Made by a program: the position numbers and the translations under genes. A stretch of 44,235 bases of DNA from a virus, in the IMG/VR virus record IMGVR_UViG_3300021961_000177, positions 1 to 44,235 of that record; one strand, 5' to 3'. The notes beneath the pieces were generated by a model that was not told where the DNA came from, ran no database searches, and saw nothing but the letters and a program-made list of their open reading frames with translations. Of this stretch, positions 1 through 44,235 are shown piece by piece (position 1 is the stretch's first letter; every line of letters starts with the position of its first letter).

Positions 1-117
1 GAACGCCAGCGAATCGTGAACCTGTTAATGATTCAACACGAGGCCGCCAAAGGCTCGCACAACTATTGGCACGTTGCGGCAAATTTAATTCAAGCAGAAG
101 TAGCGAGTGACACATGA
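1..117 (+). CDS. Hypothetical protein, C-terminal fragment
   Basis: The frame is open from the first base of the window and stops at TGA 115-117, giving the last 38 residues of a protein whose start lies outside. The visible part is mostly helical and polar, with a HNYWHVAANLIQ stretch near the end. I do not recognise it. It runs in the same direction as the packed early genes that follow, with a 38-base gap to the next supported start codon at 156, so it is probably the preceding gene of the same operon. Without the N-terminus no function can be suggested. Confidence 0.55.
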   Translation, partial: ERQRIVNLLMIQHEAAKGSHNYWHVAANLIQAEVASDT

Positions 118-155
118 ACAGTATGGATGAAGCACCATTTTTAAAGGAGGAAAAC

Positions 156-350
156 ATGGATGAGCAACCGAAACGTAAAGGGCGAGGTCTGGGCAAACGC
201 CCAGCCTTATTTCAAACAAGCATACGGCTACCTAGAGAAGTTATTGAGTACTTCAACAAAGAGTACCCGTACCGAAAGCAAGCAAAAATTAGAGACATTC
301 TCATCGACTACGTTAGAAGCCAAACCCAAGGAGAAAGCAATGACAACTGA
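156..350 (+). CDS. Small ribbon-helix-helix-like DNA-binding protein
   Basis: This 64-residue basic protein begins with a Lys/Arg-rich arm (QPKRKGRGLGKR). A predicted strand, FQTSIRLP, follows, then two helices (REVIEYFNKEYP and KIRDILIDYVRSQ). That strand-helix-helix order is the layout of MetJ/Arc/CopG repressors and of BrnA-type antitoxins. The start at 156 is preferred over an in-frame ATG at 114 because a strong AAGGAGG lies at 144-150, five bases upstream of it. The gene overlaps the next by 11 bases. A role as an early transcriptional regulator is inference from the fold. No partner toxin is visible beside it, so an antitoxin role is not supported. Confidence 0.6.
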   Translation: MDEQPKRKGRGLGKRPALFQTSIRLPREVIEYFNKEYPYRKQAKIRDILIDYVRSQTQGESNDN

Positions 351-822
351 AACCGCAATCGAATTAAGCTACAAAGTACCCAAAGCACGGGATACTGCAA
401 AGCGCATACGTGAGTACATGAAAGCGCATCCCAACACGCGACCATTGTTTGTGGCGAAAGCATTGGGTTGCAACCCAAATCAAGTGTACGCCGAGCGATA
501 CGCCTTGAAGAAGAAAAAGAAGGGCACGTGGAAGACAACTGCAATAGCTGTCAGCAAAAAGGCAATCACTACTAAGCTAGCCGCAGGCGCTAACGGTACG
601 TCAGCATCCGATATGGTCAACCATCCACCACACTACAAAGTTGGTGGTATCGAGACAATTAGTTTTATCAAGGCTAAGTTGAGCAAGGATGAGTACATTG
701 GCTACTTGCGCGGCAACGTGCTGAAGTATGCTAGCCGACTCGGTTCCAAAACCAATGCGGCAGAGGACGCAGGAAAGATGGCTTGGTATTCGAACGAACT
801 AGCTAAGGCTATGAAAGGTTAA
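340..822 (+). CDS. DUF3310 protein with N-terminal helix-turn-helix-like region
   Basis: This is a 160-residue protein. The C-terminal half begins DMVNHPPHYKVGGIETISFI and continues through GYLRGNVLKYASR to a helical end. That is the characteristic pattern of DUF3310, a small domain common in phages and of unknown biochemical function, sometimes annotated as a nucleotide kinase without proof. The N-terminal part (about residues 8-50) resembles a helix-turn-helix (TRPLFVAKALGCNPNQVYAE) followed by a KKKKK patch. The ATG at 340 is chosen because AAGGAG lies at 328-333; an upstream in-frame ATG at 160 would run across the preceding gene. The HTH plus DUF3310 combination suggests nucleic-acid contact, which is inference. 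Confidence 0.75.
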   Translation: MTTETAIELSYKVPKARDTAKRIREYMKAHPNTRPLFVAKALGCNPNQVYAERYALKKKKKGTWKTTAIAVSKKAITTKLAAGANGTSASDMVNHPPHYKVGGIETISFIKAKLSKDEYIGYLRGNVLKYASRLGSKTNAAEDAGKMAWYSNELAKAMKG

Positions 823-824
823 TC

Positions 825-1049
825 ATGAAAAAAGTTTTTGTTTTGCTCGCAGCCGCAACAATCGCTGTAACTACTCACGCAGGTACTACATGCCGTAAAG
901 ACTTTATGGGCAACACTGTCTGTACAGATGACTCGGGGTATTCAACTACTCAGCGTCAAGACTTTATGGGCAACACGCGCATTGAAGACAATCGAGGTAA
1001 TTCGGTCACGTGCCGTAAAGACTTTATGGGCAACGTTCGTTGCGAATAA
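825..1049 (+). CDS. Small exported protein with three DFMGN repeats
   Basis: This 74-residue protein opens with a clear Sec signal peptide (MKKVFVLLAAATIAVTTHA, cleavage expected after the HA). The mature part is about 55 residues and holds three copies of a RKDFMGN or RQDFMGN unit at an exact 20-residue period. Cysteines flank the first and third copies. At DNA level the core actttatgggcaac recurs at 901, 961 and 1021. The start follows the upstream stop by two bases, with a weak AAAGG ahead of it. Similar Cys/DF(M/F)GN proteins occur in bacteria as short periplasmic proteins of unknown function, as far as I recall. A role in envelope modification or superinfection exclusion is only a guess. 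Confidence 0.75.
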   Translation: MKKVFVLLAAATIAVTTHAGTTCRKDFMGNTVCTDDSGYSTTQRQDFMGNTRIEDNRGNSVTCRKDFMGNVRCE

Positions 1050-1061
1050 TATGATAACCAC

Positions 1062-1079
1062 ACCCTAACATGTTAGGGT
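1062..1079. repeat. Perfect 18-bp palindrome
   Basis: ACCCTAACA is followed immediately by its exact reverse complement TGTTAGGGT, giving a two-fold symmetric site with no spacer. It lies between the exported-protein stop codon and the rho-independent terminator, about 43 bases upstream of the -35 box of the next promoter. Perfect symmetry without a loop suits a dimeric DNA-binding protein, such as the ribbon-helix-helix or HTH proteins of this operon. It could also simply add a first hairpin to the terminator. Confidence 0.6.
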
Positions 1080-1086
1080 AATCACT

Positions 1087-1111
1087 AGCCACCTTCGGGT
1101 GGCTTTTTTTT
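1087..1111 (+). terminator. Rho-independent terminator with TTCG tetraloop
   Basis: The stem AGCCACC (1087-1093) pairs with GGTGGCT (1098-1104) around a TTCG loop, and a run of eight T follows through 1111. It closes the short operon that starts before the window and ends with the exported DFMGN protein. It separates that operon from the promoter at 1122. Confidence 0.92.
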
Positions 1112-1121
1112 CGTCCATGTG

Positions 1122-1149
1122 TTGACAAAGTATAAAGTTGTGTTAAAGT
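1122..1149 (+). promoter_or_regulatory. Sigma70-type promoter with extended -10, copy 1
   Basis: TTGACA at 1122-1127 is a perfect -35 box. Sixteen bases later TAAAGT (1144-1149) is preceded by TGT, an extended -10 element. It sits directly downstream of the terminator and upstream of the zinc-ribbon, VRR-NUC and polymerase genes. The surrounding 30 bases (1121-1150) match 6291-6320 at 23 positions when aligned without gaps, so both sites look like copies of one promoter module. Confidence 0.75.
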
Positions 1150-1174
1150 GTCTGAAAAATCGTTAGGAGTGATG

Positions 1175-1525
1175 ATGCGTAGTCATGAAGTTAGAGTAGA
1201 AAGCGGTCAACTTGTATGCCCCAACTGTGGTGAGACATACCTACACAGCCAAGAAGTTTTTGTTTTTAATGACGCTAGAGGTACCAACAAGGTGGCGGTT
1301 ACTGCGGTTAAAACAGATAACGAAACGGTTCAATCAATATCCCCCCCTGAACTTAGCGGCAACCCAAGTAGGGACCGTCAGGGCATAAAGATAGCATTTA
1401 CGTGTGAGCACTGTCACGATTTTGATGACAGTAGCGGACCTGATAGTAGGTACTACCTGAACATGGCGCAACATAAGGGGGTTACTTTTATGTTTTGGGA
1501 TAACCAGTATGGCTACGACACCTGA
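1175..1525 (+). CDS. Small zinc-ribbon protein
   Basis: This 116-residue protein has two CxxC knuckles: CPNCG at residues 15-19 and CEHC at 77-80. Together they form a plausible four-cysteine zinc site around a beta-rich centre (FVFNDARGTNKVAVTAV). The start at ATG 1175 follows AGGAG (1165-1169) by five bases. An in-frame GTG at 1148 is rejected because it lies inside the -10 box of the promoter. The gene overlaps VRR-NUC by 17 bases and is the first in the replication operon. I do not recognise a specific family; a nucleic-acid or protein adaptor role would be typical of phage zinc ribbons. Confidence 0.7.
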   Translation: MRSHEVRVESGQLVCPNCGETYLHSQEVFVFNDARGTNKVAVTAVKTDNETVQSISPPELSGNPSRDRQGIKIAFTCEHCHDFDDSSGPDSRYYLNMAQHKGVTFMFWDNQYGYDT

Positions 1526-1820
1526 GAGCAAAGTTAAGGCGAAAATAAAAGACATGCTCAAGCGGCATGAAGTGTATTACGCCATGCCAATCGGTACAAT
1601 GTACGGCAATAGTGGGGTTCCTGATTTTTTGTGTTGCATAAACGGGCGGTTCTTGGCGATCGAAGCCAAGGCCGGTAAGGGCAAGCCGACTGCGTTGCAA
1701 CTGAAGAATATGCGAGACATTGAGACTGCTGGTGGAGTGACTGCGGTTATCAATGAAACTGGATTAGAGTCGTTGGAAACTTTGTTAGGGATGATGAAAC
1801 GTGCAGATATTAACGATTGA
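1509..1820 (+). CDS. VRR-NUC domain nuclease
   Basis: This 103-residue protein is a stand-alone VRR-NUC domain, a branch of the PD-(D/E)xK nuclease fold that often cuts branched or flap DNA. The catalytic set is visible: GVPDF with Asp39, then IEAKAG with Glu52 and Lys54, and a following Gln64 in TALQLKN. Length matches the compact phage versions, which lack the extra domains of eukaryotic FAN1. It overlaps the DNA polymerase start by 20 bases, so the two are probably translationally coupled. A role in trimming replication or recombination intermediates is inferred from the family and location. Confidence 0.9.
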   Translation: MATTPESKVKAKIKDMLKRHEVYYAMPIGTMYGNSGVPDFLCCINGRFLAIEAKAGKGKPTALQLKNMRDIETAGGVTAVINETGLESLETLLGMMKRADIND

Positions 1821-3615
1821 TTTTGAGACATTTTATTCACGCACATACAGCCTGAGTAAGATGACCACGGAAGAATACGTCCGTGGAGATGAGTTCCAAG
1901 TTGTAGGCGTATCGGTACAAGTTGATAACGGCGAACCTGAATGGTTTAGCGGCAGCGACGAAGAGACCTTGCGGTTCTTACAGAAGTTCGAGTTTGATAA
2001 GAACCTTGCGCTAGCGCACAACGCGATGTTCGATGCGGCAATCCTGACTTGGCACTACGGCATAAAACCCAAAGGTTGGTTGGACACCCTGAGCATGGGT
2101 CGTGCCCTGCACGGCACCGAGGTAGGCGGTAGCCTCAAGGTCTTAGCCGAGCACTACGAGTTAGGGGTCAAAGGCACCGAGGTGGAGAACGCACTTGGGT
2201 TTCGCCGAGAGGATTTCAGCGCCGACCATTTGGCGCGATATGGCGAGTACTGCCGCAACGACGTTGCCCTTACGTACAAATTGTTTAGCGCGATGTCGCA
2301 CCAGTTCCCTAGCGCAGAGTTAAAGCTAATTGACTTGACCATTCGCATGTTTTCCGAGCCCGTGTTGCAGTTGGACGTTCAGTTGCTTGAGCGTCACTTG
2401 CGGGAGGTGAAGGCCGTAAAGGCAACGGCACTGGGTATGTACGACAAAGATACCCTGATGAGCAACCCGAAGTTTGCGGATGTGCTTAAAACCTTTGGTG
2501 TTGAACCCCCGATGAAAATAAGCCCCGCTACGGGTAGAGAAACTTACGCGTTCTCTAAGACTGACGAGGGATTCAAAGCACTACTAGATCACCCAATGCC
2601 ACAGGTGGCGGCTTTAGTGTCTGCGCGGTTAGGTACAAAGTCCACGATCGAAGAGACGCGCACGGAGCGGTTTATCGGTATCTCACAGCGAGGTTCTTTG
2701 CCCGTACCGTTGAGATACTACGCGGCGCACACAGGTCGGTGGGGCGGTGACGACAAGCTGAACTTACAAAACCTGCCGCGCATCTCAAGCCTAAAACATG
2801 CAATCATCCCGCCTGATGGGTACGTCATTCTCGACTCCGACTCAAGCCAAATTGAAGCTAGGACGGTGGCTTGGCTGGCTGGGCAGGACGACCTTGTTGA
2901 CGCATTTGAGGCCGGACAGGATGTCTACAAGATTATGGCTTCTGCGATATACGGTAAGTCTGTCGGCGACGTTACCAAAGACGAGCGGTTCGTGGGCAAG
3001 ACCACGATTCTTGGGGCTGGCTACGGTATGGGGCCGGTGCGGTTCCGCGACCAGCTAAAAACATTTGGGGTTACGATTAGTGAGGATGAGTCTCGCCACA
3101 TTATCCGTACGTACCGTGAAACGTACCCCAAAATACCCGAGTTTTGGCGGACTGCAGGGATAGCCCTCGAGGCTGTCATGAACAATCAATCGTTCGCTTT
3201 TGGGCGTGACGGTGTACTCTTGGTTGACGGCAGAGACGGTATTAAGCTACCCAACGGCCTGTATATCAAGTATCCAAATCTGCGGTACAAAGAAACCGAT
3301 GGTAAGACCGAAATGGTCTACAACACAAAGCGGGGACGCGCTATCATCGACACTCGCATCTACGGCGGTAAAGTAACCGAGAATGTCTGCCAAGCACTTG
3401 CTCGGATTGTGATCGGTTACCAGATGCTATTTGTAGCCAAGAAGTACAAAGTAGTTATGACGGTGCACGATGCTATCGCTTGCGTAGCACCAGAAGATGA
3501 GGCCGACCGGGCCTTGGAATACGTCGAGATGTGTATGAAGCTACGCCCCGAATGGGCGTCCGATTTACCTTTAAATTGTGAAGCTGGCTATGGCAAAAGT
3601 TATGGCGATTGTTGA
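1801..3615 (+). CDS. polA-like: Family A DNA polymerase with 3'-5' exonuclease
   Basis: This 604-residue replicative polymerase has an N-terminal DnaQ-like proofreading domain with all three motifs: DFET (Asp7, Glu9), HNAMFD (Asn74, Asp78) and YCRND (Tyr150, Asp154). The polymerase domain shows motif A DSSQIEAR (Asp347, Glu352), motif B R396-K400 through GYG at 407-409, and motif C VHDA (His556, Asp557). Leucine 404 occupies the position of E. coli Pol I Phe762. Motif C has Ala where HDE is usual. No 5'-3' exonuclease domain is present. The start is GTG at 1801, inside the end of the VRR-NUC gene; no better in-frame start fits the exonuclease motif so near the N-terminus. Confidence 0.97.
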   Translation: MQILTIDFETFYSRTYSLSKMTTEEYVRGDEFQVVGVSVQVDNGEPEWFSGSDEETLRFLQKFEFDKNLALAHNAMFDAAILTWHYGIKPKGWLDTLSMGRALHGTEVGGSLKVLAEHYELGVKGTEVENALGFRREDFSADHLARYGEYCRNDVALTYKLFSAMSHQFPSAELKLIDLTIRMFSEPVLQLDVQLLERHLREVKAVKATALGMYDKDTLMSNPKFADVLKTFGVEPPMKISPATGRETYAFSKTDEGFKALLDHPMPQVAALVSARLGTKSTIEETRTERFIGISQRGSLPVPLRYYAAHTGRWGGDDKLNLQNLPRISSLKHAIIPPDGYVILDSDSSQIEARTVAWLAGQDDLVDAFEAGQDVYKIMASAIYGKSVGDVTKDERFVGKTTILGAGYGMGPVRFRDQLKTFGVTISEDESRHIIRTYRETYPKIPEFWRTAGIALEAVMNNQSFAFGRDGVLLVDGRDGIKLPNGLYIKYPNLRYKETDGKTEMVYNTKRGRAIIDTRIYGGKVTENVCQALARIVIGYQMLFVAKKYKVVMTVHDAIACVAPEDEADRALEYVEMCMKLRPEWASDLPLNCEAGYGKSYGDC

Positions 3616-3625
3616 AGGAGAACTC

Positions 3626-3799
3626 ATGGTTGACTACGCGTATCCCTGCATGATGGCAGAGAAGGCTTTGAAAGAACTGCACGATGCCATGTTGCATCGG
3701 GACTTTAAACGGGCTAAAGAAGCGGCGCTTCTTGCTATGGTCGAGACCAAACTAGCGTTAACAGCTATCAACGATATGGAAGAAAAGGTACGAACATGA
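3626..3799 (+). CDS. Hypothetical small helical protein
   Basis: This 57-residue protein is predicted to be almost entirely helical (MAEKALKELHDAMLHRDFKRAKEAALLA and onward). The start ATG at 3626 has AAGGAG at 3615-3620, overlapping the polymerase stop codon. An earlier in-frame start at 3578 has no such site. The stop overlaps the next gene by ATGA. Phages often carry a helical protein of this size beside the polymerase, but I cannot assign it to a family. A role as an accessory subunit of the polymerase or nuclease is possible and unproven. Confidence 0.6.
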   Translation: MVDYAYPCMMAEKALKELHDAMLHRDFKRAKEAALLAMVETKLALTAINDMEEKVRT

Positions 3800-4458
3800 G
3801 CGTCGCTTGGTCTTTCAGTAGCCTCAAGTCTTTTGAACAATGCCCGCGCAAGTACTACCACACACGGGTGGCTAAGGACGTTAAGGAATCCGAAACCGAA
3901 GCTATGCTTTACGGCACCTTGGTGCACGAAGCGGCGGAGAAGTTCATTCGAGACGGCGAGCCAGTCCCCGAGAAGTTTGCTTTCATGCGGGCACCACTTG
4001 AGCAACTGAAGGCCATCCCCGGTGAAAAGCATTGCGAAATGAAAATGGGGTTGACAGAAGACTTAGAACCCTGCGACTTCTTTGCCAAGAACGTTTGGTG
4101 GAGGGGCATCGCCGACTTGGTCATCGTGAACAAGGAAAAGGGGCTGGCTTACTCTGTGGACTACAAGACCGGAAAGAACGCTAGGTATGCGGATACGTCA
4201 CAGTTAGACCTTGTGGCTACGGCGATATTTAAATACTTCCCTGAAGTACAACGTGTTAAGTCTGGGTTGTTATTCGTGGTCAGCAACGAGTTTCTCAAGG
4301 CGGAACACGAGGCTAACGGCATTGAAGAGTACTTAAAAAAGCCAAAACAAATGCTTGCACGGCTAGATATTGCGATGGAAAATAACGTTTGGAACGCCAT
4401 CAACGGCCCACTTTGCCGATTCTGTGCGGTCAAGCAATGTGAATATAACAGGAGCTAG
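3796..4458 (+). CDS. Cas4/RecB-like PD-(D/E)xK exonuclease, possible Fe-S protein
   Basis: The 220-residue protein has the RecB-family opening SFSSLKSFEQCPRKYY. The nuclease core follows: His44 in GTLVHEAAEKF, Asp107 in GIADL, Asp122 and Lys124 in VDYKTGK, and Gln136 in SQLDL. Cys16 near the N-terminus and Cys207, Cys210 and Cys215 near the C-terminus (CRFCAVKQC) match the Cys-spacing logic of Cas4 and AddB, where four cysteines hold a 4Fe-4S cluster. Size equals stand-alone Cas4-like phage nucleases. It lies between polymerase and HNH genes and is linked upstream by an ATGA overlap, so DNA end processing during replication or recombination is the likely job. Confidence 0.88.
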   Translation: MSVAWSFSSLKSFEQCPRKYYHTRVAKDVKESETEAMLYGTLVHEAAEKFIRDGEPVPEKFAFMRAPLEQLKAIPGEKHCEMKMGLTEDLEPCDFFAKNVWWRGIADLVIVNKEKGLAYSVDYKTGKNARYADTSQLDLVATAIFKYFPEVQRVKSGLLFVVSNEFLKAEHEANGIEEYLKKPKQMLARLDIAMENNVWNAINGPLCRFCAVKQCEYNRS

Positions 4459-4459
4459 C

Positions 4460-4753
4460 ATGCCCTACGTAAACAAACCACGCCCTTACAAGAAGGAATA
4501 CCAACAGCAGAAGGCTAGGGACGAGTTCGGTAATCGTAACGCCCGTGCCCGTGCTAGATACGCTATGGACCAAACCGGTGCCGACGAGAACGGTAACGGG
4601 AAAGCCGACAAGCGTGAAGGTAAAGACATCGACCACAAGAAGCCGCTATCGAAAGGCGGCACGAACGGGAGAAAGAACCTGCGTGTGGTCAGTAGCAAAA
4701 ACAACCGATCGTTCCCCCGTAATAAGGATGGTTCGGTCAAGAAGAACGTATGA
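4460..4753 (+). CDS. HNH-type endonuclease
   Basis: This is a 97-residue basic protein. The region from DIDHKKPLSKGGTNG (Asp58-His59) through NLRVVSSKNNRSF (Asn73, Asn82) carries the HNH (His-Me) finger pattern: D-H, then G-G, N-L and N-R. An acidic segment, GADENGNGKADKREGKD, precedes the DH. The start is ATG 4460, with AGGAG at 4450-4454 overlapping the end of the nuclease gene. It is the third nuclease in this operon. A nicking or packaging-associated role is known for small phage HNH proteins, but here its position in the replication operon argues for DNA processing. A free-standing homing endonuclease is the alternative. Confidence 0.8.
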   Translation: MPYVNKPRPYKKEYQQQKARDEFGNRNARARARYAMDQTGADENGNGKADKREGKDIDHKKPLSKGGTNGRKNLRVVSSKNNRSFPRNKDGSVKKNV

Positions 4754-4907
4754 TTTTGGCGAAGTAAGGTGCGAGTGATAGCCTAGAGTGCGGGCGCGAT
4801 GACATAGCCCAATAACCGCATCAGTCGAATACCCTGATCTTTCGGGAATCTCTTGGGGATGATTTGACAGACAGCCGGGAAAGACCGGCACATATTTTGG
4901 AGATAAG
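4754..4907. other. 154-bp non-coding gap with hairpins
   Basis: This is the longest non-coding gap in the early arm. No open frame longer than a few codons starts in it, and it has no tRNA-like T loop. A hairpin GCCGG (4874-4878) / CCGGC (4885-4889) with a six-base loop sits 18 bases before the helicase start. An isolated TTGACA at 4864-4869 has no -10 box at a proper distance. GGAG at 4899-4902 is the helicase ribosome binding site. The rest may be a 5' leader or processing region; I cannot assign it. Confidence 0.5.
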
Positions 4908-6305
4908 ATGAAGTTAGAGGAATACGATTGGCCACGGCCACATGGGTTTACCCCATTTCAGCACCAAATAGAGACATGCAAATTCTTGGTGCCCCGACGC
5001 AAAGCGTTTTGTTTCAACGAGCAAGGTACAGGTAAGACGGCCTCAGTTATATGGGCGACCGACTACCTCATGAAGCGTGGTGCAATAAAGCGAGTCTTGA
5101 TTGTGTGCCCGTTGTCTATCATGCAGTCAGCGTGGCAAGCAGACCTTTTCAAATTTGCACTACACCGCCGGGTATCAATAGCTTACGGCTCCGCTCGTAA
5201 ACGCAAAGAAATTATCCAAGCCGGTGCCGAGTACGTCATCATTAACTTTGATGGGGTGCAGATTGTAAAAGACGAAATCATCAAAGGCGACTTTGACTTA
5301 GTAGTCATCGACGAGGCATCCGCCTACAAAAACGCCCAGACCGACCGGTGGAAAACTATGCGCGACATAGGCAAGCATGTTAAGGGTCTGTGGATGTTGA
5401 CAGGTACACCAGCGGCGCAATCACCAACAGATGCCTACGGCTTGGCAAAGTTAGTCAACCCCGACAACGTACCCAAGTTTTTCAGTCTGTTTAGAGACCA
5501 AGTGATGATTATGGTCCGCGAACATCGTTGGATTCCCCGTAAGGAAGCAAAGGCTGTAGTACATAAAGTTCTGCAGCCAGCTATTCGGTTTGAGAAAGCC
5601 GACTGCCTTGATCTGCCCCCAGTTACGCATCTTGACAGGGAAGCGCCGATGAGCGCACAACAGATGAAGTACTACGAGAAGCTCCGTAAGGAAATGCTAA
5701 TCGAGGCCGACGGCGAAGAAATAACAGCTATTAACGCGGCTGTACAAGTTAACAAGCTGCTCCAAATCGCAGGTGGGGCTGTGTACACAACCAACCGAGA
5801 GGTTGTGGAGTTCGATGTAAAGAACAGGCTTGCCGCAGTTCTGGAAGTCATCGAAGAAGCCAGTCACAAAGTGTTGGTGTTCGTACCGTTCTCGCACACC
5901 ATCGAGATGCTCAAAGCATACCTAGACAAGAACAACATTGTGTCAGAGGTAATCAACGGTGCTGTACCCGTTAACAAACGCGGCGACATAGTGCAACGGT
6001 TCCAGACCAAAGAAGACACCAGAGTACTTATTATCCAACCTCAAGCGGCGTCACACGGGCTAACCCTAACTGCTGCCAACACAATTGTTTGGTATGCTCC
6101 CGTGACAAGTGTGGAGACGTACTTGCAAGCTAACGCCCGTATAGACAGGCCCGGTCAGAAGAACAATATGACCGTGGTGCACATTATGGGTAGCAACATT
6201 GAGCGTCGGTTGTACCAGATGCTTCGCGGTAACATGAAAAACCACGCCGAAATAATCAACTTGTACCGTCAAGAAATTTTATCGGAAAGTGTTGACAATG
6301 TCTAA
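4908..6305 (+). CDS. SNF2/DEAD-like superfamily 2 helicase
   Basis: This 465-residue ATPase has the full superfamily 2 set in SNF2 style: motif I GTGKT (40-44), motif II DEAS (135-138), motif III LTGTP (164-168), motif V ASHGLTLTAAN near 381, and motif VI QANARIDRPGQ (407-417) with Arg411 and Arg414. The N-terminal PFQHQ is the Q-like motif. Phage SNF2-like proteins are used as replicative or recombination translocases and branch-migration enzymes. Start ATG 4908 follows GGAG by five bases. The final codons overlap the next promoter's -35 box. The intact motifs suggest an active enzyme. Confidence 0.93.
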   Translation: MKLEEYDWPRPHGFTPFQHQIETCKFLVPRRKAFCFNEQGTGKTASVIWATDYLMKRGAIKRVLIVCPLSIMQSAWQADLFKFALHRRVSIAYGSARKRKEIIQAGAEYVIINFDGVQIVKDEIIKGDFDLVVIDEASAYKNAQTDRWKTMRDIGKHVKGLWMLTGTPAAQSPTDAYGLAKLVNPDNVPKFFSLFRDQVMIMVREHRWIPRKEAKAVVHKVLQPAIRFEKADCLDLPPVTHLDREAPMSAQQMKYYEKLRKEMLIEADGEEITAINAAVQVNKLLQIAGGAVYTTNREVVEFDVKNRLAAVLEVIEEASHKVLVFVPFSHTIEMLKAYLDKNNIVSEVINGAVPVNKRGDIVQRFQTKEDTRVLIIQPQAASHGLTLTAANTIVWYAPVTSVETYLQANARIDRPGQKNNMTVVHIMGSNIERRLYQMLRGNMKNHAEIINLYRQEILSESVDNV

Positions 6306-6319
6306 AGTTATGTTATGAT
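6292..6319 (+). promoter_or_regulatory. Sigma70-type promoter with extended -10, copy 2
   Basis: TTGACA (6292-6297), a 16-base spacer and TATGAT (6314-6319) with TGT directly ahead form a strong promoter. The -35 box lies in the last codons of the helicase gene. Expected transcription starts near 6326, leaving a short leader before the GGAGG and ATG at 6350. It is close in sequence and spacing to the promoter at 1122, and its -10 is nearer consensus, so this is probably the stronger copy. It would drive the ssDNA-binding, HTH and primase genes. Confidence 0.85.
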
Positions 6320-6349
6320 TCGTGTCCCTGAGTTTTTTGGAGGTTAGAA

Positions 6350-6769
6350 ATGTCAGATGAAGTTAGTGAGCGGCCAACGATTGACAAGTTGGCGGCGGCA
6401 TACATCAAGATTAGAGATAAGCGGTCTGAGTTAAAGCGTACGTTCGAAGCTGAAGATGCAGCGTTAGAGGAGCACATGCAAATGTTGCAAGTCGAGATGC
6501 TCGATATTTGCAAGGAGACAAACGCCGAAACCATCCGCACAAAGGCAGGCACAGTCATTCGGTCGATCAAGTCACGGTACACGACTAATGACTGGGATTC
6601 CATGTATCGTTTTATCAAAGAGAACGATGCGTACGGTCTGTTAGAGAGACGGCTTCACCAAACACACATGAAGCAATTTCTCGAAGAGAATCCCGAACTG
6701 CTCCCGGTCGGCTTGAACGTCGATCATGAGTACACCGTGGTTGTTAGGCGTCCAACTTCAAAGGATTAA
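6350..6769 (+). CDS. Coiled-coil hypothetical protein (Gam/Gp157-like layout)
   Basis: This is a 139-residue protein. About residues 8-55 form a long charged helix likely to be a coiled coil (YIKIRDKRSELKRTFEAED). A short beta segment follows (TIRTKAGTVIRSI), then a helical stretch (DWDSMYRFIKENDAYGLLE) and a beta C-terminus (EYTVVVRRP). This helix-then-alpha/beta order resembles Gam and Gp157-type host-nuclease-inhibitor proteins of phages. The similarity is by layout only. It sits directly downstream of the strong promoter and upstream of the probable ssDNA-binding protein, a usual place for such proteins. GGAGG precedes the start. Confidence 0.65.
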   Translation: MSDEVSERPTIDKLAAAYIKIRDKRSELKRTFEAEDAALEEHMQMLQVEMLDICKETNAETIRTKAGTVIRSIKSRYTTNDWDSMYRFIKENDAYGLLERRLHQTHMKQFLEENPELLPVGLNVDHEYTVVVRRPTSKD

Positions 6770-6772
6770 AAA

Positions 6773-7660
6773 ATGAGTGATATAACTGTATTCAATCAAG
6801 ACCTGCCAGACTTTTTGCAGGATGCACCGGTCAGCGACCTGACCAAATCTATCGTCGGTACTCGCACTGGCGGCGTTAAGCGTATCGTGCACAAGAACGG
6901 CACGTTCCGTAAGATGGTCGGCGGCGAAGAGATGGGCAAGAGTAAAGGCCCCTTAGATGTGATTATCGTCAACGCTTCACCAGCAGTTGGTCGTATCTTC
7001 TACGCTAAGCAGTGGACACCCGATGCAGAGCCAACCGCACCCGATTGTTTCTCTAACGATGGACAGCGCCCAGACGAAGGGTCACAAAACCCCCAAGCCA
7101 AGCGGTGCGACGAGTGCTCCAACAACATCAAGGGTTCTGGTCAAGGTAACTCCAAGGCTTGCCGCTACTCACGTAAGTTGGCAGTCACATTGGTTGACGA
7201 CTTTGGCACCTCACTTGAGGGTGACGTTTACCAAATTAACTTGGCATCCAAGTCTTTGTTTGGTGATTCAGTCGGCGAAAACACTGCTCCGTTTGAAGGC
7301 TATGCTAAATACGTGGCTAACAATGGCAAGAGCATTGATTGGGTTATCACCCGAATCACCAGCAACGACGAAAACGACAACCAGTCAATTTTGTTCACCC
7401 CTGTTGGGCATATCAACAAAGCACAGTACGCTGTAACCAGCAAGCTGACAGTTAGTGACGAGACTAAACGCCTCGTTATCATGACGCCGTATCAAGCCGA
7501 TATGGCGGGTAAGAAAGCCTTGGCCGCTCCTACAAAGAGCGAAGAGGTTGAAGACGATGTACCAGCGCCCAAAAAGCGCGAGACCAAGAAAGCCTCCTCC
7601 CCGGAGCCAACCTCCAAAAAAGGTTTGGATGATGTCTTAGCCGCATGGGGCGAAGACTGA
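6773..7660 (+). CDS. Probable single-stranded DNA-binding protein
   Basis: This 295-residue protein has a beta-rich core (about residues 55-230) interrupted by a probable zinc site made by Cys92, Cys112, Cys115 and Cys130. A Lys/Pro/Glu-rich flexible linker follows, then an acidic end (LDDVLAAWGED). A disordered tail ending in acidic and aromatic residues is the hallmark of phage and bacterial SSB proteins that recruit replication partners. It lies between the coiled-coil protein and the HTH and primase genes, as expected for SSB. I do not see a textbook OB-fold signature, so the call rests on architecture, position and remembered similarity to zinc-containing phage SSBs such as T4 gp32 and other phage families. 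Confidence 0.65.
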   Translation: MSDITVFNQDLPDFLQDAPVSDLTKSIVGTRTGGVKRIVHKNGTFRKMVGGEEMGKSKGPLDVIIVNASPAVGRIFYAKQWTPDAEPTAPDCFSNDGQRPDEGSQNPQAKRCDECSNNIKGSGQGNSKACRYSRKLAVTLVDDFGTSLEGDVYQINLASKSLFGDSVGENTAPFEGYAKYVANNGKSIDWVITRITSNDENDNQSILFTPVGHINKAQYAVTSKLTVSDETKRLVIMTPYQADMAGKKALAAPTKSEEVEDDVPAPKKRETKKASSPEPTSKKGLDDVLAAWGED

Positions 7661-7661
7661 T

Positions 7662-7898
7662 ATGAGTTATGGCTACAGTCAACGGCTTATTGAGGCTAAT
7701 AAAAAAGCCGACGGAAAATCGTTGGGTGTTGCCCTTGGTCGAGTGTGCATTAAGCAGGACATCTCGGTAACTGAACTCGCGGAGAAGCTGGGGGTAAGTC
7801 GGGCTACGATTTACAACTGGTTTTGGGGGCTAAAAACCCCTGACCGTAAGCGCAGTGCCGAGATCGAACGCTTACTAGCAAAACTCAAACGTACTTAA
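7662..7898 (+). CDS. Cro/C1-type helix-turn-helix protein
   Basis: This is a 78-residue protein dominated by a helix-turn-helix: ISVTELAEKLGVSRATIYNW, followed by a wing-less basic C-terminal helix (RKRSAEIERLLAKLKRT). Length and pattern match small Cro-like regulators. It starts one base after the SSB stop codon and precedes the primase. It may act on the palindrome at 1062 or on the twin promoters, which is inference. It could also be an initiator-type DNA-binding accessory for the primase-helicase next to it. Confidence 0.85.
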   Translation: MSYGYSQRLIEANKKADGKSLGVALGRVCIKQDISVTELAEKLGVSRATIYNWFWGLKTPDRKRSAEIERLLAKLKRT

Positions 7899-7942
7899 CA
7901 AATCTTTTGGTTGCGAAACCAAGGGACAACTGTCTTCAAATT

Positions 7943-10777
7943 ATGGCTGACTTTGACTTACTTGACGCGATACTTCCCGAAGAGGGTAGGTATTGCCTCG
8001 TAGGTATAGGCCGGTACGTAGATCAACGCTTCGCTTCAACCCGCGAAGAGGCCGAGGAACAAATCCAATCTTTGCTGGCTAAGCAGGATAACGTTTTCTT
8101 TGGGTGCGCCAAGTATGGCGAGCTAAACAACCGCAAGCACGAGAACGCCAAGTACTTCAAAGCACTATGGATGGACATCGACTGCGGCCCTAGCAAAGCC
8201 GAACCCGACGAGAACGGCGTCATCAAAGGTTACATTGACCAAACTACTGGTCTAGCAGAATTCCAAAAGTTTTGTAAAGCGGTCGGTTTGCGCCGACCCA
8301 TAATCGTTAACTCAGGTAACGGCATCCATGTTTACTGGCTGCTGACTGAAACAACGGATCAAAGACATTGGAAGCCTCTAGCCAAAGCGCTCAAGGATTT
8401 GTGCCGACAGCATGGGTTTATTGTTGACCCAGCGGTTTTCGAAGCGTCACGTATTTTGCGGGTACCGGGCACGTTTAACTTTAAAGCGGAGCCCCTGCCT
8501 GTAAGCGTATTGTTCCACGACACCGAACCTTATACATACGAAGAAATAAAGAACCTTTTAGGGGCCAGTGAGCCTGAAGAGGAAGAAGAGTTTATACCGC
8601 GCCGACTGAGTCCTCTCATGGAGTCCATGATGGGCAACAAGGTTAAGCGGTTTAAAACAATCATGTTGCGGTCAGTCAAGGGCGACGGCTGTAACCAACT
8701 ACTGCACTGCTACAACAACCAAGATTCGATTGAGGAACCGTTGTGGCGAGCCGCTTTGTCTATTGCCGAGCGGTGCATTGACCGAGAAGATGCCATCCAC
8801 AAGATGTCATCCAAGTACGAAGGGTACGACCCCGAGCAGACAGAGAAAAAAGCCGCCGAAACAAAAGGCCCGTACCTGTGCAGTTCGTTTGAAAACTTGA
8901 ACCCTAGCGGTTGTGAGGGGTGTCCACACAAAGGCAAACTTACAACCCCTATTTTGCTAGGCGTTGAGATAGCTGAAGCCGACCCAGACGATGACGAAGT
9001 TGAGGTCGAAGACGAAAACGGTGAAGTTGAAACGTTCAAGATACCGGCATACCCAGAGCCGTATTTCCGTGGACTAACTGGGGGTGTTTACCAGCGCCCA
9101 CCACAAGATTCCGAATCAGCCCCCGCGCTTGTATACGAACGAGACATGTATGTAGTCAAGCGCATGAACGACGTTAACTACGGCGAGACAGCCCTACTGA
9201 GGGTACACATGCCCAGAGACGGGGTCAAAGAGTTCACCATACCGTTGTCGCACCTCATGGCTAAAGACAAACTGCGGGAAGCACTTGGGTACCACGGAAT
9301 CATAGTCGGTACAAAACGGCAAGACGCTATTTTTATGTATCTGGCTACATGCGTAAACAACCTACAAGAGACACAAAGAGCAGAACAAATGAGAACACAA
9401 TTTGGTTGGGTTGAAAAAGACAGTAAGTTTATTGTTGGCGACCGGGAAATAACTAAGGACGGTATCTTCTACAGCCCACCGTCAAGCGTTACCAAGGAAG
9501 AAGCCGAGATGTGCCAACCTGTAGGCACGTTGGAGAAGTGGAAAGAAGTCTTTGACCTGTACGGCAGAGAGGGCCTAGAGCCAAACGCTTTTGCCGCCAT
9601 GACTGGGTTTGGGTCACCCCTGCTTAAGTTTACTGGTATGAGTGGTGCGATTATCAACGTTATCCACAAGTCATCAGGGTCAGGTAAATCGACTACGTTA
9701 TACATGTGCAACAGCATTTGGGGCAACCCGAAGAAGCTGGCGTCCATCTGGAAAGACACACCCGCATCAAAAATCCACAGGCTTGGGGTGCTCAACAACC
9801 TGCCCAACACCGTAGACGAAATTACAAACACGTCGGCTGCGGAGTTCTCTGATTTAGCGTACAGTCTGTCTCAGGGTCGTGGCAAGAACCGCATGAAGGC
9901 GCAGTCCAATGAGATGCGTGTCAATAACACTACGTGGAACGCAATCACTTTAGCGTCGGCTAACGCCAGCTTCTACCAAAAACTAGGAGCGTTAAAGGAC
10001 ACCCCCGATGGCGAGTCAATGCGACTACTAGAGTACGAAATCAAGCCGAGCACGGTCATCGACTTGGTCACTGGCAAGAGTATGTTTGACCATCAGCTCT
10101 TTGAAAACTACGGGCATGCTGGTGACATATACGCAAAGTACTTGGTAGACAACCTCGAGTCCTGCATGGAGTTGGTTCGTAACGTCCAAGCTCGTATTGA
10201 CAGGGAAGTGAAGTTTACGTCCCGTGAGCGGTTCTGGTCGGCGGTATGCGCTTGCAACATTGCAGGGGCGTTGATTGCTAAAAAGCTGGACTTAATAGAC
10301 TGGGACATAGCTCGTATCTACAACTGGATGCTGACCATGTTGTCTGGCATGCGAGAAGAAATCAAGCCGCCAGAGGCGTCGCCATTAACAGTGCTGGGTG
10401 AGTTTATGGGCAACTACATCAACAACTCTTTGGTGGTCAACGACGAGGCTGATGCACGGAGTAACATGCCTGCAATGCCGACTATGGAGCCAAAGGGCGA
10501 ACTTGTGGTGCGATACGAACCGGACACCAAGCACTTATACGTATCAGCGAAGCACTACAAAGAGTACTGCGTCAAGTTCCAGATCAACTACAAGGATTCA
10601 CTCAGAGAGTTGGGTAAGCTGGGTGTGTTCAAGGAAGCGGTCAACAAACGTATGGCTAAGGGCTTGAAGGTTGTTCTACCCCCGGTACGTGCATTGCTGT
10701 TTGATGCGTCAGGCTCGGATTACTTGCAGATTGGGGCGCTGGAAGATGAAGATCGAGACGGTGACGTACAGGATTAA
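7943..10777 (+). CDS. Primase-helicase fusion (AEP primase plus DUF927 ATPase)
   Basis: This 944-residue protein would prime and unwind DNA at the fork. The N-terminal third is an archaeo-eukaryotic-type primase: WMDID with Asp78 and Asp80, NSGNGIHVYW with His129, and RVPGTFNF near 173-180. A cysteine cluster (Cys313, Cys324, Cys327, then CPHKGK) follows. The C-terminal half is a DUF927-like ATPase with Walker A GSGKST (Lys582), a DE pair at 625-626, and LAYSLSQGRGKNRM as sensor region. No good ribosome binding site precedes either the TTG at 7907 or the ATG at 7943. I chose ATG; the TTG would add 12 residues. The last 32 bases overlap the next gene. Confidence 0.88.
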   Translation: MADFDLLDAILPEEGRYCLVGIGRYVDQRFASTREEAEEQIQSLLAKQDNVFFGCAKYGELNNRKHENAKYFKALWMDIDCGPSKAEPDENGVIKGYIDQTTGLAEFQKFCKAVGLRRPIIVNSGNGIHVYWLLTETTDQRHWKPLAKALKDLCRQHGFIVDPAVFEASRILRVPGTFNFKAEPLPVSVLFHDTEPYTYEEIKNLLGASEPEEEEEFIPRRLSPLMESMMGNKVKRFKTIMLRSVKGDGCNQLLHCYNNQDSIEEPLWRAALSIAERCIDREDAIHKMSSKYEGYDPEQTEKKAAETKGPYLCSSFENLNPSGCEGCPHKGKLTTPILLGVEIAEADPDDDEVEVEDENGEVETFKIPAYPEPYFRGLTGGVYQRPPQDSESAPALVYERDMYVVKRMNDVNYGETALLRVHMPRDGVKEFTIPLSHLMAKDKLREALGYHGIIVGTKRQDAIFMYLATCVNNLQETQRAEQMRTQFGWVEKDSKFIVGDREITKDGIFYSPPSSVTKEEAEMCQPVGTLEKWKEVFDLYGREGLEPNAFAAMTGFGSPLLKFTGMSGAIINVIHKSSGSGKSTTLYMCNSIWGNPKKLASIWKDTPASKIHRLGVLNNLPNTVDEITNTSAAEFSDLAYSLSQGRGKNRMKAQSNEMRVNNTTWNAITLASANASFYQKLGALKDTPDGESMRLLEYEIKPSTVIDLVTGKSMFDHQLFENYGHAGDIYAKYLVDNLESCMELVRNVQARIDREVKFTSRERFWSAVCACNIAGALIAKKLDLIDWDIARIYNWMLTMLSGMREEIKPPEASPLTVLGEFMGNYINNSLVVNDEADARSNMPAMPTMEPKGELVVRYEPDTKHLYVSAKHYKEYCVKFQINYKDSLRELGKLGVFKEAVNKRMAKGLKVVLPPVRALLFDASGSDYLQIGALEDEDRDGDVQD

Positions 10778-10940
10778 TTGGGCTAAGTTCCATAAGGGCG
10801 CATCGTTTTTTATACCCTGCATAGACGACGGTGCCGCCCGAAAACAAATCGCTCGTGTTACAAAAAGACTGGGACTAAATGTGGTATCCAAAGTAGTTGT
10901 AAACGACGGCATCAAGGGGATACGCGTATGGCGTGAATAA
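10746..10940 (+). CDS. Small basic hypothetical protein
   Basis: This 64-residue protein has a beta-alpha-beta look: KIETVTYRINW, then KFHKGASFFIPCIDD, a Lys/Arg helix (ARKQIARVTKRLGL) and NVVSKVVVNDGIKGIRVWRE. The start ATG at 10746 lies in the end of the primase gene, with GGA at 10741-10743 ahead. Upstream in-frame Met codons at 10671 and 10704 would only lengthen the overlap. I remember similar short proteins at the end of replication operons in aquatic phages, annotated hypothetical. A nucleic-acid-binding role would fit its charge. Confidence 0.65.
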   Translation: MKIETVTYRINWAKFHKGASFFIPCIDDGAARKQIARVTKRLGLNVVSKVVVNDGIKGIRVWRE

Positions 10941-11014
10941 CGCTATAATTTAATCGCTAGCGACGCTGTTGCTGGCCTTTTGTCTCCTTGTTGCGACCTC
11001 CTCCCGCAACTTAG

Positions 11015-11040
11015 CCCCCGCATCGAGCGGGGGTTTTTTT
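11015..11040 (+). terminator. Strong rho-independent terminator of the early operon
   Basis: CCCCCGC (11015-11021) pairs with GCGGGGG (11027-11033) around ATCGA, followed by seven T to 11040. It faces the plus strand. The late-operon stop codon (TTA on plus, 11039-11041) is embedded in the T run, so the two convergent operons meet here with no spare bases. A second weak hairpin, GTTGCG/CGCAAC at 10990-11010, precedes it. Confidence 0.93.
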
Positions 11041-14000
11041 ATCTGTCCTCGCGGAGCAGAGGGATAATCAAACCCGCATTGTTTTTCTTCAGATTGAAGC
11101 CACCGGTATCTTGCTTAATCTCACGCTGCTCAAGTCGTTCTTCCAAAGAGCGATCGATGTCATCTTCTTCAATACTGAAGCCCTCATGCTTCTCGTTAAA
11201 TTTCTCTACGTCTTCATCAAGGATACGATCAAACTCTTTCATGTCGTCGGCTACGTATGCTTTATACAGCCGTGTGTAAATACGGTTCTTCTCGTACTGG
11301 ATAGCCTGCTCAAGCGCTCGCTGGGTAAAAGTTCTGTACCCCTGCTCCGTTAACTCCAAAGGACGGAAGCCAATTGCTTGTGCCAAAAGTTTCCCAAGCT
11401 CCACTTGATCGGCGGGGGTAAGAACAGTGCCTTCCCAATCAACAATACCCTGCCTAGAGTATTTCTCTGCGTACAGTGGCGCACGCAGGGCAGCAGGGGC
11501 TATTTTCTCTCCAAATTTCTGCACGTCGCCGACGCGCAAGGCATCGAGACCCTTAACAAAGCTAGTAATCATGTTGACTGCAGGGCCCATACGGTCTATC
11601 AAGGCATTTTGCCATTCAGCTTCTAGCGTAGCTTCAGACTTGTTCTCACGTATAAACATACCGTTCATACTTAAACGAGATGAGAAATCAACGCCGGTCA
11701 TTGCAGACAAAGGGCCGTAGTCAATAATCATGTCCAAGGGCACGTCATTGATCTTTATGTGACCGACTTGCTGTGGTAGCCAAATTTTACGCACATAGAA
11801 GTCAAACTCCATATCTTTGTATTCCGGGGGGAAGTCGTCGTCATCCTTAGCTTCGTCGAACAGTTGACTTAAAACACCCAGCATCATGGTGCCGAGGCCG
11901 AATGGCAGACCTGCAGTACCTGCAACAACCCACAGCGACGCCATTGACGATGCCCAGAGTTTAAAGGCAAGCATCTTGCCTTCTTTATTAGTTTTGAGGA
12001 GCGGGATAGATCGAGCAAAGTTTTTGACGAACCAGCCAGTCATGTGCACTGGGAACATCATAAACTGGAACATCAAACCGCCCAACGGACCGCGCATGAA
12101 AGGTGGTCGGTTGTATGCAGCGTAGTTACCCATAGCGTCGGCAACGTGAAAGGCCGCTTCTTCGACAGCAGCTTCGTGGTTACCATGCTTTTTATACGCC
12201 AGTCGATAGGCAGTAAGCGCTAACATCTCACGAGCTAACTGCTCAGTTGCTTGCATTAACTTACCCGGTATTTGAACAATACCTTTAGCTGTTTGGGAGA
12301 ACGAACCTTCCAAAGACTTGGATGGCAGTTTGCTGAGTTCGGTTATTTCTGCCGCCAACGTAACCCGAATAACGTCATGGCGAAGCAGTTTCTCCATTGC
12401 ATTGCGCTCACGATCGTTCATCTGAACCGCTTTGCTACGCGCAAGGCTAGGCGCAGTCATAGTAACGGAGCCGTCGGCGTTCTTCTTGAACACACTGTAC
12501 TGGTCCCAAACCTTAGTCAACTTAGATATTTCAGCCGTAGCTTTAGCAAACCCGTAGTTAGCGCCCAGCGTATTAAAGCCGGTAATGCCAAGCTGGAACA
12601 TCTGCAGCATCGGGGATGCAATGGCGCTCAGGTAATAAATAAATGAGCTTTGGTTCAGGAACGAAACTGTCTGGCGTAAGAACTTCTGCTCTGGGCTTTC
12701 GTTAAAAGTGTTGAGGTTGTAGTCTGTACGGTTAGCAAACTCTTCAGCCAATACCTGCAGCCCAACGTCATTACCCGCAGCTTCTTTACCAGCCGAAGCA
12801 GCGCGGCGTAATTCTGGGCCGTACTTGATACGTGACAGTTGGAAGGCATTGTGCGTAGCCGCCTCCACAAAACTACGCAAGAAATCAGTAGAGTAGCCAG
12901 TAATGCCTTCACGGTGCAGGAACTGCCGACGGATACTTTGATCTGGCAATGTTGCCAAGTATGTCTGGTAAACATCATCCTTTAGCTTGGCTTTAGCATC
13001 AGGGTCGGCTGTATCCATCTTGTCTATGGCATCGAATAGCTCTCGCAGCGTTTTAGCTGCTTTGTCGCTAAACAATTCGCTAATTAGCTCGTCCGATTTT
13101 TTACCGATCTTTACGTACTGCTCGGTCCCCTCTTTCTGGTCAAGGAACTCATCTACGGTCATATTACGCTTTTTTGCAAACTTTCTAACGGCTTGGTCAC
13201 GAGCGAATTCAGACTCAAACGTAAAAAACTTCCGGTTCGCACCTACACCAATACGAATCCAGTAATTGCCAAATCGCTTCAGCGGGAAGAACGGGTAGAT
13301 TTTGTCGCCCGTCTCATACATCGCCTTTATTTTTTCCAAGACGTTGGCTTTGTCTTGATCTGAGACATCTACACCTAAATTTTTTACGCGGTCATCCAAA
13401 AAGCGTGTGTACATCTGAGTCATGCCTTGGAAATAATCCCGCATGCGGATGTATTCTTGTTTACCTTTTTCGTCCAGTGCAGCGTACAGCTTGTTTAGCA
13501 TTGGGCTAGAGGTGTCTGTAGCTGGGTCTATGTTCAACAGGGTTGACTGTAGTGCTAACCGAGTAAACGCGGCCATAGATTTTGGCCTGCCTTGGAAAGT
13601 CCTAAACGTATTATCAATAGTCTCTTGTGCGCCCAACAAAATGTTGTCAGCCATAGAGTTCATTTTGCGAACTACACCCGCTCCTTCATTGACAGACTTG
13701 AGACCCAAACGTCCAGCTATCTCAGCCAACAAATCTAAAGTGAGAACTCTAGCTAAATTACGTTTAGCTTTGGTTGTACCAGTAGCATATACAGTTTGTA
13801 CAGCCTCAACAGCCTCTTTACCGCTACGCAGGTTTATAGATTTTTCAATGCTGCCGTTGACTTTGATAGGGTCGTCGCTTTCTTCGTACCCCTTAGCTAC
13901 ACGATCCTGCTCCTTAGCGAGCTTGAGCATGTCAGACTTAGACTTCATCCCCCGTTTAGCAGCAGATGGGGACATTAGAGACAGTTGCAGAGCTTCTACA

Positions 14001-17000
14001 ACACCCCTAGAAGACTTGGTGCTAATACCAGCATCTACGGCGGAAACCAACTCTGTTAGAGCAGTGATCTGGTTGGGCGCAAAACCAAACAATTTACGAA
14101 CTAAGTCAACAAACTTACCGTAGGCACTACGAATTGAGTTAGCTGGTTTGTAGCCGTTTAAAAAGTTTTCAAACACCGGCTCGCTTAACGCATAAGCTAT
14201 AAACTCTTGGGGGTCGTTAAACATCGCCCCGTTAGCGCCCTCTACTACTTCTGCTAGTGCTTTGTATAAGAGTTTATTACCAGTCTGGATTGGGTCTAGG
14301 CTATCACTACGCAGGTCGGCAATATACATTTCAACAAACTTGCGCTTGGCTTCGTTCATCAACGCCGTTATGTCACTGTAAAAATCACGCTCTGCTTTAG
14401 TTATGGTAAGGCCGAGATCGGCAGCTTGTTTTATACCCCAAACTTTTTTGTCTAACGCTGCGTGTAAAGCCTCGTGCAATACGATTATGTTGTTGATACC
14501 TTGCGAGCGGTCTCCCCAACTAGCACCGCGTACGTACACTGTGACTTTTAGCTTGCCAGCGGCATCTTTCTCTATAGCCGTTATACCGACAGCGCTTGAG
14601 TCTTTTTCAAGGGCCTCGGGTAACTTATCGCCACGCTCAACAACAATAAACTTAGCATCGCCGACAGCACTAGAGAGACGCTTTGCGAGCAGCTTCATAA
14701 ACGGAGTGCCCGTCTTCGCAACGATACTGAGAGCACCTTTAACCGTAGTGGCGTTATTAAACTCGCCGTTAATAGTAGCTACCTGTCGGTTTTTACCTTC
14801 CGCTTCTTTTTTACCAAGGCTTCTAGCTTTACTAAGGAGAGTATGTGTTCGCCTCTCTGCCGCTGCTTGACGAGCCTCTTCCCTTGTTTCTTTAAAAACA
14901 CGCTCAGCTCTGCTGAACGCATCAGGGCTAATCAACGGGTTAGGTTTATCTCTACGACCAGTATTCTCATCAATGGAGTACAGAAGCTGTCCTAAGCGTC
15001 GGCGGTGGGCGCTATCAGGCATTGAGTTGTACGCAAAATACATTTGAGTTATTAACGCGGCTTCTTTTTCCTTTAGCGCGTTTATGCGTGCAGCTACTTT
15101 GGATCGGGCTTCTCTACCGAACACTTCTACCATAGTAGCAAACGTATCTCTTAGCCCGCCGTCGTCATCTCTATACAGTTTTTTAAACCGCTCTGTAAAC
15201 CTCTTAACGATAGCTGTGTCTCGAGTGTTATCGGCGATGGCCCGCTTACGTGCTTTCTCTTGTGCGGCACGCTCTGCTGTACCTTCTGCGGTAAGTGCGG
15301 GTCTACCACGACCTCTACGCTCAGCGCGTTGCCTTTCTGCTTCGGCAGCCGCCGCTTCGTATCTAGCTTGTACTTCAGGGCCAAGAGACTTAAGGATGTT
15401 TTCAATTGTCTGTGACGGTTTTGCGGCAGGTTCCCCGCCTACGTCGCCTTCACCTTCGTCTTCAAACAGATCACGCTGAGCCTTACTGGTTTTCTCTGTT
15501 ACTGGGCGTGCAGCTTCACGCCGACGCTGTTCTGCTTGCAGTGCGCTAATTTCGTCTTGGATAATCGCAGCTTCTGGCGTACCTTCACCAGCCGCATCCA
15601 GTTCGTCCATCCGACGTTCGATAGTGCGTGTAAGTTCCGTGTTGCTTAAATCGGTAGTAAGAGGTACTACCTTGCCAGCGGGCTTGCCACCGCTTGTTTC
15701 AATTGCTTGTAAAAGTTCAGTAGGTCTTTTGTTTGGGAATACAAACTCATCTGCACCGCCAGCCCCTTGTGCGGAGTTTGCACCAATTACTTCAGCGGGC
15801 AACGTTACTTGAGTTACTGCACCATATTTAGCAGCTTTAGCTGGATCAGAAGTCCACCATTGACCGTTTGCGTCATTTTCTGTGCTCTCACCACGGTACA
15901 AAGTTACTTGCTGTCCGGGTTTAATAGTTGCTAGTGTAGCTGGCTCCCCTGCTGTTTCAGGTTCCCCTGCTAGTTCACGTCCCGCAGTCTCTGTGTCTGT
16001 TTCGTAGTACAAATCTTCTACAGCTAACCGTGTGGCTTCTTCTTCGGAATAGCCTTCTGCTATGTACGCATCGTAAATAGTGCCGAACTGTTTACGCTTT
16101 TGGACACGATCTGTTTCTTCTTTGCGGACCTCTTCGTCTTCAGCAATTTGGAAAGAGACATTAGCTTCGGCCTGTGCCCGAGCGTCCGCTTCCTCGTACC
16201 CTAGCTTTAAGAGCCTGTCGGTTTCGGCTTCAACAGCAGCGGCCTGCTCTTCTGGCGTTGTCGGCACCGAAGTTGTCGGTATCAATTTATTTTTTAGTGC
16301 GTCGTACTCTGTTTGCTCTTCTTCCGTCAACTCTCTACCACGAGCCCGCTCAGAAACCATTGGTTTACCGGCTTCGTCATAGAGCTGTTCACCTTGTTCG
16401 TCTGTAAGGATTACTGGGTTACCAGTAATAATGTTTTCCAATTCAGCTAGTCTAGTACGCTCTTTGAACTCAGCTTCTGCACGGGCCATGTCGGCCCCAA
16501 GGATGTCAGCGTCTTCCATTGCGCGGGCAGTTTGCCGTGCTTGTCTAACCTCAAGGGCACCAGCACCAGCACCGAGAGGAGCACCTGCTCCAGCTTCCAA
16601 AACGCCAGAACTTACTACGCCTCGCATAGTAGGTACATCAAACCCTTCCCGCTGCAGCGCAATGTTTTGGGCTAGTTGTTCGAAACCACCTTGTGCGCCT
16701 TCACCGAGAGATTCAACAGCGGCAGTCCTAGCCGCTTGTCCCGGCATTGTCCGCGCAGCCATCGTTGTGATTTCTTCTCGCGCAGCTTCGGTCGCGGTTC
16801 TTTTTGCTGCTTCTTCGCCTACGGTTTTCTTTATCTGTGCAGCTACTCTGCCGCGAATAAACGATCTACCAAGACCCGTAATTTCTGCAAGTGCGTTAAT
16901 ACCACCACCGGCGGCAATTAAGTCTAAGTTTTCACCGGCGTATTCTTGGGCGGTTTGTGCTTTCGCCTCAATTTCTTTTGCCGACAGACCGCCTTTTTCC

Positions 17001-17671
17001 TCTAGAGCGCCCTTGACCGCATCGTATATTTCGCCTTTGATGAGGCCCACACCGGTACCAAGACCTACTGTACCAGCCGTAAGTCCAGCAGCTAGAGCGC
17101 CGCCACCTGTTGCAATAGTAAGCGCAGATGCAGCCAAAGCTGGCACGGCAGTACCAAGGGCTTGAGATACCAGATCTACAGGAGCTACGGTAAGAGCCTC
17201 AAGACCTGCAATAAGTTGATCGCCTATGCCTTTGTCTTTCGCGTCTTCCATGATACGACTGACTTCAGCCGCATCGCGTTTAGCTTGAGCACTTAAAAGA
17301 CCAGCTAAATGAGTATCCGCAGCTTGGAGAGCCTTTGCTGCATCACTACCAGCGCCGAACATATCGACACCAGCCTTACCAATAAGTAATGCACCACGCT
17401 GAAACTGCAGCGGCACGTCGAGCGCGGAACGCCAGAAGCTCTCATTGTCGGCTTGCTCCTGTGAAGGTAGCGGTTCAGCACCCGGTTGTGTTACTTGGGT
17501 AGGCTGGCTAGCAGGCTGTAAGTATTTATTGCGTATAGCTTCCTGCGTAGCCTCATTTGCATTGGCAAAGTCAGGGTCTTGTGGAGCCCACCTCTCAAAT
17601 ATCGCTGCTTTGGTAGCCTCGTTTGCATTTAAGAAGTCGGGGTCTCTTAGGATTGAGGCTAAATCCGCCAT
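11039..17671 (-). CDS. Giant polyvalent ejection protein with ADP-ribosyltransferase-like and zincin motifs
   Basis: This 2210-residue protein is the last gene of the late operon. Residues 1-52 hold two copies of a DPDF-x-NANEAT-x2-AI unit. Residues 160-215 are a Gly/Ala-rich hydrophobic stretch that could insert in membrane. Around 577-655 lies an R-S-E-type ADP-ribosyltransferase pattern: LYRGE (Arg593), WWTSDP (Ser608), ADEFVF (Glu642). HEALH at 1066-1070 with Glu1156 (PQEFIAYAL) further on forms a zincin signature. The C-terminal third is helical, with hydrophobic segments near 1860-1935. This fits the polyvalent proteins described for phages and conjugative elements: large proteins injected with the DNA. 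GAGGG precedes the start. Position after the two other ejection proteins supports virion packaging. Confidence 0.8.
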   Translation of the reverse strand: MADLASILRDPDFLNANEATKAAIFERWAPQDPDFANANEATQEAIRNKYLQPASQPTQVTQPGAEPLPSQEQADNESFWRSALDVPLQFQRGALLIGKAGVDMFGAGSDAAKALQAADTHLAGLLSAQAKRDAAEVSRIMEDAKDKGIGDQLIAGLEALTVAPVDLVSQALGTAVPALAASALTIATGGGALAAGLTAGTVGLGTGVGLIKGEIYDAVKGALEEKGGLSAKEIEAKAQTAQEYAGENLDLIAAGGGINALAEITGLGRSFIRGRVAAQIKKTVGEEAAKRTATEAAREEITTMAARTMPGQAARTAAVESLGEGAQGGFEQLAQNIALQREGFDVPTMRGVVSSGVLEAGAGAPLGAGAGALEVRQARQTARAMEDADILGADMARAEAEFKERTRLAELENIITGNPVILTDEQGEQLYDEAGKPMVSERARGRELTEEEQTEYDALKNKLIPTTSVPTTPEEQAAAVEAETDRLLKLGYEEADARAQAEANVSFQIAEDEEVRKEETDRVQKRKQFGTIYDAYIAEGYSEEEATRLAVEDLYYETDTETAGRELAGEPETAGEPATLATIKPGQQVTLYRGESTENDANGQWWTSDPAKAAKYGAVTQVTLPAEVIGANSAQGAGGADEFVFPNKRPTELLQAIETSGGKPAGKVVPLTTDLSNTELTRTIERRMDELDAAGEGTPEAAIIQDEISALQAEQRRREAARPVTEKTSKAQRDLFEDEGEGDVGGEPAAKPSQTIENILKSLGPEVQARYEAAAAEAERQRAERRGRGRPALTAEGTAERAAQEKARKRAIADNTRDTAIVKRFTERFKKLYRDDDGGLRDTFATMVEVFGREARSKVAARINALKEKEAALITQMYFAYNSMPDSAHRRRLGQLLYSIDENTGRRDKPNPLISPDAFSRAERVFKETREEARQAAAERRTHTLLSKARSLGKKEAEGKNRQVATINGEFNNATTVKGALSIVAKTGTPFMKLLAKRLSSAVGDAKFIVVERGDKLPEALEKDSSAVGITAIEKDAAGKLKVTVYVRGASWGDRSQGINNIIVLHEALHAALDKKVWGIKQAADLGLTITKAERDFYSDITALMNEAKRKFVEMYIADLRSDSLDPIQTGNKLLYKALAEVVEGANGAMFNDPQEFIAYALSEPVFENFLNGYKPANSIRSAYGKFVDLVRKLFGFAPNQITALTELVSAVDAGISTKSSRGVVEALQLSLMSPSAAKRGMKSKSDMLKLAKEQDRVAKGYEESDDPIKVNGSIEKSINLRSGKEAVEAVQTVYATGTTKAKRNLARVLTLDLLAEIAGRLGLKSVNEGAGVVRKMNSMADNILLGAQETIDNTFRTFQGRPKSMAAFTRLALQSTLLNIDPATDTSSPMLNKLYAALDEKGKQEYIRMRDYFQGMTQMYTRFLDDRVKNLGVDVSDQDKANVLEKIKAMYETGDKIYPFFPLKRFGNYWIRIGVGANRKFFTFESEFARDQAVRKFAKKRNMTVDEFLDQKEGTEQYVKIGKKSDELISELFSDKAAKTLRELFDAIDKMDTADPDAKAKLKDDVYQTYLATLPDQSIRRQFLHREGITGYSTDFLRSFVEAATHNAFQLSRIKYGPELRRAASAGKEAAGNDVGLQVLAEEFANRTDYNLNTFNESPEQKFLRQTVSFLNQSSFIYYLSAIASPMLQMFQLGITGFNTLGANYGFAKATAEISKLTKVWDQYSVFKKNADGSVTMTAPSLARSKAVQMNDRERNAMEKLLRHDVIRVTLAAEITELSKLPSKSLEGSFSQTAKGIVQIPGKLMQATEQLAREMLALTAYRLAYKKHGNHEAAVEEAAFHVADAMGNYAAYNRPPFMRGPLGGLMFQFMMFPVHMTGWFVKNFARSIPLLKTNKEGKMLAFKLWASSMASLWVVAGTAGLPFGLGTMMLGVLSQLFDEAKDDDDFPPEYKDMEFDFYVRKIWLPQQVGHIKINDVPLDMIIDYGPLSAMTGVDFSSRLSMNGMFIRENKSEATLEAEWQNALIDRMGPAVNMITSFVKGLDALRVGDVQKFGEKIAPAALRAPLYAEKYSRQGIVDWEGTVLTPADQVELGKLLAQAIGFRPLELTEQGYRTFTQRALEQAIQYEKNRIYTRLYKAYVADDMKEFDRILDEDVEKFNEKHEGFSIEEDDIDRSLEERLEQREIKQDTGGFNLKKNNAGLIIPLLREDR

Positions 17672-17683
17672 TTGTACCCTCGA

Positions 17684-20218
17684 TTACTTCAGGAATTTGT
17701 TGTTAGGGTCTACTTTACCACCAGCACCGCTAGTACTAGCACCGCTATCCCCTCTAGCTATACCCATTTGAGCCTCGAACAACCTAACTTGCTCTTCGTA
17801 CAGCCTTCTGGTTTCCCTCTCAGCCCACTTTGCTTTTTCCTCTTTAGACATACCCCTTGTTTCTTTATTACGCGGAGAATCTGCTTTATCCTGCATAGCT
17901 TTAGATATGTCACCAATAGACTTAAAAGTAACCGCTGGAGTAACTTGGCCCGGGGCTGTTCTGTAAGTAGCCGCTTTGGTTACTTCTTCGAGACTATCTC
18001 GCAGTCTACGTCCTTGGGCACGAACAGCCGGATCAGAGCTAGCCAACATGGTAGTAACACGAGCCTGCAGTGCTTCACGGCTTTCTGGTTTTGCAGCGTC
18101 TCGCGCAGCGGCTTGCTCTTGCTCGTACTGTGATAGCTTAGTCGCATGTTGACGCTCGGCGGTTTTCATAGAGATAGATGTAGCTGTGTTAACTGCATCC
18201 TTGGCATCTCCTATGCTCATCTCACCAAACTTGGTCTTCTTATTGGCAAGTAGCTTAGCCAAATCGTTTTGAGCTTTAGCCAGAGCAGCATCAGCATTAC
18301 GTTTATCTTTGGCGTTGGCAATTGTCTCGCCACGGCGCTGCTCCATGATGGTATCAATGGAGTCTTGCAGCTTCTCTTTAGCAGCATCAATACGCTCAAC
18401 AGTAGCGTCGTATGCTTTACCGCCCTTACCAACAGCTAAACCCAAATCACTCAGGAAGTTGCTAGTCGGCGAAGTAAGAAGCGTAGTGCTAACGTCACGG
18501 ATAAAGGACAGTTTCGCATCTTCCTTACGGCCCTTGATGCCCTCCAAACGCTCTTTAGCACGTTTTTCTTGGGCTGCGCCGTACTCACCAGCCGCTTTTA
18601 TGTCTGCTTGGCGTTGCGTTTCTGCATCTCGGATTGACTTTACAAGCGCCTGATTAGCAGCTTGTTCTTCCGCGAATCCTTGCTCTATCTGAGCTATGCC
18701 GGGAGCCATAGCCTCTTCCCGCATACGCATGTAGTCTTCAGCGGTGTACGGGCTAGTAAATGTAGGCGCAGTGCCTGCTGTATATTGTGGACGACCGTAG
18801 TCTACCCCCGGTGCTTTACCGTCTATTTCCGCTCTTTTCAAAGCGGCTTCATCCATTTCTTCTTGGGTAAGCGGTTTGTTATCCGACGGGTATCTTTTCT
18901 TTAATTTTGCGCGTTGTTCTTCAGTCAGCACAGTGCCGCTTTCTGGGACACCATCTTCATCAGTACCCTCTGCAAAACGCATAATCCCACCACCTGCAGC
19001 GGAGACCATATCTTCTGGCACGTCTAAGCCACCGAGACCCATCTCCATAAGAGCTTCTTGTGCTACGGTAGTTTGGGGTTGGGGCTGTTGACCGGCTTGC
19101 GCCATTTCAGCGGCTTTACGCAGTTGTGCGTTTTGTTGCAGCTTCTCTGCTACTTGGAGTTTGGCGAGCTGAGAAATATCAGCAAGGCCCATCAAGCCCT
19201 GCAGTTGTGGACTATCCATGCCGGGCTTGCTGAGTGCAGCGTCGCGCTCGACAGGGTTTAAGCCAGAGATACCACCACCTGCGGCATAACCGGGAACAGG
19301 GCCGCCTTCTGCAGCGCCAAAAAGTCTAGAACCGTAATACGCCGTACCGGCAAGACCAGCCATTTGAGACAACGGACTTGGGCCGGGTTGAGAATAAATA
19401 GATGTAGCAGTCTGACCAACTGGGATACCACGAATCATGTCAGCCATGAAGCCGAGCTGCTGATACGGATACTGTTGTTGACGCAGGAAGTCTTGGTAAC
19501 CAAGATCGAGCTTAGATTGCTCCATAGCACGACGCTGCTCGCCAACACCCATCTGAGCTTGAAGAATATCTTTCTCTTGGCCAAACTGCGTAGCCCCGAG
19601 TTGACCCAACACTTGACCGGCTTGGGTTGCTTGACCGGCACCACGAAGACCCAGATCAGCTTGAAATTGTTGAGCTTGACGCGCCTGCTCAAACGCAGAC
19701 TGTAGACCACGGCCTTGAATGTCGCCCAACTGTTGTTGCAGGTTACGGCCAGCTTCGGCCTCCATAATAGCTTGACGAGAGCCACCAAAAGCACCGGACT
19801 TAACTGCCTGCGATCCACGTTGAGTTCCGGCAATACCAGCCTGACGCATTGCTTCGCGCTGCTGAATATCAACAACGTTTTGCATATATGGAGACATATA
19901 CGCCTGCATAGAGCCGGGGTCTGTAGCCATCTGCCCGTACTGAGCGCCAGCGCCAAGAGAAGCTAAGCCTGCCGCACCAGTTACCCCAGTAGCCATCCCC
20001 ATTTGAGGCGCTACGTCCATACCCATTATTTTTTCTTGGGTCTGTGTTTGGACAGGATCAAACCCAGAGATGCGTTCGCCCTCATACGGTTTATAGTCTT
20101 CCCCCGTAAGAGCAGCCGTTTTAGCTAACGTGTCTTTAGCGTACGATCTCGCCCATTCCGGTAACTCTACTGTTTGTGTTTGGCTCGTTTGAGAAGGTTG
20201 TCCACCACCGCTACTCAT
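17684..20218 (-). CDS. Probable internal virion / DNA ejection protein, Gln/Ala-rich
   Basis: In this 844-residue protein, residues 1-280 are strongly Gln/Ala/Gly-rich and helical (for example YMSPYMQNVVDIQQREAMR and FGGSRQAIMEAEAGRN), ending in a QQQYPYQQLGFM segment. A Gly-rich motif GGPVPGYAAGGG follows near residue 305. Later parts are charged coiled-coil-like helices (AKERLEGIKGRKED, RIDAAKEKLQDSIDTIMEQ). The pattern matches ejection proteins of environmental podophages that I recall, which enter the cell ahead of DNA. The start overlaps the GNAT-like gene by ATGA with AGGGG ahead. The order ejection protein, small protein, ejection protein, giant protein recalls the T7 gp14-15-16 block. 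Confidence 0.75.
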   Translation of the reverse strand: MSSGGGQPSQTSQTQTVELPEWARSYAKDTLAKTAALTGEDYKPYEGERISGFDPVQTQTQEKIMGMDVAPQMGMATGVTGAAGLASLGAGAQYGQMATDPGSMQAYMSPYMQNVVDIQQREAMRQAGIAGTQRGSQAVKSGAFGGSRQAIMEAEAGRNLQQQLGDIQGRGLQSAFEQARQAQQFQADLGLRGAGQATQAGQVLGQLGATQFGQEKDILQAQMGVGEQRRAMEQSKLDLGYQDFLRQQQYPYQQLGFMADMIRGIPVGQTATSIYSQPGPSPLSQMAGLAGTAYYGSRLFGAAEGGPVPGYAAGGGISGLNPVERDAALSKPGMDSPQLQGLMGLADISQLAKLQVAEKLQQNAQLRKAAEMAQAGQQPQPQTTVAQEALMEMGLGGLDVPEDMVSAAGGGIMRFAEGTDEDGVPESGTVLTEEQRAKLKKRYPSDNKPLTQEEMDEAALKRAEIDGKAPGVDYGRPQYTAGTAPTFTSPYTAEDYMRMREEAMAPGIAQIEQGFAEEQAANQALVKSIRDAETQRQADIKAAGEYGAAQEKRAKERLEGIKGRKEDAKLSFIRDVSTTLLTSPTSNFLSDLGLAVGKGGKAYDATVERIDAAKEKLQDSIDTIMEQRRGETIANAKDKRNADAALAKAQNDLAKLLANKKTKFGEMSIGDAKDAVNTATSISMKTAERQHATKLSQYEQEQAAARDAAKPESREALQARVTTMLASSDPAVRAQGRRLRDSLEEVTKAATYRTAPGQVTPAVTFKSIGDISKAMQDKADSPRNKETRGMSKEEKAKWAERETRRLYEEQVRLFEAQMGIARGDSGASTSGAGGKVDPNNKFLK

Positions 20219-20643
20219 AGCTGTTCCCCTAAAAATTTCTGGTACGTAACTTCTTGTACCTCAAAACCATGTTTTTTAGCAGTCGTTCGCCAACCCGGGC
20301 GTCCAACGAATTCGATACCAGAACAACCTGCATCCTTAGCAAAGCGCTCTAGCATCTCAAACATTTCATCTTCCACATGCTCCATGTGGTTAGGCTCCCC
20401 AGCGCAGTACTGAACTGTCAGCATTTTGCACTGCGGATATTGTTTTACTTCTGTTATAACGTGCCCATATATTGTATTGCCTTCGTGTGCAACAAACAAA
20501 TACATCTGCCCGTTTAATATAAACCGAAGTATGTCGTCTACTTTCGCCCTGCCTCGAGTCCACTCTTCTGACTTCTGTAGATATGGCAAAAGGGCAGGAA
20601 GCACGTAGCTGACCTGCCCCGGGTAAACGAGAGACATTTGCAT
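20215..20643 (-). CDS. GNAT-fold acetyltransferase-like protein
   Basis: This is a 142-residue protein with N-acetyltransferase-like order: an N-terminal helix pair, a strand at YLFVAHEGNTIYGHVITEV, a second strand at KMLTVQYCAGE, a helix (VEDEMFEMLERFAKDAG), GIEFVGRPGW and a final TTAKKHGFEVQEVTYQKFL. The last part matches the usual GNAT end, where a residue pair GF closes the fold. The classical acetyl-CoA loop (Q/RxxGxG/A) is not obvious, so catalytic activity is uncertain. It sits between two ejection proteins and overlaps both by a few bases (TAATG and ATGA), indicating tight co-translation and perhaps a virion-related role. Confidence 0.7.
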   Translation of the reverse strand: MQMSLVYPGQVSYVLPALLPYLQKSEEWTRGRAKVDDILRFILNGQMYLFVAHEGNTIYGHVITEVKQYPQCKMLTVQYCAGEPNHMEHVEDEMFEMLERFAKDAGCSGIEFVGRPGWRTTAKKHGFEVQEVTYQKFLGEQL

Positions 20644-22562
20644 TACGCACTTACCATCCGATCTGGATTAACAGTGCGCTGCTGTTTAGTCGTACCATGA
20701 GCAGCCTTACGAACTCGGGCCATTAGGTTGTACAACTTCTTAGCGCCTTTTCTAACGTCTCCGCCACCCAGTCGGCGAACTGCTTCAGTAGGTACATAAG
20801 CCTCATCTTTGGCTATACGTGCTGGCTGTTTACCCTCAATAGAGGTGCGGATAGAGTCACTCTTACCATCACCCGGGCCGTCAATTTTCTCAGCACGTGG
20901 GGCACCAACTTTAGAAAGCATCTTGTTTAGCGCCATCAATCCAGCGTCGTTACTGCCATTACCCAAAGCTGCAAGCACGTCGGCGGGGACAATAAACGAA
21001 TCTTCCTTCAGACCACCTTGCTTGTAACTCATGGAGGCAATACCGCCAGCAGCCATAGAAGCGCCGCCGTCAAACGTACCGTACCCACCACCAGACGCCA
21101 CATCGTTTTGGTTAGAAGGCGCAAAACCGCCAGTAGAAGAATCACTTGTAACTACAGGAGCCTGCCCGGGACCGCCGGGAGAAACTACACGCATGTCATT
21201 CATATTAACTACCGGTGCGGGATTTTGATACCCACCCATCATTGCAGGAACAATGCCGCCGGTCATACTTTGAGCTAACGCTGGGTTATTACGCTCCACA
21301 GCCAATGTACTCGCAACTCCAGCAATCGTAGCAGCTAAAGGATTCATACCAGCCAAACCTAATGCAGTCGGCATCATCCTTGCTATGCTGCGCTGACCTT
21401 CAGTAGCCTGCGGTCCTTGTGGTTCTTGTGGTCCTTCAACCCCGCGAGGTACCATTTCGGGGATACCACCGTATTGATAGGCGGGAATACGCCCACCTTG
21501 GGCAGCGGTAACTTCACGGCTCTGCCGTGGGCCATAGCTAACTTGGCGATACAAACGTTCTGCCGTGGTACCGGGTCTATCAGCATATTGGGCTTCAATC
21601 TCAGCACGTGAACGCTGCCCAGAACTAAACTCGGGGTAATAGTATTGGGTGGTATCCCCTTTAGTTTCTTCTGGTTCGCCTTCTGCCATAAGGGCAGGGC
21701 CTGCAGCCATAGATATATTACTGATATTCCCCTTAAGGAAATTCTCAGCAGCCCCACCAGACGCGGTTACGTTCTTCAAACCACTGCCCATCTGACTAAA
21801 AACATCGCCACCAGAAACGGTACCGGAACCACTACGGATAGCTTCCATCATACTGGGGGGTGGTTGGACAGCGGTACCAAAACCACCCTGCATAGCGGCT
21901 GTAGTACCATCAATGCCAAGACCAGAAACCGCAGCGGCGGGTTGAGCAGCGGGAACGGCGGCACGAACGGCACTAGCAGCAGGGCCACTGCCAACAACGG
22001 CAGGAGCCTGCCCGGGCGCAAAAATGTTGGGTAGGGGAGTAGCAACAGGAGCGCGAACGGGGCCGGAAATGGCTTGAGTAACACCCGGAGTAGTACCCCC
22101 AATACCCGGAGCAACAGGAGCAGCAGTGCCAGCGGCAGTAACAGCAGGAGTAGTGGCAGCGGCAGTAGTGCCCGCCCCCATTAAAGATTCACCAAGACCA
22201 AAGCCGCCGTAAGCGCCAAGGCCAGCCATCAGACCCTGTCTCATATCTCCAGTAACAGCGCCGGTCAAGCCACCTATCAGCAAACTAGCAGTAAGAGGGT
22301 TAGCCAAAGCCGCAATACCAGTACTAGCAGCAATAGCGGGCATAGCCGCGCCAGCCAAAGCAGGCAGTAAAGCAGCCAAGAAAAATGCTTCGGGTTGCCC
22401 AGTCTCAGGGTTAATAGAGAGCGAACCGCCGTTTGCTTCGGCCATGCGTTGGAGCGCAGCGACCTCGCCGGGGGTCATGTGAACGAGCATGGAATCACCG
22501 TTCCGGCCTTGGGACCGGACGGCTTCGGCGACTGGGTGTAAGCTCAAGTTCATAGTGCTCAT
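20643..22562 (-). CDS. Probable ejection protein with Gly/Ala-rich membrane-active region
   Basis: This is a 639-residue protein. The N-terminus carries HMTPGEVAALQRMAEANGG followed by SLSINPETGQPEA, a conserved-looking module I recall from phage internal proteins. Residues about 60-130 are hydrophobic and Gly/Ala-rich (FFLAALLPALAGAAMPAIAA, LLIGGLTGAVTGDM), suiting membrane insertion during DNA ejection. A long Ala/Pro/Thr low-complexity region follows. The motif GGRIPAYQYGG and a later MAAGGIASMSYKQGG lie in the second half. The C-terminus (DEAYVPTEAVRRLGGGDVRKGAKKLY) is basic. Ribosome binding is weak before ATG 22562. It precedes the GNAT-like gene with a TAATG overlap. Confidence 0.7.
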   Translation of the reverse strand: MSTMNLSLHPVAEAVRSQGRNGDSMLVHMTPGEVAALQRMAEANGGSLSINPETGQPEAFFLAALLPALAGAAMPAIAASTGIAALANPLTASLLIGGLTGAVTGDMRQGLMAGLGAYGGFGLGESLMGAGTTAAATTPAVTAAGTAAPVAPGIGGTTPGVTQAISGPVRAPVATPLPNIFAPGQAPAVVGSGPAASAVRAAVPAAQPAAAVSGLGIDGTTAAMQGGFGTAVQPPPSMMEAIRSGSGTVSGGDVFSQMGSGLKNVTASGGAAENFLKGNISNISMAAGPALMAEGEPEETKGDTTQYYYPEFSSGQRSRAEIEAQYADRPGTTAERLYRQVSYGPRQSREVTAAQGGRIPAYQYGGIPEMVPRGVEGPQEPQGPQATEGQRSIARMMPTALGLAGMNPLAATIAGVASTLAVERNNPALAQSMTGGIVPAMMGGYQNPAPVVNMNDMRVVSPGGPGQAPVVTSDSSTGGFAPSNQNDVASGGGYGTFDGGASMAAGGIASMSYKQGGLKEDSFIVPADVLAALGNGSNDAGLMALNKMLSKVGAPRAEKIDGPGDGKSDSIRTSIEGKQPARIAKDEAYVPTEAVRRLGGGDVRKGAKKLYNLMARVRKAAHGTTKQQRTVNPDRMVSA

Positions 22563-22601
22563 AGTGCTTTTATTTTAATGTGTCAAAGTACAAATGGGAA
22601 G

Positions 22602-23756
22602 TTATTGCTGTATCTGCTCAACTACCAAGTTGACTGCAGGGGAACCCGGTGCAAAGGCTGTTGCGGGGGCCGCGACCAAAGACACGGCTGTATCTGTTGA
22701 AGCCATCACAATTTCGATATAGTCGTTTGCGGCCAGCGACACCGATTCTGAAATCAGCACGGGGTTATACACGCCGCTTCCGCTAAGGCTCAAAATACGA
22801 GATGATTGCGCTACGTCCACACCGTTCCTGCGAATCCAACTGTAGACGTTCTTTGATGATGCGTTTGCGCTGGTGTACTGAAGCGTTGCTGATATGTTGT
22901 AAAACCCTGACTCGCTCACAACGACCCTAGAAGCAGGAGTACCCAACGCTATGCCGTTAGCGGACTGAGTATTGTTAAACACAACGGGGTAGGCCGTATC
23001 AGCAAGGGGTGGGCTGTAGGTGGTAGTCAGATTAAACGTGCCATAATACGTCTGCTGGAGAATAGTAGGACGGACAAAAATGACCCCCTCTGTAGCGCTA
23101 ACAGTCGTAACAGCCGCCATGATGATGACGTTGTCCGGGGCAGTGGGCTTGACCTTAGTAAAACCGCCAGCAATGGAGGGTGAGGCATAGAGAATATCCC
23201 CCTGTACCCAAGTCTCGCCGTACGGGGTGCCGGTAGTGTCTAACTCTCTCACAAACCCAAATACCGTGCAGTATCCTTTTAGCCCAGAGTCAGGTAGGTC
23301 GTGGGTCATCACCCCCAAGATGTATACCGTAGGCTGCGAGCCATCTGCAATGTAGGGGGAAACCCTAAGAGAGTCTGACGTAGCCCCGGCAAAACCCACC
23401 GCAGCGCCGTTAGGTATGGTAACCCCAGTGTTGTTGCTTACACGGGCGTAGATCTCTTGTCCAATTTGTTGTACAACTCCGTACTCTAAATCTATCTCAA
23501 GACAGGCGTCAGGGGCGTCCCAGTTTACTCGGCCTGTCTGGTGAGGGAACTCTGGAGGGGTTGTATTGAAGTCAAGGTAGTCAACCGGCTTGTTCCACTG
23601 CAACTGCCCTAAGATGTTATCGAGCTGATTGAAGTAGAGGCGCAGGACGTTGCTGTACTGATCCTGATATTGGCGTTCATACTGCTGAGTAGCCGCAGGC
23701 AAGCGCGGCGCAACCGTCCGGTTTAGTTGATACTCAGACGTTAGGACATTAGCCAT
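22602..23756 (-). CDS. Tail fibre-like protein with C1q/TNF-like C-terminal domain
   Basis: This is a 384-residue protein. Residues 1-90 include a helical opening (RLPAATQQYERQYQDQYSNV) that could trimerise or attach to the tail. The middle is beta-rich with VSNNTGVTIPNGAAVGF and ILGVMTHDLPDSGLKGYC. The end, about 240-384, looks like a C1q/TNF jelly roll: YPVVFNNTQSANGIAL, a SESGFYNISATLQYTS strand pair and SLAANDYIEIVMAS. Such heads serve as receptor-binding modules in phage fibres. It overlaps the nozzle-like gene by one base (TAATG). The assignment as adhesin is inference from the domain order and late-gene context. Confidence 0.65.
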   Translation of the reverse strand: MANVLTSEYQLNRTVAPRLPAATQQYERQYQDQYSNVLRLYFNQLDNILGQLQWNKPVDYLDFNTTPPEFPHQTGRVNWDAPDACLEIDLEYGVVQQIGQEIYARVSNNTGVTIPNGAAVGFAGATSDSLRVSPYIADGSQPTVYILGVMTHDLPDSGLKGYCTVFGFVRELDTTGTPYGETWVQGDILYASPSIAGGFTKVKPTAPDNVIIMAAVTTVSATEGVIFVRPTILQQTYYGTFNLTTTYSPPLADTAYPVVFNNTQSANGIALGTPASRVVVSESGFYNISATLQYTSANASSKNVYSWIRRNGVDVAQSSRILSLSGSGVYNPVLISESVSLAANDYIEIVMASTDTAVSLVAAPATAFAPGSPAVNLVVEQIQQ

Positions 23757-25966
23757 TACCGACGTCCATCTTGTTTCAGGTCAATACGTGGCACGCCTAG
23801 CTGCCACTGGGTTCCAAGCGTGTTTGACTCAATCTTGAACGCCATTTGACGACCACGTACTCGAATTGGCAGTTGGTTTGTAAACTGTTGCACCGTATAT
23901 TGACGGGTAGTCGAATAGTTATTGGCGCTCACCACATCGCCGGTCTCAGGCGTCCCATAAGCACTGCCGGGGTACTGTCGTGGGGTTAAACTCACTGTTA
24001 CTTCAGGAGCTGTAGAAGTAGAACCGTCAAATTTAATATCAGGCAACATGCGCCAGCCATACTGGAAGCTATAGCCGTCTTGAAGGTCAAAGTCGGCAGA
24101 AGTAATGTAGGCCGTCATAGCACTACCGTCGGCATCAACACCACTTTCGTGGTTGTATAAATTACCATTTGTGCCAGCGTACCCAGTTGCAACTGGATTA
24201 TTACGTAAGGGGGTATCTAACCACGCTGTGCGGTCTAGAGTGCCGTAGTACCAAACCTTTTCGGAGTAGTTAAATACAACATACCGGTCAACAGTGTCTG
24301 AACTTTCAGAGCAGTAAAACCACCAAATTTCATCAAAGCCTTCATTTGTAGTGGCAAAAATTTGATAGTGTTGGTTCTTGTTAATGTTATAGAACACCCA
24401 CTGCCACAGCGGGCACGGAAGCGTCTGAACGCGACCATCGTACACATAAAACTTATCCTCACCCATCCAGAAGGTAAGGTTAGAAGCGGTTGTTACTGCG
24501 TTAGGGCCAGTAATAGATATGTTAGCGCCTACTTGCTGGAAGCCCCACACATAGGGAGCACCGAGGTACTGCATAGAGTAGACGGCAGCATCGGTGAACA
24601 CCAAAATCTCTTGACGCTGCGGTTTTATTGCCACGATTTCAGAGCCTGCAGACAGCGTAAAACTACCTGCCTGATTGGTAATTGCAGGCGTCCAAGTACC
24701 GTAATCTTCTTGGTCTGACCAACGCACAAGCAATGGGTTCATATCGGATGAACCATAGTCGTTACATCCAAAGGCAATTACGAAACGTGATGAGTCGGAT
24801 ACATGGACGATGTTGCATTTGCTTGGGCAGTTGGCGTCTGTCTGCCAAAACGCTGCTGTAGTACCTTGACTGTTAGTGGCCGTATTCGTATTAGTAGACG
24901 AAAGAATTTGAGCGCGGTTGTACACGCCAGCAGATTGACACAACCATAAATATATGGGGCCGCCACGGGGATTAATTAGTAAATTTTCACCGTAGTTAGT
25001 CTGACTCCACAGACGCATGTCAACGCCTACACCAGTAGCAGCGGACTCGCCCCAACCAGTCCAAGTGCTTGTAACTTGAGTAACCGTAGCGCCAGAACTA
25101 TGTGAATCCGCCGATGTTCCAAGTGCGCCGCGAGTGCACCCAGTGAATGTGGTGCCAGTTGTGCCGGTGTAAGTAATTAACTCAGCGTCAATGATTATGG
25201 TGCCGGTAGCGCTAAACCCCGTGGTACTGTTTACTGTAATAGTGGTGTCTGAGTTGTTTAAAGCACCATTTAGCGTGTTGGTAGCCGTGCCAGTAAATGT
25301 GCCACTCCATCCACCAGCACCAAAACCAGTAGCCGTAGCATACGTTGCGTTACCTACACTAATTTGAAACGCCGCAGTAATTGCAGTACCACCGCCGGGA
25401 GAGCCAGAGGCATCAGTTGCGTTTGCCGTAGCAGAAACTGTTATGGAGAAAGTGTTTGCCGTGAGGTATGTTATTTGGTGTTCAGCGTTAAGGATACCGG
25501 CAGTAATATTGCCACCAAGCCCAGCAGCGCCACTAAAAGTAACAAAGTCCCCAGTTTGAGCCCCATGCCCAACAATAGTTACCGTAATAACTGCTGACCC
25601 GTTAGTGGCAGTAAAGCAATTATCTGTAGCAGTTGTGGTGAAAGTTTTGCGTACAGGGGTGATGTCGTAGAACGTACCGTCTGTTGACTCTTGCACGTAG
25701 AACTTTAAGTGCGTGCCAAGACCCAAAAGATTAGCGCCAGCAAGCGTAATCCAGTTCCACAAAGAACGACACACACCCCAGAAACTACCTGTAGGGGGAG
25801 CTAACGCGGCTTCAAGTGGTCCACTATCCTTTGACCAACCACCTATTTTTTCAGGTAAGCCGCTACGAAATCGCACTTTATCGCACTCAAACCAAGTACC
25901 CTCATTAGAGAGAGTAGTTGAGTTTCGGCTTACACCCGGCTGAAATTTAAGTGCTTGTAATGGCAT
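23756..25966 (-). CDS. Tail nozzle / DNA stabilisation-like structural protein
   Basis: This 736-residue beta-rich protein opens MPLQALKFQPGVSRNSTTLSN and continues to KVRFRSGLPEKIGGW. I recognise that pattern from podophage tail hub or nozzle proteins related to P22 gp10 and T7 gp12. An inserted Thr/Gly-rich part (about residues 110-300) has Ig-like features such as TNTLNGALNNSDTTITVNST. The later part carries WMGEDKFYVYDGRVQTLPC and WWFYCSESSDTVDRYVVFNY, a propeller-like repeat. A ribosome binding site is not obvious, and the start lies two bases after the endolysin stop, so translation is probably coupled. Exact placement in the tail is inference. Confidence 0.75.
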   Translation of the reverse strand: MPLQALKFQPGVSRNSTTLSNEGTWFECDKVRFRSGLPEKIGGWSKDSGPLEAALAPPTGSFWGVCRSLWNWITLAGANLLGLGTHLKFYVQESTDGTFYDITPVRKTFTTTATDNCFTATNGSAVITVTIVGHGAQTGDFVTFSGAAGLGGNITAGILNAEHQITYLTANTFSITVSATANATDASGSPGGGTAITAAFQISVGNATYATATGFGAGGWSGTFTGTATNTLNGALNNSDTTITVNSTTGFSATGTIIIDAELITYTGTTGTTFTGCTRGALGTSADSHSSGATVTQVTSTWTGWGESAATGVGVDMRLWSQTNYGENLLINPRGGPIYLWLCQSAGVYNRAQILSSTNTNTATNSQGTTAAFWQTDANCPSKCNIVHVSDSSRFVIAFGCNDYGSSDMNPLLVRWSDQEDYGTWTPAITNQAGSFTLSAGSEIVAIKPQRQEILVFTDAAVYSMQYLGAPYVWGFQQVGANISITGPNAVTTASNLTFWMGEDKFYVYDGRVQTLPCPLWQWVFYNINKNQHYQIFATTNEGFDEIWWFYCSESSDTVDRYVVFNYSEKVWYYGTLDRTAWLDTPLRNNPVATGYAGTNGNLYNHESGVDADGSAMTAYITSADFDLQDGYSFQYGWRMLPDIKFDGSTSTAPEVTVSLTPRQYPGSAYGTPETGDVVSANNYSTTRQYTVQQFTNQLPIRVRGRQMAFKIESNTLGTQWQLGVPRIDLKQDGRR

Positions 25967-25968
25967 AG

Positions 25969-26433
25969 TTAGGCTACGAGTCCGGGCAAGTACACCGTTT
26001 TACCATCTTTTTTGGTAGCAGTAAGCACTTGCTTTTTGTTGTCCGCAGGATTAAAGCTCACATGCACCCAACCTGAGTCGGGGATACCGGGGGTGTAAAA
26101 CTCCAGAATAACTTGTCGGAATTGCATGTTGTCAACAATCCATTTCGCTAAGTCTGCGTTGGGGATACCGGGGATTTCGATGTCCGCCGCCATACCCTTG
26201 CAGTGGTCTGATGTTTTTGAGCCGCCCACCTTAGCGTTTACATCTGGATGGCGGAAGCCTGAATTGACTTTAACGCCCATACCGTAATGCTCACGCACAG
26301 GTTGGAGCACATTTTCGCACAGGGCTACCATGTTGGCAATCTCTTCTTCACCGGGCGTGTTGTCCATATCCAGACGCAGTGCCGTGTCGCTTTTGGTCAT
26401 CTCCGCTAGGCTGAAGTTCCTCGTTAGTCGCAT
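25969..26433 (-). CDS. Endolysin, peptidase M15 family
   Basis: This 154-residue peptidoglycan peptidase cuts D-Ala cross-links or stems in the periplasm at lysis. The M15 zinc site is plain: SGFRHPDVNAKVGG, then SDHCKGMAADIE with His77 and Asp84, a Glu111 in ILEFY, and WVHVSF with His124. No signal peptide is present, so it depends on the holin. Length equals compact phage M15_3 lysins. AAAGGA precedes the start. Its first 86 bases overlap the upstream small exported gene in another frame. Confidence 0.93.
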   Translation of the reverse strand: MRLTRNFSLAEMTKSDTALRLDMDNTPGEEEIANMVALCENVLQPVREHYGMGVKVNSGFRHPDVNAKVGGSKTSDHCKGMAADIEIPGIPNADLAKWIVDNMQFRQVILEFYTPGIPDSGWVHVSFNPADNKKQVLTATKKDGKTVYLPGLVA

Positions 26434-26623
26434 TTCCAGTTTCCTTTAGTAGCACCTGAATACAGGTCACATCGTATGCTCGAACATCGGGGTCGTCCCG
26501 CATTTTGCTCGCGGCTATTTTGTTGACCGCTTCGCACTCTTGTAGGTATCGCTCAACATACGTGTGGTGGAAAGTACATTCACCGTTTACCAAACACACA
26601 AAAGCGACCGGTATCCATAGCAT
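26348..26623 (-). CDS. Small membrane or exported Cys-containing protein, lysis cassette
   Basis: This is a 91-residue protein. Residues 1-16 are a short hydrophobic stretch (MLWIPVAFVCLVNGEC). A helical segment with three more cysteines (Cys16, Cys30, Cys54) follows, and the C-terminal 28 residues are hydrophilic. It lies between the holin and the endolysin and overlaps the endolysin gene by 86 bases out of frame. I recall small phage proteins with this opening next to holins, but none with a known function. A spanin-like or lysis-control role is possible because of the location. No lipobox is visible. GGAA lies seven bases before ATG 26623. Confidence 0.6.
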   Translation of the reverse strand: MLWIPVAFVCLVNGECTFHHTYVERYLQECEAVNKIAASKMRDDPDVRAYDVTCIQVLLKETGNATNEELQPSGDDQKRHGTASGYGQHAR

Positions 26624-26635
26624 CTGTATTTCCGG

Positions 26636-27133
26636 TTACTTCACAACAGCTCGTAACTGATCGTCCTTGTCTTTACTTCCAATGCTACTACCAAAGTAAT
26701 AAGACAAGATTTGTGTTACCGCCGCCGATAAGACGCCAAGAATGTAGATAAGGATGTCTTTAGCTTCCGGCTTGACTTCCACAAAGATGAGCACAGCGAA
26801 CAGGACAAACGATAGCCCTGTGACCCCAAGAGCGAGAGCAGGCGTAACAATTTTGTTAATAAGAGGTGCGTTTGCGCTTTCAACCACACGAGCTTCCCGG
26901 TCACGAGCGTTAGCTTTATCTGCAAGGATTGCTTTAAATTTGTCATGTTCGAGTTGTTTAATTTTGGCTTCGGCTTCTGGATCGTTTGTGATGGCTTTCA
27001 TCACCGCGTTCACTTCATCCTTGACACCAAGTTGTTTAGAAAGCGCACTAACTGCCACACCAGCCAGAGGGCCACCAAGCGCAGTAGCGATACCGGGCGC
27101 AAAGCCCTTAACCATTGAGATAAGGTCATCCAT
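26636..27133 (-). CDS. Holin, 3-TM type
   Basis: This 165-residue inner-membrane protein would form the lesion that releases the endolysin. Two clear membrane spans lie at about residues 97-118 (TPALALGVTGLSFVLFAVLI) and 126-147 (DILIYILGVLSAAVTQILSYY). A weaker amphipathic/Gly-rich segment is at 11-30, and a charged helical linker (KQLEHDKFKAILADK) separates them. This matches the 3-TM holin family also used by gene transfer agents. I start it at ATG 27133 (GGAG seven bases upstream, TGATG overlap with the previous gene) rather than eight codons earlier inside the upstream gene. Confidence 0.85.
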   Translation of the reverse strand: MDDLISMVKGFAPGIATALGGPLAGVAVSALSKQLGVKDEVNAVMKAITNDPEAEAKIKQLEHDKFKAILADKANARDREARVVESANAPLINKIVTPALALGVTGLSFVLFAVLIFVEVKPEAKDILIYILGVLSAAVTQILSYYFGSSIGSKDKDDQLRAVVK

Positions 27134-27612
27134 CAATTTACTCCGTTTAGTTTCCACTCAATCGCCGTAGCAATCATGCCCCATAACGCCCATACTGCAA
27201 GAGCGATAACAATTGCAGCTAGGGTATACCCTACCGCATCTCGACGGCGCTGTTGTTGAAAGATAATTTCGCGTTCGCGCTTGAGCTTAATCTGACGCTG
27301 CATGTGCATCAAGTCTTCAAACGCCTGCGGGCCGTATGCCAGCTTCACCATAGACATCAGCTCAAGGTGCTGTTTACGCATAGCCTCACGGCGCTGGAGC
27401 TGCTCCATTGCCTCTTGCTCGACAGACTTACCATTTTTAAGGCTGGTAAATAGCCCGGGCTTTTTACTGTCTAGCGCGTTCAGCTCGGATGCCTTACCCA
27501 CCCAAACGCCGATTTGACCTAGTACGTCTTCAACTTCCCGACCAGCCTCCACGAGTTTTTTGACCGTATTAAAGGCAGCAGTTGCCGCCATGAAGAGGCT
27601 GATTGGGTCCAT
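27133..27612 (-). CDS. C-tail-anchored membrane protein, coiled-coil
   Basis: This is a 159-residue protein. The N-terminal part is helical (LFMAATAAFNTVKKLVEAG, EVEDVLGQIGVWVGKAS). A charged coiled coil follows (EAMEQLQRREAMRKQHLEL, IKLKREREIIFQQQRRRD). One membrane span comes near the end (AAIVIALAVWALWGMIATA, about 130-150). I remember this family from aquatic phages, where it is hypothetical and usually lies beside holins or tail genes. It may be a spanin-like or anti-holin component, or a virion membrane-tethering protein; the sequence does not decide. It joins the holin gene by a one-base TGATG overlap. Confidence 0.7.
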   Translation of the reverse strand: MDPISLFMAATAAFNTVKKLVEAGREVEDVLGQIGVWVGKASELNALDSKKPGLFTSLKNGKSVEQEAMEQLQRREAMRKQHLELMSMVKLAYGPQAFEDLMHMQRQIKLKREREIIFQQQRRRDAVGYTLAAIVIALAVWALWGMIATAIEWKLNGVN

Positions 27613-27636
27613 CTAGCTAATGCCTCATAGAGAGAT

Positions 27637-27945
27637 TTATGTAGGGGTTTGAGCTTGCGCGGCCTCTGCTTCAGCCAGCGCCGCCGCAATAGCCGCCTCT
27701 TCAGCCACTTTTGCCGCATTCCAAGCATCAACAGCCCACTGATATGGCGTTACATCAGTAATGACTTGGTTGTGTGGTTTTGTAATTTGCCCATCCTGAA
27801 AGACCGTCTTATATTCAATCTCGCCGTATTCTCCATACCACTGAATGGCATCAATTGACGGGTCAAGTTGCGACATATCTAGTTCATCAAAACAAAAACT
27901 ATCTACGCAAACGCGCTTATCGTCGGCTGTAATTACAAGTCTCAT
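27637..27945 (-). CDS. Hypothetical tail-region protein
   Basis: This is a 102-residue protein. The first 60 residues contain short strands around DDKRVCVDSFCFDEL and AIQWYGEYGEIEY. The last 35 form an Ala/Glu helix (VDAWNAAKVAEEAAIAAALAE). The pattern of a QWYG..GEIE segment with a final tail helix recurs in phage tail-fibre-associated proteins. It may therefore be a fibre assembly factor, though that is weak inference. It starts with an ATGA overlap onto the preceding Cys-rich gene and has GAGG ahead. Confidence 0.55.
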   Translation of the reverse strand: MRLVITADDKRVCVDSFCFDELDMSQLDPSIDAIQWYGEYGEIEYKTVFQDGQITKPHNQVITDVTPYQWAVDAWNAAKVAEEAAIAAALAEAEAAQAQTPT

Positions 27946-28253
27946 TTTTGTACCTCAATAAAGTTAGTTGTTGGGACAACTTGTTGGATGGTAGCCCGCA
28001 AAACTTGCTGGCTGACATCATTTGCTTTTACCATTTCATTTCTAAAAGATTCAACTGCCGCGCCTGTTTGACGTTGTTGCTGGCTGTTCTCGATCATCAA
28101 CACGGGCATCCAAGCCATCGCACAGCCGTAGTCGTCGATCTCTTCGCCTGTGTTTGGGTTTGTTCCGCGAACTTTCATAAACCATGCACACTCAAGTTCG
28201 CGGCATGGATTAAACCCATCCAGCGGGCAGTTTGCTTTTGCTTCAAGTTTCAT
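27942..28253 (-). CDS. Cys-rich conserved phage protein of unknown function
   Basis: This is a 103-residue protein. The first half has four cysteines in a distinctive order: CPLDGFNPCRELECAWF and later DYGCAMAW (Cys9, Cys17, Cys22, Cys44). A helical second half follows (NSQQQRQTGAAVESFRNEM). I recall nearly the same opening in many phage proteins of tail-gene neighbourhoods, all hypothetical. The four cysteines could bind zinc or an iron-sulphur cluster. It starts by a TGATG overlap with the collar-like gene. Confidence 0.65.
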   Translation of the reverse strand: MKLEAKANCPLDGFNPCRELECAWFMKVRGTNPNTGEEIDDYGCAMAWMPVLMIENSQQQRQTGAAVESFRNEMVKANDVSQQVLRATIQQVVPTTNFIEVQK

Positions 28254-28768
28254 CAGTCTTTTGTTGCAATAATCACGTCAACATAAGCAACGTCGATGGC
28301 GGCAGACGCAGAACTCAATGAACCAGAGCCAGAGAAGCTGTGGGTGTGTGATGAGTTTGAGCCAGTGCTGGATGTGGCGGGGGTATATGCGGCTGTTTCT
28401 TGATAGTTACCAAGCGCCAAGCCGCTGCCGCCGCCCCCTGATTGCTTTAGACTTAATGTGTGGTTGTGGCTTGCTAACGTAGCCGTTGTAAGCGTTGTCG
28501 CTCCAACAGAGCCGCTTAAACTCACAGAACCTGAAACAGCAGGAGTGCCGAAAGCAGTCGTAAATGCCGCAGAACCACCAGACGAAGCCGTGCCGCTGAC
28601 AACACGTAAGGCTTTGTCATCGTGCGTAGTTGATTTCGTCCAACCGGTGGGTGCTGCTGTTTGAACAAACATCATTACAGTACCAGAACCAAAAGCTGAT
28701 GTAGCCGCAGTGGTTTGGGTTGACGCATCCGGGAACGTTATCCCGGTGTCAGTTAGTGTGGTTGCCAT
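28253..28768 (-). CDS. Tail collar / fibre tip-like protein
   Basis: This is a 171-residue Ser/Thr/Gly-rich protein. FGSGTVMMFVQTAAPTGW is the typical beginning of microcystin-dependent-protein and phage tail collar domains. The HNH in SHNHTLSL and SHTHSFSG supply the metal-binding histidines seen in such collar folds. A receptor-binding or fibre-tip role is likely. AGGAGG precedes the start. It follows another fibre-like gene and is followed by three small genes that may help assembly. Confidence 0.72.
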   Translation of the reverse strand: MATTLTDTGITFPDASTQTTAATSAFGSGTVMMFVQTAAPTGWTKSTTHDDKALRVVSGTASSGGSAAFTTAFGTPAVSGSVSLSGSVGATTLTTATLASHNHTLSLKQSGGGGSGLALGNYQETAAYTPATSSTGSNSSHTHSFSGSGSLSSASAAIDVAYVDVIIATKD

Positions 28769-28781
28769 TTATACCTCCTAA

Positions 28782-29336
28782 TTAGGGTGTTCCGTTTGAT
28801 ACGACGTTCGACAGCGCAGTGATTACGCCCGTACTTGATATTGAAAAAACTGTAGTGCCGTTGTATATAAAATCCAAATCCGTACCAACTTGCCGCACAG
28901 ACCAATTTGTAGTAACAAGCGTATTAAATATTGGGACTACATTTGTTCCATCCGTGTAGAGGTACACACTAGCCCCGTTGAGTACCGTTACCCCCGAACC
29001 GCCGGATGTTTTTACTATGATGCTCTGGCCACCCGTGGTGTTGTTTTGCACTACGTATGGCTTCTCAATTGTTGGCACAACCAAGTTACGTGTAGCTGTA
29101 AGGCTACCACTGGATGTAACGTTTAACACCAAATTGCGAGCCACCTGTGTAGCGTTTGAATTTGTAAGTGTCAAAGTTAAGTCAGCATCCGACGTAAAGT
29201 TTGGATTGCCATAACCTACGACAGCTTCTTCTAGCGCCGTGCCTAGGTTTGTATTGGTAGTTCCACCCCAAGTACCAGCCTGCTCACCCGTAGCAATTAG
29301 CTCAATCTTTAGGTTAGTAGAGTAATTCGATGCCAT
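28782..29336 (-). CDS. Fibre-like structural protein
   Basis: This is a 184-residue beta-rich protein. Its start, KIELIATGEQAGTWGG followed by TNTNLGTALEEA, is the common N-terminal module of phage tail proteins that precedes fibre domains. The rest is Thr/Ser/Val-rich with short strands (LVLNVTSSGSLTATRNL, GSGVTVLNGASVYLY). No catalytic motif is seen. It lies between the 22-residue-repeat protein and the collar-like protein, so it probably belongs to the same tail appendage. AGGA lies before ATG 29336. Confidence 0.65.
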   Translation of the reverse strand: MASNYSTNLKIELIATGEQAGTWGGTTNTNLGTALEEAVVGYGNPNFTSDADLTLTLTNSNATQVARNLVLNVTSSGSLTATRNLVVPTIEKPYVVQNNTTGGQSIIVKTSGGSGVTVLNGASVYLYTDGTNVVPIFNTLVTTNWSVRQVGTDLDFIYNGTTVFSISSTGVITALSNVVSNGTP

Positions 29337-29345
29337 TTTTTGTCC

Positions 29346-30182
29346 TTATGTTGGAATTTGGGTCCAACTAGGGGTCTGACTCGTATCAACCAGTCCCCAT
29401 ACGTTAGTGTATCCAATAACACCTAAGCCGTACACCCCCGTCGGATAGACATTAGCTGTACCAAATGCCGATGCCGTACCAAGAGCGGTTGTACCTACAA
29501 GCCCCGTCACTGCTATTAAACTAGAGCCGGTAGCCGTTGCATTTCCAAGAGCTGTTGTGCCAACAAGTCCGGTAACAGAAATAATTTGATCCGTAACAAG
29601 CGAAACCTGACCAAGCGCACTGGTAGCCGCAAGCCCAGCAGTGGGCACATTAGCATCGGCTGTAACTGTCGTGCTACCTACAGCACCTGTAGCGGCGAGG
29701 CCTGTTACAGAAAGAATCTGCTGCGTACTCAGGGATACTGTGCCTACTGCGCCCGTAGCGGCGAGGCCGGTTACGGATAGGATTTGGTCAGTTATGAGGG
29801 ATACTGTGCCTACTTCGCCAGTGGCTTCAACCCCGGTCTGAGCTAGTACTTGATCGGTACTAAGTGCAACAGTGCCTAATGTAGCGGTGGCTTCTTCGCC
29901 GGTTACGCTTAGATTATTGTTTGTTACAAGGCTAACGTCTCCCAACGTAGACGTACCGCTGACTCCGGTAACACCTGTATTTGCCGCTGCGTAAATAGAG
30001 ACGGTGCCTACTTGCCCTGTACCTTCAACCCCGGTCTGGGCCAGAATTTGATCCGTGACGACCGAAACAGTACCAACTTCGCCAGTGGCTTCGACCCCAG
30101 TAACAGCAACGAGCGCATTAGGCGACTCGATTATGGACGCTGCGAACGGGGCTGCGGCAAACGGGTACTGGGCGTAGGCCAT
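29346..30182 (-). CDS. Repeat protein, eleven 22-residue units, probable fibre shaft
   Basis: This is a 278-residue protein. After residue 23 it is made of about eleven consecutive units of 22 residues, each with the core TG-x-x-[AG]T-x-x-[VL]G and a following strand such as TVSLSTQQ. Units 6 and 7 are nearly identical. The periodic Gly and Val suit a beta-helix or beta-solenoid, as found in fibre shafts. The final unit degenerates to VYPTGVYGLGVIGYTN. It starts at a TAATG overlap with the S74 fibre gene, so the two are probably made in fixed ratio. Confidence 0.75.
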   Translation of the reverse strand: MAYAQYPFAAAPFAASIIESPNALVAVTGVEATGEVGTVSVVTDQILAQTGVEGTGQVGTVSIYAAANTGVTGVSGTSTLGDVSLVTNNNLSVTGEEATATLGTVALSTDQVLAQTGVEATGEVGTVSLITDQILSVTGLAATGAVGTVSLSTQQILSVTGLAATGAVGSTTVTADANVPTAGLAATSALGQVSLVTDQIISVTGLVGTTALGNATATGSSLIAVTGLVGTTALGTASAFGTANVYPTGVYGLGVIGYTNVWGLVDTSQTPSWTQIPT

Positions 30183-32833
30183 TACTCGCCTTTCAGGGCT
30201 TTAATCTCTGCGCGAAGTTCCTTAATACCTTGTATCAATAACGGCACCAACCGCTCATATCGCACGGTCAAATACTTCTCATCAATAGGCGCGGGAGCAA
30301 CTACTTCTGGCATGACCGCTTGTACCTCTTGAGCTGATACACCGACTTCGCGTTTGGCTTCGTAACCCAGTTCTTGGGCCGTCTCGTTGGCTTCGTAGTA
30401 GAAACCTGACAGCGCCTCAATCTTATCCAGCGCGTTTTCGATGGAACCCAGCTTGGTTTTTAGCCTGTCGTCAGAGTAGTACGCCGTAATCTGATTGGTA
30501 GCACGTATTTCACCAGCCGTGCCAGAAGCAGCGGTGCCGACACCAAGAGAGTTAACTTGGTAGTCGTTGCCAGTATTTAGGGCGTTTGCTGTAGTCGCAG
30601 TTGTAGCAGTTGTAGCAGTGTCAGCGTTACCCGTTAAGTTGCCGGTAAACGAGGTTGCCGCTAAATTGCCTGTAGCTTTGGTAAACGTAAAGCGTGTAGT
30701 GCCGTTGTCGGTAATGATGAAACTATTAGCATCTGCTTCAAGCTCCAACTCCATAGTGTTGTTGACACCATCGTAGAACATACGGGCGTCACCAGCGCCG
30801 GGGCCCCAAAGAACGTAGTCATTGTCACCAAATAAATGAACAAACGAAGTAGCATAAAAACCAGTGGCACTTACATAACCTAATAATAGCTGGTTAGTGC
30901 TTGGAACGTAATAAAGCCCTGAATCCACGCCTAACGCATAATTACCCGTTGTGTTTCCGTTGGCAAAAGGAATATAAAAACTACCAGAGGTTGTGTTTTG
31001 GTTTGTCAGAGCAACATTAGTTGCGTTTGTTGCCGTGGTGGCCGTAGTAGCGCTGGTAGCGGTATCAGCATTACCAGTCACATTACCAGTCAAATTAGCG
31101 GTAATAGTGCCAGCGCTGAAGTTACCAGAAGCATCACGAGCAACAATAGTAGAAGCTGTGTTTGCGTTGGTAGCGTTACTGGTTACCGTAAAGGTCGAGT
31201 TACCTGCCTGATCTGCTGTAAATGAAGCTGATCCAGACAGTCCCGTGCCTGACACCGCCATTGTCAGCGTGCCGTTATTTGGTGCTGGTACAGCCGCCCA
31301 AGAGGTTGTGGCCCCGTTTGTGGTCAGGTATTTGCCTGAGTTACCGGTCTGCGCTGGGGCCAAATTGTCGAAAGCGCCCGTAGCAGTGGTCGAGTTTGTG
31401 CCGCCGTTTGCAATAGGGAGGACGCCGGATACATGGGTCGTCAAGCCAACTTTGCCGTACGACGGAGCTGTTGTAACCCCACCAGAAAGCAAAACGTTTC
31501 CAGTCGCAACCCCAGCTAACTTGCTTAGAGTCGTCGAACCAGACGCATAAACAATGTCACCAACAGCGTAGCTAGTGAGTCCAGTGCCACCATAAGCAGC
31601 GCCAACAGTGCTAGCGTTCCAAGTACCGGCAGTAAGAGTACCAACGCCAGTAATTCCAGTATAAGCACCGGAAATGCGAGCAGAGGCAAGGGTGCCTGAA
31701 GAAATATTGGACGCATTTGTAGTATCGGTAGTTGCGGAAGCCGCCAACGCAGTCCAAGTCGGCGCAGCCGAAACTGAACCCGTACCCGTTTGAGTTAGGT
31801 ATTTAGCCGTTGTTGTCGTGTTACCTGCCAACTTTGCCAGCGAATTTGCTGAGTTGGAATACAGGATGTCGCCAGTGGTGTAGGTGTTGTTGCCTGTACC
31901 CCCATTGGTAGCCGCAACGGTGCCGGTTAAAGAAATGGTTTGACCGGTAACATCAATGTTCGTGCCGCCGGTATAAGCTGGAGTGGCGGAGAACTGAGAG
32001 AACGTGATATTGGTCGTACCGAAGGTAATTGTGCCTTGGGTAGTCAGAACATACGACTCGCCTGCCCCGGTCGCGCCCTCTTGCACATAAAACGCATCTC
32101 CTTGACCAAAAGCGTCAGGATCGCTGGGGGCGTAAGAATCAGCGTCGGTGGCCCGTGTCAGCACCCAATTTGTGGAACCTGAACCGACATCCGTAACCGT
32201 GTAAACGCCGTTCTGTGTAGCATCGGCCTGCGTATATATCAAAACACGGTCGGCTACATTTAACGTAATCCCATCAATCGCCAGCGCAGCTTGGGTGCCT
32301 GAGTTGGTCAGGGTGGCCCCAACACCAGACGATCCGTTATTGTAGGCAGCTGTTAGGGCTACAGGCGACTCAACCCTAACCGGGTCGTGATAGTGCAGCG
32401 CAGCGGCTACAGAGTTATCAACATACTGTTTAGTAGCGACATCCAGATCAGCCGTGGGGGCAGCGCCAACCGTAATCTTACCGCCAACCGTTACGTTGTT
32501 AGAGCCATCTTCAAAGACCGCTTTCTCCGCTGGTTGGGCGATAAACACCTCTTTCGTACCAGCGTTAAAGTCAACTGCAGAGCCAGCATTACTAGAGGAC
32601 AGGATAGTATCCCGGCTCAGAGTTGTACCGCTAAGAGTAAACGTGCCTAATCCAACTTCCCACTCCGTCTCATACCCCGGTGCTGTGTTATGGATGGTGT
32701 AGTACACCGTATCCCCATCACTGATGGCAGAAGAGAAAGTTTGAAAGCCTACATAGGCTCCAGCGAGCGTAATAGTGCCCGTCCCCGTCGTGGACGAGGA
32801 TTCACGGACGCGGTCTTTGAGTGACAGGGCCAT
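30182..32833 (-). CDS. Large tail fibre with C-terminal S74 chaperone
   Basis: This is an 883-residue protein. The N-terminus (about 1-110) has a virion-attachment look with ASSGSAVDFNAGTKEV-like segments. The middle contains repeated fibre modules: GGTGNNTYTTGDILY and YGGTGLTSYAVGDIVY, then LTGNVTGNADTAT-like repeats. The C-terminal 100 residues are an S74 intramolecular chaperone: Ser787 before DDRLK, then GVSAQEVQAVMPE and a coiled end (IQGIKELRAEIKALKGE). In this family the chaperone folds the trimer and cuts itself off. AGGAGGGG precedes the start. Receptor binding is inferred. Confidence 0.88.
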   Translation of the reverse strand: MALSLKDRVRESSSTTGTGTITLAGAYVGFQTFSSAISDGDTVYYTIHNTAPGYETEWEVGLGTFTLSGTTLSRDTILSSSNAGSAVDFNAGTKEVFIAQPAEKAVFEDGSNNVTVGGKITVGAAPTADLDVATKQYVDNSVAAALHYHDPVRVESPVALTAAYNNGSSGVGATLTNSGTQAALAIDGITLNVADRVLIYTQADATQNGVYTVTDVGSGSTNWVLTRATDADSYAPSDPDAFGQGDAFYVQEGATGAGESYVLTTQGTITFGTTNITFSQFSATPAYTGGTNIDVTGQTISLTGTVAATNGGTGNNTYTTGDILYSNSANSLAKLAGNTTTTAKYLTQTGTGSVSAAPTWTALAASATTDTTNASNISSGTLASARISGAYTGITGVGTLTAGTWNASTVGAAYGGTGLTSYAVGDIVYASGSTTLSKLAGVATGNVLLSGGVTTAPSYGKVGLTTHVSGVLPIANGGTNSTTATGAFDNLAPAQTGNSGKYLTTNGATTSWAAVPAPNNGTLTMAVSGTGLSGSASFTADQAGNSTFTVTSNATNANTASTIVARDASGNFSAGTITANLTGNVTGNADTATSATTATTATNATNVALTNQNTTSGSFYIPFANGNTTGNYALGVDSGLYYVPSTNQLLLGYVSATGFYATSFVHLFGDNDYVLWGPGAGDARMFYDGVNNTMELELEADANSFIITDNGTTRFTFTKATGNLAATSFTGNLTGNADTATTATTATTANALNTGNDYQVNSLGVGTAASGTAGEIRATNQITAYYSDDRLKTKLGSIENALDKIEALSGFYYEANETAQELGYEAKREVGVSAQEVQAVMPEVVAPAPIDEKYLTVRYERLVPLLIQGIKELRAEIKALKGE

Positions 32834-32845
32834 TTGCCCCTCCTA

Positions 32846-33268
32846 TTAAGCGATACGGATAATAGCGTTGGAAGCGTCGGCAGTCGGGAACTGGATTGTA
32901 AAATCACCAGCCGTAGACGTTTTATCGCTTCCAAAGTCGAGTACTGCCACTGCTTTGTCGGCGTTGGTGCTGTTATAAATCAGCGCACCGCGAGCAGTAA
33001 TCGACGCGGTAGACCACGTAGTATTAGAGAAAGAGATGTAAGCTGTCGTACCAGACGAAGTCGGCGTAGTTGACACCGTTAGTGTGTTACCACCAGCAGT
33101 GTAGCCCGTACCAGAAGTTTCGTTAGTCGCAGAGTATGCGGTAGTCGTTGCGTCCAACGTCGCTGAAGATGTGTACAGCGCGATCTTAAATGTGTCTGCG
33201 CCAAAGTCGTGTTCGCCGTCGAGCAAATCAACTTTAAAGCTGGTGCACATTGCTTGAGTAATAGCCAT
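32846..33268 (-). CDS. Virion structural protein, beta-rich
   Basis: This is a 140-residue protein. The start MCTSFKVDLLDGEHDFG continues with DTFKIALYTSSATL, a combination I remember from many phage structural proteins next to adaptors. The rest is Thr/Ser/Gly-rich and predicted all-beta (TISFSNTTWSTASITARG-like strands, AVAVLDFGSDK). No enzyme motif is visible. It lies between the second adaptor and the large fibre, suggesting a neck or tail-tube part. AGGAG lies ahead of ATG 33268. Confidence 0.65.
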   Translation of the reverse strand: MAITQAMCTSFKVDLLDGEHDFGADTFKIALYTSSATLDATTTAYSATNETSGTGYTAGGNTLTVSTTPTSSGTTAYISFSNTTWSTASITARGALIYNSTNADKAVAVLDFGSDKTSTAGDFTIQFPTADASNAIIRIA

Positions 33269-33288
33269 TTTAAGCTCCTGTCAAAAAA

Positions 33289-33939
33289 TCAAGTTACTGG
33301 GACTCGCACCTGACCAGAACGGTACGAGTCTTGCCTTTCAAGCCCATCTCCAAGCCGTTTAGCTAGTTGAAGTGCCTCGTTGTACTTAGCATTGTATAGC
33401 TGCAGTAAGTCGGTTTCACCTTTCATGAAGGTGTAAGCCTCGACCAAAGAGCCATACAACAGTACGGAATCAAAGTTATCACCAAGCCACGATGTACCAG
33501 CGGTAACAATCGAGTTTGGATAGTAATAGTAGTGCATCTCGACCGTGTAGTTAGCATCGGGCGTTGGGCCGAGAATAAAAGTCAATTCGTCTGGGTCACC
33601 AGACTGCGGACCAAAAATGGCGTAGTACTTGGGTAAACCTGTATCTGTTGGGGTCGGGTACGCTTGACGAATAAAGTTGGTATCCTTGTTCAACAAATAC
33701 TCATACGCACCGCTGCCATCTACAATCGCCAAAGAATGACTTGATAGAAAATCATTCGGGCAATTTAAATATTTGTTCCCGATGGTCGCTGTACCGGTTA
33801 CGTTTTTACGTAGAGACGGGAACTGAATTGAGTTGTAAATACGCTGCTCGGCTTGCTTAACAAACGTAGCAAGTTCTGTCGCACTGAAAGTATTTTCAGT
33901 GTAATCCTGTATAGCAGTCGTCAACTCAGAGTAGTTCAT
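33289..33939 (-). CDS. Tail adaptor / neck protein
   Basis: This is a 216-residue protein. A helical N-terminus (MNYSELTTAIQDYTENT, LATFVKQAEQRIYN) precedes a strand-rich core (KYLNCPNDFLSSHSLAIVD, EYLLNKDTNFIRQAYP, GLPKYYAIFGPQ) and a helical end (LYNAKYNEALQLAKRLGD). I recognise this order from phage adaptor proteins that join head to tail in environmental podophages. It follows the zinc-ribbon gene through a TAATG overlap with GGAG at a good distance. Ring-forming adaptor function is inferred. Confidence 0.72.
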   Translation of the reverse strand: MNYSELTTAIQDYTENTFSATELATFVKQAEQRIYNSIQFPSLRKNVTGTATIGNKYLNCPNDFLSSHSLAIVDGSGAYEYLLNKDTNFIRQAYPTPTDTGLPKYYAIFGPQSGDPDELTFILGPTPDANYTVEMHYYYYPNSIVTAGTSWLGDNFDSVLLYGSLVEAYTFMKGETDLLQLYNAKYNEALQLAKRLGDGLERQDSYRSGQVRVPVT

Positions 33940-34151
33940 TACATCACTCCGCCGCTAGCCCACGGCACGGAAGTAGCCCAAATCTTGACGCTCTGCTTTG
34001 ATTGCCAAGGCTCGCCGCAATTGGTACAAACGCCAGTAGATTCTTCAGCAGCACTAACAGGGTCTTGGCAATGAGCGCACACAACTTCAATCTCGTGTGT
34101 CGGCTCAATAACGCCGTTGTCTAGCTGTCTAGATTCAATGAGCTTCCTCAT
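33939..34151 (-). CDS. Small zinc-ribbon virion-region protein
   Basis: This is a 70-residue protein with two cysteine pairs: CAHC near residue 25 and CTNCG near residue 42. It is therefore a short zinc ribbon with a Trp-rich tail (WATSVPWASGG). It overlaps the 53-residue gene upstream by ATGA and the adaptor downstream by one base. Its position among adaptor genes suggests a small structural or assembly zinc protein. No more specific family is recognised. Confidence 0.65.
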   Translation of the reverse strand: MRKLIESRQLDNGVIEPTHEIEVVCAHCQDPVSAAEESTGVCTNCGEPWQSKQSVKIWATSVPWASGGVM

Positions 34152-34309
34152 GCCATTGGTCCTCGGGCCATCGTGCCCTTGGTAGCAGCACCGTTACCAC
34201 GAGTCTTGACACCAGAAGTTTTAACCCCGGTTTCAGGATACCCGGCAGTCTTAGGAACTGGAACGGGCTTGGGTTGTTGATATTTATTTAAGCAAGCGGT
34301 TTTATTCAT
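34148..34309 (-). CDS. 53-residue basic protein with GAATKGT-type C-terminal tag
   Basis: This is a short gene that length filters easily miss. ATG 34309-34307 has AAGGAG at 34320-34315, five bases ahead, and the stop at 34150-34148 overlaps the next ATG by ATGA. The product is Lys/Pro/Gly-rich (QQPKPVPVPKTAGYP) and ends KTRGNGAATKGTMARGPMA. I recall this ending from other phage small proteins, where it forms a recurring C-terminal motif. The ribosome binding site, spacing and coupling all support real translation. Function is unknown; a virion-associated basic peptide is the simplest guess. Confidence 0.75.
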   Translation of the reverse strand: MNKTACLNKYQQPKPVPVPKTAGYPETGVKTSGVKTRGNGAATKGTMARGPMA

Positions 34310-34318
34310 ACTAACTCC

Positions 34319-34654
34319 TTACGATGTGGTCACCGTAACAGTGCCAACTGTACCTGAAGATTGCACTCCATACAAGGGGCCCCAGCCCCATTCTATGTCT
34401 CTAGACGCCGTCGGCGCTCCTGTATATTCAAGCGAGCGATCTGGGCGTGGATTCATAATAGCCTGCGGATCGACCACAGGGTATTTACCTACTTTGTACT
34501 GTGGATGATCGGCTTCCCAACACTCATTACAAACTTGGAGGTTGGTTGGAGCCTCGTTAATCACTAACTCTTTAAGTGTCTTACGCTTATAGCGGAACCC
34601 ACACCGGTCGCACTCGGCGATGGTGTGTTTACCTTGGGCGTATTTAGAAGACAT
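34319..34654 (-). CDS. Zinc-ribbon virion-region protein
   Basis: This is a 111-residue protein. CDRCGFRYKRKTLKEL and later CNECW give a four-Cys zinc site (Cys15, Cys18, Cys42, Cys45). A Pro/Tyr-rich tail (QYKVGKYPVVDPQAIMNPRP) and a Thr/Val end follow. This is the second zinc ribbon within 700 bases, with a different spacing from the one at 33939. It follows the main adaptor gene and is probably a structural or assembly accessory. A weak AGGGT precedes the start. Confidence 0.68.
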   Translation of the reverse strand: MSSKYAQGKHTIAECDRCGFRYKRKTLKELVINEAPTNLQVCNECWEADHPQYKVGKYPVVDPQAIMNPRPDRSLEYTGAPTASRDIEWGWGPLYGVQSSGTVGTVTVTTS

Positions 34655-34660
34655 CAGAGT

Positions 34661-35353
34661 TTACCCTATGGTCATGTACCGTGGTACAAGTTGGAACGTG
34701 GCTTTTTCTCTATCTTCAGTAGCAGCAAGCTCCCATGCTTCGTCATACTGTTGTTTGAGTAAGCTAATACGCTCAAGTCCGTTTGGTAACTTCAACGCCA
34801 AGTAATACGCCAGACCTGCTGTCAAGCAGTTCAAGAAACGGAATGGTACATCCATCGTATTCACGCCGTTACCAGCGTCTTGGATGCGGCGCAAACGCCA
34901 ATAAACCAGCGTATAAGTCTGAGCGGTATCGGGGATAGGCCACAAGTTAATTGACGGGGCGCTCGTCTGACGGTCGATGTATATCTGCACCGGACGACCA
35001 GTAGTCAGTTTGTTTGGGATGCTAGCGTAGGTAGAAACACTAACACGTGAAACACTCAAATCAGCTTGATTTGCCGAAGACCCGGCATCCGTGCGAATAA
35101 CATGCTCCAAAAGATCAACCGTATCAGCCGGTAAGGTGTACGTGCCAGTACCGGCAGTAAGTACTTGAGAACCTTGCTCAACTGTCCAAAGGTTAATACC
35201 CCGGTTAGACCAGTCGGTAAACATCAAATTAAGAGACCTACGAGCAGTACGCAAATCGTACCCAGAACGCATCTCGGAACCAGCACGCTCGAACGCCTCC
35301 TCGACCAACTCGGTCAAGTCCATGTTAAATGCTGAGGTGCCTGATGTAGCCAT
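34661..35353 (-). CDS. Head-tail adaptor (podovirus gp4/gp11-like)
   Basis: This is a 230-residue protein. The N-terminal part DLTELVEEAFERAGSEMRSG leads to the helix TARRSLNLMFTDWSNRGIN and the strand GTYTLPADTVDLLEHV. This is the typical adaptor pattern of P22 gp4 and T7 gp11 relatives, which form the ring under the portal. The C-terminal helix (PNGLERISLLKQQYDEAWE) is also usual. The start overlaps the upstream small gene by one base (TAATG). It supports the short-tailed morphology. Confidence 0.8.
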   Translation of the reverse strand: MATSGTSAFNMDLTELVEEAFERAGSEMRSGYDLRTARRSLNLMFTDWSNRGINLWTVEQGSQVLTAGTGTYTLPADTVDLLEHVIRTDAGSSANQADLSVSRVSVSTYASIPNKLTTGRPVQIYIDRQTSAPSINLWPIPDTAQTYTLVYWRLRRIQDAGNGVNTMDVPFRFLNCLTAGLAYYLALKLPNGLERISLLKQQYDEAWELAATEDREKATFQLVPRYMTIG

Positions 35354-35598
35354 TATTTGCCCCTATTCCTGTATGGTGCCACCTTTTTGGCTATTGTTCT
35401 GGGTTGTTTGACGAATTGTTGCCCAGTAGCTTTGCCTTTGCGTTTTGCACGTGTTGTAGCAGCGTACTCCGCAGGGCTAAGAGCTTTGATAGCAGACTCT
35501 GGCAAGTATCTTTCGCCTGTTTCAGAAGATTTTTTACCACTCTTGGTTCTCCATTTCTGGGCCGTCCAAGCCTTTAAAGACTGCTGCGGTTTTTTCAC
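35353..35598 (-). CDS. Small basic protein with AEYAATTRAKRKG motif
   Basis: This is an 81-residue, strongly basic protein. SLKAWTAQKWRTKSGKKSS, RYLPESAIKALSPAEYAAT and TRAKRKGKATGQQFVKQP follow each other. I recognise this order from a family of short phage proteins in cyanophages and other aquatic viruses, all without known function; I do not give a DUF number because I cannot confirm it. The start is GTG 35598, overlapping the previous gene by GTGA. It belongs to the run of basic proteins between capsid and adaptor. Confidence 0.68.
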   Translation of the reverse strand: MKKPQQSLKAWTAQKWRTKSGKKSSETGERYLPESAIKALSPAEYAATTRAKRKGKATGQQFVKQPRTIAKKVAPYRNRGK

Positions 35599-35966
35599 TT
35601 CTTCATCTTCCGCAGTGTCTGGGCTAGACGGGCACGTTGACCCATCTTACCCGGAGCTTTAGCTGCCTTGGCGAGTTTTTTAGCTGGAATAGTCTCACCA
35701 GCCTTAACACCCATAGACTTACGCAAAGCACCGGGCTTCTTAATTGCGCTTTGAATCCACTTACCACTCTTGGCAGTGACTTCTTTTTTAGAAGACATTT
35801 TTTCAAACATAGACAGCGCATCCGCAAGGTCAGAGCTTCTACTCTTCGGGGCCTTCATACCACCGGGTAGGCTTAACTTAGCTCCAGAAGACTTCCTAGT
35901 CGGTATAACTTCGCTAGGATCAATATCTTTTCGGACTTTACTGCGGTAATCGTATTTTTCAGCCAC
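35595..35966 (-). CDS. Basic protein with KKPGALRKSMGVKAGE motif
   Basis: This is a 123-residue basic protein. The C-terminal half has KWIQSAIKKPGALRKSMGV then GETIPAKKLAKAAKAPGK, a pattern I recall from many phage hypothetical proteins near structural genes. The N-terminal half is Ser/Lys-rich and probably disordered. I start it at GTG 35966 (MAEKYDYRSK), which overlaps the previous stop by eight bases; GTG 35975 and TTG 36002 are alternatives. It likely binds DNA or protein through its charge. Confidence 0.62.
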   Translation of the reverse strand: MAEKYDYRSKVRKDIDPSEVIPTRKSSGAKLSLPGGMKAPKSRSSDLADALSMFEKMSSKKEVTAKSGKWIQSAIKKPGALRKSMGVKAGETIPAKKLAKAAKAPGKMGQRARLAQTLRKMKK

Positions 35967-36342
35967 GATAGCCACCGCCTTTCTCTTTGTACTTCTTAGC
36001 AAGCAACTGCGCCTTGCGAGCTGACCATTGACCAGCAGCGGTGCCTTGAACAGCTTGCGCCTTAATAGACTCGAACAGTTGCTTACGCATACTGGGTTTG
36101 GTGTAATTGCCAGCGGCGTTTACTTTTGACTTGACCTTACCACCCTTTTTAGCTTCTACGACTTTGTCGTTCTTGTCTTTAGGGGGGTAATAGGGCATCT
36201 TTTGCTGCCCTTTGGGTGGGACATAACGCCATTCATCATCGCGGTGGCCTTCGGGGCCATTTTTTTCGGTAGTCTTTACCCGGCCTTTATTGCTAAAGGC
36301 AACAGGCTTCATAGCCCGACCCATACCGCGACAATTCATCAT
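35959..36342 (-). CDS. Basic protein with QWSARKAQLLAKKYKEKGGGY motif
   Basis: This is a 127-residue Lys/Gly-rich protein. NAAGNYTKPSMRKQLFESIK, AGQWSARKAQLLAKKY and a final GGGYRG form a conserved-looking C-terminal module seen in other phage proteins as I recall. The N-terminal part is Pro/Lys-rich (VPPKGQQKMPYYPPKDKND). I choose ATG 36342 with AAGGA upstream; a longer frame from 36390 would overlap the preceding gene by 47 bases. Function unknown. Confidence 0.62.
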   Translation of the reverse strand: MMNCRGMGRAMKPVAFSNKGRVKTTEKNGPEGHRDDEWRYVPPKGQQKMPYYPPKDKNDKVVEAKKGGKVKSKVNAAGNYTKPSMRKQLFESIKAQAVQGTAAGQWSARKAQLLAKKYKEKGGGYRG

Positions 36343-36343
36343 A

Positions 36344-36814
36344 TCAGCACATCCTTCCTTTGGTCTTACCACGCTGAGCAATACCATCACGGCCTTTCTT
36401 GACCATGCCGCCAGCTTTCATGCCAGAACCGTACTTCTCTTCCAGCGCCTTGGCGGTCATGGCTTTGGCGCGCTTTATGTCATCGTCACTCGGGGTTCGC
36501 ATGGTAACGTTTGGTGGGGCTGATGCCGCTTTTGCTTTTGCTGTTTCTGACCGCGCACGGCTAATGTCAGCGTCACTCGGGGTTCGCATGCGAACGTTTG
36601 ACGGGGCTGATTTCTTACGAGGTGTCAACCCACGCTCTTTGTTCAAGAACTCATTCAAAGACATACCCGAGGCTTCTAATTCCTCTTTGGTGACGATTGG
36701 GTTGCCGCGCTTGTCGAGCTTACGACCTTTAGGGTTTATCTTTTTCATGCGGGCGGCAGCCATCGGATTGGCTGTAACCGCAGGAGCCTCAATCTCTGTA
36801 TCAGGCATATCCAT
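36344..36814 (-). CDS. Basic protein with 29-residue tandem repeat and GKTKGRMC tag
   Basis: This is a 156-residue protein. A Lys-rich start (KKINPKGRKLDKRGNP) is followed by ELEASGMSLNEFLNKERGL. Then come two 29-residue repeats, each with NV-x-MRTPSD-x-DI and an Ala/Lys helix. The end, KKGRDGIAQRGKTKGRMC, is a short motif I recall from C-termini of unrelated phage proteins. The start shares its AAGGAG leader with the next gene through a 45-base duplication. Function unknown; disorder and charge suggest a packaged or assembly protein. Confidence 0.65.
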   Translation of the reverse strand: MDMPDTEIEAPAVTANPMAAARMKKINPKGRKLDKRGNPIVTKEELEASGMSLNEFLNKERGLTPRKKSAPSNVRMRTPSDADISRARSETAKAKAASAPPNVTMRTPSDDDIKRAKAMTAKALEEKYGSGMKAGGMVKKGRDGIAQRGKTKGRMC

Positions 36815-36852
36815 AACATAACTCCTTAGACCATTTTGCAGGCGCGGCCACC
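36808..36852. repeat. 45-bp direct repeat, copy 1
   Basis: These 45 bases are identical to 37041-37085. The repeat spans the last codons of one gene (ending ACKMV), its stop, the AAGGAG site and the first two codons of the next gene. It marks the edges of a tandem duplication of a 233-base unit. Confidence 0.95.
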
Positions 36853-37047
36853 ACGGGCCATACCATAACCTTTGACTGAACCGCCGCCCTTCTTAGCAAG
36901 ACTATTTGCGTCACGCCTAGCTTCTTCTTTTGCTTTTGCTTGGATTTCTTTGTCTTTTTTTGGCATCATTTCATCTGAACGCCTACGCATTTCTTTATTG
37001 AGTTCTGTTTCCATCTTGTTCCGTGCAGCGTATGCTTTATTATCCAT
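36826..37047 (-). CDS. Small basic protein, GYGMARGGRACKMV tag (paralogue 1)
   Basis: This is a 73-residue protein. A charged helix (ETELNKEMRRRSDEMMPKKD, QAKAKEEARRDANSLAKK) precedes the Gly-rich end KGGGSVKGYGMARGGRACKMV at its last 21 positions, shared almost exactly with the neighbour at 37059. AAGGAG lies in the repeated leader. The N-terminal helix differs from that of the neighbour, so duplication kept only the tag and translation signals. Function unknown. Confidence 0.68.
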   Translation of the reverse strand: MDNKAYAARNKMETELNKEMRRRSDEMMPKKDKEIQAKAKEEARRDANSLAKKGGGSVKGYGMARGGRACKMV

Positions 37048-37085
37048 AACATAACTCCTTAGACCATTTTGCAGGCGCGGCCACC
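37041..37085. repeat. 45-bp direct repeat, copy 2
   Basis: Second copy of the repeat at 36808-36852, 233 bases apart, with the same stop, ribosome binding site and start arrangement. Outside the repeat the match continues only in the Gly-rich tag codons. Confidence 0.95.
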
Positions 37086-37334
37086 GCGAGCCAAGCCATA
37101 ACCACGGACAGAGCCACCGCCCTTCATCTTTTTGGGCATACCGCCTTTTTTGTAGCCAACCATGCCGCCTTTGTTATTTAACTTACCAGCTTTGCGGTCG
37201 GCTTCGTAAGCGCCAGATTCCATATCGTTTGCGTCGTCACGAAGTTTGTTGGCGCGTTCTAGCGCCATAGGGCCACCTGCGGCTTCAATTTCATCCGCTT
37301 TCTTACGCATTTGGTTGGGGGTCATGTCACTCAT
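37059..37334 (-). CDS. Small basic protein, GYGLARGGRACKMV tag (paralogue 2)
   Basis: This is a 91-residue protein. A helical opening (NQMRKKADEIEAAGGPMALE, RANKLRDDANDMESGAYEAD) leads to GGMVGYKKGGMPKKMKGGG and the tag GYGLARGGRACKMV. It shares the tag with the next gene downstream. The GG-x-V-GY-x2-GG element recurs in ejection proteins of this phage. AAGGA precedes ATG 37334. It resembles basic phage proteins I recall next to capsid genes, of unknown role. Confidence 0.68.
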   Translation of the reverse strand: MSDMTPNQMRKKADEIEAAGGPMALERANKLRDDANDMESGAYEADRKAGKLNNKGGMVGYKKGGMPKKMKGGGSVRGYGLARGGRACKMV

Positions 37335-37343
37335 GGTTTTTCC

Positions 37344-37592
37344 TTAGTTTGTAGCGTTTTTTTGCTCGCGGATAAACGTATCCAGCTTTGTGTCTAACCT
37401 ATCAAGCCTGTCGATAACGCGGTTGATGTCTGTGTGGAGTTCGGAGCGGGTTACATACTTCTCAGCGCCCTCTTCACGAGTCTTGCTAAGTAAGATAGCA
37501 ACGCGTTTAACTTCATCTTGGGATGTTTTAACCCACAGAAGAATTAAAGCAACGGCGAGGGATAACCCTCCGTTCCACAACATCATGTCCAT
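37344..37592 (-). CDS. Single-span membrane protein with coiled coil
   Basis: This is an 82-residue protein. One membrane span lies at about residues 6-22 (NGGLSLAVALILLWV). A charged helix (DEVKRVAILLSKTREEG) and a coiled-coil end (HTDINRVIDRLDRLDTKLDT) follow. I use ATG 37592; a GTG 15 bases upstream is possible but overlaps the previous stop. Its place among basic proteins is odd for a membrane protein. Candidates are a spanin-like component, a holin-like protein or a virion membrane anchor; nothing decides. Confidence 0.6.
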   Translation of the reverse strand: MDMMLWNGGLSLAVALILLWVKTSQDEVKRVAILLSKTREEGAEKYVTRSELHTDINRVIDRLDRLDTKLDTFIREQKNATN

Positions 37593-37594
37593 TT

Positions 37595-37864
37595 TTAGCA
37601 GTTCCACGCTCTAAGGCTCTTGTTTATACGGCTGTTCGGGTCTTTGGCTGTCTTTGAACTCGTCAACTTGGACTTCATCCCAGACATTCTGGCGCAGAAG
37701 GACTTTCGCCGTGCTGCGTCTTTCTCTGTTTTTGGGCTGGGAGCGGGGGCCTTCAAACCCGGTTTCCCGGGGTTCGCCTTGTTGTAGGAGGCTCGCCCTT
37801 TGGCGTTTAGACCGCCTTTGGGGTTCTTGCCCTCTTTCCTCGTCCATGCTGCTGACTTAGCCAT
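37595..37864 (-). CDS. Conserved basic phage protein (KEGKNPKGGLNAKGRAS family)
   Basis: This is an 89-residue protein. AWTRKEGKNPKGGLNAKGRA, later RRKSFCARMSGMKSKLTSSK and a C-terminal DPNSRINKSLRAWNC make a highly recognisable phage family, possibly DUF6321, found in cyanophages and related viruses. Function is unknown. It is Lys/Ser/Gly-rich with two Cys near the ends. It starts two bases after the previous stop with only a weak ribosome site, so it is probably translated by coupling. Confidence 0.75.
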   Translation of the reverse strand: MAKSAAWTRKEGKNPKGGLNAKGRASYNKANPGKPGLKAPAPSPKTEKDAARRKSFCARMSGMKSKLTSSKTAKDPNSRINKSLRAWNC

Positions 37865-37866
37865 GA

Positions 37867-38175
37867 TTAGGCCGCTCTACCGCCAACGAACATCACCATG
37901 CAGCTGGTAACATCTGTGTTGCTACTAATAGTAACGTGGATGTCGGTAGAACACAGGATACCGTTATCAGCAATCATCAAGTCGTTAGCACCAACTACAC
38001 CGGGTGTAGGCAGCGTCAAAACAACCGTGCCGCTTGCTCCGCCATCACGGAAAGTTAAAGTAGCAGGAGTGGTCGTAGCTTGGATGTAATAAATACCAGC
38101 AATGCGTGACCGTCCATTTACCGCTGTTCCCGTGGCAGTCAGAGTCTTTGTCTGAATGTCACTTGCAAAACTCAT
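37867..38175 (-). CDS. Small beta-rich virion protein
   Basis: This is a 102-residue protein. Short strands (IQTKTLTATGTAVNGRSRI, GIYYIQATTTPATLTFRD, TVVLTLPTPGVVGANDLMI, DIHVTISSNTDVTSCMVMF) suggest an Ig-like or jelly-roll decoration protein. It follows the small Thr/Gly-rich gene and a hairpin. AAGGAG precedes the start. I do not recognise a named family. Confidence 0.6.
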   Translation of the reverse strand: MSFASDIQTKTLTATGTAVNGRSRIAGIYYIQATTTPATLTFRDGGASGTVVLTLPTPGVVGANDLMIADNGILCSTDIHVTISSNTDVTSCMVMFVGGRAA

Positions 38176-38201
38176 AATTTAGCTCCTTAAAAGAAATTAA
38201 A

Positions 38202-38215
38202 CCCCGTTGCCGGGG
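38202..38215 (-). terminator. Hairpin, weak terminator or processing site
   Basis: On the minus strand CCCCG-GCAA-CGGGG is followed by TTTAATTTCTTTT. It lies nine bases after the small Thr/Gly-rich gene and ahead of the next ribosome site. The short stem and broken T run suggest partial termination or an RNA end-protecting stem. Confidence 0.5.
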
Positions 38216-38223
38216 GAGCTAAA

Positions 38224-38421
38224 TTAACCGGCAGAAACAGCCAGAGTGCCGCTGTTGTTCCAAATAGCGCCAGCAACGCCGGGGTCAGAAGTAGGGATGA
38301 TGATTACGTTAGCAGTTCCAGACAAAGTAGCGTTGCCAGAAGCAGTAACAGTAGTTGCGGTAACAGCGCCCTGAAAGCCGTTTGTGGATACGACGGGGCC
38401 AGAGAATGTGGTAGTTGCCAT
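38224..38421 (-). CDS. Small Thr/Gly-rich capsid-neighbour protein
   Basis: This is a 65-residue protein, MATTTFSGPVVSTNGFQGAV at the start, then Val/Thr/Ala/Gly repeats (ATTVTASGNATLSGTANVII). It resembles the fibre-like repeats of head or tail decorations. It is the only gene between two minus-strand hairpins, so it may have its own expression level after the capsid gene. GAGG precedes the start. Function unknown, perhaps a head fibre or decoration. Confidence 0.6.
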   Translation of the reverse strand: MATTTFSGPVVSTNGFQGAVTATTVTASGNATLSGTANVIIIPTSDPGVAGAIWNNSGTLAVSAG

Positions 38422-38530
38422 GATATTTCCTCACATGCGAGTTAACGTTTGGGCATATCTGTCTGCATGTCGTCAGCCGGGACTGTCAGATACACCGGAA
38501 ACCCCGGAATGATGTCAATATACCGTAAAA

Positions 38531-38557
38531 AGAAAAGGGGCGCAAGGCCCCTTTTCT
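38531..38557 (-). terminator. Rho-independent terminator after the major capsid gene
   Basis: On the minus strand AGAAAAGGGGC pairs with GCCCCTTTTCT (11 bp) around a five-base loop, followed by TTTT. It starts ten bases after the capsid stop codon. It probably attenuates transcription so that capsid mRNA exceeds that of downstream genes. Confidence 0.85.
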
Positions 38558-38566
38558 ACGGTTTTA

Positions 38567-39478
38567 TCAGGTTGAACCTGAAGTACCCCACATACCAAGC
38601 GGATCGCTCCAGCCGAAGCTGTAACGCTCACGCGCCTTGTAGCGCACGTTGCCGGTATCGAAGTCGCCGTCCATACCTGTAGACATAGGGCTACGGGTAA
38701 AGTGCTTCATGCCGTTAGGAACGTCGGTCTTAATGAACCATGCGTTCGTGTCGGTCAAGAAGTGGTTGACGGTGTAACCCTCGGGTACAGCACCCATTGA
38801 CTTGATAGCGTTCAAGTCGTTGTCGGCGGTAGCCACGCGCAAGTCGGTGTCAAGAATACGCTTGGCAACGAACATCAACGCTGGGGGAACGATCAACTTA
38901 CGAGGCTTAGCAGCGATCAACAGACCACGCTCGTCCGTCCAAGCAGCGATTTGAATGATTGCGGCTTCCAAAGAAGTCTCGTTCAAATCCACTTGAGCAG
39001 CGGGAGTGTTAGAGTTAACGCCACCACCAACCAATGGGTGAGAAGTGCTGAACAAAGCAACGTTGTCGCCACCCTTATAAGAGGCAGAGAAACCGTTGTT
39101 CAAAACAGCAGCAGCTTTAACCTGCTTGGTGTAAGCCATAGCACGAGCCAGAGCCTTGGTGTAACGAGCAGACAAGCTGTCGTACAAGTTATCTTCAACC
39201 GCTTCTTCAGTGATTGAGAAACCCATAGCAATGGTTTCGTGGTTGTAACGAGTAGTCCAAGCCTCTTGTGCATTGTCATAAGCAATGGCGGAGCCTTCAG
39301 CTTTCACTGGGGCAGCACCGAAGCCAGACAGCTTGGTTTCCTCTTCAAATGAGCGCTCAGAAGTCTCGCTTTCGTAGATTTCTTTGTGCTCTTCGCCGTA
39401 CTTTTGATACTCCAGACCGAACAGTGCGTTCAAGCCGGGGAGCAGCTCTTTAAGTAGTTGACTGCGTGAAATAGCCAT
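38567..39478 (-). CDS. Major capsid protein, Mu gpT-like
   Basis: This is a 303-residue protein. RYNHETIAMGFSITEEAVED and later KALARAMAYTKQVKAAAVLN, then VALFSTSHPLVGG, are the usual signature of gpT-type HK97-fold capsid proteins. The last third has APEGYTVNHFLTDTNAWFI-like strands and a RSPMSTGMDGDFDTGNVRYK end. AAGGAG precedes the start. It follows the decoration-like gene and is followed by a terminator. Length is normal for an HK97-fold shell protein without long insertions. Confidence 0.9.
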   Translation of the reverse strand: MAISRSQLLKELLPGLNALFGLEYQKYGEEHKEIYESETSERSFEEETKLSGFGAAPVKAEGSAIAYDNAQEAWTTRYNHETIAMGFSITEEAVEDNLYDSLSARYTKALARAMAYTKQVKAAAVLNNGFSASYKGGDNVALFSTSHPLVGGGVNSNTPAAQVDLNETSLEAAIIQIAAWTDERGLLIAAKPRKLIVPPALMFVAKRILDTDLRVATADNDLNAIKSMGAVPEGYTVNHFLTDTNAWFIKTDVPNGMKHFTRSPMSTGMDGDFDTGNVRYKARERYSFGWSDPLGMWGTSGST

Positions 39479-39491
39479 TTTTATTTACTCC

Positions 39492-40094
39492 TTACAGACC
39501 AACGTTATTCAAATATGAATGAGCGCTGGGGTTGAACTTAACCAACACGTCTGTGTAAGAGTCGCCGGGTGTAGAGGCGAAACCGACAATACGGAAGGCC
39601 GCAGCAGTCGTTTGAACGGTCGCATCCAAAGCTGAAGTAGAGTTACCTGTAGCGGTAGAACCAGTAGAGGTAGACTGCACAGCAGCAAAGAATGTGTTGG
39701 TGCCCAAAACTGTTTGAGCGCCTGAACCATCCAACTGAGCTTGGAATGTAACATTGGGGTCAGTCACGACATAAGCCTTAACCACGCCAGTCGTACCGCT
39801 TGGGTAGTATTGGCTGTGAATTACTTGACCTTGTGCGTTGATGTACTCGCAACCAACAAACACACCAATAGCACCGACGCCAGAGCCGCCGAGGTTATTA
39901 GTAGTGATGTCAGCGCCAGTAGCGGTAGAGATAGCAATATAGCCATCAGCACCGATAATCACGACTTGACCATTGAAAATGTTGGTGGCTTCGCCTGCGG
40001 GATCAATCAGAAATTCTTCCGTTGCGCCAGCATAAGGCATGCCATCAACACGCTTGACGGGTTTTAGACCGTAAGGTGATGCGGTATTAGCCAT
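39492..40094 (-). CDS. Capsid-associated / decoration-like protein
   Basis: This is a 200-residue beta-rich protein. The start ANTASPYGLKPVKRVDGMPY followed by EEFLIDPAGEATNIFNGQVV is a form I recall from phage proteins encoded beside the capsid gene, proposed as decoration or cement. Strands such as GAIGVFVGCEYINAQGQVI and a Gly/Thr-rich second half continue. AGGAG precedes the start. No enzyme motif is present. Confidence 0.65.
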   Translation of the reverse strand: MANTASPYGLKPVKRVDGMPYAGATEEFLIDPAGEATNIFNGQVVIIGADGYIAISTATGADITTNNLGGSGVGAIGVFVGCEYINAQGQVIHSQYYPSGTTGVVKAYVVTDPNVTFQAQLDGSGAQTVLGTNTFFAAVQSTSTGSTATGNSTSALDATVQTTAAAFRIVGFASTPGDSYTDVLVKFNPSAHSYLNNVGL

Positions 40095-40110
40095 TTAAGG
40101 ACTCCTAAAA

Positions 40111-40566
40111 TTAAGAACCAGAACCAAAAGTGACCTTCGATTTTTTATCCGCAAAAAGCGGCATGCGAGGGTCATTCTCACGAAGAAAATTGTTATCGAC
40201 CGAATCCACTTGAGCTTGGTTTTGCTTATCGTAATAAGCAGCACGTTGCTGGAGGAACTCCTCCGGGATACGACACAACAACAGACCACCGATCTCAATA
40301 TTCCCTTTAAAGCGGGAGTCTTGAGAAGCTAGGTGCATCATTTCGGGATATTCGTCGGTTTTACACGCTTCGTATCCCTCTCGGAACTTGGCAGAGACGT
40401 TCTGTGGGTCGGGTTGACCCATCATGCTGACACGCACCCAACGGTGCTTCCAGCCGGGACGATCGTCTGGCGTGGGCAAAGTCTCCGGTGGACGCCATGC
40501 CTCAGGGCGGGCGTATTGTTTACGTGAATCAAGTTCACGATCCAGTCGGTTTTGTTGTCCAGCCAT
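40111..40566 (-). CDS. Head-region hypothetical protein
   Basis: This is a 151-residue protein. WRPPETLPTPDDRPGWKHRW, then VRVSMMGQPDPQNVSAKFRE and FKGNIEIGGLLLCRIPEEF form a recurrent order that I remember between scaffold and capsid genes of aquatic phages. It is rich in Arg/Asp/Gln, with helix-forming ends (QQRAAYYDKQNQAQVDSVDN). Function unknown; assembly factor or minor capsid component are options. GGAG precedes ATG 40566. Confidence 0.62.
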   Translation of the reverse strand: MAGQQNRLDRELDSRKQYARPEAWRPPETLPTPDDRPGWKHRWVRVSMMGQPDPQNVSAKFREGYEACKTDEYPEMMHLASQDSRFKGNIEIGGLLLCRIPEEFLQQRAAYYDKQNQAQVDSVDNNFLRENDPRMPLFADKKSKVTFGSGS

Positions 40567-40568
40567 TT

Positions 40569-41552
40569 TTAAGCTCCATTCCTTAAGTTAGCAACCTGTT
40601 TAGCGTAAAGTTCTAGCGGCACCCCAATGCGCTTAGCGATAGCGATCTGAGAAGCCGTTAACCGTACCTTATTAGGTGAGGTGCTGCGGGTAGCCGGGGC
40701 TACAACCGTAGCGGGTTTTGATGCACGGCGCGGAGGTTCATCCTCTTGAGCCGGTTCGGATGCTTGATTTTGAGGAGCACCACTATCCTCATCGCTCCCG
40801 AAATAATCGGGGAAGGTTCTACGCATAGTCCTATCAATTTCTTGGTAGTACCGATCCGTAGACGGATCAATTCCGCGATCTTCAACCAACTCTGAGTGCA
40901 ACCCTAGGGCGAAGGCAGTCATGCGGCGATTTTGTCCAAACCAACCATTTTGACTGCGCCAATTATCAGCGCGTCGGTCAACAGTTTGCGGCTGTTGGCG
41001 TATTTGTAACTCTTTTTCCTCAACTTGTAAAGGCTTTAGCTCTGCTACCTTATCAAATTTTAGTGTAGCACGAGCTATTTGTTCTTGTGCTGCAACAATT
41101 GCATCAGTATCTCCGTCGTCATAAGCCTCTCGGTAAGCCCGTTTAGCTGCTGCTAACTCACTTTCAGCAACCTGTTTGGCTTGACTTATATACTCTTGAC
41201 TACCAGAAGCCAGCTTTTCTTGGAGCTTTCTGTTCTCCTCAAATAGCTGTTTAGCGTATTCTTCCGCAGCCTGACGCTCGCGTAAGGCAGATTCTTTGGC
41301 TCGACGCTCGTCATGGTACCCACGAGTAAACTTTTTAATTCGTTTCTGTACCTTTTCGTCGTAAGAAGCTAATTCTTCTTCAGTAACTTCTTCGGGAGGT
41401 TCGGCAGCCTTACGGTTCCGATCTTGTTCAGGCGTATCGTCTTCAACCTCAAAAGAAAACTCACCCTCTTCCGATTCTTTCTCTTCGGCTTTGGGTTCGT
41501 CTACTTCGTCGGGGAACTTGTAATCGTCGCCTTCGTAATCATTTTGTGCCAT
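40569..41552 (-). CDS. Scaffold-like head assembly protein
   Basis: This is a 327-residue acidic protein. The first 55 residues are Glu/Asp-rich and disordered. About 60-190 form long helices (DEKVQKRIKKFTRGYHDERR, QAAEEYAKQLFEENRKLQEK). Then comes NGWFGQNRRMTAFALGLHSE with RYYQEIDRTMRRTFPDYFG, a Pro/Ala-rich linker, and a C-terminal LTASQIAIAKRIGVPLELYA. Position between portal and capsid genes, charge and helices fit a scaffold (T7 gp9 analogue). The C-terminal helix may contact the capsid protein. AAGGAG precedes the start. Confidence 0.78.
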   Translation of the reverse strand: MAQNDYEGDDYKFPDEVDEPKAEEKESEEGEFSFEVEDDTPEQDRNRKAAEPPEEVTEEELASYDEKVQKRIKKFTRGYHDERRAKESALRERQAAEEYAKQLFEENRKLQEKLASGSQEYISQAKQVAESELAAAKRAYREAYDDGDTDAIVAAQEQIARATLKFDKVAELKPLQVEEKELQIRQQPQTVDRRADNWRSQNGWFGQNRRMTAFALGLHSELVEDRGIDPSTDRYYQEIDRTMRRTFPDYFGSDEDSGAPQNQASEPAQEDEPPRRASKPATVVAPATRSTSPNKVRLTASQIAIAKRIGVPLELYAKQVANLRNGA

Positions 41553-41562
41553 AAATTACTCC

Positions 41563-41976
41563 TTACGCACGTGAGATGCCACGGGGGTCTTCCACAACCG
41601 CCTCAACTGAATCGTCGTTAATGATTCGGAATTCACGGCCATGAATCTTCAGGCGGGTGCCTGAATTGGGTCGCACGACGATGAAATCGCCTTGCTTGCA
41701 GGACGGCCCACTTGGGAACCGAGTTGCGTCTTTATAAGCATCAGGGCCAACTTTTACGACAAACAATACGGGGGTCAAAACCTCTTCGTAATGCAGCGTA
41801 GAGCCAGCTTTAATAATGCCACTTTCACTTCCTGCGAACTGCTCCATTGCTTCTGGAACAACACATAAGATGTGATAGGTTTTAGGGTCAGGCAACTGCT
41901 TAGCTTTATCCTCGGCGGAGGTATTTAGTACCTTCGACAAATCAATAGCCGCAGCGTCAAACTCAGTCGTCGTCAT
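41563..41976 (-). CDS. GroES-like co-chaperonin
   Basis: This is a 137-residue protein. The second half, GPDAYKDATRFPSGPSCKQG, then DFIVVRPNSGTRLKIHGREF and INDDSVEAVVEDPRGI, follows the Cpn10 fold, with PNSGTRLKI as the typical strand pair. A mobile-loop-like region (FAGSESGIIKAGSTLHYEEV) is longer than in bacterial GroES. Like T4 gp31 it could help host GroEL fold the capsid protein. I start at ATG 41976 with GGAG eight bases upstream, overlapping the previous stop by 14 bases; a longer frame from 42024 lies in the previous gene. Confidence 0.82.
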   Translation of the reverse strand: MTTTEFDAAAIDLSKVLNTSAEDKAKQLPDPKTYHILCVVPEAMEQFAGSESGIIKAGSTLHYEEVLTPVLFVVKVGPDAYKDATRFPSGPSCKQGDFIVVRPNSGTRLKIHGREFRIINDDSVEAVVEDPRGISRA

Positions 41977-42163
41977 TAGAACGCTCCATTCTATGCACAA
42001 GGTCTTTGACAATAGACTCTGCATGCGTAAGACCCCGGATTACGCCACAGAGATACCGGTACTCAGCGTGGTCCGCTGCTCTACCGGTGCTTAAGAAATC
42101 GCTCTGCTCTTGACGGAGCTTGTCAAACTCCGATAGCAGGTAATGAATTAATTTGTCGTCCAT
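41963..42163 (-). CDS. Small helical hypothetical protein
   Basis: This is a 66-residue protein, predicted all-helical: DDKLIHYLLSEFDKLRQEQS, then RYLCGVIRGLTHAESIVKDL and an acidic end. GGGG precedes ATG 42163. The last 14 bases overlap the GroES-like gene. Helical small proteins of this shape sit next to the portal in other phages as hypothetical. Possible portal or scaffold partner; no evidence decides. Confidence 0.6.
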   Translation of the reverse strand: MDDKLIHYLLSEFDKLRQEQSDFLSTGRAADHAEYRYLCGVIRGLTHAESIVKDLVHRMERSNDDD

Positions 42164-42174
42164 CTACCCCCCGA

Positions 42175-44235
42175 TTATTTTCTCGGTTGCTGACGAGGCT
42201 GAGACATCTGAGCACGCTCTTTCGCAATCTGAGCGCCCATCTTCAACCCCTCGATTTGATCTCTAGACTTCAAGTTAGCTCGGTCCGAAGCCGCTTTAGC
42301 ACCAACCTGCATCGCAGCAATACGCTCTTGTGTCTGCAGACGTTGCTTCTCGATAAGAAGCTGGTCAGCTTTAGCTGCTGCGTCGGTCGCAAGTTTCTTC
42401 TCTTCGAGCTCCATCTTCTTCATCTTGAGCTGCAACTCTTGCATCTGCATCTGGAGTATTGGGTCTTGCATCTGTTGTTGAGCCTGTTGTTGTTGAGCTT
42501 CTGCTTGATCGCGTTGGAGAAGTCTTGCTGATGCCTTGGCTGCGAGCTGAGCGACTTGCGCTGCCACCTCTGAGTCCATCGCCTTGTTCTGATCTTCAGA
42601 CGGCATGGGAAGCCCAAGCTGTTCTTCGATCTGTTTGCGATACTCGAACGCCACGTGCTCGTTGACGTGCGCCATCATAGAGGCTTGAATCTGCTGAGCC
42701 ATCGGGTTCTGACCAACGATCTGCATAATCTTCGGGTCTTGCATCGCTGCCATGTGTACGGCAATGTGGGCCTGATGGTCTTGCTCAATAAACGCCTTGA
42801 CAGGTTTGCCAGTAAGGATGTTCTGGTTCTCCTGCACGGGATCGACCGGGGTCTGATCGTCCTCAATCGGCACCAACTTATCAGCGTTCTTAACGCCAAG
42901 CACCTCTATCATCTGACGGTGTAATAAGGGCAAGTTATACAACTGTGGTGCTGCTTGAGCCAACTGCATCACGGCCTGATACTGAACAACTTTCTGCGCC
43001 ATCGTTGACGCATTGGGGTCGCTCACAGGGATGACATCAGTCACATCGTAGTCAACGCCTTTGGCTTTACGCCCGCCAGTCTCAGGCTTGTAGTCGTAGT
43101 CATCGTCGGTGTAATCACGAATGACACCCTTTAACAACTTAAACTCTTGACGCATAGCGTAGTGCAAGCGAGCCTGCACAGCGCCCATCACTTTCAACAT
43201 ACGCTCAAGGATGGCAAGCGTTGTACCCACAGGAGCGTTAGCGCTCATATCAGAGACGTTCAAATCTCCAGCAGAGGCAAACGCACGACCTTCTTGAACA
43301 ATGTTTTGGAACAGAGCAAACAAAACTTGGCTCGGCTCTTTGTATGGCAGGTTAAGGATGTTGTCACGGATACTGCCGCTAGGCACATCCACATCACGCC
43401 ACTCACCGGGAGCAATGGGTGTGTCATCACCCTTGATACGCAAGCCTCGAGACTTCAACCCACCGGGCAAGTTAGACAACGTGCCAGCGTCCACCAACTG
43501 ACGCATAATCATCGTTGAAGACTTGGCGTACCCACCGATCAAGTGGATGAGGCCATAGCCATAGAACCCAAACCCGGGGATGTATTGGTAGTGCACAAAG
43601 TGTTGACGCTTGACCTTGAAGTCATCGTCCTCACGCCAATTGCGACGGATAGATAGGATGACCCCAGTGCCCTTCTCAATAGTCACCACATAGGGCAGCG
43701 CAATGCCCGTAGGTTTACCCTTATCATCCTTATCCTCGTGGCCCACCAAGTCCAACTCAACGTGCATCTCAAGCATACGGAAGCGGCTGTCGCTTGTTGC
43801 AGAAAACCCTTGCTCTTTAGCTTTCTGCTTCTCTACATCATCAAGGTCACTGCTAGGCTCGCCTAAGTCAACGTCGCTATAAAAGCCTGCGGCCTGCAAC
43901 TTAAGAACTTCGTTCTTGGTCTTACGCATCACGTGCGTGACGCGCTCGGCGTTATCTAAACTAGACGCCCCATAAGGCGCTACGATGTCCTCGGCGGGAA
44001 CAAACATAGCAACCTGACGACCCTTGTTTGGATCGTAGTAAATCTTCTTGAAAGCGGAACCAGAAATAGGTAGACTCCACAACATGCGTTCATGTTCTGG
44101 GCGATATTCGGGCATGCCTTCTGTCAGCTCGTAGTTCATATCATCACGAACACGTTCTGCGGCGTCTTCTTTTTCAGGGGTTATTGCGCCCAAAATTTGG
44201 GTCTTAACCGGGCCGGAGGCGGGGAACGTCTCCAT
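42175..44235 (-). CDS. Portal protein, N-terminus outside window
   Basis: This is a 686-residue fragment of the dodecameric portal through which DNA enters the head. The first visible Met is at the window edge, and family members usually have about a hundred further residues, so it is probably truncated. RVRDDMNYELTEGMPEYRPE, SGSAFKKIYYDPNKGRQVAM and VPAEDIVAPYGASSLDNAER are the classic portal clip and stem context. The C-terminus (about 545-686) is a Gln-rich coiled coil (AEAQQQQAQQQMQDP, LQLKMKKMELEEKKL) suited to the barrel. It starts the visible late operon; the terminase should lie further upstream. Confidence 0.92.
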   Translation of the reverse strand: METFPASGPVKTQILGAITPEKEDAAERVRDDMNYELTEGMPEYRPEHERMLWSLPISGSAFKKIYYDPNKGRQVAMFVPAEDIVAPYGASSLDNAERVTHVMRKTKNEVLKLQAAGFYSDVDLGEPSSDLDDVEKQKAKEQGFSATSDSRFRMLEMHVELDLVGHEDKDDKGKPTGIALPYVVTIEKGTGVILSIRRNWREDDDFKVKRQHFVHYQYIPGFGFYGYGLIHLIGGYAKSSTMIMRQLVDAGTLSNLPGGLKSRGLRIKGDDTPIAPGEWRDVDVPSGSIRDNILNLPYKEPSQVLFALFQNIVQEGRAFASAGDLNVSDMSANAPVGTTLAILERMLKVMGAVQARLHYAMRQEFKLLKGVIRDYTDDDYDYKPETGGRKAKGVDYDVTDVIPVSDPNASTMAQKVVQYQAVMQLAQAAPQLYNLPLLHRQMIEVLGVKNADKLVPIEDDQTPVDPVQENQNILTGKPVKAFIEQDHQAHIAVHMAAMQDPKIMQIVGQNPMAQQIQASMMAHVNEHVAFEYRKQIEEQLGLPMPSEDQNKAMDSEVAAQVAQLAAKASARLLQRDQAEAQQQQAQQQMQDPILQMQMQELQLKMKKMELEEKKLATDAAAKADQLLIEKQRLQTQERIAAMQVGAKAASDRANLKSRDQIEGLKMGAQIAKERAQMSQPRQQPRK

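Follow-up and report, generated by a model that had tools for sequence, protein, structure and literature searches.

In a large group of aquatic short-tailed (podovirus-like) phages, a short C-terminal peptide (i.e. a tag) is under amino-acid selection, is attached to unrelated and fast-changing protein bodies, is located strictly within head-gene intervals and is fused in an on/off manner to a DUF6321 domain. It is reasonable to suppose that the tagged proteins share a destination. The sequences suggest that the tag is an exchangeable C-terminal signal for docking to one common partner in the head module, with probable incorporation into the virion; we give this reading an even chance of being correct.

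Genes of the cassette

The window (i.e. the whole stretch of 44,235 nucleotides analysed, from virus record IMGVR_UViG_3300021961_000177) had been described in an earlier note as containing eight genes for short, basic and largely disordered proteins with recurring C-terminal tags, placed between the capsid gene and the adaptors. All eight ORFs are present on the minus strand and their products have pI values of 9.8–11.0 and 11–21% order-promoting residues, in agreement with that description. The features of this region are as follows.

38567..39478, minus strand: major capsid protein (MCP; phrog_371, Mu gpT-like), bounding the tag1 interval on the left
37595..37864, minus strand: 89-aa DUF6321 (PF19846) protein, without a tag here; from a profile match
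37344..37607, minus strand: small protein with a hydrophobic N-terminal segment, resembling phrog_7885; pI 6.6, untagged
37059..37334, minus strand: 91-aa disordered basic protein with tag3 (GGGSVRGYGLARGGRACKMV); from ORF, composition and C-terminal comparison
37062..37121, minus strand: tag3 peptide, copy 1
36826..37047, minus strand: 73-aa disordered basic protein with tag3 (GGGSVKGYGMARGGRACKMV)
36829..36888, minus strand: tag3 peptide, copy 2, with 83% nucleotide identity to copy 1
36344..36814, minus strand: 156-aa disordered basic protein with tag1 (GRDGIAQRGKTKGRMC)
36347..36400, minus strand: tag1 peptide; the start of the next gene as called (35959–36390) lies inside this stretch
35959..36390, minus strand: basic protein, phrog_17747 (E 5e-27), ending in GGGYRG; start uncertain
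35595..36002, minus strand: basic protein, phrog_20603-like, of the C-terminal KWIQ...KPGALRK...LRKMKK family; start uncertain
35353..35598, minus strand: basic protein, phrog_14910 (E 9e-35)
34661..35353, minus strand: first adaptor/connector-like protein, bounding the tag1 interval on the right
34148..34309, minus strand: 53-aa protein with tag2 (KTSGVKTRGNGAATKGTMARGPMA), between a 111-aa gene and the second connector gene

C-terminal tags were confirmed for four of the eight proteins, with ARGGRACKMV on two of them (36826 and 37059), GKTKGRMC on 36344 and GAATKGTMARGPMA on 34148. The remaining four are members of separate conserved basic families, which are not necessarily part of the tag system; GGGYRG, for example, had been listed as a tag but is the end of the conserved phrog_17747 family. 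The proposed location required correction for 34148, as this gene is past both the first adaptor and the 111-aa gene, in the stretch between two connector-like genes. The neutral protein at 37344, once considered a possible member of the cassette, need not belong to it and is probably outside the tag system. The uncertain starts are a TTG (35595) and a GTG (35959), both overlapping the upstream gene. In several marine phages, the phrog_14910 family occurs close to the phrog_17747 gene. The head block of the window also encodes two small proteins at 40111 and 39492.

In pairwise comparisons of C-termini within the window, the two ARGGRACKMV ends scored 102 and the next best pair 13. Synonymous differences are among the nucleotide changes between the two tag3 copies, and the tag3 of 37059 is also present on different bodies in five other sequences.

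Distribution of the tags

IMG/VR was searched with a stop-anchored DNA pattern for tag1 (GKTKGRMV type), blind to capsid. Matches were obtained at at least 117 loci, and a control search with a scrambled tag1 pattern gave none. Recurrence of the motifs in other phages, as put forward earlier, was observed on a large scale in relatives for both GKTKGRMC and GAATKG...GPMA. Enrichment near capsid genes, earlier proposed as a test, was also found: among the matches listed, 131 of the 134 placeable tag1 ORFs were inside the capsid-adaptor interval. Tag1 was confined to this interval in ten near-complete genomes and the window (10,405 ORFs screened), and in the same set tag2 was carried by one gene per genome. 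Two tag4 proteins (tag4 being RGxGAAxRGxKFxGVF, a variant in sister phages) were found in HTVC023P, with C-termini RGVGAAIRGHKFIGVK and RGGGAAVRGMGFKGVF, and one tag1-like protein (UMO75986.1) in Planktothrix phage Pag-Yong1. The core motif had no match in 15–21 kb of Alcaligenes phage QDWS535, phage 023Pt_psg01 and ct2G2228, whose MCPs are related. A prophage or host origin was rejected, as 84,980 genomes gave only 13 matches; the real tags among these were on MAG contigs resembling stray phage DNA and the others look like chance. A tblastn search of annotated phages with a 28-aa tag peptide gave no match, probably owing to the filtering of so short and repetitive a query. A literature search found no publication on these tags.

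Gene positions also bear on a different form of docking, in which the tag would attach disordered proteins at the portal vertex/connector or on the outer surface of the shell, where they would serve as plugs, spacers or decoration, with no internal loading. The location of tag2 between two connector genes and of tag4 genes mostly beside the portal gene, many of them between the portal and GroES genes, is consistent with this model. Most tag1 genes, however, adjoin capsid, cement and DUF6321 genes, the disordered and unrelated bodies differ from connector and decoration proteins as generally known, and gene order does not tell which partner is bound. We consider this model unlikely, if worth keeping in view.

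Sequence and selection of the tag peptide

The motif RGxGAATKG, searched without the stop, ended 6–8 residues before the stop codon in 102 of 102 ORFs, and RGxGAAxRGxKF ended 3–4 residues before it in 107 of 107; the core motif was within 14 residues of the C-terminus in 422 of 444 cases. Synonymous positions across the tag are saturated and, therefore, the peptide and not the DNA is under selection. Tags within one genome are more alike than expected by chance (0.269 versus 0.350; 0 of 2000 permutations) even though their synonymous codons differ (0.53), the pattern to be expected if each phage has a single partner. The profiles of tag1 and tag2 are suggestively related (hhalign probability 72%), with a weaker relation for tag3. 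The tags may be versions of one C-terminal docking peptide with a core R-[GA]-x-G-x-A-x-[KR]-G and a lineage-specific end, an explanation that, taken as a whole, stands evenly poised. AlphaFold2 gave no confident structure for the tags and almost no structure for a tag4 protein (pLDDT 64), which counts against the docking explanation.

Similar C-termini could also be caused by a DNA-level feature (i.e. a ribosome site, a recombination or packaging sequence) or by recent gene duplication. In favour of a DNA-level cause, GGA and GGG are the preferred codons for Gly at -4, as if overlapping the Shine-Dalgarno sequence of the next gene, and tag1 in the window overlaps the next gene as called. The saturated synonymous positions and the fixation of amino acids outside any ribosome site are evidence against it, while none of 51 within-genome body pairs was homologous (E 1e-2), so that tandem duplication was rejected. 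This explanation is largely refuted and its probability is very small.

Another candidate role is that of a nucleic-acid-binding tail (RGG-like, basic, Gly-rich) acting in DNA condensation or condensates without a specific protein partner. The tags are indeed basic and Gly-rich and have basic neighbours in the window, but residues are fixed beyond charge (G-13, G-8, T-6, G-4 and hydrophobic last residues), the motif is at the exact C-terminus and the average body is only weakly basic, making such a role improbable.

The last tag residue is mostly hydrophobic or small and follows basic ones, an ending shared with some ClpX C-motifs and compatible with a C-terminal degradation or processing signal limiting the lifetime of assembly proteins. 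Against such a signal, a conserved stretch of about 20 residues precedes the last few, the tag is limited to head-gene intervals and the head genes examined contain no separate protease; we regard it as highly improbable. Recognition by an assembly protease, an earlier suggestion, was unsupported, as the tag continues up to the stop codon and no separate prohead protease is present in the portal, scaffold and capsid surroundings, i.e. from portal to connector genes, the terminase side of the genome being outside the window. The window MCP matches protease-fusion families, within their capsid part.

Bodies carrying the tag

The 262 tag1 bodies form 106 clusters of unrelated proteins, are composed of 15% order-promoting residues and, by this composition, appear mostly disordered. 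Hardly any of the 106 representatives with a tag had a name in PHROGs or Pfam. A membrane-anchor role of the bodies was rejected, as a strong hydrophobic segment was found in <1%. Turnover is rapid: at 85–90% capsid identity, 2.2% of tag1 bodies had a homologue in the partner genome as compared to 61.8% of tag2 bodies, the single-copy tagged control, in the same identity range.

The DUF6321 protein at 37595 matched PF19846 over the full profile (residues 12–87, profile positions 1–72 of 72; E 2e-22; 80.1 bits, cut-off 28.5). Tag1 follows a terminal WNC/WKC on 19 of 97 DUF6321 relatives, with at least eight changes between tagged and untagged states on the capsid tree. Exchangeability of the tags, as postulated earlier, is thus borne out by unrelated bodies, rapid turnover and a domain found both tagged and untagged. 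S-CREM2 gp137 (DUF6321) was detected in virions by mass spectrometry with four unique peptides (PMC10665884), and S-SCSM1 gp029 (DUF6321) is an annotated virion protein of a phage with a virion proteome (PMC9602691). These detections favour the docking reading, but this mass spectrometry covers untagged DUF6321 proteins of T4-like cyanophages. Neither the DUF6321 protein nor the MCP had a sequence match in PDB, and a tagged DUF6321 model (AlphaFold2 mean pLDDT 65; tag <50) had no Foldseek hit in PDB below E 7. DUF6321 was not mentioned in the literature searched.

Proposed docking mechanism

In the docking-signal reading, the phage would fuse one short linear peptide to bodies that are exchangeable and mostly disordered, with their genes lying in the head block. 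During procapsid assembly, the peptide would bind one head-module partner (i.e. capsid inner face, scaffold or portal/connector), such that any tag-bearing body could be taken into the particle and might leave it with the DNA. We infer the common partner, virion incorporation, delivery and the roles of the bodies. The DarB-like protein (11039–17671) and the DNA ejection protein (17684–20218) of the window are obvious head cargo and lack the tag, which is therefore not a general entry route; this counts against the docking reading.

A more extended and more tentative proposal, which we think somewhat less probable than its opposite, is a C-terminal cargo code, with lineage-specific variants of one docking peptide at three head-gene hotspots and rapidly exchanged disordered proteins as virion cargo, swapped in response to different hosts or defences. 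Head-internal phage proteins are hard to recognise because they have no common fold. If the proposal is true, a tag visible in sequence would assign hundreds of unannotated aquatic phage genes to one process, the tagged proteins would be candidate injected anti-host proteins and the loading of phage heads with proteins would gain a new peptide.

Comparison with known systems

The tag appears to resemble the capsid-targeting sequence (CTS) of T4 in its working but is no member of that system. In T4, one short terminal peptide is likewise found on unrelated, fast-changing small basic proteins (IPI, IPII, IPIII and Alt) and has been suggested as a route by which various proteins enter the head (PMC9026906); the 262 tag1 bodies in 106 clusters show the same arrangement. 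The T4 CTS is N-terminal, 10–19 residues long, core-binding and removed by the gp21 protease (PMC9026906), whereas the present tag is C-terminal (422 of 444 core motifs), of other sequence and, as far as known, uncleaved. Its carriers are podovirus-like phages and packaging is predicted. The bodies are disordered, unlike the folded T4 IPI, a difference that counts against the docking reading.

The Dar proteins of P1 (DarA, Hdf, DarB, Ddr and Ulx) are head-internal accessory proteins, some of them injected (PMC12810830). The window encodes a DarB-like protein, but this is untagged and no common exchangeable C-terminal peptide was found described for the Dar system (PMC12810830).

DUF6321 proteins, of which 37595 is a member, occur in T4-like and T7-like cyanophages and in pelagiphages, where many are encoded within head, neck or terminase blocks. 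In relatives of the window, the domain ends with or without tag1, whereas tagged forms were not seen among the cyanophage proteins examined.

In phage scaffolding proteins such as that of P22, a basic C-terminal segment can bind coat inside the procapsid. The tagged proteins share a basic C-terminal segment with these scaffolds. A scaffold, however, is a single essential protein, whereas the present phages have a separate scaffold-like gene and a tag common to many variable proteins.

Head genes and tagged proteins of the window

The 44,235-base virus record belongs to a podovirus-like phage, whose capsid protein shares 75% identity with its counterpart in Planktothrix phage Pag-Yong1 and 63–64% with the counterparts in the pelagiphages HTVC023P and HTVC027P. 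The head genes were arranged as follows:

42175-44235 (-), portal
Between portal and capsid genes (-), genes for a GroES-like protein, then a scaffold-like protein, then two small head-block proteins
38567-39478 (-), major capsid protein
After the capsid gene, before the cassette (-), two small cement-like proteins
34661-35353 (-), first adaptor, after the cassette
34319-34654 (-), 111-aa protein, after the first adaptor
Between the 111-aa and second connector protein genes (-), 53-aa tagged protein (34148)
33289-33939 (-), second connector protein

The 111-aa protein ends with a stretch resembling the TGVEGTGEVGTVS-type repeats of a 278-aa protein (29346-30182, -), and its CRP-902 relative contains a long array.

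All eight short basic ORFs that the earlier note had grouped as a cassette (34148-37864) were present. C-terminal tags, probably variants of a core R-[GA]-x-G-x-A-x-[KR]-G with lineage-specific ends, were confirmed for four of these proteins, whilst the other four were untagged:

37059 and 36826, tag3, C-termini RGYGxARGGRACKMV or KGYGxARGGRACKMV
36344, tag1, C-terminus RDGIAQRGKTKGRMC
34148, tag2, C-terminus RGNGAATKGTMARGPMA
37595, untagged, DUF6321 protein
35959, untagged, C-terminus GGGYRG; phrog_17747
35353, untagged, phrog_14910
35595, untagged, resembles phrog_20603

The tag3 pair was the sole strong C-terminal match among the window proteins (score 102, next 13), and the membrane protein at 37344 was neutral and without a tag. 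The phrog_14910 and phrog_17747 genes (35353-36390, -) form a conserved pair encoding basic proteins; they also occur near each other in the unrelated marine phages Lederberg, HTVC104P and HMO-2011, often adjoining terminase or lysis genes.

Distribution of the tags in other phages

IMG/VR was searched at the DNA level for GKT[KR]G[KR]MV (i.e. tag1), with the pattern anchored to the stop codon; a scrambled-order control with the same codons gave 0 matches. Among the matches listed, 131 of 138 tag1 ORFs lay in the expected interval between capsid and first adaptor genes (some loci showing one border only), 3 lay outside and 4 were without usable neighbours, bearing out the predicted enrichment of tags near capsid genes. 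In 10 near-complete genomes (62–67 kb) and the window, tag1 was confined to the stretch from the DUF6321 position to the adaptor, and each genome carried a single tag2, sited between the 111-aa and second connector genes. An unanchored search placed RGxGAATKG 6–8 residues before the stop in 102/102 ORFs; the variant RGxGAAxRGxKF (i.e. tag4) lay 3–4 residues before it in 107/107 ORFs, whose genes mostly adjoined that for the portal in related phages (36 loci visibly had them flanked by the portal and GroES genes). Tag3 was rarer (15 matches, 10 ORFs, several bodies, i.e. proteins minus their tags). Overall, the core was ≤14 residues from the C-terminus in 422/444 occurrences, in loci partly picked for tags. 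In genome scans, the tag turned up on no more than a few stray contigs. The short core and weak profile scores hint weakly at a common origin of tags 1–4.

In some phage loci (L107, L125, L130, L131, L300 and others) tag1 is followed by an extension of type MITMKxGGxAC or MCGGGMxKGK, possibly a second tag layer. A protein of phage DSL-LC04 (locus L006, 12016-12243) combines tag2-like and tag3-like motifs: RGMGCATRGG lies close to the N-terminus, and GGGMMKGYKMGGSACK forms the C-terminal end.

Selection and turnover

Selection on tag1 targets the peptide. In 207 tag1 genes, synonymous codons were mixed at nearly every conserved position, and G-13, G-8, K-7, T-6 and G-4 (counted from the C-terminus) were almost invariant, part of this conservation being fixed by the collecting pattern (GKTxGxM), outside which G-13, R-16 and D-14 lie. 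Only the glycine codon at -4 exhibited a GGA/GGG preference, which probably reflects a ribosome site of the gene that follows. Tags of the same genome were more alike than those of different genomes (0.269 versus a permuted 0.350; 0/2000 permutations), whilst 53% of their synonymous codons differed, a combination more in keeping with a single partner in each phage than with recent copying.

From 288 non-redundant tag1 proteins, 262 bodies were clustered, giving 106 clusters by phmmer and 121 by blastp. Order-promoting residues made up 15%, Cys 0.1% and Trp 0.2%, hydrophobic segments were almost absent, and Pfam and PHROGs recognised almost no body. No homology was detected between tag1 bodies of one genome (0/51 pairs). 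At 85–90% capsid identity, 2.2% of tag1 bodies had a homologue in the partner genome as compared to 62% of tag2 bodies, which are likewise short and disordered but encoded by a single gene in a fixed place, indicating that tag1 genes are replaced and not merely diverging; these figures are descriptive, as loci were counted without correction for relatedness. A motif of type MKRKVKRYxxGG starts 19 tag1 bodies from many loci.

Virion link and proposed role

DUF6321 (PF19846) was found in 516 of 50,697 phage records, mainly T4-like cyanophages, where its genes adjoin terminase and neck genes; in T7-like phages they adjoin the capsid gene. S-CREM2 gp137, assigned to the family by its C-terminal sequence, was found in virions by mass spectrometry with 4 unique peptides (Table 3, PMC10665884). 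S-SCSM1 gp029 (DUF6321) is annotated as a virion protein; the S-SCSM1 paper reports 45 virion proteins detected by MS (PMC9602691). Tag1 directly follows the terminal Cys in 19 of 97 DUF6321 proteins from relatives of the window; across 80 loci, the capsid tree requires no fewer than 8 switches between the tagged and untagged states. This links tag1, though only through relatives, to a family known from particles.

The proposal is that, as the head is assembled, the tags dock their proteins to one component that all of them share. It is very probable that the tag is a docking peptide with a shared partner; putative head incorporation as its result stands at about even chances. A general entry signal is disfavoured, as the DarB-like and DNA ejection proteins of the window genome are both untagged. 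The former, a large head cargo of 2210 aa (11039-17671, -), matches DarB-like antirestriction proteins in its C-terminal third (phrog_10089, E 1e-54); the latter (844 aa; 17684-20218, -) matches the DNA ejection family at its N-terminus (phrog_4287). Structure prediction on tagged proteins was uninformative.

Comparison with the T4 capsid-targeting sequence

Entry of T4 internal proteins into the head depends on the capsid-targeting sequence (CTS), which has also been suggested to help incorporate various proteins (PMC9026906). The T4 sequence is N-terminal, whereas the tags described here are C-terminal and are not classed as CTS. As in T4, a single short end peptide is carried by unrelated, quickly exchanged bodies, and the tag would work like a CTS.
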